DNA of 64,000 bases. Source: Prevotella sp. (lineage in GTDB: Bacteria > Bacteroidota > Bacteroidia > Bacteroidales > Bacteroidaceae). Shown here piece after piece: positions 1 to 64,000 of the stretch; the first letter of the stretch is position 1; each line of letters starts with the position of its first letter. The stretch lies in the NCBI GenBank assembly GCA_021204905.1, contig JAJPYN010000007.1, forward strand, positions 108,121-172,120, given 5' to 3'. Position numbers and translations under genes: made by a program. The notes beneath the pieces are model-generated. The model was not told the DNA's origin and made no database searches. It saw only the letters and a list, made by a program, of their open reading frames with translations.

Positions 1-372
1 CTGAACAAGCCGATGGGCACGGTACGCTTCGATAACGCCCTGTACCTCCCTCTGGATATTCGGTTTAACGCCACACTGTCAATTCGTTCGTCGGGCAACA
101 CGGAGAATTTGTATCTTAAAAACTGCACCACCATCGACCTGGGACTGTTCAAATCGTTCAAGAACGACACGTGGACCGTCGGACTGCAATGCAACGATAT
201 ATGCGGGAAGTGGCGGCGACCCACTATTGTCTACGACACGATGAGCACGACCGTGATAAAGAAGAAACTCGACACACGCGACCTGTCCCTCACCGTCTGC
301 TATAACCTCAACCGCAAGCCCTCGCGCTACGGAGGTACGGGCGCAGGCAACCGGGACAAAGGGAGGCTCTGA
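1..372 (+). CDS. C-terminal fragment of an outer-membrane beta-barrel protein (TonB-dependent receptor-like), truncated by window edge
   Basis: Frame 1 is open from base 1 (LNKPMGTVRFDNALYLPLDIRFNATLSIRSSG...DLSLTVCYNLN) with alternating amphipathic strands typical of an OM barrel C-terminus; stop at 370-372. Confidence 0.6.
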   Translation: MNKPMGTVRFDNALYLPLDIRFNATLSIRSSGNTENLYLKNCTTIDLGLFKSFKNDTWTVGLQCNDICGKWRRPTIVYDTMSTTVIKKKLDTRDLSLTVCYNLNRKPSRYGGTGAGNRDKGRL

Positions 373-438
373 GGGCATAGGGGCACGGCACAAGATAGTT
401 TTTACTCCGGAGAGTTATTGTTTCCGGATAAAAGTTTG

Positions 439-446
439 TACCTTTG
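439..446 (+). promoter_or_regulatory. Bacteroidota-type -7 box TACCTTTG upstream of etfB
   Basis: TACCTTTG matches the TAnnTTTG consensus; ATTG at 417-420 lies 18 nt upstream as a possible -33 element. Confidence 0.6.
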
Positions 447-491
447 CCCTCGAAATAATTATAAGACAAAGACTAAAAACAAAAGAAACAG

Positions 492-1373
492 ATGAGCTTA
501 AAAATTGTTGTTCTTGCCAAGCAGGTGCCCGACACGCGCAATGTCGGTCCGGATGCGATGACGCCGGAGGGTACTGTCAACCGCGCCGCCCTGCCTGCCG
601 TTTTCAACCCCGACGACCTGAACGCTCTCGAGCAGGCGCTTCGTCTGAAAGACCGGTTCGAAGGGAGCACTGTCTCTGTGGTTACGATGGGTTTGCCCAA
701 GTCCGCCGAGATCATACGCGAGTCGCTCTATCGCGGTGCCGACTGCGGGTATGTCATCACCGACCGTCCGCTCGGGGGTGCCGACACGCTTGCCACGAGC
801 TACACCCTTGCGCAAGCGATAAAGAAAATCGGCGGCTTCGACATCGTGCTATGCGGACGCCAGGCCATCGACGGCGACACGGCGCAGGTGGGTCCGCAAG
901 TGGCGGAGAAGCTCGGACTGACGCAGGTAACCTACGCCGAAGAGATCCTCTCCATCGACCCGGAAAAGAAGAAAATCGTCATCAAGCGCCATATCGACGG
1001 CGGCGTAGAGACGGTGGAAGCGCCGCTGCCCCTCGTGGTTACGGTCAACGGTAGCGCCGCCCCGTGCCGCCCGCGCAACGCCAAGCGCATGATGAAATAC
1101 AAGAGAGCCGTCGCCCCCGCAGAATGCAAACCCGAAGAGGCGGAGGCTTTGGCGGAACTGACAACGAAGAAGCCGTATCTGGCAATCACGCAGTGGGGCG
1201 CGGCCGACATCGACGCCGACCCGGAGCAGATAGGCAAGGCGGGCTCGCCCACCAATGTGAAGGCCGTGCAAAACATCGTCTTCAAAGCCAAAGAGAGCAA
1301 GACCCTCACAAGCTCCGATGCCGATGTGGAGAACGTTATAATCGAATTGTTGAACGAGAAAATTATCGGATAA
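492..1373 (+). CDS. etfB: Electron transfer flavoprotein beta subunit
   Basis: MSLKIVVLAKQVPDT..., GRQAIDGDTAQVGPQ motif; followed directly by etfA. Confidence 0.95.
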   Translation: MSLKIVVLAKQVPDTRNVGPDAMTPEGTVNRAALPAVFNPDDLNALEQALRLKDRFEGSTVSVVTMGLPKSAEIIRESLYRGADCGYVITDRPLGGADTLATSYTLAQAIKKIGGFDIVLCGRQAIDGDTAQVGPQVAEKLGLTQVTYAEEILSIDPEKKKIVIKRHIDGGVETVEAPLPLVVTVNGSAAPCRPRNAKRMMKYKRAVAPAECKPEEAEALAELTTKKPYLAITQWGAADIDADPEQIGKAGSPTNVKAVQNIVFKAKESKTLTSSDADVENVIIELLNEKIIG

Positions 1374-1376
1374 GCG

Positions 1377-2414
1377 ATGAATAATGTATTTGTATATTGC
1401 GAGATAGAAGGCACTACTATAAAAGATGTGTCGTTGGAACTGCTCACCAAAGGCCGCAAGCTCGCCGACAAACTGGGCGTACAGCTCGAATGTATCATCG
1501 CGGGCAGCGGGCTCGACGGCGTGGAGAAGCAAGTGAGCAAATACGGCGTGGACAAAGTGCATATCTTCGATGCGCCGGGCCTCTTCCCTTACACCTCCAA
1601 CCCCCATACCGCACTCGTGGTGAACCTGTTTAAGGAAGAGAAGCCGCAGATATGTCTGATGGGAGCCACGGTCATTGGGCGCGACCTCGGACCGCGTGTC
1701 AGCTCCTCGCTCCACAGCGGTTTGACGGCAGACTGCACCGAGCTTGAGATAGGCAGCTTCGACATGAAGAAGAACATCGGCGGAGAGATAAAGGACGTAC
1801 ATTATGACAACCAGCTCTATCAGATCCGCCCCGCATTCGGAGGTAACATCATCGCCACCATCGTCAACCCCGACCACAGACCGCAGATGGCCACCGTCCG
1901 CGAGGGCGTGATGAAGCGCGAAGTGAAAGACGAGGCATACAAGAGCGAAGTGATAAAGCACGACGTGGCGAAATACGTGCCCGAAACGGAATACGTTGTG
2001 CGCGTTTTAGACCGTCACGTGGAAGCCGCTAAGCACAACCTCAAAGGCGCAGCAATAGTAGTCTCAGGAGGCTACGGCGTGGGCTCGAAAGAGGGCTTCG
2101 ACGCGCTGTTCGACCTCGCCAAAGAGCTGCACGCCGAGGTGGGTGCGTCCCGCGCGGCAGTCGATGCGGGCTTCGTCGACCACGACCGGCAGATAGGACA
2201 GACGGGCGTAACGGTGCGCCCCAAGGTGTATTTCGCCTTCGGCATATCCGGACAGATACAGCATATAGCGGGCATGCAGGAGAGCGGCATCATCGTCTCG
2301 GTCAACACCGACCCCGACGCGCCGATTAACCGCATTGCCGACTACGTGATTATCGGCTCCGTAGAAGACGTTGTGCCCAAGATGATAAAATATTACAAGA
2401 AGAACAGCAAGTAA
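1377..2414 (+). CDS. etfA: Electron transfer flavoprotein alpha subunit
   Basis: C-terminal FAD domain GASRAAVDAGFVDHDRQIGQTGVTVRPKVYFAFGISGQIQH; 3 nt after etfB. Confidence 0.95.
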   Translation: MNNVFVYCEIEGTTIKDVSLELLTKGRKLADKLGVQLECIIAGSGLDGVEKQVSKYGVDKVHIFDAPGLFPYTSNPHTALVVNLFKEEKPQICLMGATVIGRDLGPRVSSSLHSGLTADCTELEIGSFDMKKNIGGEIKDVHYDNQLYQIRPAFGGNIIATIVNPDHRPQMATVREGVMKREVKDEAYKSEVIKHDVAKYVPETEYVVRVLDRHVEAAKHNLKGAAIVVSGGYGVGSKEGFDALFDLAKELHAEVGASRAAVDAGFVDHDRQIGQTGVTVRPKVYFAFGISGQIQHIAGMQESGIIVSVNTDPDAPINRIADYVIIGSVEDVVPKMIKYYKKNSK

Positions 2415-2423
2415 CAAACGATT

Positions 2424-4130
2424 ATGGCAAATTTCTATACAGACAACCCCGAGATAAAGTTCTACCTCTCCCATCCTTTGATGCGCCGCATCGTGGAACT
2501 CAAAGAGCGCGGATACGCCGACAAAGACACTTACGACTACGCTCCCGAGAACTTTGAAGACGCCATCGACAACTACGACCGCGTGCTCGAACTCGCGGGC
2601 GACATCAGCGCGAACATCGTGGCGCAAAACGCAGAAGACGTCGACGCCGAAGGACCGCACCACGAAGGCGGACGGGTCCACTACGCGTCAAAGACCTACG
2701 AGAACCTCGACGCCACAGTAAAGGCGGGGCTAAACGGCGTAACGATGCCGCGGCGCTACGGAGGACTCAACTTCCCCTCCGTGCCCTATTCCGCCATCAA
2801 CGAGATCATCGCCACAGCCGACGCGGGATTCGAGAATATCTGGTCGCTGCAAGATTGTATCGAGACTTTATACGAGTTCGGCGACGAGGACCAACGCCAA
2901 CGCTTCGTGCCGCGTGTATGCAAAGGTGCGACGATGTCGATGGACCTCACAGAGCCCGATGCGGGAAGCGACTTGCAAAGCGTCATGCTCAAAGCCACGT
3001 TCGACGAGGCGAACAACTGCTGGCGCCTCAACGGTTGCAAACGGTTCATCACCAACGGCGACTCCGACATCCACCTTGTTCTTGCCCGGTCTGAAGAGGG
3101 CACGCGCGATGGACGCGGCCTGTCGATGTTCATCTACGACAAACGCGACGGAGGGGTCGACGTGCGGCGAATAGAGAACAAACTCGGCATCCACGGCTCG
3201 CCCACATGCGAATTAGTATATAAGAACGCGCGGGCGGAACTGTGCGGCAGCCGCAAGCTCGGACTGATAAAATACGTCATGGCGCTTATGAACGGCGCAC
3301 GTCTCGGCATAGCGGCACAGTCGGTAGGCATCTCCCAAGCGGCATACAACGAGGCGCTTACATACGCTAAATCACGCCGGCAGTTCGGCAAAGAGATAAT
3401 CAATTTCCCCGCAGTCTACGAGATGCTCTCCGTAATGAAAGCGCGCCTCGCAGCAGGACGCTCCATCCTCTACGCCACAAGCCGCTACGTCGACATCTAC
3501 AAAGCCCTCGAAGACATTGCACGCGAGCGCAAGCTCACGCCCGAGGAGCGGCAAGAATGCAAGGAATACTCGCGCTTGGCAGATGCCTTCACCCCCTTAG
3601 CAAAAGGGATGAACTCCGAGTACGCCAACCAAAACGCATACGACGGCATACAGATACACGGCGGCTCGGGATTCATGCTCGAATACCCCTGCCAACGCCT
3701 CTATCGCGACGCACGCATCACATCCATCTACGAGGGCACGACGCAGCTGCAGACCGTCGCAGCCATTCGCTATGTCACCAACGGTTTCTACGGGCAGATC
3801 ATAGCCAAGATGCAGGAAGAGGAAACATCGTCCGAACTCATACCCCTGCGCACCACCGCAAAGGAAATGGCGGAGAAATATAATGAATGTGTGGAAAAGG
3901 TAGTAGCCGCGCAAGACGATGAGTACAAAGACCTCTGCGCGCGACACCTCTACGAAATGGCGGCAACAATCATCATGACCAACCTCCTCATCGACGACGC
4001 CACACGCAGCCCCGAACTCTTCGCACCCTCCGCACGCGTCTACACACGATATGCCGCAGCGGAAATAATGAAGCACAGTCACTTCATCCTCTCGTCATCG
4101 GTTGATGTTTTAGCCGACTACCGCAAGTGA
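2424..4130 (+). CDS. Acyl-CoA dehydrogenase family protein
   Basis: ACAD motifs MDLTEPDAGSDLQSV, RRQFGKEIINFPAVYEML, QIHGGSGFMLEYPCQRLYRDARITSIYEGTTQLQ. Confidence 0.93.
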   Translation: MANFYTDNPEIKFYLSHPLMRRIVELKERGYADKDTYDYAPENFEDAIDNYDRVLELAGDISANIVAQNAEDVDAEGPHHEGGRVHYASKTYENLDATVKAGLNGVTMPRRYGGLNFPSVPYSAINEIIATADAGFENIWSLQDCIETLYEFGDEDQRQRFVPRVCKGATMSMDLTEPDAGSDLQSVMLKATFDEANNCWRLNGCKRFITNGDSDIHLVLARSEEGTRDGRGLSMFIYDKRDGGVDVRRIENKLGIHGSPTCELVYKNARAELCGSRKLGLIKYVMALMNGARLGIAAQSVGISQAAYNEALTYAKSRRQFGKEIINFPAVYEMLSVMKARLAAGRSILYATSRYVDIYKALEDIARERKLTPEERQECKEYSRLADAFTPLAKGMNSEYANQNAYDGIQIHGGSGFMLEYPCQRLYRDARITSIYEGTTQLQTVAAIRYVTNGFYGQIIAKMQEEETSSELIPLRTTAKEMAEKYNECVEKVVAAQDDEYKDLCARHLYEMAATIIMTNLLIDDATRSPELFAPSARVYTRYAAAEIMKHSHFILSSSVDVLADYRK

Positions 4131-4179
4131 GCCGGGTGCTTGATTAATAAGCCGGGCACTTACTTTTAAACAAATATTC

Positions 4180-4225
4180 AACCGCCATGGCAATCGTGAA
4201 ACAATCGGTTGCCGCGGCGGTTTTT
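4180..4225 (+). terminator. Rho-independent terminator after the etf-ACAD operon
   Basis: AACCGCCATGGCAATCG (4180-4196) pairs with CGGTTGCCGCGGCGGTT (4206-4222) with a few G-U pairs, followed by TTTT. Confidence 0.85.
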
Positions 4226-4267
4226 AGTTTGTGGTATTTTGACCGTAAAGGCTAATGGCAAAAGGTC

Positions 4268-5140
4268 TCACCCGACGATCTTGGTTTTATGGTAGTTATT
4301 TCGGAACTCGGTGGGCGTGCACCCCTTTTTCTTTCGGAAGATGCGGTTGAAGTAGGAGATGTTGTTAAATCCTGAGGTGTAGCATATCTCGAGGACGGTC
4401 ATTGAGCTGTCGGCCAGCTTTCGTGCGGCATACCCGAGTCGCGTGTCGATGATGTATTCGGAGATGTTCTTGTGGGTGTGCAGTTTGAAGAAGCGGCTGA
4501 ACGCGGAGGGTGTCATGCCCGCTTGCGAGGCGATGTCGGCAAGGCGTATGTCGTCCTTGAAATGTTCGGCCACATAGTCGGTGATCTTCTGTATGCGTCG
4601 GTTGTCGTTGGAGGTGTCTGCCCCGGCGAAGGCGCTGCTGGCCAGTTGGCGGTAGGAAGTCTTCGACAGCTCATAGAGTATCTCGAATAGTCCCGTCATC
4701 CGGTAGAAGCTGTCGGTGAGGGTCAGGAGCGTTTTTATCCGCCCGAAGGAGAGCATGATGGCTTCCATCGAGAAGGCTATGCCCGTTTCGGAGTCTTTGA
4801 GCATGTTCCTGATGCTTGCCATGGCTGCTTTCTCGATGAGCGGACCGGCAAAGATGTCGTCGGCAAACTGTATGGTGATCTCGTAGATGTCGGCAGAGCG
4901 GCATTGGTATTGCTTCCATTCGTGCTCGATGCCCCCGCCGAGCAGGCAGAGGTCGTAGTCGCCAAGCACCTCGAGCGAGTCGCCCACCGTGCGTCTGACG
5001 CCCCGGCAGTTGGCCACGAAATTGAGCTCATACTCGATGTGGCGGTGGAGCGGGTATGTGAAACTCGTCTTGTGGCGCTCGGCAATATAGAAGCAGTCCC
5101 CGCGCTGAAGGGGCGCCACCTCGGTTACTATCTTTGACAT
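4268..5140 (-). CDS. AraC-family transcriptional regulator with N-terminal cupin-like sensor domain
   Basis: C-terminal double HTH: DIRLADIASQAGMTPSAFSRFFKLHTHKNISEYI...MTVLEICYTSGFNNISYFNRIFRKKKGCTPTEFRN. Confidence 0.92.
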   Translation of the reverse strand: MSKIVTEVAPLQRGDCFYIAERHKTSFTYPLHRHIEYELNFVANCRGVRRTVGDSLEVLGDYDLCLLGGGIEHEWKQYQCRSADIYEITIQFADDIFAGPLIEKAAMASIRNMLKDSETGIAFSMEAIMLSFGRIKTLLTLTDSFYRMTGLFEILYELSKTSYRQLASSAFAGADTSNDNRRIQKITDYVAEHFKDDIRLADIASQAGMTPSAFSRFFKLHTHKNISEYIIDTRLGYAARKLADSSMTVLEICYTSGFNNISYFNRIFRKKKGCTPTEFRNNYHKTKIVG

Positions 5141-5165
5141 GATAAAGTTTTGATGTTACCATCGG

Positions 5166-5173
5166 CAAAGCTA
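5166..5173 (-). promoter_or_regulatory. Putative -7 box of the AraC gene (TAGCTTTG on minus strand)
   Basis: CAAAGCTA on + strand; TTTG (minus) 22 nt upstream, 5196-5199. Confidence 0.45.
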
Positions 5174-5240
5174 CGCGAAAACATTGAATTTACTACAAAG
5201 AAATGCAAAAAAAGTATCATATCACCTTGCGCGAAAAGGT

Positions 5241-5248
5241 TAACTTTG
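5241..5248 (+). promoter_or_regulatory. Putative -7 box TAACTTTG for the PUL1 acetylesterase/GH94 unit
   Basis: Matches TAnnTTTG, 19 nt before ATG at 5267; no recognisable -33 box, divergent from AraC. Confidence 0.5.
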
Positions 5249-5266
5249 CCGAAAACCATTACTGCT

Positions 5267-6775
5267 ATGAAACGATTATTTTTATTTTTTGCAAGTGTTT
5301 TGGCGTGCATGCCGGTTTTTTCTCTGACTATGCCGCAGGTGTTTTCAGACAATATGATGCTCCAGCAGCAGACTAATGCGCGGCTGTGGGGTTGGGCTGA
5401 GAAGGGCTCTCAGGTGTCGGTCTCCACAAGTTGGGACGGCAAGGAATATAAGGCGACGGCGGACAAGACGGACGGGCGCTGGGAGGTGCTTGTTGCCACG
5501 CCGGAAGCTTCTTACGAGACGTACACCCTGACGATAAAGGGCGACGGCGAAGAGATTGTGATAAATAATGTGCTTGTCGGCGAGGTGTGGTTCTGCTCGG
5601 GACAGTCGAACATGGAGATGCCGCTCAGAGGCTTCTGGAACTGCCCCGTCGAGGGCGCTAACGAGGCTATTGCTGGTGCGGGACAATACCGCAAAGCCAT
5701 CCGTGTGGCCACCATCCCGAAGACGCGTGCCGAAGAGCCGCAGAGCGATGTAACGTGCGCGTGGAAAATATGCGAGCCCGCCAATGCTCCGGAGTTCTCC
5801 GCCGCGGGATATTTCTTCGCGCGGACGCTGACCGACCTGCTCGATGTCCCCGTGGGCATCATCAACTGCTCGTGGGGCGGCAGCGCCGTGGAGGGATGGA
5901 TGCCGAAAGAGATTCTGCTGACCTACCCCGACGGGCTCGTGCCGATGGACGACTACGACTACCACGAGAAGATGGTGATGTACAACGGCATGCTCTATCC
6001 GCTGGCCGGATATACCATAAAGGGGTTCCTCTGGAATCAGGGCGAGAGTAATGTCGGGCAACCGGAGGAATATATCGAGCGGTTCTCCGCAATGATACGC
6101 CATTGGCGCACGATCTGGCGTCAGGGCGATGACAAGCTGCCCGTTTACAGCGTGGAGATGCCGCCATACGCTTACGGCGACGGCCCGGACGGCTCCACAG
6201 GTCCGGAGTTCCGCATCGCCCAGCATAAGATAACGAAAGTTTTGGAGAACAGCGGTTGCGTCGCCACGTCGGATCTCATCTACCCCTACGAGACCAACCA
6301 GGTGCACGGTTGCCGCAAGCTTGAGATCGGCAGGCGACTGGCTTATATGGCCGCCACACGCGACTACGGCATCGAGGGTATCGCCGCCGAAGCGCCTGAA
6401 TTTGAATATATGACCGTCAGCTCGTCCTCCGACGGAGATAACGTTATTGCCGGTACATCCGTGGCCGAGCCGAAGACCGGCGGAGAAGTGTTGCAGCTCT
6501 ATTTCACGAACGGCGAGGAGGGCTTCGACAAGATAGAGAATATCGAGAACTTCGAGGCGCAAGACTCCGAGGGCAATTGGCACCCCGCCACCGTCTGGGC
6601 CTCGTCGGCGTGGGAGAATGTCCCCCGGCAAGGCGGCTTCCTGAAACTCATCTGCCCCGAGGCGGACAAGATCACCGCCGTCCGCTACCTCTACCGCAAT
6701 TTCCTGCCCGGACGGCTCCACAACCTCCGCGGGCTGCCCGTCGTGCCTTTCGTCGCCGAGGTGCCGGGGGAGTGA
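5267..6775 (+). CDS. Secreted SGNH-type sialate O-acetylesterase-like carbohydrate esterase
   Basis: Signal peptide MKRLFLFFASVLACMPVFS; SGQSNMEMPL, GIINCSWGGSAVEGWM, WNQGESNV. The listed ORF start (5150) is probably too far upstream. Confidence 0.85.
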   Translation: MKRLFLFFASVLACMPVFSLTMPQVFSDNMMLQQQTNARLWGWAEKGSQVSVSTSWDGKEYKATADKTDGRWEVLVATPEASYETYTLTIKGDGEEIVINNVLVGEVWFCSGQSNMEMPLRGFWNCPVEGANEAIAGAGQYRKAIRVATIPKTRAEEPQSDVTCAWKICEPANAPEFSAAGYFFARTLTDLLDVPVGIINCSWGGSAVEGWMPKEILLTYPDGLVPMDDYDYHEKMVMYNGMLYPLAGYTIKGFLWNQGESNVGQPEEYIERFSAMIRHWRTIWRQGDDKLPVYSVEMPPYAYGDGPDGSTGPEFRIAQHKITKVLENSGCVATSDLIYPYETNQVHGCRKLEIGRRLAYMAATRDYGIEGIAAEAPEFEYMTVSSSSDGDNVIAGTSVAEPKTGGEVLQLYFTNGEEGFDKIENIENFEAQDSEGNWHPATVWASSAWENVPRQGGFLKLICPEADKITAVRYLYRNFLPGRLHNLRGLPVVPFVAEVPGE

Positions 6776-6823
6776 GACAATATACTGTCGAGCATTGTTT
6801 AATAATAGAGAATTAAATCGGAT

Positions 6824-9316
6824 ATGGAACAAAAGACTTACGGACATTTCGACGACGCTGCCCGCGAATATGTCATCACGGACCCGGCCACTCCCTTTCC
6901 TTGGATCAACTATCTGGGCAACAAGGATTTCTTCGGACTGATCAGCAACACGGCGGGCGGATATAATTTCTACCGCGACGCCAAATTCCGCCGCATCACG
7001 CGCTATCGTTACAACAATGTGCCGATGGACAACGGCGGACGCTATTTTTATATTTACGATGGCGGGACGGTGTGGAACCCCGGTTGGAAGCCCTGCAAGA
7101 CGCCGCTCGACTTCTACGAGTGCCGCCACGGGATGAACTATACGCGCATCACGGGCTGCAAGAACGGCGTGCGTGCGAGCGTGCTGTTCTTCGTGCCCCT
7201 CGACACATGGGCGGAGGTGCAGAAAGTGACGCTGACGAATCTTAGCGGCGCGACGAAGCGCCTGAAACTGTTCTCTTTCGCGGAGTGGTGCATGTGGAAC
7301 GCGGCCACCGATATGGAGAATTTCCAGCGCAACTTCTCTACGGGGGAGGTGGAGATCGACGGCAGCGTCATCTATCACAAGACGGAATATAAGGAGCGCC
7401 GCAACCATTATGCTTACTACTCGGTCAACGTGCCCGTGAGCGGCTACGACACCGACCGCGAGAGCTTCGTAGGGCTGTACAACGGCTTCGACGCGCCGCA
7501 GTGCGTTATGGCGGGCAAGCCTTCTAATTCCTTGGCTCACGGCTGGAGTCCTATCGCGTCGCACTGTATCGACGTGGAGCTTCGTGCGGGAGAGAGCAAG
7601 GATTTCGTGTTCCTGCTGGGCTATGTGGAGAACTCTCAGGAGGAGAAGTTTTCCAAAGAGGATATCGAACGCAAACGGCGCGGCGAGCTCATCTCTTCGC
7701 AGGCAAGCGACGTTACGCTTGTCAACAAGACGAAAGCGCGGCGGGTGATAGAGCGTTTCGCCACGACTGAGGCGGTTGACAAGGCATTCGGTGAGTTGCG
7801 GGCAATGTGGGACGACCTGCTGGGCAAGTTCTCTCTGACGAGCGGCGACGACCGTCTGAACCGCATGGTGAATATCTGGAACCAGTATCAGTGCATGATC
7901 ACGTTCAACTTCTCGCGCTCGGCCAGTTTCTTCGAGAGCGGCATAGGGCGCGGCATGGGCTTCCGCGACTCCAATCAGGACCTTGTCGGCTTCGTCCATC
8001 AGGTGCCCGGGCGCGCACGTGAGCGCATCATCGACATCGCAAGCACACAGTTTCCAGACGGCGGGTGCTACCACCAGTACCAGCCCCTGACCAAGCGCGG
8101 TAACAACGACATCGGCGGGGGCTTCAACGACGACCCGATGTGGCTCATCTTCGGTACTGTGGCATACGTCAAAGAGACGGGCGACTTCTCTATCCTCGAC
8201 GAGCAGGTGCCGTGGGACAACGAGGCGGGCACGGAGGTGAGCCTTATGGAGCATCTCAGGATTTCGTTCAACCACGTTACGGACAACCTCGGTCCGCACG
8301 GCTTGCCGCTGATAGGGCGTGCCGACTGGAACGACTGTCTCAACCTGAACTGCTTCTCGTGGGATCCCAACGAGAGTTTCCAGACGACGGAGAACAAGAC
8401 GGAAGGGTCGAAGGCCGAATCGCTGATGATTGCCGGACTGTTCGTCTTCTGCGGCAACGAATATGCCGGGCTGTGCGACAGGACGGGCGATAAGGAAGAG
8501 GCGTCGCGCGCACGCGCAAAGGTGAGCGAGATGGTTGACGCGGTGAAGCGTTACGGCTGGGACGGGGAGTGGTTCCTCCGCGCCTACGACTACTACGGCA
8601 ATAAGATCGGTTCGAAGGAGAACGCCGAGGGCAAGATTTTCATCGAGAGCCAGGGCTGGTGCACGATGGCGGGCATAGGGCTCGGCGACGGCATGGTTGC
8701 CAAGGCTCTCGATGCCGTGAAGAAATATATGGACTCGGAGCATGGCATAGTGCTCAACACACCCGCTTTCACCACTTACCACGTCGAGATGGGCGAGATC
8801 TCTTCGTACCCCGCGGGCTACAAGGAGAATGCCGGCATCTTCTGCCACAACAACCCGTGGGTGATCATCGGCGAGACGGTGGCGGGAAGGGGCAACGACG
8901 CGTGGGACCACTACACAAAGATCTGTCCGGCGTGGATCAAGGACCAGCGGTTGCACAAGGTGGAGCCCTACGTCTATTCGCAGATGGTGGCGGGCAAAGA
9001 CGCTGCCGTGCCGGGCGAAGGGAAGAACTCGTGGCTCACGGGTACCGCGGCGTGGAACTGGCTGACCATCACGCAATATATCCTCGGCATCAAACCGACT
9101 TACGACGGTCTCGAGATTGACCCGTGCCTGCCCGCGACGTTGAAGGAATACTCAATTGTCAGACGCTTCCGCGACGGCATCTTCAACATCAAGGTGTCGA
9201 ACCCGAAAGGCCTCGAGAAGGGCAAGGTGTCGATGACGATCGACGGCAAGGCCGCCCCGGGTAACATCATCCCTTGCACTAACGGCGAACACAATGTTGA
9301 GATTGTGATCGGTTAA
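6824..9316 (+). CDS. GH94 cellobiose phosphorylase-like glycoside phosphorylase
   Basis: Resembles cellobiose phosphorylases: [71 protein letters not shown]; no signal peptide. Confidence 0.88.
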
Positions 9317-9455
9317 TGTCAAGATAGTACTATGCATTTGTAAAAATAATGCAAGCGGCGATTATGAAAAAGTATTAATTTCGCAACCGAAGCTATTTAT
9401 AATTTTATAAAAGAGTGTAAATCAATTAAAAACCTACATTTCAAAAGCCATCAGA

Positions 9456-12400
9456 ATGGAAAGAATCAAAAGCTTTAAGTTCGCAATCTTGTCGTTGCTT
9501 TTGTTCGTATCGACGGCTGTCTCGGCGCAGGTTACCGTAACGGGTACTGTCTACGACGACATCGGCGAGGGGGCAATAGGCGCGACGGTGCGCGAGAAGG
9601 GCACGCAGAACGCGACGGTTACCGATGTTGACGGTAACTTCAGCCTTAAAGTGGCGAGCGCCCAGGCGACGCTGTCCGTGAGCTATGTCGGCTTCCAGGA
9701 CGCTGAGGTGAAGCTCAACGGGCGCACATCCGTGACGATTGACCTCAAGCAAGACGCCCAGCTCATGGACGAGCTTGTGGTGGTCGGTTATGGTGTGATG
9801 AAACGGAGCGACCTGACGGGGTCGGTATCGTCCATCGACGAGAAAGCCATCAAACAGGGTGTGAACACATCGTTGGAGCAAGCGATGCAAGGGCGTATCG
9901 CGGGCGTGCAAGTGACTCAGAACTCCGGTGCGCCGGGCGGCGGTATCTCCGTGCAGATTCGCGGTATCAACTCGCTCAGCGGCAACGAGCCTCTCTACGT
10001 CATCGACGGTATTGCCGTGAGCGGTAACACGAGCGACAACAGCAGTGTCTTGGCGAGCATCAACCCGTCGGATATCACGAACATCGAGGTGCTCAAAGAC
10101 GCTTCGGCCACGGCCATCTACGGCTCGCGCGCATCGAACGGCGTGGTGCTCATCACCACCAAGCGCGGCGAGGACGGTAAGGCGAAGATCCAGTACGAGG
10201 GTTATGTCGGCTGGCAGCAACTGCCGAAGCAGCTCGACGTGATGGATCTCTATGAGTATGCCGACTTCTATAACCAGCGTGCGGAGGTGCGCGGCTGGGG
10301 TTCGTCGGACACCTATCTCGACCCGACACTGTTGACCAAAGGTACGAACTGGCAGGACGAGCTCTACCGCACGGCGTTCATGCAGAACCATACGGTGAAC
10401 ATTTCGGGCGGCAACAAGGATATGAACTACTCCTTGTCGGGCGGCTACCTCGACCAAGACGGTGTGGGTATCGGCTCGGGCTTCACGCGCGCATCGTTCC
10501 GCACGAACATCGACACGAACATCACCTCGTGGTTGCAGGTGGGCTTCAATGCGGCATACGCCAACACGAAGCAAATCACCACGTTCGACGACAGCAATGT
10601 CATCTCTACGGCGCTGAACCAGTTGCCCGATATGGCTGTCCGCAACCCCGACGGTTCGTACGCCGTGCCTCAGACGAACGATTTCGCCACATACTACAGC
10701 AACCCGATCTTCGAGGCGGAGATGAAGGAGAACCGCAATAACAACTACCAGTTGGACTACAATGTCTTCGCGAACATCACGCCTATCAAGGGTCTGACGA
10801 TACGCCTCGAGTACGGTGGCGACCGCGCGTGGGGCAACACCTATTACTTCGTGCCGGAATACACCTACGGTTCGATACAGGTGGAGAGCCAGTCGACGCG
10901 CACGAAGACGCTGAGCAAATACAACTCGTTCAAGCAGTACGCCACCTACGACTTCGACATCACCAAGGCCCACCACTTCCAGATTATGCTCGGCCACGAG
11001 GCACAGTGGGGCAACTGGGAGAGCCTCTCCGGCACGCGCAAGGGCTACATCTCCGACACGCTGCACTCGCTGAATGTCGGCGACTCGTCTACGGCTGTAA
11101 ACTCCGGGGACGACGGCACGGAATGGGCTATCGAGTCGTACTTCGGACGTCTTAACTACAACCTTCTCGACCGCTACTTGCTTACGGCAACGCTGCGTAC
11201 CGACGGTTCGTCGAGCTTCGGTGCGGACAACCGCTGGGGCTGGTTCCCCTCGGCTGCCGTAGCATGGAGGATCAACAACGAGAAGTTTATGAAGAACATC
11301 GAATGGATAAGCAACCTCAAGCTCCGTCTGGGCTGGGGTCTCGTGGGTAACCAGAGCTCCGGGTCGTACGCTTACGGCGCCGCGATGTCGAACACGACGA
11401 CGGCATGGGGCACGGGTTATTACCCCGGCAACTTCGCCAACTCCTCGCTCAAATGGGAGAGCACGAAGGCCTGGAACGCCGGTCTGGACATCAGTCTTTT
11501 CAACAACCGCATAGAGCTTATCGTCGACTTGTACCTTAAGAATACGGACAACCTGCTCATGCAAGCCGCGCTGCCGTCGTATGTCATCAACAACGATTAC
11601 ATGGGTATGACCGCGCCGTGGGTGAACACCGGTTCGATCCGCAATAAAGGTGTCGAGTTCACCCTTAACACGGTTAATATCGACAAGCACGACTGGCAAT
11701 GGCGCACGGGCATCACGCTGTCGGTCAACCGCAACGAGCTCACCGGTCTGAACAGCGAGAGCTCCACCATCTCGGGTACGATAGGCAGCGAGACCTATAC
11801 CCTGTCGGAGATCGGCGGTCCCGTCGGGCGCTTCTACGGGTATAAGGTCATCGGCATGTACACGCAAGAGAGCGATTTCTACCAGAAGAACGCGCAAGGC
11901 GAATACCTGCTCGACGCCAATGGCGACAAGGTGGCCGTGGCCCGTCCTGTCGACACGAACGGCGACCTCCAGCCTATCGCGCAGAACGGCATCTGGGTGG
12001 GCGACTACATCTACGAGGATATCAATGGCGACGGCGTGATCACCGAGGCCGACCGCACATATATCGGCGACCCGAACCCGAAATTCACGTTCGGTATGAA
12101 CAACGTCATCACGTGGAAAGACTTCGAGTTCTCGTTCTTCCTCAACGGCAGTGTCGGCGGAGATATCTACAACCTCGTCAAGCAGGAGCACACCAACACC
12201 GACAACTACGGCAACATGATGAGCATGGTGTCGAAGTACGCGCAGATTGCCCTCATCGACCCGAACGGCTCGGCAACGGACATCTCGAACGTGTACATCT
12301 CGAACCCGACAACGGCACAAGTACAGCGTATCAGCGCCGCCGGCTCGAACCTGAACGACAACAACCGCGTGAGCAACCGCTTCGTGGAGAACGGCTCGTA

Positions 12401-12638
12401 CCTGAGGCTGAAGACCATCTCTCTGGCTTGGAACCTGCCGCAGAAATGGCTTAAACCGATCACCCTCGAGTGGGTGCAGGTCTATGCCAACATCCAGAAC
12501 TTGTTCACCATTGCGGGTTACGACGGTTACGACCCGGAGGTGGGCGCGTACGGACAGAGCGTGCTCCTTCAGGGCATCGACTACTACCGCTATCCTTCGC
12601 AGAGGATTTACACCGTTGGTTTGAAAGTTAAATTCTAA
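9456..12638 (+). CDS. SusC/RagA-family TonB-linked outer membrane transporter (PUL1)
   Basis: Signal peptide, CarboxypepD-like domain, TonB-box-like DELVVVGYG, plug (SGAPGGGISVQIRGINSL...YVIDGI), C-terminal F. Confidence 0.95.
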   Translation: MERIKSFKFAILSLLLFVSTAVSAQVTVTGTVYDDIGEGAIGATVREKGTQNATVTDVDGNFSLKVASAQATLSVSYVGFQDAEVKLNGRTSVTIDLKQDAQLMDELVVVGYGVMKRSDLTGSVSSIDEKAIKQGVNTSLEQAMQGRIAGVQVTQNSGAPGGGISVQIRGINSLSGNEPLYVIDGIAVSGNTSDNSSVLASINPSDITNIEVLKDASATAIYGSRASNGVVLITTKRGEDGKAKIQYEGYVGWQQLPKQLDVMDLYEYADFYNQRAEVRGWGSSDTYLDPTLLTKGTNWQDELYRTAFMQNHTVNISGGNKDMNYSLSGGYLDQDGVGIGSGFTRASFRTNIDTNITSWLQVGFNAAYANTKQITTFDDSNVISTALNQLPDMAVRNPDGSYAVPQTNDFATYYSNPIFEAEMKENRNNNYQLDYNVFANITPIKGLTIRLEYGGDRAWGNTYYFVPEYTYGSIQVESQSTRTKTLSKYNSFKQYATYDFDITKAHHFQIMLGHEAQWGNWESLSGTRKGYISDTLHSLNVGDSSTAVNSGDDGTEWAIESYFGRLNYNLLDRYLLTATLRTDGSSSFGADNRWGWFPSAAVAWRINNEKFMKNIEWISNLKLRLGWGLVGNQSSGSYAYGAAMSNTTTAWGTGYYPGNFANSSLKWESTKAWNAGLDISLFNNRIELIVDLYLKNTDNLLMQAALPSYVINNDYMGMTAPWVNTGSIRNKGVEFTLNTVNIDKHDWQWRTGITLSVNRNELTGLNSESSTISGTIGSETYTLSEIGGPVGRFYGYKVIGMYTQESDFYQKNAQGEYLLDANGDKVAVARPVDTNGDLQPIAQNGIWVGDYIYEDINGDGVITEADRTYIGDPNPKFTFGMNNVITWKDFEFSFFLNGSVGGDIYNLVKQEHTNTDNYGNMMSMVSKYAQIALIDPNGSATDISNVYISNPTTAQVQRISAAGSNLNDNNRVSNRFVENGSYLRLKTISLAWNLPQKWLKPITLEWVQVYANIQNLFTIAGYDGYDPEVGAYGQSVLLQGIDYYRYPSQRIYTVGLKVKF

Positions 12639-12653
12639 GACGTACCGGACAAT

Positions 12654-14441
12654 ATGAAAAGAACATATATAATAATGTCTGCCGTAGTGGTCGTAACGGC
12701 GCTTTGCAGTTGCGGCTCCGACTTCTTGGACAAGGTGCCCAGCGGAGAGTACACGGCCGAAACATACTATTCATCCGACGACGCGGTGCTCAAAGGAACC
12801 GAACCCCTTTACAACAGGGCGTGGTTCGACTTCAACCGCCGCGCCATTGTCGGCATGGGCTCCTACCGCGCTAATGACGCGTGGAACCCGTACGTGAGCG
12901 CCGAGTTCGCCAAGTTCCAAGTTACGGCCCTGACGGAAGATATGGCCCTTGCGTGGTCGTCGCTGTATAACGTCGTAACGCTGAGTAACGCCACGCTGGC
13001 GAACCTCGAGGCTTACTGCACCGAGGACGTTACGGAGAGCGTCAAGCAGGCCGCTATCGGCGAGTGCTACCTCATGCGCGGCTGGGCGTATTTCTATCTG
13101 CTGCGCGGCTGGGGCGCAAACATCCTTTTCGAGGACAACCAGTCGATGGTGGAGAACCCGATCCGCCCGCTTAACCCCGAGAGCGACGTGCTGAAATTCA
13201 TCATCCGCGATTTCCGCCGTGCCGCCGAGCTCCTGCCCGAGACGGGTACCGACCATCACCCTTGCAAGTATGCGGCGAAGGCGGCATTGGCAAAGGCATT
13301 GCTGGCACAGAGCGGCTGGGATGCCGACTCCAAAGGCGACCACGACAGGAATACGGAGACCCTTGCAGAGGTGATCTCCCTTTGCGACGAGGTGATAAAC
13401 TCGGGCAAGTATTCGCTCATGGCCGACTATGAAGACCTGTTTAAGGCGCAGAACAACGACAACGAGGAGACCATCCTCGCCATGCGCTGGGCTGACCCGA
13501 ACTCGGGCGAGTGGGGTGCGATGAACGCGCTTTACTCCGACCTTGCTTTCAGTGAGGTTACCGACGTGAATGTATGGGGCGGCAGTCTGACGGCCTCCGT
13601 CGACATGCTCGACCTTTACAACGAAGACCCCGATGAGGCTGCGCACCGTCTGCACGGCACGTTCTTCACCCCGGGCAGCTACTACGACTATATTCTTATG
13701 GCCGACGGCGGTTACACCTACAACCACAACTGGGCGCAGAACAAGAAAGGCGTGCTTGGCACTAAGGCCGACGTCTCGCCTTGCAACCTCGCGCAGATGG
13801 CATCGCCGCTGAACACCTATATCCAGCGCTTGGCGGATGTCTATTTAATAAAGGCCGAAGCAATACTCGGTAATAACGAGTCGACCTCAGACGGTGAGGC
13901 TCTCGCGGCGTTTAATGCCGTAAGGGACCGCGCGGGCGTGCATCCTTACACATCGATCACCCTCGACGACATCATCCGCGAGCGCCGCATAGAGTTCTGC
14001 ATGGAGTATTTCAACTGGTGGGATATGGTAACATGGTACCGCTGGAAGCCGCAGACGATGCTGCAGTTCTTCAACTATAAGCAGCACCGCGCATGGGAGA
14101 CCCGCGAAGGCGACGTGCTCCTGAACAGCGACGGCACGCTGTCCTACCGCGCCGTGTTCCCGGGCAACAACGCATGGTATCTCTTCGACGAGAACGGCTA
14201 CGTGCTGTGGAGCGACTGCCTGCGCGCGGGTGAGAACGACAACACCGTTGTGCAGACCGAGGCGCAGGGTTACGACTACGCGACGTTGCGCGACCAGTTG
14301 CTTAACGACAAAGGTTCTGACTACCAGCCTATCGTGCTGAGCGAAGCCAACATCTTCATGGCATACCCCGAGAGCGATGTCATCCAGAACTACTACTTCA
14401 ACGAAGACCCGCAGCCCTACGACTTCGGGGACGACGAATAA
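12654..14441 (+). CDS. SusD/RagB-family outer membrane lipoprotein (PUL1)
   Basis: Lipobox LCSCGSDFLDKVP; SusD-like MRGWAYFYLLRGWG and RRIEFCMEYFNWWDMVTW; directly after SusC. Confidence 0.94.
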   Translation: MKRTYIIMSAVVVVTALCSCGSDFLDKVPSGEYTAETYYSSDDAVLKGTEPLYNRAWFDFNRRAIVGMGSYRANDAWNPYVSAEFAKFQVTALTEDMALAWSSLYNVVTLSNATLANLEAYCTEDVTESVKQAAIGECYLMRGWAYFYLLRGWGANILFEDNQSMVENPIRPLNPESDVLKFIIRDFRRAAELLPETGTDHHPCKYAAKAALAKALLAQSGWDADSKGDHDRNTETLAEVISLCDEVINSGKYSLMADYEDLFKAQNNDNEETILAMRWADPNSGEWGAMNALYSDLAFSEVTDVNVWGGSLTASVDMLDLYNEDPDEAAHRLHGTFFTPGSYYDYILMADGGYTYNHNWAQNKKGVLGTKADVSPCNLAQMASPLNTYIQRLADVYLIKAEAILGNNESTSDGEALAAFNAVRDRAGVHPYTSITLDDIIRERRIEFCMEYFNWWDMVTWYRWKPQTMLQFFNYKQHRAWETREGDVLLNSDGTLSYRAVFPGNNAWYLFDENGYVLWSDCLRAGENDNTVVQTEAQGYDYATLRDQLLNDKGSDYQPIVLSEANIFMAYPESDVIQNYYFNEDPQPYDFGDDE

Positions 14442-14483
14442 CCGCTACGAAGGATGAAACTTTTTAATCATTGCGCGAATAAT

Positions 14484-16103
14484 ATGAAAAAGAACATATT
14501 CAACACCAAAAACCTGTTGCTCACGATGTTGCTTGCCGCGGTAATCCTGCCGGCAATGACATCCTGCTCGGACGATGAGGAGAAAGCCACCGGAGCGCCT
14601 ACCATCACCGGCGTGCGCGTTACCGACCCCGAGTATGCGGACAGCTTGTTCACCAAGGCCGGCGCCGGTTCGATGATTGCCATTTTGGGTAACAATCTGG
14701 CCGACGCCCTCGCCGTGTACGTGTGCGACCAAGAGGTGTTCCTCAACCCCACGCTTAACACCAACCACAGCATTATCGTAACCATCCCCTCCGAGGAGAA
14801 CGGTTTCGTCTTGCCGTCGCTCGACAGCAGCCTCAAGAGCGAGATACGCGTCGAGACAGCCCTGGGTACGGCTACCTATGCGTTCACCGTCTACGGTCCG
14901 TCGCCGTCTATCACGCGCATCGATGCTGACTACCCGCGCACGGCCGGCAACATCGTTACCGTGAACGGTATGAACCTCGTCGACATCGAGAGCGCGTACA
15001 TCACCGACATCCCTTACGACGAGTTTGTCGAGATGAACATCACCGGCGAGGTGCCGGGCAACCACACGATGATCACCGGCATAGAGACCGTAATGGCCGA
15101 CCATCACCTCAGTTCGACGAACTACTATGAGACGACCTCCGTGCTCACTTTCCCCGTGCCGGAGAACATTCCCGAGAGCGGTACGCTTGTCTTCGAGTGC
15201 GCCGCGGGCAACGCCTACATCGGTTTCTCGGTTAATCCCGGCGTACCGGTGATCAAGACCGTGTCGAACGATATGCCGCAGATCGGCGAGGACCTTATCA
15301 TAACGGGTACCGAGCTGTTGCAGGCACAGATCAGTTACGGCGACATCACCCTTTCCGAGGATGAGTTCACCATTTCGGAGACCTACGACACCATCTGCAT
15401 CCCGTTCCGGCGCAAGCCTTCCGAAGGCAGCGACCCGACGCTGACCATCACCACGCCTGGCGGCACGGCCACGGTGGAGCGGTTCTATGACTGGTCGACC
15501 ATCCTGACCACCTTCGACAACGATGATGCGACGGACAACGGGTGGGACCCGAACGCTTCGTATGCCGACAGCGGCACGGACGACGGCGTATACGCTTATA
15601 TCGACCTGCCGAACACCGGTCAGAGCTGGTGGGGCACGATGATTTATTTCCGCAAGGACTGGAACGGCAACTCCTTCCCGCTCTCGGATAATATCCCGGC
15701 TGATGCTCCCTCGACCGACGTTTATTTCGCATACAACGTCTACGACAACTCCGACTTCAATAACGGCACGTTCCCCGGCTACCTGCGTTATATGATACAG
15801 CTCGGCGACGACAGCCAGTACTACTACGACAACGGCTTCGAGTGGACCGACTACGAGGCGCAGGAGTTCGCGTTCAACCCGCCCGTGCTGGCCGACATCA
15901 ACGGCGAGTATCATAAGAACATGTGGTACCGCGTCACGGTGAGCCTCGACAACTTCGATTGTTATCAGGGCATGACATGGTCGCAGATCGTCGACACGCA
16001 GCTCTGGCAGTTCTACCTGATGTACTACAACCAAGGCACGGCGAAGGGCGATGTGGACGTCAAGATTGACAATATCCGCGTCATCTATATTCCGTCAAAC
16101 TAA
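14484..16103 (+). CDS. Surface glycan-binding protein-like lipoprotein with IPT/TIG-like domains (PUL1)
   Basis: Lipobox TSCSDDEEK; repeated beta-sandwich segments (GAPTITGVRV..., PSITRIDADYPRTAGNIVTVNGMNL); SGBP position after SusCD. Confidence 0.8.
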   Translation: MKKNIFNTKNLLLTMLLAAVILPAMTSCSDDEEKATGAPTITGVRVTDPEYADSLFTKAGAGSMIAILGNNLADALAVYVCDQEVFLNPTLNTNHSIIVTIPSEENGFVLPSLDSSLKSEIRVETALGTATYAFTVYGPSPSITRIDADYPRTAGNIVTVNGMNLVDIESAYITDIPYDEFVEMNITGEVPGNHTMITGIETVMADHHLSSTNYYETTSVLTFPVPENIPESGTLVFECAAGNAYIGFSVNPGVPVIKTVSNDMPQIGEDLIITGTELLQAQISYGDITLSEDEFTISETYDTICIPFRRKPSEGSDPTLTITTPGGTATVERFYDWSTILTTFDNDDATDNGWDPNASYADSGTDDGVYAYIDLPNTGQSWWGTMIYFRKDWNGNSFPLSDNIPADAPSTDVYFAYNVYDNSDFNNGTFPGYLRYMIQLGDDSQYYYDNGFEWTDYEAQEFAFNPPVLADINGEYHKNMWYRVTVSLDNFDCYQGMTWSQIVDTQLWQFYLMYYNQGTAKGDVDVKIDNIRVIYIPSN

Positions 16104-16118
16104 TTGATGATAACAACT

Positions 16119-17624
16119 ATGAGCAAGAAAATTATATTTTTGATGTCGGTCCTCGTTACGGCTCTGTTCATTCAGAGTTGTAGCGACGACGACAAGACCG
16201 GCACGGCAACGGGGCTCACCGTCAGCTACAACGGCACGGATGTGCAGTCGATCGAGTTCACGATGGGTTCATCGTTCCGCGTGCTGAGCATCAATACCGA
16301 TGCCGACTGGGCGGTGTCCCTGCCCGATGCGGACGAGGATTGGATCACCGTTACGCCGCACGCCGGTTACGGCTGGGAATATGCCGACACGGCTTCCACC
16401 AACCTCCGCTCGTATGTCAAGCTGACGGTGGCTGCCAACAGCGGTGCCTCGCGCTCGACGACGCTGACGGTGACGGCCGGAGGGCTCTCCCTCGCCATAC
16501 CCGTAACGCAGAGGGGCAGCGAGAGCGATGAGGGCGACCCGTTCGAGACGGCGTTCGCGATGGTAAGCAACCTCACCTTCGGTTACAACCTCGGTAACAC
16601 GCTCGATGCCAACCCCGATTACACCAATTCGTCGTGGCTCGATTTCAGTCAAGGCACGTCAGTATGGGAGACCTCGTGGGGACAGCCGTTGACGACGCAG
16701 GACATCATCGACGACATCGCAGCAGCGGGCTTTAACATCATCCGCGTGCCGGTAACATGGTATCCGCATGTTGACGACGATTGGAACATCGATGCCGACT
16801 GGATGGCGCGCGTCAAGGAAGTGGTCGACTACGTGCTTAATGCCGGTTGCTATTGCATCCTCAACGTGCAGCACGACACCGGCGCGGGCGACTCCAGCCG
16901 CGGGGATAACGCCGCTTGGCTATATGCCGACGAGGACGATTATCCGACGCAGACCGAGCATTACCAGAAGCTGTGGCAGCAGATCGCGACCGAGTTTAAG
17001 GACTATGGCGAGAAGCTGCTGTTCGAGTCGTTCAACGAGATTCTGAACAAGAGTTACAGCTGGACCGCTCCTTCGGCGGGCGACGGCGCTTACACCGCTA
17101 TCAACAAGTTGCAGCAGGACTTCGTGAACACCGTGCGCGCTACGGGCGGCAACAACGAATACCGCAACCTCGCCATCACGACCTACTCCGCGACAGGCAA
17201 CACCACCGTGCCGCTCAACGAGCTGACCGTTCCCGAGGATGTTCACCAGAACCATATCTACGGCTCGATTCACACTTACGACCCGTACAACTTCTGTAAC
17301 AACAACTCGGGCAAGAACGCCGACGGTTCGGAGTACGACTACAACATCCTCATCTTCGACAGCGACTGCGAGGCGACCATCGACGAGGTGGTTACCAACT
17401 GCTACAACCGCTTCAACGAGCTGGGCATACCGTTCATCTTCGGTGAGTTCGGCGCCATCGATGAGGAGAAAGACATGGCCGAGCGCGTGAAGTACGCCAC
17501 ATACATCGCCACGAAGATGAAGGCTTACAACACGTCAGGCCTGTGGTGGATGGGTCTCTACAACCGCAGCACGCGCACGTGGTACGAGCAGCAGATTGTC
17601 GACGCCCTGTTCGCCGTGCAATAA
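16119..17624 (+). CDS. GH5 endo-beta-1,4-glycanase (glucanase/mannanase) lipoprotein with N-terminal BACON-like domain
   Basis: Lipobox SCSDDDK; GYNLGNTLDANP, IIRVPVTWYPH, LLFESFNEIL, IFGEFGAID. Listed ORF starts at a TTG (16104). Confidence 0.9.
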   Translation: MSKKIIFLMSVLVTALFIQSCSDDDKTGTATGLTVSYNGTDVQSIEFTMGSSFRVLSINTDADWAVSLPDADEDWITVTPHAGYGWEYADTASTNLRSYVKLTVAANSGASRSTTLTVTAGGLSLAIPVTQRGSESDEGDPFETAFAMVSNLTFGYNLGNTLDANPDYTNSSWLDFSQGTSVWETSWGQPLTTQDIIDDIAAAGFNIIRVPVTWYPHVDDDWNIDADWMARVKEVVDYVLNAGCYCILNVQHDTGAGDSSRGDNAAWLYADEDDYPTQTEHYQKLWQQIATEFKDYGEKLLFESFNEILNKSYSWTAPSAGDGAYTAINKLQQDFVNTVRATGGNNEYRNLAITTYSATGNTTVPLNELTVPEDVHQNHIYGSIHTYDPYNFCNNNSGKNADGSEYDYNILIFDSDCEATIDEVVTNCYNRFNELGIPFIFGEFGAIDEEKDMAERVKYATYIATKMKAYNTSGLWWMGLYNRSTRTWYEQQIVDALFAVQ

Positions 17625-17636
17625 CGCTTTGACAAA

Positions 17637-17685
17637 CGGAGACCGGTCGGGATGCTTTTCCCACAATGACCGGTCTTCGTTTTTT
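17637..17685 (+). terminator. Rho-independent terminator between GH5 and GH26
   Basis: CGGAGACCGGTC (17637-17648) pairs with GACCGGTCTTCG (17668-17679), followed by T6. Confidence 0.85.
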
Positions 17686-17711
17686 CTTTACACATATTTC
17701 TATTTAAAACG

Positions 17712-18863
17712 ATGACAAAGAAAATCATCCTTTTGTCGGCGTTGCTCCTCGTCCCGGCGCTTGTCCCCGCGAAAGGTCCGCTGTCGCCGAAAGAAAGGCT
17801 CGTGCAGCGGTTAGCGGACATCCGGAAGAAAGGCGTGATGTACGGCCATCAGGACGACCCGTTCTACGGCATCACGTGGATGTGGGAGGAAGGGCGCAGC
17901 GACACGAAGGAACTTGTGGGCGACTGGCCCGCCGTGATGGGTTTCGACCTTGGCGGCATAGAGCTCGGCAACGAATGCAACCTTGACTCCGTGCCATTCG
18001 ACCGCATACGCCAAGAGATACAAAACCACTACCGGCGCGGCGGCATCATCGCCATCTCGTGGCATCCGCGCAACCCGCTGCTCGGCACGACGGCGTGGAT
18101 TGAACGAGATACCCTTGCTTACAACACGGCGATGGATGCCCTGCGGCAACTTAATCAATGCCCGCTTGCGAAAGAGGTGGTTGACCCGAAAACAACGTGT
18201 GCGAGCGTGTTGGAGGGCGGCTCGCAACATGAGAAATTTCAGCAGTGGCTCTGTCGCGTAACCGATTTTCTCGTTTCCCTGACCGACGATAAAGGCAATC
18301 CGATTCCCGTCATCTTCCGCCCGTGGCACGAGAATAACGGCTCGTGGTTCTGGTGGGGGCAAGACCTGTGCAGCGACGAAGAGTTTCATGCGCTGTGGGA
18401 TATGACGCAGGACTTTATCCGCGAGCGGTTGCCGGATAGCATCGTTTGGTCGTTCTCGCCCAACCTGCAAGGCAATTGGACAGAGGAGAGCTGGCTCGTG
18501 AGGTATCCCGGCGACGACAGGGTCGACTTGATAGGTGTCGACGCTTATCAGTGGGGCACGGAGGAGGACTTCGTCAGGCAGCTCACCGCCGACCTGAACA
18601 TAATTAACAGTATAGCCCTCAGCCGGAACAAGCTCATCGCCCTGACGGAGTGCGGACACCAGAACTCGCCTGATCCGACGTGGTGGACCCGCGTATTCCG
18701 CCCCGTGATAGAGCCGTTCCCCGTGGTATATTTCCTGCCGTGGCGCAACTGGCATAAGGAGCACTTCGGCGCGAGCAAGGATGCCCCGACGGCGGACGAT
18801 TTCAAGAGTTGGGCTGACGAGAAAACAATGCTCTTCCTCAACGATATAAAGAAAATAAAATGA
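17712..18863 (+). CDS. GH26 beta-mannanase (secreted, no lipobox)
   Basis: MYGHQDDPFYGITW, IAISWHPRNP, PVIFRPWHENNGSWFWWG, ALTECGHQ. Confidence 0.92.
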   Translation: MTKKIILLSALLLVPALVPAKGPLSPKERLVQRLADIRKKGVMYGHQDDPFYGITWMWEEGRSDTKELVGDWPAVMGFDLGGIELGNECNLDSVPFDRIRQEIQNHYRRGGIIAISWHPRNPLLGTTAWIERDTLAYNTAMDALRQLNQCPLAKEVVDPKTTCASVLEGGSQHEKFQQWLCRVTDFLVSLTDDKGNPIPVIFRPWHENNGSWFWWGQDLCSDEEFHALWDMTQDFIRERLPDSIVWSFSPNLQGNWTEESWLVRYPGDDRVDLIGVDAYQWGTEEDFVRQLTADLNIINSIALSRNKLIALTECGHQNSPDPTWWTRVFRPVIEPFPVVYFLPWRNWHKEHFGASKDAPTADDFKSWADEKTMLFLNDIKKIK

Positions 18864-20026
18864 CGGACTTCAATGAGCGGCTGGGCGGGCTTCGCGCATA
18901 CCACGAGGCGCTTCTTTCGCGTCCCAACGTGAAGCTTCCGCACGGCAACAACATCTACGACCGCTATGCCAACCCGGTCCTCACGGCGGAGCACACTCCA
19001 ATCGAATGGCGCTATGATCTGTGCGAGAAGGCCAATCCCTACTTAATGCAGCGGATTATGATGAACGCCGTTCTCAATGCGGGGGCAATCAAATGGCACG
19101 GAAAATACCTGCTTGTCGTGCGTGTCGAGGGGGCTGACCGCAAGAGTTTCTTCGCTGTGGCGGAGTCGCTGAACGGCATCGACAATTTCCGCTTTTGGGA
19201 GGAACCGATCACGATGCCGGAAGACACGATCCCGGCAACAAATATCTATGATATGCGTCTCACCGCTCACGAAGACGGATGGATCTACGGGCTGTTCTGC
19301 GCGGAACGCCGCGATGACAATCAGCCGAATGATTTATCTGCAGCTACGGCAACATGCGCCATAGCAAGGACTAAGGACTTTGTAACGTGGCGGCGTTTGC
19401 CCGATTTGAAATCAAAATCCCACCAGCGCAATGTTGTCCTTCATCCCGAATTTGTCAACGGCAAGTACGCCCTTTACACCCGTCCGCAAGACGGCTTCAT
19501 CGATGCGGGAAGCGGCGGCGGCATCGGCTGGGCGCTGATAGACGACATCACGCACGCGGAGGTGAAAGAGGAGCGTATCATCAATGCCCGCCACTACCAC
19601 ACTATAATGGAGGTGAAGAATGGTGAGGGCCCGCACCCCGTCAAGACTCCGCAGGGCTGGCTCCATCTTGCACACGGCGTGCGGGGTTGCGCCTCGGGCC
19701 TGCGCTATGTATTATATATGTATATGACCGCTTTGGACGACCCGACACGCGTCATCGCGCAGCCCGGCGGATATTTCCTCGTACCACAAGGCGAAGAATA
19801 CATCGGCGACGTGATGAATGTGGTGTTCTCCAACGGATGGATTATCGACGACGACGGCACGGTGTTCATCTACTACGCCTCGTCCGACACGCGGCTCCAC
19901 GTGGTAACATCCACCATTGAGCGGCTTGTCGATTATTGTCTTAATACTCCTCCCGACGGCTACACCACAGGAGCCTCAGTAGAGACAATAAAAGAATTAA
20001 TACGCAAGAACAGACAACTCAAATAA
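18860..20026 (+). CDS. GH130 beta-1,4-mannosylglucose phosphorylase-like
   Basis: RYANPVLTAEHTPIEWRYDLCEKANPYLMQRIMMNAVLNAGAIKWHGKYLLVVRVEGADRKSFFAVAES; overlaps GH26 stop (ATGA). Confidence 0.92.
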   Translation: MTDFNERLGGLRAYHEALLSRPNVKLPHGNNIYDRYANPVLTAEHTPIEWRYDLCEKANPYLMQRIMMNAVLNAGAIKWHGKYLLVVRVEGADRKSFFAVAESLNGIDNFRFWEEPITMPEDTIPATNIYDMRLTAHEDGWIYGLFCAERRDDNQPNDLSAATATCAIARTKDFVTWRRLPDLKSKSHQRNVVLHPEFVNGKYALYTRPQDGFIDAGSGGGIGWALIDDITHAEVKEERIINARHYHTIMEVKNGEGPHPVKTPQGWLHLAHGVRGCASGLRYVLYMYMTALDDPTRVIAQPGGYFLVPQGEEYIGDVMNVVFSNGWIIDDDGTVFIYYASSDTRLHVVTSTIERLVDYCLNTPPDGYTTGASVETIKELIRKNRQLK

Positions 20027-20057
20027 GAACAAATAACAAAATCGTAAATACTAACCT

Positions 20058-21446
20058 ATGGCAAGTCTGAGAGAGAAAGTGGGCTATGGCTTCGGCGATA
20101 TGTCCTCGTCTATGTTCTGGAAGATATTCAGCTATTATCTTCCTATATTCTATGCCGACGTATTCGGGCTGTCGCTCGGCGCAACGGGTATGCTGATGCT
20201 TGTAACCCGTATCTGGGACACGGTGTCCGACCCGATGATGGGCGCCATCGCCGACCGCACGCACACTCGTTGGGGCAAATACCGTCCGTTCCTGTTGTGG
20301 TTCGCCGCGCCGTTCGCCATAGCGGGCTGCCTGCTCTTCACCACGCCCCATTTCGGCGAGACGGGCAAACTGGTGTGGGCGTATGCCACATACATCCTGA
20401 TGATGACCGTATATACCGGTATCAATGTGCCGTACGGCTCTATGCTCGGCGTGATGACAGACAACTCCGACGAAAAGACTATCTTCTCCTCTTTCCGCAT
20501 GTTCTTTGCCTACGCAGGTTCATTTATCGCATTATTCTCTTGGGAGCCGCTCGTAAAGGCGCTCAAAGGCACGGGTGCCGACGAGATACTGGGTGCACAA
20601 GTAGGCTGGCAGAACGCGATGTATGTCATTGCCGGAGCGTGCCTGCTGATGTTCCTCGTATGCTTCCTGATGACGCGCGAGCATATCAAACCGACACCCT
20701 CCGCCTCAATATGGAAAGACGTCGGGTCGCTCGTGAGGAACAAACCGTGGTGGCTGTTGACGTGTGTCGCTCTTTGCACGAATCTCTTCAACACGTTGCG
20801 CGGTTCTACGGCGGCGTTCTATTTCAAATATCTCATCGGCGAGCAGGCGGGTGTTGACCTCGGTTTTGTCTCGTTCATCTTCTTCGCGGGCGTGTTCCTC
20901 GCCGTGGGAGAGGTATGCAACATGATAGGCGTGGCGTTGGCTGTGCCCGTGTCGAATATTGCAGGCGGTAAGAAACCCGCGTTCATCCTCTCGAGTATAG
21001 CGTTAATTATATTCAGCGTCGCATTCTTCTATCTGCCTACGGCTACTAATGCGGGCTACATCTGGATCCTCGTCCTGCAAATCCTCACCTCTCTCTTCAC
21101 GGGCATTGTCTCGCCGCTGGTGTGGAGTATGTACGCCGACGTGGCGGATTACAGTCAGGCGGTCAACGGCTCCGCTTCGACGGGACTTGTCTTCTCGTCC
21201 GGCTCGATGGCGCAGAAGTTTGGCGGCGCAATAGCCGGCTCGGCGGTGATGTGGATTCTCGGCGGCTTCGGACTGGTGTCCAACGCGCCGGAACAGACGG
21301 CAAGCGCGATACTTGGTATGAAGCTTACAATGAGTTATTTCCCTGCTACGGTGGCGGCAATAATGCTTGTCTTGTTGCTGTTCTATCCGCTTAGCAAGCG
21401 TGCGATGGTTCAAATAGCGAACAAACTTAATACCATGCGCAAGTAA
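20058..21446 (+). CDS. MFS/GPH-family sugar:cation symporter
   Basis: About 12 TM segments; SDPMMGAIADRTHTRWGKYRPFLLW typical of GPH symporters. Confidence 0.9.
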   Translation: MASLREKVGYGFGDMSSSMFWKIFSYYLPIFYADVFGLSLGATGMLMLVTRIWDTVSDPMMGAIADRTHTRWGKYRPFLLWFAAPFAIAGCLLFTTPHFGETGKLVWAYATYILMMTVYTGINVPYGSMLGVMTDNSDEKTIFSSFRMFFAYAGSFIALFSWEPLVKALKGTGADEILGAQVGWQNAMYVIAGACLLMFLVCFLMTREHIKPTPSASIWKDVGSLVRNKPWWLLTCVALCTNLFNTLRGSTAAFYFKYLIGEQAGVDLGFVSFIFFAGVFLAVGEVCNMIGVALAVPVSNIAGGKKPAFILSSIALIIFSVAFFYLPTATNAGYIWILVLQILTSLFTGIVSPLVWSMYADVADYSQAVNGSASTGLVFSSGSMAQKFGGAIAGSAVMWILGGFGLVSNAPEQTASAILGMKLTMSYFPATVAAIMLVLLLFYPLSKRAMVQIANKLNTMRK

Positions 21447-22669
21447 TGACGGATAAGCAGTTATTATCACGCCAGATGCGGGATGTCGTGGAGAATAACA
21501 TCCTGCGTTTCTGGTTAGACAACATGCAGGATCGTGAGAACGGCGGGTTCTACGGTCAGATGCGCGGCGACGGCACGTTGGTGAAGGACGCGGTGAAAGG
21601 CGGCATCCTCAACGCCCGCATCCTGTGGACATTCTCCGCCGCTTATCGTGTATTGGGGAAAGAGGAGTATCTCACCGCCGCCACACGGGCGAAAGACTAT
21701 ATCCTCACCTATTTCTACGACGCGCAATATGGCGGCATCTATTGGTCGGTAGACTGCACGGGCAAGCCCGTCGACACAAAGAAACAGTTCTATGCGCTCG
21801 GATTCGCACTCTACGGACTGACGGAATACGTGCGTGCCACAGGCGACAGCGATGTCCTCGCGAAGGCGATAGAGATGTTCGACACGATAGAGGAGCACGC
21901 GCTCGACCGCAGATTCGGCGGATACATCGAGGCGCAGACACGCACGTGGCAGGAGATGGCTGATGTGCGCTTGTCGGAGTTGGACGCCAACTATCCCAAG
22001 TCGCAGAACACCCATCTGCATATCATAGAGCCTTACGCCAACCTCTACCGCTGCCTGAAAGAACAAAAGGTGACGGGCGATGTCGTCTGCCGCGTGGAGA
22101 AAGCGCTGAGAAACATCATCGACATATTCTGCGACAAAATACTCAACCCCGCCACTCACCACCTCGACCTTTTCTTCGAGATGGACTGGACACGCGGCGC
22201 AGGATGGCTCGAGAGCTACGGACACGACATAGAGTGCTCGTGGCTGATGCACGAGGCGGCGCTCATCCTCGCAGACAAAACGGTGTTGGCAAAGGTGGAG
22301 CCGATAGTGCGCCTCGTGGCAAAGGCTTCGGAGAAGGGACTCAATGCCGACGGCTCGATGACACACGAGGCCAACCTCGATACGGGACACGTCGACGACG
22401 ACCGGCATTGGTGGGTGCAGGCGGAGGCGGTAGTGGGATTTTACAACCTATATCAGCACTTCGGAGATGAGCGTGCGCTGACTATTTCAATGAATGTGTG
22501 GCAATACATCAAAGAAAACCTCATCGACTATGAGCACGGCGAGTGGTATTGGAGCCGCGACAAGAACGGCGTGCTCAACACCCGCGACGACCATGCCGGA
22601 TTCTGGAAGTGCCCCTACCACAACAGCCGGATGTGCCTCGAACTGATAGAGCGCATCGGCGAACAATAA
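21446..22669 (+). CDS. AGE-family cellobiose 2-epimerase-like protein
   Basis: FWLDNMQDRENGGFYGQM, MDWTRGAGWLESYGHDIECSWLMHEAA, DDRHWWVQAEAVVGFYNLYQ; neighbours GH26/GH130. Confidence 0.88.
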   Translation: MTDKQLLSRQMRDVVENNILRFWLDNMQDRENGGFYGQMRGDGTLVKDAVKGGILNARILWTFSAAYRVLGKEEYLTAATRAKDYILTYFYDAQYGGIYWSVDCTGKPVDTKKQFYALGFALYGLTEYVRATGDSDVLAKAIEMFDTIEEHALDRRFGGYIEAQTRTWQEMADVRLSELDANYPKSQNTHLHIIEPYANLYRCLKEQKVTGDVVCRVEKALRNIIDIFCDKILNPATHHLDLFFEMDWTRGAGWLESYGHDIECSWLMHEAALILADKTVLAKVEPIVRLVAKASEKGLNADGSMTHEANLDTGHVDDDRHWWVQAEAVVGFYNLYQHFGDERALTISMNVWQYIKENLIDYEHGEWYWSRDKNGVLNTRDDHAGFWKCPYHNSRMCLELIERIGEQ

Positions 22670-22706
22670 ACTTAACATCATTTACCCGACAAGACTCTCT
22701 CCCGAT

Positions 22707-24941
22707 ATGAAACATTTCTTTATACTCGTCCTCCTCACGCTGGGGACAACTTATGCCGAAGCGGAAAACGTCAGCATCTCCACTCCCGGCAATACACTCG
22801 TGCTGAACATCACTAAGGGCGAGGAGCCGACGTTCGTCTACTACGGCGCACGTCTCTCCACCGACGAGCTTGCCGCGCTGCCCTCTCCGACCAATGCCAA
22901 TTGGAGCCATTTGGAGATTTATCCCGCCTACGGCGCCACACACACGATGAGCGAAGTAGCCTTTGCCATGCGCCATGCCGACGGGAACCTCTCCACACAG
23001 CTCCTGTGCGAGGACTACGGCATAACGACAGTATCGGACAAAGCGCCGAACGGCAAAGCCCGCAGCGGCAAACTGCTCACCATCACACTGCGCGATGAGC
23101 TCTATCCCAATACGATGCATCTCTACTATCTCGCTTACGACGATGTAGACATGATAGAGTGCTGGACGGACATAACAAACAACGAGCGGAAGAGGGTTAC
23201 TCTCACGCAGTTCTATTCCTCTTGTATGCCCGTCCGCCGCGGCAATGTGTGGCTCTCACATCTGCACGGCTCTTGGGCAAGCGAAGCACAGCTCATAGAG
23301 GAGCCGCTCACGTCAGGACTGCTCACGATAAAGAACAAGGACGGACTGCGCAACGCCACCACCGACCGCAACGAAGTGATGTTCTCCCTCGACGGCAAGG
23401 CACAGGAGAATACGGGCGACATCATCGGCGCGGCGCTCCTCTATTCGGGCAATTACAGCGTGAAGATTGACACCGACGATACGGAGTTCCACTACTATTT
23501 CGCCGGTATCAACCCCGACAACTCCGAATATCATCTCTCTCCGGGCGAGACCTTTGCCACCCCGCACGTGGCATACACATTCTCCAATGCCGGGCTCTCC
23601 GGCGCATCACGCAATTTCCACGACTGGGCACGAGGCTACCAGCTCCGCCATGCCGACCAAGAGCGGATGATACTGCTCAACTCGTGGGAGGGCGTCTATT
23701 TCGACATCAACCAAGAGGGGATGGACAGAATGATGGCGGACATAGCATCGATGGGCGGCGAACTGTTCGTGATGGACGATGGCTGGTTCGGCGATAAATA
23801 TCAGCGCAACACCGACAACTCCTCGCTCGGCGACTGGGTAGTCGATACCCGCAAACTGCCTGACGGCATAGAGGGACTGTTGCGCGTCGCACGAAAGAAC
23901 GGTGTGAAATTCGGTATCTGGATAGAGCCGGAGATGACCAACACCACGGCGGAGCTATACGAGCAACACCCCGACTGGGTGCTCAAAGCGCCGGGACGAG
24001 AGCCGGTAACGGGCAGAGGAGGGACGCAGCTCGTCCTCGACCTCGCCAACCCGAAAGTGCAGGACTTCGTCTTCTCCGTCGTTGACAACCTCTTGACGAA
24101 ATATCCTGACATAGCCTACATCAAATGGGATGCCAACGCGCCCGTGATGAACCACGGCAGTCAGTATCTCCCCGCCGACGACCAAAGTCATCTTTATATC
24201 GCATATCATGAGGGACTGATTAATGTATGTAAACGAATAAGAGATAAATACCCCGACATCATCATACAGGACTGCGCGTCGGGCGGCGGACGGGCAAACT
24301 ACGGACTGTTGCCTTACTTCGACGAGTTCTGGGTGTCTGACAATACCGACGCCCTCCAACGTATCTACATGCAGTGGGGCACGTCGTATTTCTTCCCTGC
24401 AATAGCTATGGCGCAGCACATCTCAGCCGTGCCCAACCATGCCGTGTTCCGCACCACATCGATGAAGTTCCGCTGCGACGTGGCAATGTCCGGCAGACTC
24501 GGGATGGAAATCCAGCCAGCGAATATGTCCGACGAGGAGAAAGATTTCTGTCGAGGCGTGATAAGCGGATACAAAGAGGTGCGTAAAGTCATACAGTTCG
24601 GCGACCTCTACCGGCTCCACTCGCCTTACGACGGAGACAACCTCGCGTCGCTCATGTACGTCAGCAAGGACAAGAGCGAGGCGGTATTCTTCTGGTATAA
24701 ACTCGAAACGATGAAAGACGAACACTTCCCGAGAGTGAAGATGGCAGGGCTCGACCCCGACAAGAAATACACCGTCAGCGAGATGAACCGCATAGACAAC
24801 AACTCTCTCGAATGTGAGGGGCACACCTACACCGGCGCATATCTCATGGCAAACGGACTGGAAATGCCGTACAGCCACGACGTAGACTACGCCAAGCTCA
24901 ACGACTGGTCCAGCCGCGTCATTCATCTCACTGCGGAATAA
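22707..24941 (+). CDS. GH36 alpha-galactosidase (secreted)
   Basis: Signal peptide; FVMDDGWFG, FGIWIEPEMTN, YIKWDANAPV, IIQDCASGGGRANYGLLPYFDEFWVSDNTDA. Confidence 0.94.
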   Translation: MKHFFILVLLTLGTTYAEAENVSISTPGNTLVLNITKGEEPTFVYYGARLSTDELAALPSPTNANWSHLEIYPAYGATHTMSEVAFAMRHADGNLSTQLLCEDYGITTVSDKAPNGKARSGKLLTITLRDELYPNTMHLYYLAYDDVDMIECWTDITNNERKRVTLTQFYSSCMPVRRGNVWLSHLHGSWASEAQLIEEPLTSGLLTIKNKDGLRNATTDRNEVMFSLDGKAQENTGDIIGAALLYSGNYSVKIDTDDTEFHYYFAGINPDNSEYHLSPGETFATPHVAYTFSNAGLSGASRNFHDWARGYQLRHADQERMILLNSWEGVYFDINQEGMDRMMADIASMGGELFVMDDGWFGDKYQRNTDNSSLGDWVVDTRKLPDGIEGLLRVARKNGVKFGIWIEPEMTNTTAELYEQHPDWVLKAPGREPVTGRGGTQLVLDLANPKVQDFVFSVVDNLLTKYPDIAYIKWDANAPVMNHGSQYLPADDQSHLYIAYHEGLINVCKRIRDKYPDIIIQDCASGGGRANYGLLPYFDEFWVSDNTDALQRIYMQWGTSYFFPAIAMAQHISAVPNHAVFRTTSMKFRCDVAMSGRLGMEIQPANMSDEEKDFCRGVISGYKEVRKVIQFGDLYRLHSPYDGDNLASLMYVSKDKSEAVFFWYKLETMKDEHFPRVKMAGLDPDKKYTVSEMNRIDNNSLECEGHTYTGAYLMANGLEMPYSHDVDYAKLNDWSSRVIHLTAE

Positions 24942-25002
24942 AAATTATTTTAAATCAAAGCCGGCATCAGCTTTAATTAAACCACCTTACTTCGCACTAC
25001 TT

Positions 25003-27942
25003 TCAACTGTACCCTTTGCAAAGGGCGCGGAAGGGGCAGTTGTTGCAGAATTTGTCGATGGAGGTGGGGGCGAAGGGCGCGGAAGGGTCGAAAATTTCGG
25101 CGACGACCTGCTCGAGCTGTTGGCTGAACGCGGGTTCGCAGTCGGCGATGTCGTCGATTGGCTGCGCGTCGTTTTTGCCGCCGAATTTCAGGACAGGGTC
25201 GTCGACGCTCGCCTTTTTCTGAATGAAAAGCAGGGCGGGGCGGACGGGCAGCGCGCGCGGGTTGAGCGGTTCGTAGCTGATGCTGCGGTGCTCAAACGGC
25301 TTGTCGGAGCGGCGCACGAGCGTGGCGTAGAGCATGGCTTGGAGATAATAATCGGAATGCTTTTTCTCGATGTTCGCGCTGTTGAAAACCTCGTCGACGC
25401 TGCCGAGCGTTTCCTGCATCCCGCCGCCTGTTTTATAGTCGACCACGCGGAGCACCTCGCCGCCGCCGATGTCGATTCTGTCGAGCCTGTCGATGATGCC
25501 GCCAATCTCAATTTGCCTGCGCTTGCCGTTCACGATGATGTCGAACGTGCCGTAAACAGGGCGCTCGAGACCCTCGATATGCAGCGGCGCAAGGTCGCGG
25601 TCGGCGCGCAGGACGGTCGTGATGTAATGGGCGATCACCTCGCGGTTGATGAGCTGCAAACCGTCGTAACGCGCGCTGCGGCCGTTGAACAGCTCGCGGG
25701 CGATGACGTTGTCGATGGCGCGGCGGATTCTCGCGTGCCCTTTCTCGTCGAGCACGGCATCGATGGCTTCCGGCGCGAGCAGTCTGTTGCTGTCGATGAT
25801 GCTGCCGTAAAGGTCTTCGGCCACGGCGTGAAGAATGGTGCCGAACATGCGGTTGTCGGCGATATCTTCGCTATCGGGCTCGCGGATGCCGGCGATTTTT
25901 TCGAAGTAAAACCTCATCGGGCAGCGCATGTACGTGTTGATTGCCGATGGCGACAGCGACGTGATTTTATTAAGCCCGGCAAGCACCGCACCGCTTTTTT
26001 CGATGCCCGATTTGCGGCCGCGCACAGGCGATTGCTCGGCGCGTAAAGCGAGGTGGGTTAAGTGAAAAACCTTCGGGTCGGTTTCGGCGGTGAGCTGCAA
26101 CATAAACCGGCTCATCTGCCCCGTTTTGCCTTCGTCGGTGGCGCTGTTGTAGGCGATGGTGATGTCGCCGCAGCGTTGCAGCAGACGGTAGAAATAAAAG
26201 GCTTGCACGGCGGTTTTCACCTCGGGCGTGGTCAGGCCGTGCGCGTGGCGGACGACGTAGGGCAGCATCGTCGTACTGTTGACGCCTTTCGGGATGTTGC
26301 CTTCGTTGCACGACAGGATGAGCAGGTGGTCGAAATCGAGGTTGCGCGTCTCGAGCACACCCGTGATTTGCAGTGGCGAGACGGGTTCGCCGCGCAGGGG
26401 CATGGTCGCGCTCCCGGCAATCTGCTCGATGAGGCGCAGCAGCGTTACCGGCGACAAAGGCATCTCGCTGCAAACATCGGCCATGCGCGCGACGATGCCG
26501 TGCATGCGGAAGATCGACTCTTGCGTGAGTTGCTCGTCGTAAGAAATATCATTCGCCGCACTTTCAGCTTCGTCCTCGAGCCTGTTTTTCTCCGTGGCGA
26601 TGCCTGTCCGCCGCAGTATTTCGAGCAAGCGCGAAAGGAGGTCCGCACCGGCATTATCTTCGTCGACAGGCTTGAAAATCAGCGTCAGAATTTCGTCAAC
26701 GCAAAGGTCGTCAGCGGCGAAGGTGAACGAATGGCAATCGAGCAAATCCTTAATTATATCCGGCAGTTCGGGGATGAGCAGCGCGAGCAAAGGGTGGGTG
26801 AGCAGCGCGCGGACGTTCGAGGCGAGGAACGACCGTTCGGCGGCGTTGTAACCGAAGGCGTGCAGGCGCAGGAAATTCGCGGCGAGCGACCGTGCCGGCG
26901 TCTCCGAGAGCGGCAGACCGATGGTGATGTTCGTTTTGCCGGAGACCCCTTGCGGCAGGTAGCGCGCCACGCTGCCGAGCAACCGTTCGTCGGCGAGCAC
27001 AATGGCGGTGTTGCCGTCGCCGCGCCCGTTTTCGCCGAGCCATCTCGCGGCATAACGCGCCTGAACATCCTCCGTTGCGGCGGAGACGAAACAGACATTT
27101 TTCGCCTTCGAGAAATTATCGTAAACCCCACTGTCAATTGGCAGTTCGTTAGGATATTTCTTAAGCCAAAGCCGAACGAAGCGCCCGGCCTCCTGCGTGC
27201 TCGCGGCGGTGTAATAGCTGTCGAAATCCCAATAAAAGCGCGCGCGACCCTTCTTTTGCAACGTATCAAACAGTTGTTGCTCGGCCTCCCACAGCATGTT
27301 GAACCCGACGAAAACATAGTTGTCGCTACTCCAATCGATGGCCTCTGCGCGGGCCGCCACGTCGCGGAATATTGCGCCTTCGTAAGCGAGGTTTTTCGCG
27401 CGCAGCTCGTCGTTGAACGCCGCGTAGATGTCGTAAAGCCTGTTCCACATCTGCGCGAACCGCCGTTTCAACCGCGTGTTATGCTCGTCGGAAAATTCGG
27501 CGAAGAACCTTTTTAACAGTTCGCGCCGCTCGCCGTCGATGTAGTCGATATTGTCGTAAGCGTGGAGGTCGCCCGCGTTGCCGAGCACGAGCCGCGCGTT
27601 GGCTAAATGCTTGTCGATGTCGTCGAAATCGGCCAGCAGAATCTCGCCCCAACCCCAGAAGCGGTCGATGGTCTCGGGCGAGGGGATGAAGCGCTGGTAA
27701 ACGTTGTAAAGGGTGCTCACGGCCTCGATCTTGCCGGCTAACGAGAAGCGGCTCTTGCTGCTGAAAAGTTCCTCGATGGTCAGGTAGCGCGGGCTGAACA
27801 GCGGTTTGCCGGCGATGTCGAGTAGGTATTCGTCGAAATAAAGGCTCGCGCGCTTGTTGGCGAAGACGACGGTGGTGGCGCTCAGGTCGCCGCCGAGCTT
27901 GCGATAGAGGTCGTCCGCCACGTGGTGAAGGAAGGTTTTCAT
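25003..27942 (-). CDS. AddB-like PD-(D/E)XK nuclease/inactive-helicase protein
   Basis: SPSAINTYMRCPMRFYFEKIAGI, RVVDYKTGGG, C-terminal CNNCPFRALCKG (Fe-S staple-type cysteines); overlaps the UvrD-type partner by 4 nt. Confidence 0.85.
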   Translation of the reverse strand: MKTFLHHVADDLYRKLGGDLSATTVVFANKRASLYFDEYLLDIAGKPLFSPRYLTIEELFSSKSRFSLAGKIEAVSTLYNVYQRFIPSPETIDRFWGWGEILLADFDDIDKHLANARLVLGNAGDLHAYDNIDYIDGERRELLKRFFAEFSDEHNTRLKRRFAQMWNRLYDIYAAFNDELRAKNLAYEGAIFRDVAARAEAIDWSSDNYVFVGFNMLWEAEQQLFDTLQKKGRARFYWDFDSYYTAASTQEAGRFVRLWLKKYPNELPIDSGVYDNFSKAKNVCFVSAATEDVQARYAARWLGENGRGDGNTAIVLADERLLGSVARYLPQGVSGKTNITIGLPLSETPARSLAANFLRLHAFGYNAAERSFLASNVRALLTHPLLALLIPELPDIIKDLLDCHSFTFAADDLCVDEILTLIFKPVDEDNAGADLLSRLLEILRRTGIATEKNRLEDEAESAANDISYDEQLTQESIFRMHGIVARMADVCSEMPLSPVTLLRLIEQIAGSATMPLRGEPVSPLQITGVLETRNLDFDHLLILSCNEGNIPKGVNSTTMLPYVVRHAHGLTTPEVKTAVQAFYFYRLLQRCGDITIAYNSATDEGKTGQMSRFMLQLTAETDPKVFHLTHLALRAEQSPVRGRKSGIEKSGAVLAGLNKITSLSPSAINTYMRCPMRFYFEKIAGIREPDSEDIADNRMFGTILHAVAEDLYGSIIDSNRLLAPEAIDAVLDEKGHARIRRAIDNVIARELFNGRSARYDGLQLINREVIAHYITTVLRADRDLAPLHIEGLERPVYGTFDIIVNGKRRQIEIGGIIDRLDRIDIGGGEVLRVVDYKTGGGMQETLGSVDEVFNSANIEKKHSDYYLQAMLYATLVRRSDKPFEHRSISYEPLNPRALPVRPALLFIQKKASVDDPVLKFGGKNDAQPIDDIADCEPAFSQQLEQVVAEIFDPSAPFAPTSIDKFCNNCPFRALCKGYS

Positions 27943-30900
27943 ATTGTCGAAGTTGGCGTAACTTGCGTTATTTTATTGTCGTAAACATACCAAAGGAAGC
28001 CCTCGACGGCGCGGCCCATGTCGCTCAGGAGGCTCATGTAGCGGCGCACCTGCGCGTGATGCTCGGCCTTCGGTGCGGCGAACTTGAAATCGATGACTAC
28101 GGTTCGTGCGCCAAGCTGCACCACGCGGTCGGGTCTCAACCTTTGCGCGAGGCCTGTCTGCGCGTCGGGCGAGAGGATGGTGCATTCGTTGAGGGTCGTG
28201 ATGCCCGGGGCGAACCACTCGTTGACGCGCGCGTCGCTGTTGTGTTCGAGGCGGTTGCGGATGAGCTTCGCGAGGCTTGCGCGGTTCTCTTTTTCCAAAA
28301 CACCCTCGGCGATGAACGCATCCAGCACGCGACCGGCATCGTTGCGGTCGGCAATCTGCGAGAGGAGGTTGTGGAGCAGCGTGCCTTGCCGGATGTACTG
28401 CTGCCGTTCGCTGTCGTCCTCTTCGCCGCAGACAAATGCGCGGCTGCGGTTGCTTTGTCGGAAGGCTATCTGCGTGGCGGGTGCTGCGAGCGGCACGGTC
28501 AGCTTCGCCTTCGAGGGAGTGAAAATATTTTCCGAGTGAGTAGTAGTTGCTACTATCGTCCCTACTTCGCCGAACTCGAAGAACACGTCGTTGTCAGTGT
28601 CGCGTACGTTGCAACGCGCCGGACTTAATTCCGTTTCGATGTCGCGGATGACGCTTTCCACTAATCCCGACCTTCGCGCGAAGCTTATGCTGCCTTTGCT
28701 TATGCTTCTTTTTCCAATGACAAACAGGTCGCGCCGAGCCCTTGTGAACGCCACGTAGAGCAGGTTGAGGTTGTCCACGGCGTTGTTCAGTTTTTCTTCG
28801 AAATAATCGTTTTGGTACACCGTTTCGCGCAGCTTGCTCGATTTCACCGGCACGACGGGCATCTCGCAGTAAGGCTCCTCGCTGCTTTTGCACCATAGCG
28901 TGGTGTCGAGCTCGAGCTTCCAGTCGCAATAGGGCACGATGACGTGCGCGAATTCGAGGCCTTTGCTTTTGTGGATGGTCATCATGCGCACGCCGGGTAC
29001 GTCGCCGCCCTTCACCGTTTTTGCGCCGAGCGTCTTGTCCCAAAAATCGGAGAACGCGGCGGCGTCGGGCAGGTTGGTGCGCACGAACGCGGCGAGGCTG
29101 TCGAAGAACATGTTCACGTAGGCCGCTTCGCCTTGCAGCCGCTCGATGGAGAACATTGCCGAAATCGCCGCAGCCATAGCTGTTAAAGGCATTTTCGACA
29201 ATTTTTCTTTCTCTTTGACGAACGTTTCGGGCAGCAATTCAGCTATGCTTTCTTTGTCGCGGAAAACGATGCCGGCGGGGTCGAGATTGCGGATGTAAAC
29301 GCTGTAATCCCACGCCAGCGCCGCACTGTAAAACGCCGGTTGGATGCCCGCCGCGACGCGCATGGCGTTGACGATGATGTTCAGCGCGACGGAGCTGCTC
29401 AGCTTGAACGCCTCGTCCGAAACGAACCGGCAGTGGGGCAGCAGCCGCTCGATGTCCGCACCGACGGCCTCGATGTCTTTGTTCCTTCGCGCGATGATGG
29501 CGATGTCCTCTTCTTTCACGCCGGCGGCAAGCAGTTCGCTGATGTGCTCGGCAATCATTTCGACGCAGCGCGAAGATTTATCGTCCTTGTCGAGAAGCGC
29601 CACTTTTACGCGCCCGCCATTACCGCTCGAGGCGCATTGTTGCTGCGTCTCGCCGTCGGAATAGATGCTGCCGATGAGCTCCGCGCCGGGCACGCCCTCG
29701 GCCTCCAACCGCGCTTGCTCCTGACGTGCGGCGAGGCGGAAAAAGGCGTTGTTGAAAGCGATGATGCCGGGTTCGGAACGATAATTTGTTAACAAGGTTT
29801 CAATTTGTAAGTCCTTGTCTTTCAGTGAGTTATCTTCGGCGATATTATTCAAAATGCGCCAATCGGAATTGCGCCAGCGGTAGATGCTTTGCTTCACGTC
29901 GCCCACGATGAGGTTTTGCGAACAGTCGCGCGCGAGGCATTCGAGCAGCAGTTTTTTGAAGTTCTCCCACTGCACGACGCTCGTGTCTTGCATCTCGTCG
30001 ATCATGATGTGGGTGATGCGCGCGCCGGTCTTCTCGTAAACAAAGGGTGCGTCGCTGCCCTCCATGAGCTGTTTGAGCAGCATCTGCGTGTCGGAAAGCA
30101 TGAGGCTGTTCGTCTCTTTATTTACCTCCTCGACGCCCTGTTCGATCTTCCTGAGCAGCCTTACTTCGTTCAAATTCGCGAGTACCGCGCAGGCTGACAG
30201 ATAGCTCACGGCAGCCTTTTGCCGCTGCTCTTCCGCGTGCGCAATTAAAGGCACAAGCTGCTCTTCGGCAAAGGTTAAAATCGCGCCGTACTGGTCGTCT
30301 TTCCTCAGCCACGCCTTAGCATCCTGCGCCGCCTTTGCCGCCGTGTCGTTAAATGTCTTGCTGTCGGGCCATACGCCGTCGCGCAGCTTCGCGAAATACG
30401 CCGCCGGCCCCCTCTGACCGTTTTTGAAATCGTTTATCGAATAGCCGTGCGAGGCAATCAACTCGAAAAAACCGTTGCCAATGGCCGCCATCTCGCTCAT
30501 CGCCGTGTCCATATCGCTGCGCAACCTGTTGCGGAACGCGGCGAAGAAACCCTCTTTGTTTATTGCCTCATCGATGGCCTTCGCGTTCTCGCGGTAGTCG
30601 TCGGTGAAGATTGTTTTGCCGAACTTGCGGATGGCGTCGAGCACGTTCCATTTCTTGTCGTCGAGGATGTTCTGGCGAATGTAATCCATAATCCACGCGA
30701 GCTCCTTGTCGTTCGGACGGAGGTTGGTCAGCAGGCGGTCGACGGCGAGCTGCTCCACCTCGTCCTGCCCGAGCTCCACGCGCATGTTGCAGTTCAGCTC
30801 GAGCTCCCGCGCAATGCCGCGCAGCACACGCTGGAAGAACGAGTCGATGGTCTCGACGTTGAAATTGCCGTAATCGTGGAGGATGAGCGCGAGGGCGCGG

Positions 30901-31172
30901 CGTGCTTGTTCGCGGACGAAAGGCTCGCCGAAGCCGTAGACACTGGTGATCTCGCGAAGGTAGACATCGCTGTCGCGGAGGCCGGCGGCGAGGCCGTAGA
31001 GCTGGCTGAGGATGCGGTTTTTCATCTCTTCGGTCGCCTTTGTGGTGAATGTTACGGCGAGGATTTCCTTGTACGCCGCGGGGTTGCTGACAAGCAGGCC
31101 GATGAACCGGGCGGTGAGGCTGAACGTTTTGCCGCTGCCCGCGCTTGCTTTAAACACGGTTAGTTTGCCCAT
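27939..31172 (-). CDS. AddA-like UvrD/Rep helicase with C-terminal PD-(D/E)XK nuclease domain
   Basis: MGKLTVFKASAGSGKTFSLTARF (Walker A), IDEMQDTSVVQWENF, IHKSKGLEF, TVVIDFKFAAPKAEHHAQV. The listed ORF start (31307) is too far upstream. Confidence 0.9.
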   Translation of the reverse strand: MGKLTVFKASAGSGKTFSLTARFIGLLVSNPAAYKEILAVTFTTKATEEMKNRILSQLYGLAAGLRDSDVYLREITSVYGFGEPFVREQARRALALILHDYGNFNVETIDSFFQRVLRGIARELELNCNMRVELGQDEVEQLAVDRLLTNLRPNDKELAWIMDYIRQNILDDKKWNVLDAIRKFGKTIFTDDYRENAKAIDEAINKEGFFAAFRNRLRSDMDTAMSEMAAIGNGFFELIASHGYSINDFKNGQRGPAAYFAKLRDGVWPDSKTFNDTAAKAAQDAKAWLRKDDQYGAILTFAEEQLVPLIAHAEEQRQKAAVSYLSACAVLANLNEVRLLRKIEQGVEEVNKETNSLMLSDTQMLLKQLMEGSDAPFVYEKTGARITHIMIDEMQDTSVVQWENFKKLLLECLARDCSQNLIVGDVKQSIYRWRNSDWRILNNIAEDNSLKDKDLQIETLLTNYRSEPGIIAFNNAFFRLAARQEQARLEAEGVPGAELIGSIYSDGETQQQCASSGNGGRVKVALLDKDDKSSRCVEMIAEHISELLAAGVKEEDIAIIARRNKDIEAVGADIERLLPHCRFVSDEAFKLSSSVALNIIVNAMRVAAGIQPAFYSAALAWDYSVYIRNLDPAGIVFRDKESIAELLPETFVKEKEKLSKMPLTAMAAAISAMFSIERLQGEAAYVNMFFDSLAAFVRTNLPDAAAFSDFWDKTLGAKTVKGGDVPGVRMMTIHKSKGLEFAHVIVPYCDWKLELDTTLWCKSSEEPYCEMPVVPVKSSKLRETVYQNDYFEEKLNNAVDNLNLLYVAFTRARRDLFVIGKRSISKGSISFARRSGLVESVIRDIETELSPARCNVRDTDNDVFFEFGEVGTIVATTTHSENIFTPSKAKLTVPLAAPATQIAFRQSNRSRAFVCGEEDDSERQQYIRQGTLLHNLLSQIADRNDAGRVLDAFIAEGVLEKENRASLAKLIRNRLEHNSDARVNEWFAPGITTLNECTILSPDAQTGLAQRLRPDRVVQLGARTVVIDFKFAAPKAEHHAQVRRYMSLLSDMGRAVEGFLWYVYDNKITQVTPTSTI

Positions 31173-31195
31173 TTTCGTTAAAAATAATGCTTTTC

Positions 31196-31227
31196 CAAAA
31201 TTAAGGGTTTTCCGCCGCAACGCCAAG
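31196..31227 (-). promoter_or_regulatory. Promoter of the AddA/AddB-like operon: CTTG-N20-TAATTTTG on minus strand
   Basis: CAAAATTA (31196-31203) and CAAG (31224-31227) on +; spacing 20 nt fits the Bacteroides consensus TTTG-N19-21-TAnnTTTG. Confidence 0.65.
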
Positions 31228-31334
31228 CCCGGGGGCGAATAAAGTTGGAAAAGGCTCGGATGAATCTTAGTTGCTACTAATCCCCCGACACACTTCTGCG
31301 CAAGCACTTCGCAGTTGTCAGCGTTCGGTTCGTT

Positions 31335-32675
31335 TCAACGTCTGCGGCGAGTTATAACCAATGTTTGCTTAGTGTTTTTCGAAATGCGGAAACGGTTGTC
31401 GGTGCGCAGTCCCGCGACCCACGCGATGCGGCCGTTGTCGTCGGCGATGATGCTTTGCTGCGGGCGTTCGACGAGAGGGATGCCTTTTTCTGCGAAGAAA
31501 TCGCTTAGTTTTTTCCTGCCACGCATGCCGAACGGGATGAACTCGTCGCCTTGTCGCGGTGCGCGGATGATGAGCGGGAAGGGGATTTTCGCGGCGTCGA
31601 GCGAGGCGCAATCAGGCTCTTTTTTTACTTCAAAATTTTCGTCAATAGGCACGATTTTGAAGGTGAATTGCCACGCGCCGAAATTGAATGTGCCTTCGCC
31701 GGGAACGCTTGTGGCTATTGGACTTTCGGCGACTGGCGCGACGAGCAATTTGCCGCGATTGACGACGAGCGTGTGCGTTGCCGAGCGCCATTGTTTGCCC
31801 GTTTGTGCATTGACGTTCCGGAAGATTTGGGCGGTTTGCTTCGGCGTGAACCCGCGCGTTTTGAGCATGTGCCAAAGGATGGTTTCGGGCGCGACTTCGG
31901 CGAGCAGTTTTTTTATCGAGATGACGGTTCGGTTGTCGTTAAATTCGACGATGCGGCTGGCGGCTTCGTTGACGGCGCGGCTTAGTAGCGGCAGGCAGTC
32001 GACCACGTGCGCGGCAGTGGCGGCGATGTTTGCGGCGGCGGCGGGGTTGAGGCGCGTCAGGAGCGGCATGATGCGCAGGCGGAGGAAGTTGCGCTGTACG
32101 TCGTCGCGGAGGTTGGTGGAGTCGGTGATGTAGTCCTGACCGATGGCGGCGAGATGGGCGAGGATTTCGCTGCGGCTTACGGCGAGCAACGGGCGGACGA
32201 TGCGGTTGTTGCGCGGCGCGATGCCTTTGAGACCGTCGATGCCTGTGCCGCGGAGGAGGTTGAGCAGGAGCGTCTCGGCGTTGTCGTCGCGATGATGTGC
32301 TACGGCGACGGCGTCTGCTGCGGTGGTGCTGAGGAGCTGTTCGAACCACGCGTAACGCTGCTCGCGCGCGGCCATCTCGATGCTTATTGCGCGTCTTTTC
32401 GCGTAGTCTCTCGTGTCGAACCGCATGGTGTGGAGTTTCACGCCGAGCCTTTTGCAGAGGGCTTCGCAGAACTGTTCGTCGCGGTCGGATTCGCTGCCGC
32501 GCAGACCGAAATTGCAGTGCGCCGCCTCGATGCGGAAACCGAGCGCAAGCAGCACGCGCAACAGGCACACGCTGTCGGGTCCGCCGCTGAGGGCGACGAT
32601 GGTGAGTGCGCTGCGGTTGAGCAGGTCCCGCTCGGCAATGAACGCATCGATTTTTTTCAGGAAAGCATCGGCCAT
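31335..32675 (-). CDS. tilS: tRNA(Ile)-lysidine synthetase
   Basis: PP-loop VALSGGPDSVCLLRVLLALG, AHCNFGLRGSESDRDEQFCEALC, AHHRDDNAETLLLNLLRGTGIDGLKGI. Start moved from TTG 32699 to ATG 32675. Confidence 0.93.
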   Translation of the reverse strand: MADAFLKKIDAFIAERDLLNRSALTIVALSGGPDSVCLLRVLLALGFRIEAAHCNFGLRGSESDRDEQFCEALCKRLGVKLHTMRFDTRDYAKRRAISIEMAAREQRYAWFEQLLSTTAADAVAVAHHRDDNAETLLLNLLRGTGIDGLKGIAPRNNRIVRPLLAVSRSEILAHLAAIGQDYITDSTNLRDDVQRNFLRLRIMPLLTRLNPAAAANIAATAAHVVDCLPLLSRAVNEAASRIVEFNDNRTVISIKKLLAEVAPETILWHMLKTRGFTPKQTAQIFRNVNAQTGKQWRSATHTLVVNRGKLLVAPVAESPIATSVPGEGTFNFGAWQFTFKIVPIDENFEVKKEPDCASLDAAKIPFPLIIRAPRQGDEFIPFGMRGRKKLSDFFAEKGIPLVERPQQSIIADDNGRIAWVAGLRTDNRFRISKNTKQTLVITRRRR

Positions 32676-32781
32676 CGTGTCAGGTTGTTTGTTCTGCAAA
32701 TTGCTGTTTTAATAGATATTTATTCTGCAAAATCTTTATATCTTAGGTTTTTGTTCTACAAATTCGCCGTTTCGCAGAATA

Positions 32782-33969
32782 TTATTCTACAAAGAGCACG
32801 AGGCCCTTTAAATACTCGCCTTCGGGGTGGAAGATGTTGACGGGATGGTCGGCGGGCTGGCCAAGGCGGTGGAGGATGCGGACGTTGCGGCGGGCGAGGG
32901 TTGCGGCGGTGAATACGGCGTTGCCGAACTGTTCGCGGCTGACGGCTTGCGAGCAGCTGAACGTGAAGAGGATGCCGCCGGGACGGATGGCTGCGATGCC
33001 GCGCGCGTTGAGTCGGATGTACCCTTTCAGCGCGTTCTTCACGGCCATGCGATGCTTGGCGAAGGCGGGCGGGTCGAGGATGATCAAATCGTATTTGTTT
33101 GCTGCCTCGGCGAGGAATTTGAACGCGTCGGAGCAGACGGCTTCGTGGCGCGTGTCGCCGGGGAAATTCAGTTGCACGTTCTCGTCGGCGAGGGTGATGG
33201 CGCGCTCGGACGAGTCGACTGAACAAACCTTCGTCGCGCCGCCGCGCATTGCCGCCACGGAGAAGCCGCCGGTGTAGCAAAACATGTTCAGCACGCTGCG
33301 GTCGCGGGCGTAACGCTCGACGAGGCTGCGGTTGTCGCGCTGGTCGATGAAGAAGCCCGTTTTCTGCCCTTTGCGCCAGTCGATGCGGAAGCGCATGCCG
33401 TTTTCAGTGGCGATGTCGCAAGCGTTGCCGCCGATGATGAAGTCGTCTTCGGGGTCGAGGCCGGCCTTGTAGGGCAGGGTGGCGGCACTCTTATAATAAA
33501 TATTTTTAACTTTTCCTTCTGTCGCGGCGATAACGGCTTCGCAAAGAGATTGTCGGTTGATGTGCATGCCCGCGGTGTGCGCTTGCATTACGGCGGTGTC
33601 GCCGAAGCAGTCGACGATGAGGCCGGGCAGACCGTCGCCTTCGCCGTAAACGAGGCGGAAGATGTCGTTGCCGTCGCGCCACGCGAGGTTGGCCGCTTGC
33701 CTGACACGCAGTGCTGCGGCGATACGGCTTGCCCAGAAATCACTGGTGATCTCGATGTCTTCGAAGGTTAGGAGGCGCACGGCGATGGAACCGATTTGAT
33801 AGTGTCCGACGCCGAGACATTCCCCTTCGCTGCTGATGACGCGGACTGTGTCGCCCTCGCTGATGCCGCTGTCGATTCGCGCCACCGCGCCCGAGAACAC
33901 CCACGGATGGAAGCGCTGGATGCTCTCGTCCTTGCCTTTTTTCAGGTAAACTGATTTGTATGCGCCCAT
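32782..33969 (-). CDS. RlmI-like class I SAM-dependent rRNA methyltransferase (PUA plus methyltransferase)
   Basis: HPWVFSGAVARI, KTGFFIDQRDNRSLV, VLNMFCYTGGFSVAA, DLIILDPPAFAKH. Confidence 0.88.
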   Translation of the reverse strand: MGAYKSVYLKKGKDESIQRFHPWVFSGAVARIDSGISEGDTVRVISSEGECLGVGHYQIGSIAVRLLTFEDIEITSDFWASRIAAALRVRQAANLAWRDGNDIFRLVYGEGDGLPGLIVDCFGDTAVMQAHTAGMHINRQSLCEAVIAATEGKVKNIYYKSAATLPYKAGLDPEDDFIIGGNACDIATENGMRFRIDWRKGQKTGFFIDQRDNRSLVERYARDRSVLNMFCYTGGFSVAAMRGGATKVCSVDSSERAITLADENVQLNFPGDTRHEAVCSDAFKFLAEAANKYDLIILDPPAFAKHRMAVKNALKGYIRLNARGIAAIRPGGILFTFSCSQAVSREQFGNAVFTAATLARRNVRILHRLGQPADHPVNIFHPEGEYLKGLVLFVE

Positions 33970-34023
33970 TTTACTTTTTTTTGAAAAAATTATGATTATA
34001 GGAACAACAAACTGTTAATTTCT

Positions 34024-34683
34024 TTAAGGTTGTTCCTGTCGTTCAAGCGTATTTTCGTTGTCGCTGTTTTCGATTTTCACAAGCGTGAAATCCCCGCTGC
34101 TTTTCAGTCTGAGTACCTCTTCGTAAAGGCGGATGCAGGCCCATGCATCGAGTGCGGCGTATTTCTTTTGCGCCTCAGACAGGATTGGCGCTTCCCAGTT
34201 CGACAGTTGCTGGCGCTTCGATATTTTTTCGCCGAAGATGTTCGCGTAGAGTTTTTGCAACGCGCGGTCCTCGATGCCGAGTTCGCCGACGAGGTTTTGC
34301 AGGTCGATGAAGCGCCCCGGACGGAACTTCCCTCGCCGCTGCAGCATGGTGATATCGTCGTTTAGCGACAGGCCGATCATCGGCACGCGCGTGTTCTCGA
34401 GCAACCTTAAAACCGGCGCGCACAGGCCGATGATGTTCAGGCGGAAGAGGAAGCAGGTGTCGCGGTTGCTCACTTGCATGAGCGCCACTTGATGTGCGAT
34501 GCCGCGTTTGAACACCGGGCGCGTCTCGGTGTCGATGCCGAGGATGTCGCTTGCGAGCAGCAGGTTGACGGCTTTCTCGGCGGCTTGTTCGCTGAAAATC
34601 ACGATGATACGTCCGGGGAAGGCTGCTTGCGGCAGGTCGTGAACGGCGTTTTTATCGAACTTTGAAAATATTGTTTTTGTCAT
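34024..34683 (-). CDS. RNase D-like 3'-5' exonuclease
   Basis: DILGIDTETRPVFKRG, IGLSLNDDITML, YAALDAWACIRLYEEVL (DEDD-type motifs). Confidence 0.85.
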   Translation of the reverse strand: MTKTIFSKFDKNAVHDLPQAAFPGRIIVIFSEQAAEKAVNLLLASDILGIDTETRPVFKRGIAHQVALMQVSNRDTCFLFRLNIIGLCAPVLRLLENTRVPMIGLSLNDDITMLQRRGKFRPGRFIDLQNLVGELGIEDRALQKLYANIFGEKISKRQQLSNWEAPILSEAQKKYAALDAWACIRLYEEVLRLKSSGDFTLVKIENSDNENTLERQEQP

Positions 34684-34800
34684 GCTTTCTCGATGCGTTT
34701 TGTCTTGCTTTTTCGGAACGGAAAACCTCTTGAGGCGTTTCCCGCGAGCGCAAAATTAGAAAAAATCGGCTTAAAACTCGTTGCCGCGCAATATTTTCCG

Positions 34801-34808
34801 TACCTTTG
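34801..34808 (+). promoter_or_regulatory. -7 box TACCTTTG upstream of ftsK
   Basis: TTG at 34781-34783, 17 nt upstream; ATG 26 nt downstream at 34835. Confidence 0.55.
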
Positions 34809-34834
34809 CAAAGATGTAACAACGGCAGAGAGCA

Positions 34835-37294
34835 ATGGCAAAAAAACGTAAAAAGAGCGGGCAGGGCGCGAAGAGTCTCGGCGAGGCGGTGGGCCTGACG
34901 AACATTTTCAACAACGAGAAAATCGACTTCGTCCTCGGCGTGGTGATCTTCGCCGCAACGGTGTTCGTAACGGTGGCGATGGTGTCGTTTTTCTTCACGG
35001 GTTACGCCGACCAGAGCATCCTCTGCGACACGCACCCGGGCGAATGGCTCAACAGCAACCACGAGTACGCCAACAGCTGCGGCAGCTTCGGCGCGATTAC
35101 CGCGTGGACGCTCATGGCCGTCAATTTCGGGCTCGCCGCGTTCGTCATCCCGTTCTTCCTGCTGCTCGTGGCGTTGCAGCTGATGGGCGCCTACCGCGTG
35201 AACCTCTGGAAATGGTTTCTCGGCCTGGCAGTACTGATGATTTGGTACTCGGTAACGCTCGCGAAATTCCTCACGCCCTACGCCGGCGGCATGCTCTTCA
35301 ACCCCGGCGGCGAGCACGGCGTGGCGGTGGTGCGCTTCGTTGAAAACCTTGTCGGCGAGACCGGGCTTACGGCGCTGATCGTGATTGTGGCAATTGTTTT
35401 CCTGACCGTGCTCAGCACGAAAACCATCACGTGGATAAGAAAAATTTTGCGGCTCGGGGTAGACAATAAAATTAAAATCCCGTGGTCGGTAAATGTAACT
35501 AAGGAAGAGGAGCAAGTAGTTGAAAATGAGGATGTTACGGATGAAGAAGGCGATGAAGAAACCGAAGATGAAAACCTCGATGTCGCCATTTCGGACGAGT
35601 TCGATTTGCCCGACGATGCCGGCGGCGATTTAGATGAAAACTCAGGCGAAAATGCTTCCGAAAACGCTTCCGGCGAAGGCGAAACGGGCGGTTTAAACGA
35701 ACCGAACCTCACCATCGAAGTGCCTGAAAATGAGGCCGAAGCAAAGGGCAAAGTTGTAGGTGAGACTGTCGATTTGAGCGTGCCCATCAACCCGCGCGAA
35801 CCCTTCCTGCGCTATAAGTTCCCCACGCTCGACTTGCTCAACGAATACGAGTCCGACAAGCCCCACATCGACATGGACGAGGTGAAATCGAACAACGCGC
35901 GCATCATCGAGGTGCTCAATTCGTTCGGCGTGAAAATCAAGGAGATTAAGGCCACCATCGGTCCGACCATCACGCTCTACGAGGTAACGCCCGCCGAAGG
36001 TGTTAAAATTTCGCGCATCCGTTCGCTCGAAGACGACATCGCCCTATGCCTGTCCGCGCTCGGCGTCAGAATCATCGCGCCCATCCCCGGCAAAGGCACC
36101 GTCGGCATCGAAGTGCCTAACAAAAAGCCGCAAACGGTGTCGATGCGCAGCCTGCTCAACTCGAAGAAGTTCCAAGAAACATCGATGGAACTGCCGCTCG
36201 CCATCGGCAAAACCATCACCAACGAAGTGTTCATGGTCGACCTCGCAAAAATCCCGCACCTGCTCGTCGCCGGCGCAACAGGGCAAGGCAAATCCGTCGG
36301 CCTGAACGCGATGATTACGTCGCTGCTTTACAAGAAGCATCCTAACGAGCTGAAAATCATACTTGTAGACCCGAAGAAAGTTGAATTCTCGCCCTACGCC
36401 GCCATCAGCTCGCACTTCATGGCCGCCATCGAGGAGAATGTTACCGAACCCATCATCACCGACGTAACGAAGGTTGTGAAGACGCTGAACTCTCTTTGTT
36501 TATTGATGGATACACGCTACGACCTGCTCAAACAAGCCGGCGCGAAAAATATTAAGGAGTACAACGAGAAATACGTTAACCACAAGCTCAGGCTCACCGC
36601 CGGCCACGCGTACATGCCTTACATCGTTGTCATCATCGACGAGTTCGGCGACCTGATTATGACCGCCGGCAAAGAGGTGGAGCTGCCCATCGCCCGCATT
36701 GCGCAACTGGCCCGCGCCGTAGGCATCCACATGGTCATCGCCACGCAGCGCCCGACAACCACAATTATCACCGGCAATATCAAGGCGAATTTCCCGGGAC
36801 GAATGGCGTTCCGCGTCGGCGCAATGATCGACTCGCGCACCATCCTCGACCGGCCCGGCGCCAACCAGCTCGTAGGCCGCGGCGACCTGCTCTTCCTCAA
36901 CGGCGGCGAACCCGTGCGCGTGCAGTGCGCCTTTGTCGACTCGCCCGAGGTGGAGCGCATCACCGAATATATCTCTCGCCAGCCCGGCCCCATCGAACCG
37001 CTGATTTTGCCCGAACCGGCCAGCAGCGACGGCAATCTTCCCGGCGGCGACGACCTCGGCGGCCTCGACCCCTATTTCGAAGAGGCTGCGCGCGCGATTG
37101 TCCTTTCGCAACAGGGTTCCACGAGCATGATACAGCGCAAATTCTCCATCGGTTACAACCGCGCCGGACGCCTCATGGACCAGATGGAGCGCGCCGGCAT
37201 CGTCGGCCCTTCGTACGGCGGCAAACCGCGCGATGTGCTTATCGCCGACGAGAACACGCTGAACACGCTGCTTGCAAAGTTCCGTTTACAATAA
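34835..37294 (+). CDS. ftsK: FtsK/SpoIIIE-family DNA translocase
   Basis: N-terminal TM segments, acidic linker, Walker A VAGATGQGKSVGLNAMI, C-terminal gamma domain STSMIQRKFSIGYNRAGRLMDQMERAGIVGP. Confidence 0.95.
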   Translation: MAKKRKKSGQGAKSLGEAVGLTNIFNNEKIDFVLGVVIFAATVFVTVAMVSFFFTGYADQSILCDTHPGEWLNSNHEYANSCGSFGAITAWTLMAVNFGLAAFVIPFFLLLVALQLMGAYRVNLWKWFLGLAVLMIWYSVTLAKFLTPYAGGMLFNPGGEHGVAVVRFVENLVGETGLTALIVIVAIVFLTVLSTKTITWIRKILRLGVDNKIKIPWSVNVTKEEEQVVENEDVTDEEGDEETEDENLDVAISDEFDLPDDAGGDLDENSGENASENASGEGETGGLNEPNLTIEVPENEAEAKGKVVGETVDLSVPINPREPFLRYKFPTLDLLNEYESDKPHIDMDEVKSNNARIIEVLNSFGVKIKEIKATIGPTITLYEVTPAEGVKISRIRSLEDDIALCLSALGVRIIAPIPGKGTVGIEVPNKKPQTVSMRSLLNSKKFQETSMELPLAIGKTITNEVFMVDLAKIPHLLVAGATGQGKSVGLNAMITSLLYKKHPNELKIILVDPKKVEFSPYAAISSHFMAAIEENVTEPIITDVTKVVKTLNSLCLLMDTRYDLLKQAGAKNIKEYNEKYVNHKLRLTAGHAYMPYIVVIIDEFGDLIMTAGKEVELPIARIAQLARAVGIHMVIATQRPTTTIITGNIKANFPGRMAFRVGAMIDSRTILDRPGANQLVGRGDLLFLNGGEPVRVQCAFVDSPEVERITEYISRQPGPIEPLILPEPASSDGNLPGGDDLGGLDPYFEEAARAIVLSQQGSTSMIQRKFSIGYNRAGRLMDQMERAGIVGPSYGGKPRDVLIADENTLNTLLAKFRLQ

Positions 37295-37348
37295 AAGGCA
37301 AGACGTTTGTTTTAAAGCTAACACCTTTATTTTCAATTAGTTAAGACA

Positions 37349-37957
37349 ATGATGAAGCGAATATTTTTCTTGATAATCCTCACTGCAATGGCTGTTGGCG
37401 CGAAGGCTGACGGCACGCCCGACGCGCGGCATATCCTCGACAAAACGGCGGGCGCGGTGAACGTGAAAAAGGGTGTCGGCGCGGACTTCGTTCTCAGCGG
37501 CGAACGCATGCACGCGAAAGGCACTATCTCGCTGAAAGCCAATAAGTTCACCGCGAAAACGGCCGATGTTACGGTATGGTTCGACGGCACTACGCAATGG
37601 ACCTACATGGCCTCGACCGACGAGGTGAACATCTCCACGCCGACGCACGACCAGCAGGTGCAGATGAACCCGCTGACGTTCCTCAACCTCTACAAATCGG
37701 GCTATAAACTGACCTTGCGGACGATGAGCAGCAGCTACGAAGTGAGGATGGTTGCCGAGAGCAAGAGCAACCCCGTGCAGGAGGTTTACGTCGTTGTCGA
37801 CAAGAAAAGTTACATCCCCACGCAGGTGCGCCTCCGCAGGAAATACACGTGGATGACCATCAACATCACCAATTTCCACACGCTCTCCGGCAGCGATAAC
37901 ATCTTCATTTTCAACAAGAAAGACTATCCCACGGCCGAGATTGTCGACCTCCGCTGA
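37349..37957 (+). CDS. LolA-like outer membrane lipoprotein carrier protein
   Basis: Signal peptide; ADFVLSGERMHAKGTISLKANKFTAKTADVTVWFDGTTQWTYMASTDEVNISTP; follows ftsK. Confidence 0.8.
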   Translation: MMKRIFFLIILTAMAVGAKADGTPDARHILDKTAGAVNVKKGVGADFVLSGERMHAKGTISLKANKFTAKTADVTVWFDGTTQWTYMASTDEVNISTPTHDQQVQMNPLTFLNLYKSGYKLTLRTMSSSYEVRMVAESKSNPVQEVYVVVDKKSYIPTQVRLRRKYTWMTINITNFHTLSGSDNIFIFNKKDYPTAEIVDLR

Positions 37958-38237
37958 GCCTCCGGCAACGGTCTCAAGGCAGGCAAAAGCGCCAATTTTC
38001 AAGAAAAAAAGTAAAGTGCGCCTCGCGAAATAATTAATACAATTTAACGAAGCGCGGCGGCTACTTGCTACTAACAACGGCAACTGTTTTGCAATAGCGG
38101 TTGAGCAAAGCGGTTTTATGTTGTTTAATTTCAGTTTGCTTAACCTGAATTTTATTTATGCGCAAACGTTCAACCGTTAATAATGGTTAATGCCGAAAAT
38201 AATCACGCGAAACTGTAATTATAAATTAATTTTTCAT

Positions 38238-38245
38238 TAAATTTG
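38238..38245 (+). promoter_or_regulatory. Candidate -7 box TAAATTTG for the PUL2 SusC operon (about 160-nt leader)
   Basis: Matches TAnnTTTG; no -33 TTTG at expected spacing. Confidence 0.45.
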
Positions 38246-38404
38246 CCGAATTGAAATGAAAATGTTTAAATCTAAATAGTTCGTAACAGGCTATTGTGGA
38301 AGCAGTTAGTTCAATGCAGGATACTCTAATTTATTCTCGGGCGTGTTCGTGCGGCGCGGGTTGTCGTGCGGCGTGCCTATAACCTCTAATTCTAATTTCT
38401 ATCT

Positions 38405-41400
38405 ATGGACAAGAAAAGATTAATTTTTGGCTGCAGCCTGACGGGCAAATGTTTCGTCAGGGCCATGTTGCTGCTGCTCTTCTTGGCTCCGATGAGCTTG
38501 GTTTGCAGTAATGCACAGGCGCAGAAGCCGATCTCGGGTGTGGTAGTGTCCGCGTCCGACGGCGAGCCGTTAGTAGGTGTCAGTGTCCAAGTGAAAGGTA
38601 CATCAGATGGAAGCATTACCGACATCGACGGTAATTTCTCGCTGACGGCATCGCAAGGGCAGACGCTGGTGTTCTCCTACATCGGCTTCATCACACAGGA
38701 AGTGAAGGTGGGCGCAGCATCGACGTTGAGCATCACGTTGAAGGAAGACTACGAGACGCTGAACGAGGTGGTTGTCGTAGGTTACGGCCAGATGCGGCGT
38801 TCGGACTTGACCGGTGCCGTAACATCGGTGAACGACGAGGCTATCAAGCGTTCGGTGCCGACATCGATCGACCAAGTGCTGCAAGGCCACGCTGCCGGTG
38901 TGCAGATCACGACGAACTCCGGTACGCCGGGCGGTTCGACATCGATCCGTATTCGCGGTACCAACTCGCTTAACGCCACGAACCAGCCTATCTTCGTCAT
39001 CGACGGCGTTGTTGTCGATTCTTCCACCGACGACGAGACGACCAACCCTCTGGCAAGCATTAACCCGAGCGATGTCGTTTCGATGGACATCTTGAAGGAT
39101 GCCTCCGCAACGGCCATCTACGGTGCGCGCGCCGCCAACGGTGTGATCATCATCACCACCAAGCGCGGTCAGGCCGGCGAGACCACTATCAGTTACGACG
39201 GATATATCGGTTGGCAAAACATGCCGAAATATCTCGATATGATGAACCTCCAGCAATATGCCGAGCGCCATAACGCCCGCGCCGATGCTTACATCGTTTC
39301 TCACAGCGATTACTACGTGAACACCGACGTCCTCGGCGAGGGTACCGACTGGCAGAGGGAGCTGTTCCAGAACGCGCTGATGACCAACCACAGCATCTCG
39401 CTCACGGGCGGCACGGACAAGATAACCTACGCCATGAGCGGCGGCTACCTCATGCAGGACGGTATTGCAGTGGGCTCGAGCTTCAAGCGCCTTACCCTCC
39501 GCGGCAACATCGACGTGAAGATGAAGAGTTGGCTCAACGGCGGCATCAACTTCTCGTTGGCGGACAGCAAGCAGGAAGTGGGCACGGATAACACCACCAT
39601 CATGAACGCTCTCCAGTCGCAGCCGGCAACGGCCATCACCACCGCGCTGGGCACATACGACGGTCCTGACGACCAGTGGATGCCCGACAACATGGTGGCA
39701 TTGGCAGAGATGCGCACGAACAACAACAAGAAGGAGAACTTCCGCCTTAGCACATACTTGGAGGCCATCATCACGAAGGACATCTCTCTCAAGACGGAGC
39801 TTTCCACTGACTATAACCTTAATAAATATTACTACTACGAGCCGGACTACACCTTCGGTCTGAAGACCAACGAGACCCGCACCGGCACGTGGACCAAGAC
39901 CGACACTAAGTATTGGAGCTGGAGGAACATCCTGACGTGGAACACCACATTCAACAAGGTTCACGCGCTGAACGTGATGCTCGGACAAGAGATGAGCCAC
40001 AACCACTGGGAGACGCAAGTGTCCAACGCCACGGGCTACCTGTCGAACTCGGCAAAGGACCCCAGCGCGGGCGATACGAGCCTGTCGAGCGGTACGGGTT
40101 ATCAGAACGACAACGCCATCCTTTCATACTTCGGCCGCGCGTTCTATTCCTACGACGACCGCTACCTCGTAACGGCAACGATACGTCGCGACGGTTCCTC
40201 ACGCTTCGCCAAAGGCAACCGCTGGGGCTGGTTCCCCTCGGCAGCATTGGCTTGGAAGGTGAGCAGCGAGAAGTTTATGAAAGACGTTAAATGGATTGAC
40301 AACCTCAAGCTCCGTCTCGGTTGGGGCGCAACGGGTAACCAGAACGTAGGCGATTGGGCTTACATGGCGCTCCTGTCGACGAAGACCACGCCGTGGGGCA
40401 GCGGTGTGCTTAACGCCAACAACGCCAACCCGAACCTTAAATGGGAGACCACCTATTCGTGGAACCTCGGTTTGGACTGGAACCTGTTTGACAGCCGCAT
40501 CGAGTTTGTTGCCGACTTCTATTATAAGAAGACCAAAGACCTGTTGCTGCAAGTAGCCCTTCCGGCATACGCGGGCAGCGCGGGACAAGGCGCGGCAACC
40601 GACCCGTGGACAAACATCGGCAGCGTTCGCAACGAAGGTGTGGAGTTGACATTGAACACGGTTAATATCGACCACAGAGGTTTCCAGTGGCGCACGAACA
40701 TCGTCTTCTCGCTCAACCGCAACAAGGTGCTCTCTCTCGACACCGACACGGGTACGCTGGCGAAAGACCTGCAAGTGGGTTCCGATACCTCCACCGTTAC
40801 CTACTCCATGCCGGGTTACGGCATCGGCATGTTCTGGGGCTATAAGGTCATCGGACGTTTCGACGAGCCGACAGACTTCTATTACACCGACAAGGACGGC
40901 AACGTGAAAGAGGTTGCCCGCCCGACCGGCATGAGCATCTCCGAGAGCGACACGTGGCTCGGCGACTACATCTTCGAGGATGTTAACGGCGACGGCGTCA
41001 TCGACACGAACGACGAGCAGATCATCGGTAACCCCGAGCCGAAATTCACTTACGGCATCGGTAACACGTTCTCATGGAAAGGCTTCGACCTTACCATCTT
41101 CCTCAGCGGCAGCTACGGCAACGATATCCTTAACTACAACCGCCGCTGGCTCGAGCAGTCCGGTTCGAACAGCAACCTGCTGGCATCGAGCTCCTACGCG
41201 AAGGTTGAGATGATCGACCCGGACGGCCCCGACAACTTCCGCAACTACCACGTTACGGGCATCGTCGGTCCGGACCAGCTGGCCGCACGCCTCTACACGG
41301 CGAGCGCGTCGAACATGAACTGGCGCGTTTCCGACCGCTACATCGAGGACGGTTCCTACCTGCGTATCAAGAACATCTCCTTCGCGTACAATTTCCCGCG

Positions 41401-41596
41401 CAAGTGGTTGAAGGCGACGCCTATCGAGACCTTGAAACTGTACGTGAACATTCAGAACCTCTACACGTGGACGAAGTACTCCGGCTACGATCCTGAGGTC
41501 GGCGCGCTCTACGGCGATGCCCTCTACACCGGTATCGACTACGGCCGCTATCCGTCATCGCGTGCCTATACGTTTGGATTGAATGTAACCTTCTAA
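38405..41596 (+). CDS. SusC/RagA-family TonB-linked outer membrane transporter (PUL2)
   Basis: CarboxypepD-like domain, LNEVVVVGYGQMRRSDLTGAV, plug and barrel, ends in F. Confidence 0.95.
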   Translation: MDKKRLIFGCSLTGKCFVRAMLLLLFLAPMSLVCSNAQAQKPISGVVVSASDGEPLVGVSVQVKGTSDGSITDIDGNFSLTASQGQTLVFSYIGFITQEVKVGAASTLSITLKEDYETLNEVVVVGYGQMRRSDLTGAVTSVNDEAIKRSVPTSIDQVLQGHAAGVQITTNSGTPGGSTSIRIRGTNSLNATNQPIFVIDGVVVDSSTDDETTNPLASINPSDVVSMDILKDASATAIYGARAANGVIIITTKRGQAGETTISYDGYIGWQNMPKYLDMMNLQQYAERHNARADAYIVSHSDYYVNTDVLGEGTDWQRELFQNALMTNHSISLTGGTDKITYAMSGGYLMQDGIAVGSSFKRLTLRGNIDVKMKSWLNGGINFSLADSKQEVGTDNTTIMNALQSQPATAITTALGTYDGPDDQWMPDNMVALAEMRTNNNKKENFRLSTYLEAIITKDISLKTELSTDYNLNKYYYYEPDYTFGLKTNETRTGTWTKTDTKYWSWRNILTWNTTFNKVHALNVMLGQEMSHNHWETQVSNATGYLSNSAKDPSAGDTSLSSGTGYQNDNAILSYFGRAFYSYDDRYLVTATIRRDGSSRFAKGNRWGWFPSAALAWKVSSEKFMKDVKWIDNLKLRLGWGATGNQNVGDWAYMALLSTKTTPWGSGVLNANNANPNLKWETTYSWNLGLDWNLFDSRIEFVADFYYKKTKDLLLQVALPAYAGSAGQGAATDPWTNIGSVRNEGVELTLNTVNIDHRGFQWRTNIVFSLNRNKVLSLDTDTGTLAKDLQVGSDTSTVTYSMPGYGIGMFWGYKVIGRFDEPTDFYYTDKDGNVKEVARPTGMSISESDTWLGDYIFEDVNGDGVIDTNDEQIIGNPEPKFTYGIGNTFSWKGFDLTIFLSGSYGNDILNYNRRWLEQSGSNSNLLASSSYAKVEMIDPDGPDNFRNYHVTGIVGPDQLAARLYTASASNMNWRVSDRYIEDGSYLRIKNISFAYNFPRKWLKATPIETLKLYVNIQNLYTWTKYSGYDPEVGALYGDALYTGIDYGRYPSSRAYTFGLNVTF

Positions 41597-41609
41597 ACAC
41601 AGATATATC

Positions 41610-43373
41610 ATGACAAAGAAATATATTTTTCTCCCGATTGTGGCAGGCGTGATGGCACTGAGCAGCTGCAGCGATTTTCTCGACATCGAGAACACCTACC
41701 AGCTGAACCAAGAAACGTTCTTCGACAGCGATGACGCGCTGTTGTCAGCCACAGCACCGCTCTACAACTACGTGTGGTACGACTTCAACGACAAGTTCTA
41801 CTATGCGATGGGCGACGGCCGCGCCAACAATATCACGGCGCAATATTCAGACTATATCTACCCGTACACGAACCTGACCGAGACGTCGCTGTCCACCGGT
41901 CTGGAAGATGCATGGGGCTCACTCTATTCCGTTGTAGCGCAGGCTAACAACACGATTAACAACATCGAGAAATATTCCACGTCCGACGTTAGCGAGACAA
42001 CCAAAATCCAGTGCATCGCCGAAGCACGCTTCATGCGCGGTCTGGCTTACTGGTACATCGCCTCGCTCTGGGGCGCGGGCGTCATCTACGACGACACGTC
42101 CGAGCTCGTTGACAACTATGTCATCCCCGCAAGCCCGTGCATCGACGTGATGGAATACGCCCTGCGCGATATGGAATACGCCGCATACAACCTGCCCGTG
42201 AAACCGGCAAACACCGGCCGCGTTACCACGTACAGCGCTTACGGCATGCTCTCGCGTATGTACCTGTCGATGGCGGGCCTTACCACCTCCGGCATCTACG
42301 ACGGCACCAACGCTGCAACGAACTTCAACCGCGGCACGCGCAACGAGTATTATCTCGACCTCGCGAAGAAGGCTGCATTGAAGGTGATCGACGAATCGGG
42401 CTTAAGCCTGCTGCCGAACTACGGCGACCTCTTCTCCGTAGACGACTTCGACAACAACAGCGAGTGCCTCTTCCAACTGCAATGGATGAGCGGCCCGACA
42501 GCCACCGTGGGCAGCTGTGCCAACTCGATGACGCGCTTCCTCGCTTGGTCCACAATGGTGGGCGACACCAACGCGTGGGGCGGAGCAACATACTGCTCGT
42601 GGGACCTCTGGCTCGAATTCACCGGCTATGCTGACGCGACGCTCGGCACAACGGTAACCGACTGGACACGCCGCCACCACTGCGTGGCTTCCTATCAGGA
42701 GTACTACGAAGAGATGAACGTCAAGAACGGCGGCTACACCTACGGCATCACCGAGACGCGTGCCAGCCAGGGCGCGAACATCAAGAAGTATGTCATCGGC
42801 ACCAACGCCGACAACGGCATCAGCTACGTGAACAACTCCGGCGTGAACACCTATATGATGCGCCTCGCGGAGGTTTATCTGAACTACACCGAGGCATCGA
42901 TGGGCAACGCGACAAGCACCTCCGATGTAACATACTTTAATATGGTACGCGAGCGCGCGGGAATGAGCCCGAAGAGCAGCGTTACCTACGAGGATCTGCG
43001 CCACGAGCGCCGCGTGGAGTTCGCTTTCGAAGGCCTCTATTGGTACGACTGCGTGCGCCGCGCCTACTATCAGCAGCAGGAGGTTATCAACTACATGAAC
43101 AACCAGTATCGCAACGCCAGCTACGACATCAGCGACGACACCAACGAGAACACCTCTCTGGAGAACGTCGTCTATGAGATTAGCGAGAACTACACCGACG
43201 CCGCCAGCGCAAGTGTGGCCACGGCAACGGCAAGCAGCCTGACGCTCCCCATGTCGGCAGCCGACCAAGCCAAGAACCCCTACTTGCTGCCTATCGACAA
43301 CGACGGCAACATCTCAACCGAGCCCTATGAGTTCGGCGAGCGCGAAGTGTCGCACAGCGATCTGTTCAACTAA
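41610..43373 (+). CDS. SusD/RagB-family outer membrane lipoprotein (PUL2)
   Basis: Lipobox SSCSDFLDIENT; ARFMRGLAYWYIASLWGAGVI; HERRVEFAFEGLYWYDCVR. Confidence 0.94.
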   Translation: MTKKYIFLPIVAGVMALSSCSDFLDIENTYQLNQETFFDSDDALLSATAPLYNYVWYDFNDKFYYAMGDGRANNITAQYSDYIYPYTNLTETSLSTGLEDAWGSLYSVVAQANNTINNIEKYSTSDVSETTKIQCIAEARFMRGLAYWYIASLWGAGVIYDDTSELVDNYVIPASPCIDVMEYALRDMEYAAYNLPVKPANTGRVTTYSAYGMLSRMYLSMAGLTTSGIYDGTNAATNFNRGTRNEYYLDLAKKAALKVIDESGLSLLPNYGDLFSVDDFDNNSECLFQLQWMSGPTATVGSCANSMTRFLAWSTMVGDTNAWGGATYCSWDLWLEFTGYADATLGTTVTDWTRRHHCVASYQEYYEEMNVKNGGYTYGITETRASQGANIKKYVIGTNADNGISYVNNSGVNTYMMRLAEVYLNYTEASMGNATSTSDVTYFNMVRERAGMSPKSSVTYEDLRHERRVEFAFEGLYWYDCVRRAYYQQQEVINYMNNQYRNASYDISDDTNENTSLENVVYEISENYTDAASASVATATASSLTLPMSAADQAKNPYLLPIDNDGNISTEPYEFGEREVSHSDLFN

Positions 43374-43391
43374 TTAAAACCAGCGAAGAAT

Positions 43392-44777
43392 ATGAAAAAC
43401 GTAAAATATTTGTGGGTCGCTTGCCTGGGACTGCTCTCGCTCGGCTTTACTGCTTGTAACAGCGACGACGACTATTTCAGCAAGGACGCCCAGAAGAAGA
43501 CCATCGTTGTCAACAAGATTTATCTTGAAGACGCTGACGCCACCGTTACCGACCGCGAAGTAACATTCGCGCGCCTCGGACAGATCATCCGCATCGAAGG
43601 CAGCGGGTTCTACGGCGTGCGCCACGTCTATGTCAACGGCTACGACACGTATTTCAACCGTTCCTACGTGAGCGACGTCTCGATGATGGTGCAGCTCGAC
43701 TCCGACACCCCGATCTCGGATGCCGACGACGATGTGCGCAACACGATACGCCTTACGAAAGACAACACCGAGACGGTTTATGAGTTCGAGATCCGCGCCG
43801 CCTCGCCCACGGTAACAAACATCAGCAACACCCTGCCGATGGCCGGCGAGACCGTAACGGTTTCCGGTACGAACCTCCACGAGACCTACCTCGTCGTGCT
43901 GCCTGACGGAACGGAAGTTACCGACATCACCAACGACGAGGACGGCGAATGGTACTCGTTCGTGATGCCCTCCGGCGTAAGCTCCACAGGCGGGTCAATC
44001 ATCTCCTACGGCGCTAACGGTACGGCACAGACCCCGGCTTGCTTCAATGAAAGCGGCGGTATGATAATCGATTTCGACGGCAACGGCGACTTCGGCGCAT
44101 GGACCGCCACCTATCAGGAGGAAGACCTCACCACCGACCCGCTCAACACAGGGCGCGGCACCGTATGCCCGGCTATCCCGCAGAGCGTGGTTGACGAAGG
44201 CGGCATCTCCTCCGGCGCACACGGCAACGGCTGGTTCACCGCAGGCAACGACAGCGAGCTCGACGACTGGAGCCGCTTCTACAGCCTGATTCCTTCGGAC
44301 ACGCCGGTAGAGGAAGTGGCATTCCAGTTCGATGTTTATGTTCCGGACGCTTGGACGACGGGCGTGCTCGAGTTCACTTTCCAGAACAACCTCTCCACCT
44401 ACGGCTACGGCTCGACGGAGACAACGAACACCACGAACATCGCCTATCCGACGGCCGTCGTTTGGGTTCCGTGGCTTGTTGACAACGAGGTTGTGCCTTA
44501 TTCCACAACGGGCTGGCAGACAATCACCATCCCCGTTTCGAGCGTGGGCAAGTATCAGGATGCCGACGCGGGTTACACCTTCGCCGACGTGGTGAACGAC
44601 CGCAACAACGGTTCCTACCGCAACTTCGGCATGTTCCTCGTCAACTCCGACGTAACGATTTCCGACGATCTCGTCTTCGAGGCAACGCAGTTCTGCCAGA
44701 TGGTCTACACCGACAACTGGCGCATCGTGCCTTACAAGTCGTATGTTGTCTCCGACTTTGACGACGACGAAGAATAA
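43392..44777 (+). CDS. Surface glycan-binding protein-like lipoprotein with IPT/TIG-like domains (PUL2)
   Basis: Lipobox TACNSDDDYF; RIEGSGFYGVRHVYVNGYDTYF and PTVTNISNTLPMAGETVTVSGTNLHETY; position after SusD. Confidence 0.82.
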   Translation: MKNVKYLWVACLGLLSLGFTACNSDDDYFSKDAQKKTIVVNKIYLEDADATVTDREVTFARLGQIIRIEGSGFYGVRHVYVNGYDTYFNRSYVSDVSMMVQLDSDTPISDADDDVRNTIRLTKDNTETVYEFEIRAASPTVTNISNTLPMAGETVTVSGTNLHETYLVVLPDGTEVTDITNDEDGEWYSFVMPSGVSSTGGSIISYGANGTAQTPACFNESGGMIIDFDGNGDFGAWTATYQEEDLTTDPLNTGRGTVCPAIPQSVVDEGGISSGAHGNGWFTAGNDSELDDWSRFYSLIPSDTPVEEVAFQFDVYVPDAWTTGVLEFTFQNNLSTYGYGSTETTNTTNIAYPTAVVWVPWLVDNEVVPYSTTGWQTITIPVSSVGKYQDADAGYTFADVVNDRNNGSYRNFGMFLVNSDVTISDDLVFEATQFCQMVYTDNWRIVPYKSYVVSDFDDDEE

Positions 44778-44807
44778 TAACGACTCACTTTAAAAGATAT
44801 TCAGATT

Positions 44808-47213
44808 ATGAAATTCAAAAAGATAATTCTTCCGGCAGTCGCAGGTCTGTTGTTGCTCAGCGGCTGCGATGACAATAAGATGGAGTGGGTTGAACCTGAT
44901 GGCAGCGTAACCATCGCCGACATTCCTCTTGAACTGGCAGAGAAGATAGCCAACTACGACTACATCAAGGCGTATGCAAAGCAGTACACGCCCAACATGA
45001 CGATTGGCTTGGGGCTCGGTGCCGACGAATATATCAGCGACGATGCTTACCGCGCCGTATGCGACGACAACTTCCAGGTGTTCGTAACGGGCAACGCCAT
45101 GAAGCACCAGTCGGTCGTGGGCAACAGCGGCTCGTACAACTTTGATACCATCGACGAGTGGCTCGACCTCGTGCCGACAGATGTAGATGTCTACGGACAC
45201 AACTTCATCTGGCACACGCAGCAGAACCAGACCTACCTGAAGTCCCTCATCGCACCGACGATGAATATTGTCAACGATGACGAGGGCGGCATAGCCAATC
45301 TCATCTCCAACGGCGACTTCGAGGAAGGCAATATCAACGGATGGGGCGCGTGGTCGTCGGCAGGATGTACCGCAAGCATCTCCGCCGAGGGCGACGGATA
45401 TAACAGTAACTATTCTATGGAGCTCTACAACCCCGAGGCGGGCGAGAACTACTCCGCACAGGCTTACTACACTCTGCCGACCATCAACTGGGAGGAAGAA
45501 GTGGGCGAGACATACGTCATAAAGTTCTACGTCAAGAGCGAGCAGGGCAACTCCAACTTCCAGACGCAAATCCAGAACCGTACCAGCTACAGCGGCGTGC
45601 ACTACAACGCCGTATCGCTCGACCCGGGCGTGTGGACGCTCTACGAGTTCGAATACGAGGTAACCGAGAGCGACGTATCAACCGACCCCGACCACCTCAC
45701 CATCGACTTCGGCTACGTAACGGGCTACACGTGGATTGACGACGTTGAGTTCGGAAAGAAAGTAGAGAGCTCCGACCCGATGGTTAACGTTCTCACCGGC
45801 GACGACTCCACCTTCGACGACGGCACCACAGGCAACTGGGGCAGCTGGGGCGGCGACGAATGGGGCGTTGCTGAAGGCATGGGCGCTGACGGCTCCGATT
45901 GCGTCTACCTGCTGAAATCCGCCGACGGAAATGCTTGGGACGCGCAGTTTGCTTACACCTTCTCCGAATATCTCGACCCGAACGAGACGTATATGATACA
46001 GTTCGATGCCAAAAGCAACACCGCTGCCGGACAGCTCCAGTTCCAGTATCAGAACGGCACGACCTACCAAAGCCAAGGCGGATACGAGACCTTCGACGTG
46101 GGTACGGACTGGATCACCTACCAGAAGGAGTTCTGCACCGGCGACAACGGTTACGAAGATGTTGACCGCATCATCCTCAACTTCGGCGCCGTTGCCGGCA
46201 CGTATTATGTCGACAACATCAAGTTCGGCATTAAGATTGACACCGATTCGTCGAAGAAGCTCAAATCGAAGAAGCGCAAGGCGACGACCATCACCTACAC
46301 GCTGATGTCGGACGAAGAGAAGAAAGAAGCTCTCTTGGGCGCGATGGAAGACTGGATTAAGACCATCTCCGAGCATATCCACGACAAAATTGGCGACCGT
46401 CTCTTCGCATGGGATGTCATCAACGAGCCTATCACCGACAACTGCGAGTTCCGCGGCATCGACAACCACTTCGGCGGCACCGACGATGACGGCGTGGCAG
46501 ACAGCGCACCGGTGGAGACTGAGGAGGACGGCTTGACGCTCAACTGGGCGAACGGCACCGGCAACGGACACTGGTACTGGGGCTACTACCTCGGCATGGA
46601 CTACGCTACTAAGGCGTTCGAGTATGCACGCAAGTACAACCCCAACGCGCTGCTCTTCGTCAACGACTACAACCTCGAGACCAGCCCGAACAAACTGGCC
46701 AAGCTCATCGAGTTTGTTGACTACATCGACCAGAACGGCACTGTCAAGGTCGACGGCATCGGCACGCAGATGCACGTGGCATCCGACGTTTCCGAAGACG
46801 ACGTGCGCACGATGTTCACCACGCTCGCCGCAACGGGCAAGATGATTCGCGTAACCGAGCTCGATGTTTCTCTCGGCACCACCTCTCCCTCCGCCGACCA
46901 GCTTGAGGAGCAGGCGAACACCTACGAGATGATTGTTTCGGCTTACAAGGAGCTCATCCCGGAGAGCCAGCAGTCCGGCATCACCGCGTGGACGCTCAGC
47001 GACAACTCCGCCGAGCACGAGTACTGGCTCAACGGCGACAGCCCGAACCTCTTCGACAGCAACTACGAGCGCAAGCACGCTTACAAAGGCTTCTGCGACG
47101 GCTTGGCAGGCTTCGATATCAGCACCACCTTCACGGGCGACGACTGGGAGAAAGCCTACGAGACCGACGAGACCACGGAGGAAGAAGCTGAGGAAGTTTC
47201 GAGCGAGGAGTAA
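44808..47213 (+). CDS. GH10 endo-beta-1,4-xylanase lipoprotein with two CBM4/9-like modules inserted in the catalytic domain
   Basis: Lipobox SGCDDNK; split GH10 motifs GHNFIWHTQQNQTY ... FAWDVINEPIT ... RVTELDVSLG; between them two ISNGDFEEGNINGWGAW / DDSTFDDGTTGNWGSWG modules. Confidence 0.92.
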   Translation: MKFKKIILPAVAGLLLLSGCDDNKMEWVEPDGSVTIADIPLELAEKIANYDYIKAYAKQYTPNMTIGLGLGADEYISDDAYRAVCDDNFQVFVTGNAMKHQSVVGNSGSYNFDTIDEWLDLVPTDVDVYGHNFIWHTQQNQTYLKSLIAPTMNIVNDDEGGIANLISNGDFEEGNINGWGAWSSAGCTASISAEGDGYNSNYSMELYNPEAGENYSAQAYYTLPTINWEEEVGETYVIKFYVKSEQGNSNFQTQIQNRTSYSGVHYNAVSLDPGVWTLYEFEYEVTESDVSTDPDHLTIDFGYVTGYTWIDDVEFGKKVESSDPMVNVLTGDDSTFDDGTTGNWGSWGGDEWGVAEGMGADGSDCVYLLKSADGNAWDAQFAYTFSEYLDPNETYMIQFDAKSNTAAGQLQFQYQNGTTYQSQGGYETFDVGTDWITYQKEFCTGDNGYEDVDRIILNFGAVAGTYYVDNIKFGIKIDTDSSKKLKSKKRKATTITYTLMSDEEKKEALLGAMEDWIKTISEHIHDKIGDRLFAWDVINEPITDNCEFRGIDNHFGGTDDDGVADSAPVETEEDGLTLNWANGTGNGHWYWGYYLGMDYATKAFEYARKYNPNALLFVNDYNLETSPNKLAKLIEFVDYIDQNGTVKVDGIGTQMHVASDVSEDDVRTMFTTLAATGKMIRVTELDVSLGTTSPSADQLEEQANTYEMIVSAYKELIPESQQSGITAWTLSDNSAEHEYWLNGDSPNLFDSNYERKHAYKGFCDGLAGFDISTTFTGDDWEKAYETDETTEEEAEEVSSEE

Positions 47214-47242
47214 TCCTTACCGCAAACTAATAACAACGAAAG

Positions 47243-47273
47243 GGCGGGTCAAGCTTTTTGACCTGCCTTTTTT
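47243..47273 (+). terminator. Rho-independent terminator after GH10
   Basis: GGCGGGTCAA (47243-47252) pairs with TTGACCTGCC (47258-47267), then T6. Confidence 0.85.
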
Positions 47274-47336
47274 GTTGCCTTTATCTTAGTCGCTACTAAA
47301 ATCCTTGCCTGTGCTGCGCCAACAAGCGTTTGAATT

Positions 47337-47445
47337 GCCGTCCGGTTCGTTTCAACTGCCGTTTGGTTCGTTTCAACTGCTATGTTTTAACGTTGTCATT
47401 ACTATGTTTTAACGACCTTATTACTATGCTTTTAATACCTTTGTT
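47337..47445 (+). repeat. Tandem short repeats (21-bp and 22-bp periods) upstream of the GH35-like operon
   Basis: GCCGTCCGGTTCGTTTCAACT / GCCGTTTGGTTCGTTTCAACT, then CTATGTTTTAACGTTGTCATTA / CTATGTTTTAACGACCTTATTA / CTATGCTTTTAATACC. Confidence 0.85.
47436..47443 (+). promoter_or_regulatory. -7 box TACCTTTG for the GH35-like operon
   Basis: Matches TAnnTTTG and sits at the downstream end of the repeat array; no clear -33 box. Confidence 0.55.
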
Positions 47446-47533
47446 TACACAAAAAGCGGCAATTGTTTTGCAGTTCAGCCACTTTGTGTTAATTTCGCGG
47501 AAGTCAGTCTAACCTAAGCGACAGGCTGTTTTT

Positions 47534-49270
47534 ATGAACAACGACAATCGAATGAAAGCAATCTTTTTGACGGCGGCGCTCGCGTGGGCGGCATGGGCGT
47601 GCGTGCCGGCGCAGACAAGCGGTTTAATAAAGCAGGGTTCGGCGGTGCAGCTGACTGTCGACGGCGAGCCTTTCCTCGTGCTGGGCGGCGAGCTGGGCAA
47701 CTCGTCGGCAACGTGCGCGGCGGACATCGAGCGCATTTTCCCGAAGCTGGAACGTATGGGGCTGAACACCGTTCTTGTGCCCGCGTATTGGGATTTGACG
47801 GAGCCGAGCGAGGGCGCGTTTGACTTTTCGCTCACCGACAAGGTGATTGAGCAAGCTCGGACGAACGGTCTGAAGGTTGTCTTCTTGTGGTTCGGCGCAT
47901 GGAAAAACTCGATGAGCTGTTACGCGCCGGCGTGGTTTAAGGCTGACTATAAGCGTTTCCCGCGTGCCGAGACCGCCGGGGGCAAGCCGTTGGAGATAGC
48001 GAGCGTCTTTTCCGAAGAGGTGTTCCGCGCCGACAACCGCGCCTTCGCTGCGTGGCTGAACCATCTTGCCGCCGTCGACAAAGATTCGGGTACGGTGATT
48101 ATGATACAGGTGGAGAACGAGATCGGCATGCTCGAAGACGCGCGCGACCATTCCCCCGCGGCGGACAAGGCATTTTCTTCTTTAGTCCCGAAGGCGCTTA
48201 TTGATTTTTTGAAAGCTAACAAGAAAACGCTTCACCCCGAGATGAAGGCGAAGTGGGAGGCGCAAGGCTGCAAGACTACAGGCACGTGGCGCGAGCTGTT
48301 CGGCGACGACATCTACACCGACGAGATATTTATGGCGTGGCAATATGCGTGCTATGTGGAGCGTATGGCGCAGACGGCGCGCGGCATTTTCGATGTCCCG
48401 CTCTATGTGAATGCCGCCATGAACAGCCGCGGACGCAAGCCGGGCGAGTACCCGTCGGCAGGACCCTTGGCACATCTGATTGACGTTTGGCACGCCGGAG
48501 CGCCGGGCATTGACGTCCTCGCGCCCGATTTATACGACAGCGGCTTTACCGATTGGGTCAAGAAATATCATCTGCCGAACAACCCGCTGTTCATTCCGGA
48601 GATACAACTTTCCGACAACGACGGCGTGAGGGCTTTCTATGTCTTCGCCGAGCACGACGCGATGGGGTTCAGTCCGTTCTCCATCGAGGACGGTTCCGAC
48701 GACAATAACGCGCCGTTGGTCAGGGCTTACGCGACGCTGAAGGAGTTGATGCCCTTGCTGACAAAGTATCAGGGGACGGGCGCGCTGCACGGTCTGCTGT
48801 TCGACGAGGACAACAAGGAGCGCGTCATCACCGACGGCGACCTGACCATCACCTGCCGCCACTACTTCACTCTGCCGTGGGATCCGCGCGCGACAGACGG
48901 TTCGGCGTGGGCTGAGGGCGGCGGTCTGCTGTTGCGTCTGGCGGAGAACGACTATATCCTTGCCGGCAGCGGCATCGTCGCGGAGTTCGCCAAGACGACG
49001 GAGAAGGATGCTTCCGGTACGGCGAAAGCGTTGGGCGAGGACGGTTTCGTGCTGGCTAACGACGGCGAGGAAGTCGCGAATGTCGGCGGCGGAAAGTTCG
49101 CCGGAATGCGCCAGGGGTTGGCGTCGGTGGAGGAGGTTGTTGTCAATAGCGACGGCAGCCTCACGCGCGTGCGCAGCTTGGGCGGCGACCAGACCCACCA
49201 AGGGCGGCACGTGCGCATCTCCGTAGACGAGTTTAAAATCCTGCATGTGAAACTTTACGAATATAAATAG
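47534..49270 (+). CDS. GH35-like (DUF5597-type) glycoside hydrolase, secreted
   Basis: FLVLGGELGNSSATCAADIERIFPKLERMGLNTVLVPAYWDLTEPSEGAFDF, IMIQVENEIGML, NPLFIPEIQ. Alternative start ATG 47552. Confidence 0.8.
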   Translation: MNNDNRMKAIFLTAALAWAAWACVPAQTSGLIKQGSAVQLTVDGEPFLVLGGELGNSSATCAADIERIFPKLERMGLNTVLVPAYWDLTEPSEGAFDFSLTDKVIEQARTNGLKVVFLWFGAWKNSMSCYAPAWFKADYKRFPRAETAGGKPLEIASVFSEEVFRADNRAFAAWLNHLAAVDKDSGTVIMIQVENEIGMLEDARDHSPAADKAFSSLVPKALIDFLKANKKTLHPEMKAKWEAQGCKTTGTWRELFGDDIYTDEIFMAWQYACYVERMAQTARGIFDVPLYVNAAMNSRGRKPGEYPSAGPLAHLIDVWHAGAPGIDVLAPDLYDSGFTDWVKKYHLPNNPLFIPEIQLSDNDGVRAFYVFAEHDAMGFSPFSIEDGSDDNNAPLVRAYATLKELMPLLTKYQGTGALHGLLFDEDNKERVITDGDLTITCRHYFTLPWDPRATDGSAWAEGGGLLLRLAENDYILAGSGIVAEFAKTTEKDASGTAKALGEDGFVLANDGEEVANVGGGKFAGMRQGLASVEEVVVNSDGSLTRVRSLGGDQTHQGRHVRISVDEFKILHVKLYEYK

Positions 49271-49284
49271 CCCCCGATTTTATT

Positions 49285-50910
49285 ATGAAAACCCTGCGAA
49301 TTATACTCTTTGCCGCGTGCCTCTGCCTGCCTGTTTGCGCCGGGGCGAAGGTCGTGTTGCCCGCGCTGATCTCCGACGGGATGGTGTTGCAGCGCGACGT
49401 GCCCAACAAGCTGTGGGGCAAGGCGGATGCCGGCGAGACGGTTACGGTGCGGTTTCTGAAAAAGACCTATACTGCGGCGGCGGATGAGAACGGCGATTGG
49501 AGCGTCGTCCTGCCGGCGGTGAAGGCGGGCGGACCGTATGAATTGATTATTGCGGACATACATATTAATGACGTGTTGGCGGGCGATGTGTGGCTCTGCT
49601 CCGGGCAATCGAACATGGAACTGCCCGTCAGCCGCGTAACGGATATGTTCGCCGACGAGGTGGCGGCATACGAGAACACGATGATACGCCATTTTATCGT
49701 GCCGAAAACGTTTAATTTCCACGCGCCGCAAGAGGAGTTGCCCGACGCGCGTTGGGCAGCCCTGACGCAGGAGAACGTGATGAATTACTCCGCGCTGGCT
49801 TATTTTTTTGCCAAAGAGATGTATGCCCGGACGGGCGTGCCGATCGGGATTGTCAATGCCAGCTGGGGCGGCACGCCGGTGGAGGCGTGGATGAGCGGCG
49901 AGGCGTTAGCGGCGTTTCCGAAGTATGCGAACGAGAAACGGCTGTATGAGGACGACGGCTATCGCGACCGCATAAAGGCGCTCGAGGGCGAGAATTTCTA
50001 CCGTTGGAACAGCGTGCTGTATGCTGCGGACAGCGGTCTGCATGCCTCGCCGGCGTGGTATTCGCCCGATTTCGACGACAGCGGATGGACGGCGGTGGAT
50101 ATGTTTTCATCCGCCTGGGGCACCAACGGACTGAACCCCGTCGCGGGTTCGCACTGGTTGCGCAAGGATATTGATTTGCCGGCGGAGTGGGAGAACGCCC
50201 CTGCCGTCTTGCGTCTGGGCTGCATCATCGACGCCGATTCGGTGTATGTCAACGGCACGTTTGCAGGCACGACGGGGTATATGTATCCGCCTCGCATTTA
50301 CAACATCCCCGCGGGAGTGCTGCACGAGGGGCGGAACAACGTTACCGTTCGTATCATCAGTAACGGCGGCAAACCCGCTTTCGTGCCGGAGAAACCGTAT
50401 AAGATAATAATGACGACGGCAGAGGGCGCGACGGAGGAGGCAAGTCTCGAAGGGCTATGGCGGTATCACGAGGGTGCGCCGATGCCTCCCGCGCCGAATA
50501 TGATGTTCTATTGCTACGAGCCGGAGTGCCTTTACAACGCGATGATTGCACCGCTTAAAAACCTGCATTTCAAAGGCGTGATTTGGTATCAGGGCGAGGC
50601 GAATGTCGACCGGCGCAACGAATACGCGCCGCTGCTGACGGCGATGATAGGCGACTGGCGGCGCACGTTCGACGCTCCCGCTTTGCCTTTCTACATCGTG
50701 GAGTTGGCTGACTATCTGCCGAAGGATGACACCGGCGGACGGCAGGCGTGGGCGGAGATGCGCGAGGCACAGGCGCAGGCTGCGTCCGCGACCGATAATG
50801 CGTGGCTGATACTCAACAGCGACCTCGGCGAATGGAACGATATTCATCCGCTCGACAAGAAGACGCTCGGACGGCGTATTGTGGAAAAGGTCGTTGAGAA
50901 CGAGAAATAA
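49285..50910 (+). CDS. Secreted SGNH sialate O-acetylesterase-like / CE20-like acetylesterase with inserted jelly-roll domain
   Basis: SGQSNMELPV, GIVNASWGGTPVEAWM, GVIWYQGEANVDR; inserted segment SPDFDDSGWTAVDMFSSAWG...LRKDIDLPAEW...VYVNGTFAGTTGY. Confidence 0.83.
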   Translation: MKTLRIILFAACLCLPVCAGAKVVLPALISDGMVLQRDVPNKLWGKADAGETVTVRFLKKTYTAAADENGDWSVVLPAVKAGGPYELIIADIHINDVLAGDVWLCSGQSNMELPVSRVTDMFADEVAAYENTMIRHFIVPKTFNFHAPQEELPDARWAALTQENVMNYSALAYFFAKEMYARTGVPIGIVNASWGGTPVEAWMSGEALAAFPKYANEKRLYEDDGYRDRIKALEGENFYRWNSVLYAADSGLHASPAWYSPDFDDSGWTAVDMFSSAWGTNGLNPVAGSHWLRKDIDLPAEWENAPAVLRLGCIIDADSVYVNGTFAGTTGYMYPPRIYNIPAGVLHEGRNNVTVRIISNGGKPAFVPEKPYKIIMTTAEGATEEASLEGLWRYHEGAPMPPAPNMMFYCYEPECLYNAMIAPLKNLHFKGVIWYQGEANVDRRNEYAPLLTAMIGDWRRTFDAPALPFYIVELADYLPKDDTGGRQAWAEMREAQAQAASATDNAWLILNSDLGEWNDIHPLDKKTLGRRIVEKVVENEK

Positions 50911-50934
50911 ACAAAGATAAAAAGACTGATAACT

Positions 50935-52344
50935 ATGAATCCAACAGACATTAAGGGAGGCGAAGAGAAAGGCTTTTACAAACTGTCGTGGTTGCAGCGA
51001 ATCGGCTTCGGCTCGGGCGACCTTGCGCAAAACCTTATCTATCAGACGGTGTGCATGTACTTGCTGCTGTTCTACACCAACGTCTACGGGCTCGACCCGT
51101 CGGCAGCGGCGTTTATGTTTCTTATCGTGCGCGTGGTCGATGTGCTGTGGGACCCGCTCGTGGGCACCTTTGTAGACAAGCACAACCCGCGGCTGGGCAA
51201 GTACCGCTCCTATCTCGTGCTTGCCGGCGTGCCGCTGACGGGTTTCGCCATCCTGTGTTTCTGGAACGGCTTCTCCGGCTCGCTGTTGTATGCCTACATC
51301 ACTTACGTCGGTTTGTCGATGCTCTATACCCTTATCAACGTGCCTTACGGGGCGCTTAATGCCTCGCTCACGCGCGACACGAACGAGATAACGACGCTGA
51401 CAAGCGTGCGCATGTTCCTCGCCAACACGGGCGGTCTGGCGGTGGCTTACGGCATCCCGAAGCTTGTCGCAGCCCTCTCGCCCGACGGCTTGACCAACAC
51501 GAAAGAGAGCGCCGGGGCATGGTTTACGACGATGGCGATTTACGGCGTGTGCGGGCTGTTGCTGCTTATCTTCTGTTTCAGCCAGTGCAAGGAGCGGGTC
51601 GTGATGGACGCCAAGGAGACGGAGAACGTGAAAGTGTCCGACCTGTGGGTGGAGTTTGTGCGCAATCGTCCGTTGCGCGTGCTCGCCTTCTTCTTCATCA
51701 CCGCCTTCGCGATGATGGCCGTGGGCAACTCGGCGGGGTCGTATTATATGATTTACAACGTGCACGGCTCGTCGAACGATATGGCGAACTTCATGGCGCT
51801 GGGCTCCATCCCGTCGTTCATCTTTATGCCTATGGTGCCGTGGATAAAGAAGAAAATCGGCAAGCGGGCGATGTTCAACGTGTTCCTGACCATAGCAATC
51901 GTGGGTATGGCGATGCTGTATATCATATCGATGACGCCCGCGCTGAAAGGCGAGATATGGCTCGTCTATGTGGCGCAGTTTATTAAATCGACGGGCGTAA
52001 TCGTGGCGACGGGGTATATGTGGGCGCTTGTGCCTGAGGTGATCTCCTACGGCGAGTACACCACCGGCAAGCGCATCTCGGGCATCGTCAACGCTCTGAC
52101 CGGCATCTTCTACAAGGCGGGCATGGCGCTGGGCGGTGTCGTGCCGGGTCTCGTGCTGGCTTACGTGGGTTTCGACAATAGTAATGCGACGGAACAATCG
52201 CCGTTTGCCGAGCAAGGCATCCTATGGCTCGTGGCGGTAATCCCGGCGTTGCTGCTCCTCCTTGCGATGTTCATCATCTCCAAATATGAACTCGACGACA
52301 AGACGATTGACGAGATTAACAAGAAAATAGAAGAGAAACGATGA
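50935..52344 (+). CDS. MFS/GPH-family sugar:cation symporter
   Basis: [32 protein letters not shown], multiple TM segments. Confidence 0.9.
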
Positions 52345-55034
52345 GAGCTAAACGACTATTATTCAGCGTCATAACGGCGCTTCTGCTCGCCTCTTGCAGC
52401 AACTCCGACGCGGTATCCGCCGGCGATGACTGGTCATTAAAGGGCGCTTTCGGCGACAGGTTCCTTGTCGGAGCGGCAATCAACCAGCTCCAATCGTCGG
52501 GGCAAGACACGGCGGCGGTGGAGGTGATACGCCGGCATTTCAATTCGATAGTGGCGGAGAACTGCATGAAATGCGAGGCTATTCACCCCGAAGAAAACCG
52601 TTACGACTTTGTTGCCGCCGACTCGCTGATGGATTTCGGCGAGGCTTCCGGCATGGCTGTCATCGGGCACTGTCTCATCTGGCACTCGCAGTGTGCGCCG
52701 TGGTTCTTCACCGACAGCGACGGCAATCAAGTGTCGGCGGAGGTGTTGAAGCTGCGAATGAAAGACCATATCACCACCATCGTCAGCCGCTACAAGGGGC
52801 GCGTGCACGGCTGGGACGTGGTGAACGAGGCGATTCTCGAGGACGGCACCTACCGGCAGAGCAAGTTCTACGAGATACTCGGCGAGGAATACATCCCCCT
52901 TGCGTTCAGCTATGCTCACGAGGCTGACCCCGACGCGGAACTTTATTACAACGATTATGCGATGAACATGCCCGCCAAGCGCGAGGCAGTGGTGAGGCTG
53001 GTGCGCTCGCTGAAAGAGCGGGGCTTGCGCATAGATGCCGTCGGGATGCAGGGACACATGGGGATGGACTACCCCGACATCGGCGAGTTTGAAGAGAGTA
53101 TAAAAGCGTTTGCCGCAGAGGGAGTGAACGTGAACATCACCGAATGGGATATGAGCGCGCTGCCTACAGTAAGCCGCTCGGCGAATGTTGCCGACAAGGT
53201 GGAATACGAACAGGCGATGAACCCTTACCCCGACGGTCTGCCCGACAGCATCAGCCGGCAGTGGAACGCGCGGATGAAGGCCTTCTTCGAGTTGTTCCTG
53301 CGCCATTCCGACGTCATCACGCGCGTTACGGCGTGGGGCGTGTCCGACGGCGACTCGTGGAAAAACGACTATCCCATGAAAGGACGAAAGGAGTACCCGT
53401 TGCTCTTCGACCGCAATTATCAACCCAAGCCGTTTGTCAGAGAGCTGTGTAATCCGAAGAAGGCTGTGTTCGGCTCGTTCGTTTATTCGGCTCTTGAAGA
53501 AGCTGTCGGTGACGGTGCTGCGGCGGACATCGCCAATCCGATATTGCCCGGCTGCTATCCCGACCCGAGCATCTGCCGCGCGGGAGACGATTATTATTTA
53601 GTCAATTCCTCCTTTGTCTTCTATCCCGGCATACCTATCTGGCACAGCAAAGACTTGAAGACGTGGACGCAACTCGGCTATGTGCTCAACCGTCCGTCGC
53701 AAGCAAACTTCCCCGACGGGCTGCGCATCAGCGGCGGCATCTATGCTCCCGACTTGAAATATAATCCTAACGACAAGTTGTTTTATCTGATTGTAACCGA
53801 CGTGGACGGCGGCGGCACTTTCTTCGTTACCACCGACGACCCGAAGAAATGCTCGTGGAGCGACCCGACCTACCTGCCTGAGGTGGGCGGTATAGACCCG
53901 AGCTTCCTGTTCGACGACGACGGTAAAGCGTATATCGTGAATAACGATGCGCCCGAAGGAACGCCGCTCTACGACGGACACCGCGCCATTTGGATACGCG
54001 AATTTGATTGGAAGAACGGCACGACAACGGGCAAGGCGCAGATGATAATCAACGGCGGAGTGGACATTTCGAAGCATCCGGTTTGGATAGAAGGTCCGCA
54101 CTTGTATCACATAGGCGGCGCTTACTACCTCATGGCAGCGGAGGGCGGCACCGGCACTGACCACAGCGAGGTGGTGTTCCGCGCCGAAAAGCCGTTCGGT
54201 CCGTTCACCCCTTGCGACATAAATCCTATTCTCACGCAGCGTGATTTGCCTGCCGGCAGACCTAATCCCGTTACGTGCACGGGGCATGCCGACCTCGTCG
54301 AGACGGCGGACGGAGATTGGTATGCCGTGTTCCTTGCCGTGCGCCCGTATCGCGACGACCACGATGTGATGGGGCGCGAGACGTTCCTGCTGCCCGTTAA
54401 ATGGACTGATAATCAGCCTGTTATACTGCCGCAGGGCGAAGTGCTGACATATTCCGCTCATCCCGTTCCCGCCACGCCGCTGTGGACGAAAGAGGGGTTG
54501 GCAAACGAGGCGATATTCATCCGCACGCCGCAAACCGCTTACTACGATATCGACAACAAGGGACGGCTGTCGCTCGCGTGCCGCAGTGTCAGGCTGAGCG
54601 ACGAAGGGCAACCGTCCGTCATCGGGCGTTGGGCGACGAGCGGCAACATTTGCGCGCAGACCTCCCTCGCTTTCAAACCCGCGACGACCGACGATTTTGC
54701 GGGCATAACGGTGTTCCACGACGACAGCCACTACATAGCTTTCGGCAAGACGATAGACGACGGAGGGCAGCCGTGCGTCAAACTCGCAGCATACAACGGC
54801 GGCGAATATCAGAGCATAGATGTTGCCTCGCTGAGCGGTGATGATGCCGGCAAGGAACTGTGGCTGAAAGTGGAGAGCGACGGAAAAGTGAATTATTCAT
54901 TCAGTTGGACGTTCAACCCGAAAGGCGAATGGACGCAGCTCGGCGAGCCTATTTCGGCAGACATGCTTAGCACACATACCGCCGGAGGGTTCACTGGCAC
55001 GCTTGTGGGCATCTACGCCGGCGCCGCGTATTAA
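52341..55034 (+). CDS. Bimodular GH10 xylanase - GH43 xylosidase/arabinofuranosidase, lipoprotein
   Basis: GH10: [36 protein letters not shown]; then GH43: [55 protein letters not shown] in one uninterrupted frame. Confidence 0.9.
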
Positions 55035-55077
55035 CCAAAAAAGTATCGAAACGAAACTAACCAAAACAATAACAAAG

Positions 55078-56046
55078 ATGAAAGAGAAAAGATATTTGTT
55101 CCCTGCCGACTATATGGCAGACCCGTCGGTGCACGTGTTCAACGACCGCGTTTATATCTATCCCTCGCACGATTGGGAATGCGAGAACGTCGAGAACGAC
55201 AACGGCGACCAGTACGTGATGAAAGACAGCCACGTGCTCTCCACCGACGACCCGATGCACGGCGAAGTAACCGACCACGGCAAGGTGCTCGACATCGTAG
55301 ATATTCCTTGGGCGGGACGACAGCTGTGGGACTCCGACGTGGCGGAGAAAGACGGCAAATACTACCTCTATTTCCCGTTGAAGGACCGCAACGACATCTT
55401 CCGCACGGGTGTTGCCATCGGCGACCGCCCCGAAGGACCGTTCATCCCGCAGCCCGACCCGATACGCGGCAGTTACAGCATCGACTACTGCGTCCTGAAA
55501 GACGGGGAGGATTATTATATGTATTTCGGCGGTCTGTGGGGCGGACAACTGCAACGCTACAAGGACAATAAGGCGTTGGAAGAGCCCTATCTGCCCGAGG
55601 GCGACGCGCCGGCGCTGCCGAGCAGGATGGTGAAACTGAGCAAGGACATGCTGCAGTTTGCCGAAGAGCCGCGCCCCGTTTATGTCGTGGATGCCGCCGG
55701 CGAGCCGCTGAAAGCTAACGACCCGCACCGCTTCTTCGAGGCAAGCTGGGTGCATAAATATAACGGGAAGTATTATTTCTCTTACTCCACGGGCGACAGC
55801 CATCTGCTCTGTTATGCCGTGAGCGACACGCCTTTCGGTCCGTTCACCTATCAGGGAGTGATTCTCACGCCGGTTGTGGGCTGGACCACTCACCATTCCA
55901 TCATCGAATACCACGGCAAATGGTACCTTTTCCATCACGACAGCGTGCCCTCCGGCGGCAAGTCGTGGCTGCGCAGCCTGAAAGTGTGCGAACTGGAATA
56001 CGATGCCGAAGGGCACATCATCACTATTGACGGCGGCGGCGAATAA
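55078..56046 (+). CDS. GH43 beta-xylosidase/alpha-L-arabinofuranosidase, probably cytoplasmic
   Basis: MADPSVHVFNDRVYIYPSHDWE, LWDSDVAEKDGKYYLYFPLKD, FFEASWVHKYNGKYYFSYSTGD; no signal peptide. Start moved from 55003. Confidence 0.88.
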   Translation: MKEKRYLFPADYMADPSVHVFNDRVYIYPSHDWECENVENDNGDQYVMKDSHVLSTDDPMHGEVTDHGKVLDIVDIPWAGRQLWDSDVAEKDGKYYLYFPLKDRNDIFRTGVAIGDRPEGPFIPQPDPIRGSYSIDYCVLKDGEDYYMYFGGLWGGQLQRYKDNKALEEPYLPEGDAPALPSRMVKLSKDMLQFAEEPRPVYVVDAAGEPLKANDPHRFFEASWVHKYNGKYYFSYSTGDSHLLCYAVSDTPFGPFTYQGVILTPVVGWTTHHSIIEYHGKWYLFHHDSVPSGGKSWLRSLKVCELEYDAEGHIITIDGGGE

Positions 56047-56059
56047 GGCTGTTAACTAT

Positions 56060-58072
56060 ATGATATACAGATTCTTTCTCGCGCTCGGCTTGCTGTTTGT
56101 CTCTTTCCCGGCGACGGCCGCCGACGACAGCACCAACCTCTGGCTGCCGCAAGGCGGAGGAATCGGAGCGCAGATCACCGCCTCGAAGCAGTCGCCGACC
56201 GTCGCTATTGCCGTGGATGAGCTTACTGCGGCGTGGCGGGGGCAACCCGTTATATTAGAAATAAAGAAGATAAAAGAGCTCGACAAGGAAGGCTATCGTC
56301 TGTCCGTTGCCAAGGATAAGATAGTCGTCAGCGCGCCGACGGATGCGGGACTGCTCTATGCCGCGTACGATTTGCTGCGGCGGCAGGCGACGGAGACGCC
56401 TTACCCCGAGGGCATCAGCGATGTCAATCCCGCCGTGCCGATACGCGTGCTTAATCACTGGGACAACCTCGACCGCACCGTTGAGCGCGGGTATGCGGGG
56501 CAGTCGCTGTGGGAATGGGACGCTTTGCCCGACAGCCTGTCAGACAGATACGTCGTCTACGCCCGCGCCAACGCTTCGATAGGCATCAACGGCACGGTGC
56601 TCAACAACGTCAACGCCTCGCCGCAAATCCTTTCGTCGGACTATCTCGCCAAGGTGAAAGCGCTCGCCGACGTGTTCCGACCCTATAACATAAAGGTGTA
56701 CCTTTCGGTCAATTTCGCCTCTCCGATGGTGCTCGACGGTATCGCGACGGCAGACCCGGCGGACAAGGCGGTCGTCAGTTGGTGGCGGGAGAAGGTGAAA
56801 GAGATTTACCGGCTCATCCCCGACTTCGGCGGTTTCGTGGTCAAGGCAAACTCCGAGGGGCAGCCGGGACCGTGCGACTACGGACGGACGCACGCCGAAG
56901 GCGCGAACATGATTGCCGATGCGCTGCGTCCCTACGGCGGCATACTCTTCTGGCGCGCCTTCGTTTACAACCCGACCGATGCCGACAGAGCGAAGCAATC
57001 GTACATCGAGTTTCAACCTTTCGACGGACAATTCCGCAGCAACGTCATAATACAAGTGAAGAACGGACCGATGGATTTCCAGCCGCGCGAGCCGTATAGT
57101 CCGCTGTTTACATCGATGAGCCGCACCGCGCTCGCCGCCGAGTTGCAAATAACGCAGGAATATCTGGGACATTCCAACCATCTCGTTTATCTCGCGCCGC
57201 TGTGGAAAGAGTTCTTCGGCTTCGTCCCGGAGACAAAGCTGAGAGCCGTTGCGGGCGTGGCGAACACCGGCACGGACGCGAACTGGTGCGGCAACGTTAT
57301 GGCGCAATCGAACTGGTATGCCTTCGGACGACTGGCGTGGGACGCGTCCCTGACGGAGGAGGAGATTCTTGGCGAGTGGACGATGCAGACGTTCAGCCGG
57401 GGGAAAGAGATTATTGCCGGCGGCGCACTGAACAAAATAATGCTCTCTTCGCGCGAGGCGGCGGTCAACTATATGATGCCGCTCGGACTGCACGGACTGT
57501 TCGCTTGGGGACACCACTACGGACCCGAGCCGTGGTTCTTCAGGGATGATGTCCGCGAAGACTGGACATGTCCTTATTACCACCGGGCGGACAGTCTTGG
57601 TTTGGGTTTCGACCGCAGCGTGACGGGAAGCAACGCCGTGGCGCAATATCCCGCCGACCTTGAACGGCTGTATGGCAACATTGACACCTGTCCGGAGGAA
57701 TACCTGATGTGGTTTCACCACGTGGCGTGGACGCACGAGATGAGCAGCGGACGGACGATGTGGGACGAGCTGTGCCTGCGCTACCAGAAAGGCGTGGAGC
57801 AAGTGAGACAGTTCCAAGTGTTGTGGGACAAGGTGGCGCCGTATGTGTGTCGCTGTCAAGCCGACGAGGTGAGGACGATGCTCATCACGCAGGTGCGCGA
57901 CGCGGTATGGTGGAAAGACGCTTGCCTGCTCTATTTCCAACAGTTCTCACGCTTGCCGTTCCCCGACGGGATGGAGCGTCCCGTGCACGAGCTTGACGAT
58001 TTGGAGCGGGTCGAACTGCCTATCACCAACTTTGAATGTCCGTCGTCCGAGCTGCTCAACACGCTCCGTTAG
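56060..58072 (+). CDS. GH67 alpha-glucuronidase, secreted
   Basis: NHWDNLDRTVERGYAGQSLWEW, FGGFVVKANSEGQPGPCDYGRTHAEGANM, WYAFGRLAWDASLTEEEI, YHRADSLGLGFDRSVTGSNAV. Confidence 0.95.
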   Translation: MIYRFFLALGLLFVSFPATAADDSTNLWLPQGGGIGAQITASKQSPTVAIAVDELTAAWRGQPVILEIKKIKELDKEGYRLSVAKDKIVVSAPTDAGLLYAAYDLLRRQATETPYPEGISDVNPAVPIRVLNHWDNLDRTVERGYAGQSLWEWDALPDSLSDRYVVYARANASIGINGTVLNNVNASPQILSSDYLAKVKALADVFRPYNIKVYLSVNFASPMVLDGIATADPADKAVVSWWREKVKEIYRLIPDFGGFVVKANSEGQPGPCDYGRTHAEGANMIADALRPYGGILFWRAFVYNPTDADRAKQSYIEFQPFDGQFRSNVIIQVKNGPMDFQPREPYSPLFTSMSRTALAAELQITQEYLGHSNHLVYLAPLWKEFFGFVPETKLRAVAGVANTGTDANWCGNVMAQSNWYAFGRLAWDASLTEEEILGEWTMQTFSRGKEIIAGGALNKIMLSSREAAVNYMMPLGLHGLFAWGHHYGPEPWFFRDDVREDWTCPYYHRADSLGLGFDRSVTGSNAVAQYPADLERLYGNIDTCPEEYLMWFHHVAWTHEMSSGRTMWDELCLRYQKGVEQVRQFQVLWDKVAPYVCRCQADEVRTMLITQVRDAVWWKDACLLYFQQFSRLPFPDGMERPVHELDDLERVELPITNFECPSSELLNTLR

Positions 58073-58107
58073 GCGGTGCGGGAATGGTCAAATAAAGGAC
58101 AAGAAAG

Positions 58108-58134
58108 CGGCGTGCGGACATCCTTCGCGTGCCG
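58108..58134 (+). terminator. Possible terminator hairpin after GH67
   Basis: CGGCGTGCG (58108-58116) pairs with CGCGTGCCG (58126-58134) with two G-U pairs, flanked by AAAG/TTT; no long T-run. Confidence 0.5.
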
Positions 58135-58193
58135 TTTCCTTGTTCTCGTCAGTCTCTTGTCGGGCGGGGGTTGCTGTTAAAGAATATATAGTT

Positions 58194-58225
58194 TTTGCGC
58201 GGAAAGGGATTTTTTTATACCTTTG
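58194..58225 (+). promoter_or_regulatory. Consensus Bacteroidota promoter TTTG-N20-TACCTTTG upstream of mmdA-like gene
   Basis: TTTG 58194-58197, TACCTTTG 58218-58225, spacing exactly 20 nt. Confidence 0.8.
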
Positions 58226-58341
58226 CAGACCGACCCGGAGCGTGCTTTATCACCCTTGATAATTTGTCAGGCAAAATGAATATCCCGACTCCGGGCGGAG
58301 ACGAACAGATGCTGATTAAATAGAAACACAACATAAAAAGA

Positions 58342-59907
58342 ATGAGTAAACAGACAGAAAAAATCAAAGCCCTTGTTGAGAAGCGTGCCAAAGCAATGCT
58401 CGGCGGCGGAGAGAAAGCCGTTGAGAAGCAGCACCAGCGTGGTAAATATACTGCACGCGAGCGGATAGATATGCTCGTCGACGAGGGTTCGTTCGAGGAA
58501 TACGATATGTTCAAACTGCACCGCTGCCACAACTTCGGCATGGAGAAGAAGCAGTTCGACGGCGACGGAGTAGTGGTCGGCAGCGCCACGATAGACGGCC
58601 GGTTGGTCTATGTGTCGGCGCAGGACTTCACCGTCAACGGCGGCTCGCTCTCCGAAACGATGTCGCAGAAGATATGCAAGGTGATGGATATGGCGATGAC
58701 CAACGGCGCGCCGTTCATCTGTATGAACGACTCCGGCGGCGCACGCATACAAGAGGGCATCTGCTCGCTGGCGGGTTACGGCGAGTTATTTGAGCGTAAT
58801 ATATTGGCGAGCGGCGTCATCCCGCAGATCTCGGCTATACTCGGTCCCTGCGCCGGAGGAGCCGTTTATTCACCCGCACTGACGGATTTCATCTTCATGG
58901 AAGAAGGTACGTCGTATATGTTCCTCACCGGTCCGGTGGTCGTCAAGAGTGTTACGGGCGAGGATGTCGACTCGGAGCATCTCGGCGGCGCGAGCGTACA
59001 CTCCACAAAAAGCGGCGTAACGCACTTTACGGCGAAGACGGAGGAGGAGATGTTCGCAATGATAAAGACTCTGTTGAGCTATATCCCTTCAAACAATACG
59101 GAGGATGCGCCACGCACGGAATGCACCGACCCGATAAACCGCACGGCGGACTTTCTGAACGAGATTCTGCCCGACGACCCGAACAAAGCCTACGATATGT
59201 ATAAGGTGATTGCGGCTATCACCGACGAGGGAGAGTTCTTCGAGGTACAGCCGAAATTTGCCAAGAACATCATCACGGGCTTTGCACGCTTCAACGGACA
59301 GAGCGTCGGCATCGTAGCGAACCAGCCTTCGGCTTACGCGGGAGTGCTCGACACCAACGCCAGCCGCAAGGGAGCGCGCTTCGTACGTTTCTGCGACGCG
59401 TTCAACATCCCCATCGTCAGCCTTGTCGACGTGCCGGGCTTCCTGCCGGGAACGGGACAAGAATACAACGCGGTAATCCTTCACGGCGCACAACTGCTCT
59501 ACGCTTACGGCGAGGCGACAGTGCCGAAGATTACCATTACCATCCGCAAGTCGTACGGCGGCTCGCATATCGTGATGGGCTGCAAGCAGTTGCGTGCCGA
59601 CCTCAACTTCGCGTGGCCCTCGGCGGAGATTGCCGTGATGGGCGCCTCGGGAGCAGTGGCGGTGTTGCAGGCAAAAGCAATCAAAGCCGTGAAAGAGGAG
59701 GGCGGAGACGTCAAGGCGTTCATCGCCGAGAAGGAGGAGGAATATACCGAGATGTTCGCCAACCCCTATCAGGCGGCGCAATACGGATATATCGACGACG
59801 TGATAGAGCCGCGCAACACGCGTTTCCGCATCTGCCGCGGACTGGCACAGCTGGCTCACAAGCGCCAGAGTCTGCCCGCAAAGAAACACGGATGTATGCC
59901 GATGTAA
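58342..59907 (+). CDS. mmdA: Acyl-CoA carboxylase/decarboxylase carboxyltransferase subunit (methylmalonyl-CoA decarboxylase alpha-like)
   Basis: HQRGKYTARERIDMLVDEGSFEEYDMF, MNDSGGARIQEG, GPCAGGAVYSPALTDF, VDVPGFLPGTGQEYNAVI. Confidence 0.9.
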   Translation: MSKQTEKIKALVEKRAKAMLGGGEKAVEKQHQRGKYTARERIDMLVDEGSFEEYDMFKLHRCHNFGMEKKQFDGDGVVVGSATIDGRLVYVSAQDFTVNGGSLSETMSQKICKVMDMAMTNGAPFICMNDSGGARIQEGICSLAGYGELFERNILASGVIPQISAILGPCAGGAVYSPALTDFIFMEEGTSYMFLTGPVVVKSVTGEDVDSEHLGGASVHSTKSGVTHFTAKTEEEMFAMIKTLLSYIPSNNTEDAPRTECTDPINRTADFLNEILPDDPNKAYDMYKVIAAITDEGEFFEVQPKFAKNIITGFARFNGQSVGIVANQPSAYAGVLDTNASRKGARFVRFCDAFNIPIVSLVDVPGFLPGTGQEYNAVILHGAQLLYAYGEATVPKITITIRKSYGGSHIVMGCKQLRADLNFAWPSAEIAVMGASGAVAVLQAKAIKAVKEEGGDVKAFIAEKEEEYTEMFANPYQAAQYGYIDDVIEPRNTRFRICRGLAQLAHKRQSLPAKKHGCMPM

Positions 59908-59921
59908 ACATAGCTTGACGT

Positions 59922-60074
59922 ATGGATAAGAATGTTTACGCAGCCATCGCGATGGCGCTATATGAATATCAAGGCAATAATGTCCACGACCGCGAGCCGG
60001 GCATTATCACCATAAAAGAGAAGCGGACTTTGTGGGATGCCAAGTTCCTTAGTTTTACACGGAAACCCAGATAA
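59922..60074 (+). CDS. 50-aa conserved-looking small protein between mmdA-like and biotin carrier genes (not in the ORF track)
   Basis: Complete ORF MDKNVYAAIAMALYEYQGNNVHDREPGIITIKEKRTLWDAKFLSFTRKPR*, 14 nt after the upstream stop and 6 nt before the next start. Confidence 0.75.
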   Translation: MDKNVYAAIAMALYEYQGNNVHDREPGIITIKEKRTLWDAKFLSFTRKPR

Positions 60075-60080
60075 AAAGAG

Positions 60081-60506
60081 ATGAGCACATTCAAATATAA
60101 AATCGACGGAAAGGAATATAATGTAGAGGTTGCCGAGGCTGACGGCGGCACGGTAAATGTCACGGTCAACGGCGAGGCGTATGCTGTGGAGCTTGAGAAG
60201 GAAGCCGCGCCGGAGAAGAAAAAGCCGGTACTCGGGCAGCCTAAGGAGGAAACGGCGGAAACGGAGACGACCTCTGCTGCAAACGTGAACACAGCCAACG
60301 CGCTGCGTGCGCCCCTGCCCGGCATCGTTACCGAGATAAAAGTGAAGGCAGGCGACGACGTTAAGGCGGGCGACACGCTCGTAGTGCTTGAGGCGATGAA
60401 GATGGCTAACAACCTCGATGCGGAGAAGAGCGGCAAGGTAACCGCCGTCTGCGTCAAGGTAGGCGAGAGCGTGATGGAAGATGCGCCGCTCGTTGTGGTG
60501 GAATAA
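60081..60506 (+). CDS. Biotin carboxyl carrier (biotin/lipoyl attachment) protein
   Basis: Biotinylation motif LEAMKMANNL; APLPGIVTEIKVKAGDDVKAGDTL; charged/Pro linker. Confidence 0.92.
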   Translation: MSTFKYKIDGKEYNVEVAEADGGTVNVTVNGEAYAVELEKEAAPEKKKPVLGQPKEETAETETTSAANVNTANALRAPLPGIVTEIKVKAGDDVKAGDTLVVLEAMKMANNLDAEKSGKVTAVCVKVGESVMEDAPLVVVE

Positions 60507-60531
60507 CGCCGCAGGAAGGCAAAAAATAAAA

Positions 60532-61323
60532 ATGCCGAGGAAGGTTCTCTTTATCAATCAGGAAACGTCTCCATACGTGCCCGACAGCGTTATGGCGGGT
60601 ATGGGAAGAGAATTGCCGGAGCGCGCACAGGCGGCAGGCTGCGAGATACGCACGTTCATGCCCAAGTGGGGGCTCATCAACGAGCGGCGCGGACAGCTGC
60701 ACGAGGTGATACGCCTCTCGGGAATGAATCTCGTGGTGAACGACAACGACCATCCGCTGCTCATTAAAGTGGCGTCGCTGCCCGTAACGCGCGTGCAGGT
60801 GTATTTCATCGACAACGACGAATATTTCGGCCGCCGCTTCATGACCCTCGACGCCGCCGGCAATGAGTTTGAAGACAACGGCGAACGGGCGATATTCTTC
60901 GCGCGCGGCGCACTCGAGACAGTGAAGAAGCTGCGGTGGAAGCCCGATGTGGTCGTCTGCCAAGGGTGGATGGCCGCCGTCGTGCCCCTTTACATCCGCA
61001 CCGTCTACTCCGACGAGCCTTGCCTTGCCGACACGAAAATTATCACCTCGCTTTTCGAGACAGGCTTCAAGGGCGAGCTCGAAGAGGTCTTCAAACAGTG
61101 CCTCGAGTACAAAGAAGTAACGTCCGCCACGCTGAAGAAATACAAGCCGAAATTCGATTTCGACGAGATGATAAAGCTCGCCGTGGATTATAGCGACGCC
61201 GTGGCCGTAACATCGCCGGCAGTGGACCAAGCCGCGCAGGATTACGCCCGGCAGCACGCCCGCGCCATCGACTGCCCGCACGACGACCTCGCGCCGTTCA
61301 TCAAGCTGATCGAAGACATTTAA
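60532..61323 (+). CDS. Glycogen/starch synthase N-terminal (GT5)-like domain protein, lacks C-terminal glycosyltransferase domain
   Basis: MPRKVLFINQETSPYVPDSVMAGMGRELPERAQAAGCEIRTFMPKWGLINERR...VVCQGWMAAVVPLYIR; ends after 263 aa. Confidence 0.8.
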   Translation: MPRKVLFINQETSPYVPDSVMAGMGRELPERAQAAGCEIRTFMPKWGLINERRGQLHEVIRLSGMNLVVNDNDHPLLIKVASLPVTRVQVYFIDNDEYFGRRFMTLDAAGNEFEDNGERAIFFARGALETVKKLRWKPDVVVCQGWMAAVVPLYIRTVYSDEPCLADTKIITSLFETGFKGELEEVFKQCLEYKEVTSATLKKYKPKFDFDEMIKLAVDYSDAVAVTSPAVDQAAQDYARQHARAIDCPHDDLAPFIKLIEDI

Positions 61324-61336
61324 CTCGTAAAAAACA

Positions 61337-62782
61337 ATGAGAGGCAAATCCTTCTTTCTCGCATTCCTCGCCATAATTGTTGCCACTGCTTGCGACGACA
61401 ACACCGACACGCTCGGCGGCAGCCTTACCAACAATATGGACCACCTTGAAATCGCCACCGACACGTTCCTCGTTACCACGCGCTCGCTCGCGGTCGACTC
61501 CGTCCTTGCGCGCAACACGACAAGCTTCCTCGGCACCATCCGCGACCCCGAGACGGGCGAATACATCTCGGCGCATTATATGACGCAGTTCCACACCCTC
61601 GAGGACTACCAGTTCCCCGCGCGCGACTCGCTCATCAGCGTCGATGCCGCCGGCGACATCATTGCCGACTCGTGCGAGATTCGCATCTATTGGTCATCGT
61701 ATTACGGCGACTCGCTCACGTCGATGAAATGCTCCGTCTGCGAACTGGCCAGGCCCATGCGCGACGACACCAATTATTATTCTAATTTCGACCCGAAAGC
61801 CGAAGGGCTCATTCGCAGCGCAGACGACGGCGGCTTGCAAGTGGACAAAGCCTACACGCTCGAAGATATGAATGTCGAACGGTCCACGCGCGAGGACTCG
61901 TATTATTCGAAAAACATACGCGTGCTGCTCAACGACCCTTACACCGACAGCGACGGCAATACTTACAACAACTACGGCACGTACATCATGCGCAAGTACT
62001 ATGCCGAATACGGCGGCAGCCCCGACAATTTTAAGAACTCCGTGCGCCTGACAAACAACGTCATACCCGGCTTCTACATCGAGAGCACCGCCGGACTGGG
62101 CAATATGGCCGAGGTGTCGCTCACCCAGCTTAACCTTTATTTCCGCTACCTCGACGAGGACGGCGCCACCTACGTCGGCACAACATCCTTCGCCGGCACG
62201 CAGGAAGTGCTGCAACGCACCAACTACGTCAACGAGACAGGCAAAATCGCCGAGCTCGCCGCAGACAACACCTGCACCTATCTCAAGACGCCCGCAGGCA
62301 TCTTCACCGAAGTAACGCTGCCCGTCGAAGAGATATGCCTAAACCACGAGAACGACACCATCAACAGCGCCAAGTTCACGCTCCAACGCATCAACAACGA
62401 CGTGAAATCCGAGTACTCGCTCGACATCCCGCAGACGCTGCTCATCATCCCCCGCGACAGCCTCTATTCCTTCTTCGAAAACAAGGACGTGGCCAATTAT
62501 AAAACATCGTTCCTCGCAGCGTACAGCTCCACTGACAACACATACGTCTTCAACAATATCGGCTCGATGATCAAAGCCATGCAAACGGCAAGGATCGGCG
62601 GCGAGACATCCGAAGACTGGAACAAAGCCGTCATCATACCCGTCGTGATTTCCTACAACGCCTCGAGCGCGCTGAGCAACGTCGTGCACGATATGTCGCT
62701 CGCCAGCACGCGCCTCGTCGGCGGCCCGGACAACCCTTACGGCGACATCAAGATCAGCGTCATATACAGTAAATACAAGTAG
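61337..62782 (+). CDS. DUF4270-like lipoprotein
   Basis: Lipobox ATACDDNTDTLGGSL; SVLARNTTSFLGTIRDPETGEYISAHYMTQF; follows GT5-like gene as in other Bacteroidales. Confidence 0.78.
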   Translation: MRGKSFFLAFLAIIVATACDDNTDTLGGSLTNNMDHLEIATDTFLVTTRSLAVDSVLARNTTSFLGTIRDPETGEYISAHYMTQFHTLEDYQFPARDSLISVDAAGDIIADSCEIRIYWSSYYGDSLTSMKCSVCELARPMRDDTNYYSNFDPKAEGLIRSADDGGLQVDKAYTLEDMNVERSTREDSYYSKNIRVLLNDPYTDSDGNTYNNYGTYIMRKYYAEYGGSPDNFKNSVRLTNNVIPGFYIESTAGLGNMAEVSLTQLNLYFRYLDEDGATYVGTTSFAGTQEVLQRTNYVNETGKIAELAADNTCTYLKTPAGIFTEVTLPVEEICLNHENDTINSAKFTLQRINNDVKSEYSLDIPQTLLIIPRDSLYSFFENKDVANYKTSFLAAYSSTDNTYVFNNIGSMIKAMQTARIGGETSEDWNKAVIIPVVISYNASSALSNVVHDMSLASTRLVGGPDNPYGDIKISVIYSKYK

Positions 62783-62832
62783 TTGCGGCTACTGATTAAG
62801 GAAGGAATTATCGTGCAAACGAGAGCAAGAGC

Positions 62833-62878
62833 GCCCCGAAGGGGCAGCATAAGAGTAACCGGGGGCTTCAGCCCTCGG
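62833..62878. repeat. REP-like double-hairpin intergenic element
   Basis: GCCCCGAAGGGGC (62833-62845) and CCGGGGGCTTCAGCCCTCGG (62859-62878), two GC-rich inverted repeats in tandem. Confidence 0.65.
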
Positions 62879-62994
62879 AGAGAGATGCCATTAGATTAAT
62901 GCGTGCCGGCAGGTACGCGACATTGCTAATTTACAGAAGAGATTACACTTTATTTCATTCAATAAACTATTTGGTCAATTTAAAACGAATCACT

Positions 62995-63675
62995 ATGAAA
63001 AAGTATTTTGCTGAGTTAGTAGGCACAATGGTGCTGGTACTCATGGGTTGCGGTAGCGCCGTCTTCGCGGGCAATGCTGCCGATGCAGTAGGGCAAGGTG
63101 TCGGCACGCTGGGCGTCGCACTCGCCTTCGGTCTCTCCGTAGTGGCTATGGCGTACGCTATCGGCGGCATCTCGGGCTGCCACATCAACCCCGCCATCAC
63201 GTTCGGCGTGTATCTCTCGGGCAGGATGAAGGGCAAAGACGCGATTATGTACATCATCTTCCAAATCATCGGCGCCATCATTGCCTCGGCTATCATCTAT
63301 GCAATGGTCTGCGCAGGAGGGCATAACGGTCCCACTTGCACCGGCTCGAACGGCTGGAGCGGCGACGTAACAATGTGCGAAGCATTCATCGCCGAGGCTG
63401 TCTTCACGTGCGTATTCGTGCTCGTTGTGCTGGGCGCAACCGACCCGAAGAAAGGCGCCGGCAACTTCGCGGGCTTGGCTATCGGCCTCACGCTCGTCCT
63501 TGTCCACATCGTCTGCATCCCCATCACCGGCACATCGGTGAACCCCGCGCGCAGCATCGGGCCCGCCATCTTCCAAGGCGGCGAAGCGCTCTGCCAGCTC
63601 TGGCTCTTCATCGTCGCTCCGTTAGTAGGTGCGGCCATCAGCGCCCTCATCTGGAAGCTCATCGGCGAGAAGTAA
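62995..63675 (+). CDS. Aquaporin/MIP-family channel (AqpZ-like)
   Basis: Two NPA motifs GCHINPAITFG and TSVNPARSIGPA; six TM segments. Listed ORF start 62899 probably too far upstream. Confidence 0.95.
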   Translation: MKKYFAELVGTMVLVLMGCGSAVFAGNAADAVGQGVGTLGVALAFGLSVVAMAYAIGGISGCHINPAITFGVYLSGRMKGKDAIMYIIFQIIGAIIASAIIYAMVCAGGHNGPTCTGSNGWSGDVTMCEAFIAEAVFTCVFVLVVLGATDPKKGAGNFAGLAIGLTLVLVHIVCIPITGTSVNPARSIGPAIFQGGEALCQLWLFIVAPLVGAAISALIWKLIGEK

Positions 63676-63723
63676 GCTGAAGACTAAAAACGCAAGCAAG
63701 CTGCGAATTACATCGAACAAAAG

Positions 63724-63756
63724 AGCCGTACACGTCAACTCGTGCGCGGCTTTTTT
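63724..63756 (+). terminator. Rho-independent terminator after aquaporin gene
   Basis: AGCCGTACACG (63724-63734) pairs with CGTGCGCGGCT (63741-63751), then T-run. Confidence 0.85.
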
Positions 63757-63866
63757 ATGCCCTTTTCTATGGGTAACTTCGCAGCGCAAGCGCGAGGCCG
63801 GACGAGAGGTTTGCCCCGCGTCTTTTTGTTAACATACCCTGCGAGGCGCACATTTTTTTGCATTTA

Positions 63867-63898
63867 TTTGCCGCCTCAACCTATTCTTTTTAATTTTG
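63867..63898 (+). promoter_or_regulatory. Consensus promoter TTTG-N20-TAATTTTG directed out of the window
   Basis: TTTG 63867-63870, TAATTTTG 63891-63898, spacing 20 nt; no CDS begins before window end. Confidence 0.7.
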
Positions 63899-64000
63899 CC
63901 CTCGCATAGGGCTTCGCGCCCGGTGCGGGACATATCGGAAAATAAGCGTTAGCTTTAGTCTTGTTCTTAAAAGTTCGGCAAAATCTTTTAAAAGACAATC

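Follow-up and report, generated by a model that had tools for sequence, protein, structure and literature searches.

Results

Organization of the GH35 promoter region

The window analyzed here is a stretch of 64,000 nucleotides from a Prevotella genome (G000; 1.96 Mb, 19 contigs, 93% complete). A SusCD-SGBP-GH10 unit and a GH35 operon with genes for xylan degradation are separated by an intergenic region containing two kinds of repeats. Beyond the window, genome sequence was taken as stretches around repeat copies and contig ends. The following features, all on the + strand, were identified:

28509-28619 (+): third copy of a ~105-bp element, degenerate (E 1.1e-6), in a poorly conserved linker of a helicase ORF (27939-31307, - strand)
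31229-31343 (+): second copy of the element (model E 2.8e-14)
47238-47272 (+): intrinsic terminator of the upstream SusCD-SGBP-GH10 unit, a 16-pair stem followed by a T-run
47248-47360 (+): ~105-bp element copy (model R1, 63.6 bits, E 2.9e-10; G000:C10:155368-155480)
47283-47297 (+): element box 1, ATCTTAGTCGCTACT (consensus ATCTTAGTTGCTACT)
47344-47356 (+): element box 5, GGTTCGTTTCAAC, which forms its 3' end, with the canonical box 1 offset of +61..+65
47358-47378 (+): 21-bp tandem duplicate of the box-5 unit; similar 18-22-bp 3'-end duplications occur at other copies
47380-47401 (+): CTATG-family unit 1, 22 bp (TRF, two-unit pattern, shuffles)
47402-47423 (+): CTATG-family unit 2, 22 bp (TRF, two-unit pattern, shuffles)
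47424-47435 (+): CTATG-family unit 3, truncated, exactly 22 bp past unit 2 and abutting the -7 box (G000:C10:155522-155554, one mismatch)
47436-47443 (+): -7 box TACCTTTG of the GH35-operon promoter
47534-49270 (+): first gene of the downstream unit, GH35/GH42-like, DUF5597
49285-58072 (+): remainder of this unit, encoding a SASA esterase, an MFS_2 transporter, GH10-GH43, GH43 and GH67

The two 21-bp units read GCCGTCCGGTTCGTTTCAACT (47337-47357) and GCCGTTTGGTTCGTTTCAACT (47358-47378); CTATGTTTTAACG begins at 47380 and again at 47402, CTATGCTTTTAATACC begins at 47424, and the repeat units run into the -7 box. TRF detected one array at 47327-47380 (period 21, 2.6 copies, score 80) and a second at 47380-47435 (period 22, 2.5 copies, score 75), which were the two top scores in the window. 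The extra 0.6 unit of the first array, 47327-47336, is the interior of the dispersed element. The pair pattern CTATGNNTT-N13-CTATGNNTT matched twice here as compared to no match in 100 dinucleotide shuffles. Sequence, TRF and shuffles thus confirmed the arrangement given in a preliminary description of this DNA, namely two 21-bp units, two 22-bp units and a degenerate third unit in front of a -7 box.

The same description had proposed a promoter lacking a -33 box, and this also held. Reading of the -33 region, about 20 bp upstream of 47436, revealed neither TTG nor TTTG; of the two elements of Bacteroidales sigma-ABfr promoters, the TAnnTTTG -7 box was present and the TTTG -33 box was absent. 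In the fetched stretches of the own genome, 63 of 109 called starts had TA..TTTG in the preceding 200 bp, as compared to only 9 of 123 stops. As this motif is common upstream of starts and rare near stops, the -7 box is credible. The terminator match alone is weak, with 0.9 matches expected in shuffles, but it lies just past the GH10 stop at 47213 and is in keeping with a separately transcribed GH35 operon. The proposed independent switching of the GH35-GH67 unit relative to the SusCD unit agrees with this terminator; the activator array that was to bring it about was not borne out by the results below.

Orthologous operons and candidate regulators

Eleven orthologous GH35 genes (61-69% identity, the nearest only ~69%) were inspected. 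A TA..TTTG motif was found within 100 bp upstream of 8 of them, and neither repeat unit was found upstream of any. A search of the 93%-complete assembly for the Y_Y_Y sensor domain of HTCS regulators yielded no match, and only three AraC-type HTH_18 domains were present in the genome, in open frames of 295-331 aa. Hence, the HTCS route has no regulator here. Among the properties of HTCS/AraC operators of PULs, direct repeats spaced by 20-21 bp upstream of a PUL promoter were observed, but confinement to a regulon, conservation upstream of orthologous operons and a cognate hybrid two-component regulator in the genome were not found. One of the three HTH_18 proteins, a 290-aa AraC-type regulator, is encoded at 4268-5140 (- strand) of the window, ~43 kb from the PUL.

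Origin of the 21-bp units from the end of an interspersed element

In the own genome, TTCGTTTCAACTGC gave 76 matches at ≤2 mismatches as compared to 9 in the control, and ATCTTAGTTGCTACT, which sits ~65 bp upstream of it, gave 150 as compared to 2. Alignment of the copies revealed a common ~105-bp unit, GCGAGCGGAGTTT...ATCTTAGTTGCTACT...CCGGCTCA...GCGG...GTTCGTTTCAAC. A model derived from 37 copies detected 136 copies in the 1.96-Mb genome (E ≤ 0.01), including the three in the window. Conservation broke off abruptly at both ends. Pairs of copies were up to 94% identical over 86-107 bp, some of them 90-94% over most of the unit, and best partners lay <50 kb apart in 19 cases versus 5.9 expected. 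According to a simple codon-based gene caller, 110 of the 136 copies were located outside ORFs; 46 were found between convergent and 17 between divergent genes. Insertion of the degenerate copy into the helicase gene was considered and dismissed, as this copy lies in a variable linker with no clear insertion relative to ~42%-identical orthologs.

The element was absent from 99 relatives by model search, its exact two-box pattern had no match in GTDB r220 contigs, which possibly do not include the own species, and no copy was found on plasmids, phages or viral contigs. Like a MITE, it is a short non-coding high-copy repeat, but the ends of 101 copies showed no excess of direct or inverted k-mers that would indicate terminal inverted repeats or a target-site duplication. 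The consensus folded worse than 199 of 200 shuffles and a covariance model contained 4 pairs only; a structured RNA or single-stranded DNA was therefore rejected. A known RNA family was rejected as well, with Rfam yielding only a sub-threshold L20-leader match that ends upstream. An origin from a RAYT/REP system was likewise discarded: the flanks of the one Y1_Tnp gene (C17:99152) carry other hairpins and no element copy, and the element has no fold. With no known mobiliser, the ~105-bp element represents a new interspersed repeat restricted to this species. The Y1_Tnp (RAYT-like) gene itself, at C17:99152-99493, is accompanied by its own flanking hairpin repeats, e.g., AACGTCTCCGACGTT and CCCCACGTTTCTACGTGGGG, which constitute a different family.

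Tandem arrays of 15-30 bp covered 10.2% and 7.6% of the bases at element edges, the former value referring to 3' edges in the fetched stretches, as compared to 3.6% of other intergenic DNA. Several element-end arrays repeat box 5 together with a locus-specific flank, as does the pair studied here. In the 21-bp pair, the dispersed element's 3' end has been duplicated in tandem, and the two copies are nearly identical.

Three further observations concern this family. A five-unit 22-bp array at C7:4902-5010 is built from element box 1 (CTTAGTTGCTACT), hence different parts of the element expand with similar period. An element copy with its 21-bp box-5 array (C7:97658-97854) falls within an open frame of 422 aa, where translation would yield a repeat peptide of the VETNVKA type. 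A dispersed sequence, TGTCGCGTACCTTCGGCACGCA, was found near element copies and contig ends (C6:65229, C6:77082, start of C17, C19:51773).

The 22-bp units belong to a family of dispersed CTATG arrays

The two-unit pattern matched 16 times in the own genome, 47 times in G012, 23 times in G006 and 20 times in G063, with no match of the reversed-pattern control in these four genomes and ≤2 matches in the remaining relatives. This corresponded to about 8 loci in the own genome and tens of loci in 3 of ~70 sampled congeners. CTATGTTTTAACG occurred as 22-bp pairs also at the ends of C16 and C18, within a ~200-bp near-duplicate, and variant arrays were found on C1, C2/C6, C7, C10 and C17. Their neighbors are unrelated (DUF5715, DUF3737, an S41 peptidase, a GtrA protein), and the own arrays share no flanks except those in the C16/C18 duplicate. 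On plasmids, phages and viral contigs no CTATG arrays were found except in one 1.77-Mb Prevotella record filed under plasmids, which contained two pairs, both of 22 bp, in the 240 kb examined. Neither repeat was described in the papers searched.

The end of C16 and the start of C18 carry a ~200-bp repeat, 91% identical, holding a CTATG array, and the end of C2 and the start of C6 meet in such an array. Because these contig ends fall in CTATG arrays, assembly may fail at such arrays. A repeated block of greater length (~300 bp by eye) occurs at ≥10 loci in G012 and encloses many of its CTATG units; it resembles a mobile element with the array as cargo.

Spacing and conservation of the CTATG units

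In the four species, adjacent cores were spaced by 22 bp in 124 pairs, by 44 bp in 16 pairs, and by 23 and 30 bp once each; as the loci were retrieved by a pattern fixing 22 bp, one pair per locus is not independent evidence for spacing; ~38 of the 57 pairs in G006 are extra to the retrieving pair. The congener unit consists of roughly (C)AAAASCTATGCTTTT plus ~7 free bases, with two to seven units per array; in some congener arrays, the last unit is inverted and stays in the 22-bp register. A constant TA..TTTG at +13 in G012 was rejected as a promoter and not counted, since it comes from the inverted unit itself (TAGCTTTG).

The core of ~15 bp was conserved, with an identity of 0.83-0.96; in G063 it was 0.96 within arrays and 0.95 between loci. 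Core positions contained in the search expression are conserved by construction, yet the flanking A/T arms, which lie outside it, were conserved too. Identity of the intervening bases within arrays and between loci was 0.37 and 0.36 in G063, 0.28 and 0.44 in G012, 0.50 and 0.34 in G006, and 0.59 and 0.53 in the own species. Recent tandem duplication should leave intervening bases alike, as seen in the 21-bp units, but not in most CTATG arrays. Since in G063 and G012 units of one array resemble each other in their intervening bases no more than units of different loci do, we infer selection on phasing rather than fresh duplication. In G006, where they are somewhat more alike within arrays, there is some local duplication. 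Thus, the proposed helical phasing, with all copies facing the same side of the DNA, is supported for the 22-bp units, which keep exactly 22 bp in four species although their intervening bases vary; the 21-bp pair is a tandem duplicate of an element end.

Furthermore, A/T tracts were located at offsets -5, 6, 17 and 28 in G006, G012 and G063, i.e., every 11 bp. Such regularly recurring A/T tracts are a property of intrinsically curved DNA. The own-species core is less A/T-flanked, so that curvature is weaker.

Position relative to genes

With respect to codirectional genes, arrays had the same orientation in 16 cases and the opposite one in 15, and their convergent or divergent placement was roughly that of the background. 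The CTATG arrays have no consistent promoter orientation and are not tied to promoters. Among the own loci with a co-oriented gene downstream, the array precedes TA..TTTG in three (window, C1 and C18), which leaves room for a regulatory role. Among the own arrays, only the one studied here abuts a -7 box; the other two co-oriented TA..TTTG motifs are 60 and 94 bp away.

Discussion

The intergenic region is probably (about 0.7) a junction of two dispersed-repeat systems, in which the 22-bp array docks a putative, presumably architectural protein that is not specific for this operon. The segment 47248-47360 is a copy of the ~105-bp interspersed repeat whose 3' end was tandemly duplicated into 21-bp units, and 47380-47435 belongs, with three units, to a family of 22-bp-spaced arrays in intergenic DNA of the own and some related species. 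Slippage or unequal recombination, acting at one end of what was once a mobile element, may have given rise to the 21-bp units, which would have no operon-specific function. The 22-bp units could serve as same-face docking sites for a putative sequence-specific, probably oligomerising or architectural protein, and docking may be helped by the A/T tracts in congeners. Because the array reaches up to the -7 box and takes up the -33 region, its occupancy would locally help or block RNA polymerase, and a local effect on the GH35 promoter is possible. The array at this promoter would not be a xylan-specific operator.

The region had originally been described as looking like an activator array for the GH35-GH67 unit. 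In a reading of this kind, an AraC-type regulator, either an HTCS or a stand-alone protein, would bind the 21/22-bp direct repeats and turn on this unit in the presence of xylan. Its attraction lies in the predicted HTCS operators of Bacteroides, which are direct repeats with a similar centre-to-centre spacing of 20-21 bp (16+5, 12+9 and 14+6 bp) upstream of PUL promoters (PMC3878776), in the contact of the array with a credible -7 box that has no -33 element, and in the terminator between the two operons. However, HTCS operators comprise two sites per promoter and are restricted to a regulon (PMC3878776), whereas here up to seven units form an array, and the genome-wide search found both unit types dispersed beside unrelated genes and not restricted to the operon. 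Absence of the units from orthologous operons in close relatives had been named beforehand as the result that would speak against an activator array, and this absence was found at all 11 orthologs, although the nearest of these has an identity of only ~69%. In addition, no HTCS was found, AraC-type domains are limited to three short frames, and the other CTATG arrays are not oriented toward promoters. A dedicated activator array is therefore unlikely.

The main rival is that both arrays are pure minisatellites, neutral products of replication slippage in repeat-rich intergenic DNA without a binding protein. The frequency of 15-30-bp arrays in intergenic DNA and at element 3' edges agrees with this, as do their highest density between convergent genes, although numbers are small, and the near-identical duplications in the 21-bp pair and many element-end arrays. 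But slippage leaves unexplained both the exact 22 bp, given the divergence of intervening bases in G063 and G012, and the inverted units in the same register; we consider neutral arrays possible, though rather doubtful. Tandem RNA hairpins acting as bidirectional terminators (AAAAGC-TAT-GCTTTT) are highly improbable. Units of G063 and some of G012 can form a 6-bp stem followed by a T-run, and some arrays lie near gene 3' ends; however, the arms are non-complementary in G006 (AAAACC/GCTTTT) and in the own species (ATTAC/GTTTT), although both retain CTATG and the 22-bp spacing, 47327-47445 has no folding advantage over shuffles (as single-stranded DNA), and arrays occur also between divergent genes. 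We therefore favor docking DNA for a putative protein, and most likely the CTATG array abuts the GH35 promoter by chance.

Such docking sites might tentatively be seen as a new dispersed system in intergenic DNA of the Prevotella lineage, made up of CTATG sites phase-locked at strictly 22 bp, although we rate this at somewhat less than even odds; the putative protein would organise the chromosome or tune many promoters, and selection on helical spacing would keep the sites while intervening bases drift. If protein-bound, the family would amount to a new system for DNA organisation or global regulation, in a lineage that is abundant in gut and rumen. Its presence in G000, G006, G012 and G063 and its lack in ~65 others mean that phyletic profiling could directly find the protein. 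Furthermore, a phased array beside a PUL promoter can turn out to be one instance of repeats that occur throughout the genome, and hence should be checked genome-wide before it is named an operator.

The nearest described system is BrickBuilt, a minisatellite-MITE of Porphyromonas gingivalis with a 23-nt unit at ~19 loci, which makes up 0.44% of the genome and has some copies that drive transcription (PMC4596501). It shares with the repeats described here the order Bacteroidales, the period and the dispersed intergenic tandem arrays of units with a conserved and a non-conserved half. BrickBuilt has leader and tail segments and terminal inverted repeats (PMC4596501), whereas CTATG units are 22 nt long, own arrays show no leader or tail, and neither inverted ends nor target duplication were detected in the ~105-bp element. 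Pneumococcal BOX resembles the element as a small interspersed repeat with a variable tandem module, enriched downstream of genes; however, it consists of boxA, boxB and boxC and has terminal inverted repeats, target duplication and RNA structure (PMC3049150), in contrast to the poorly folding element, whose tandem unit also takes in locus-specific flank. The element thus works like BOX/REP-type interspersed repeats, but fails their inverted-end and palindrome tests. The TAACTGA repeats of Beggiatoaceae likewise are sets of direct repeats dispersed in intergenic DNA and may have a regulatory role; they have a heptamer period and are oriented, mostly just upstream of start codons (PMC4679880), whereas the CTATG arrays are unoriented with respect to genes.
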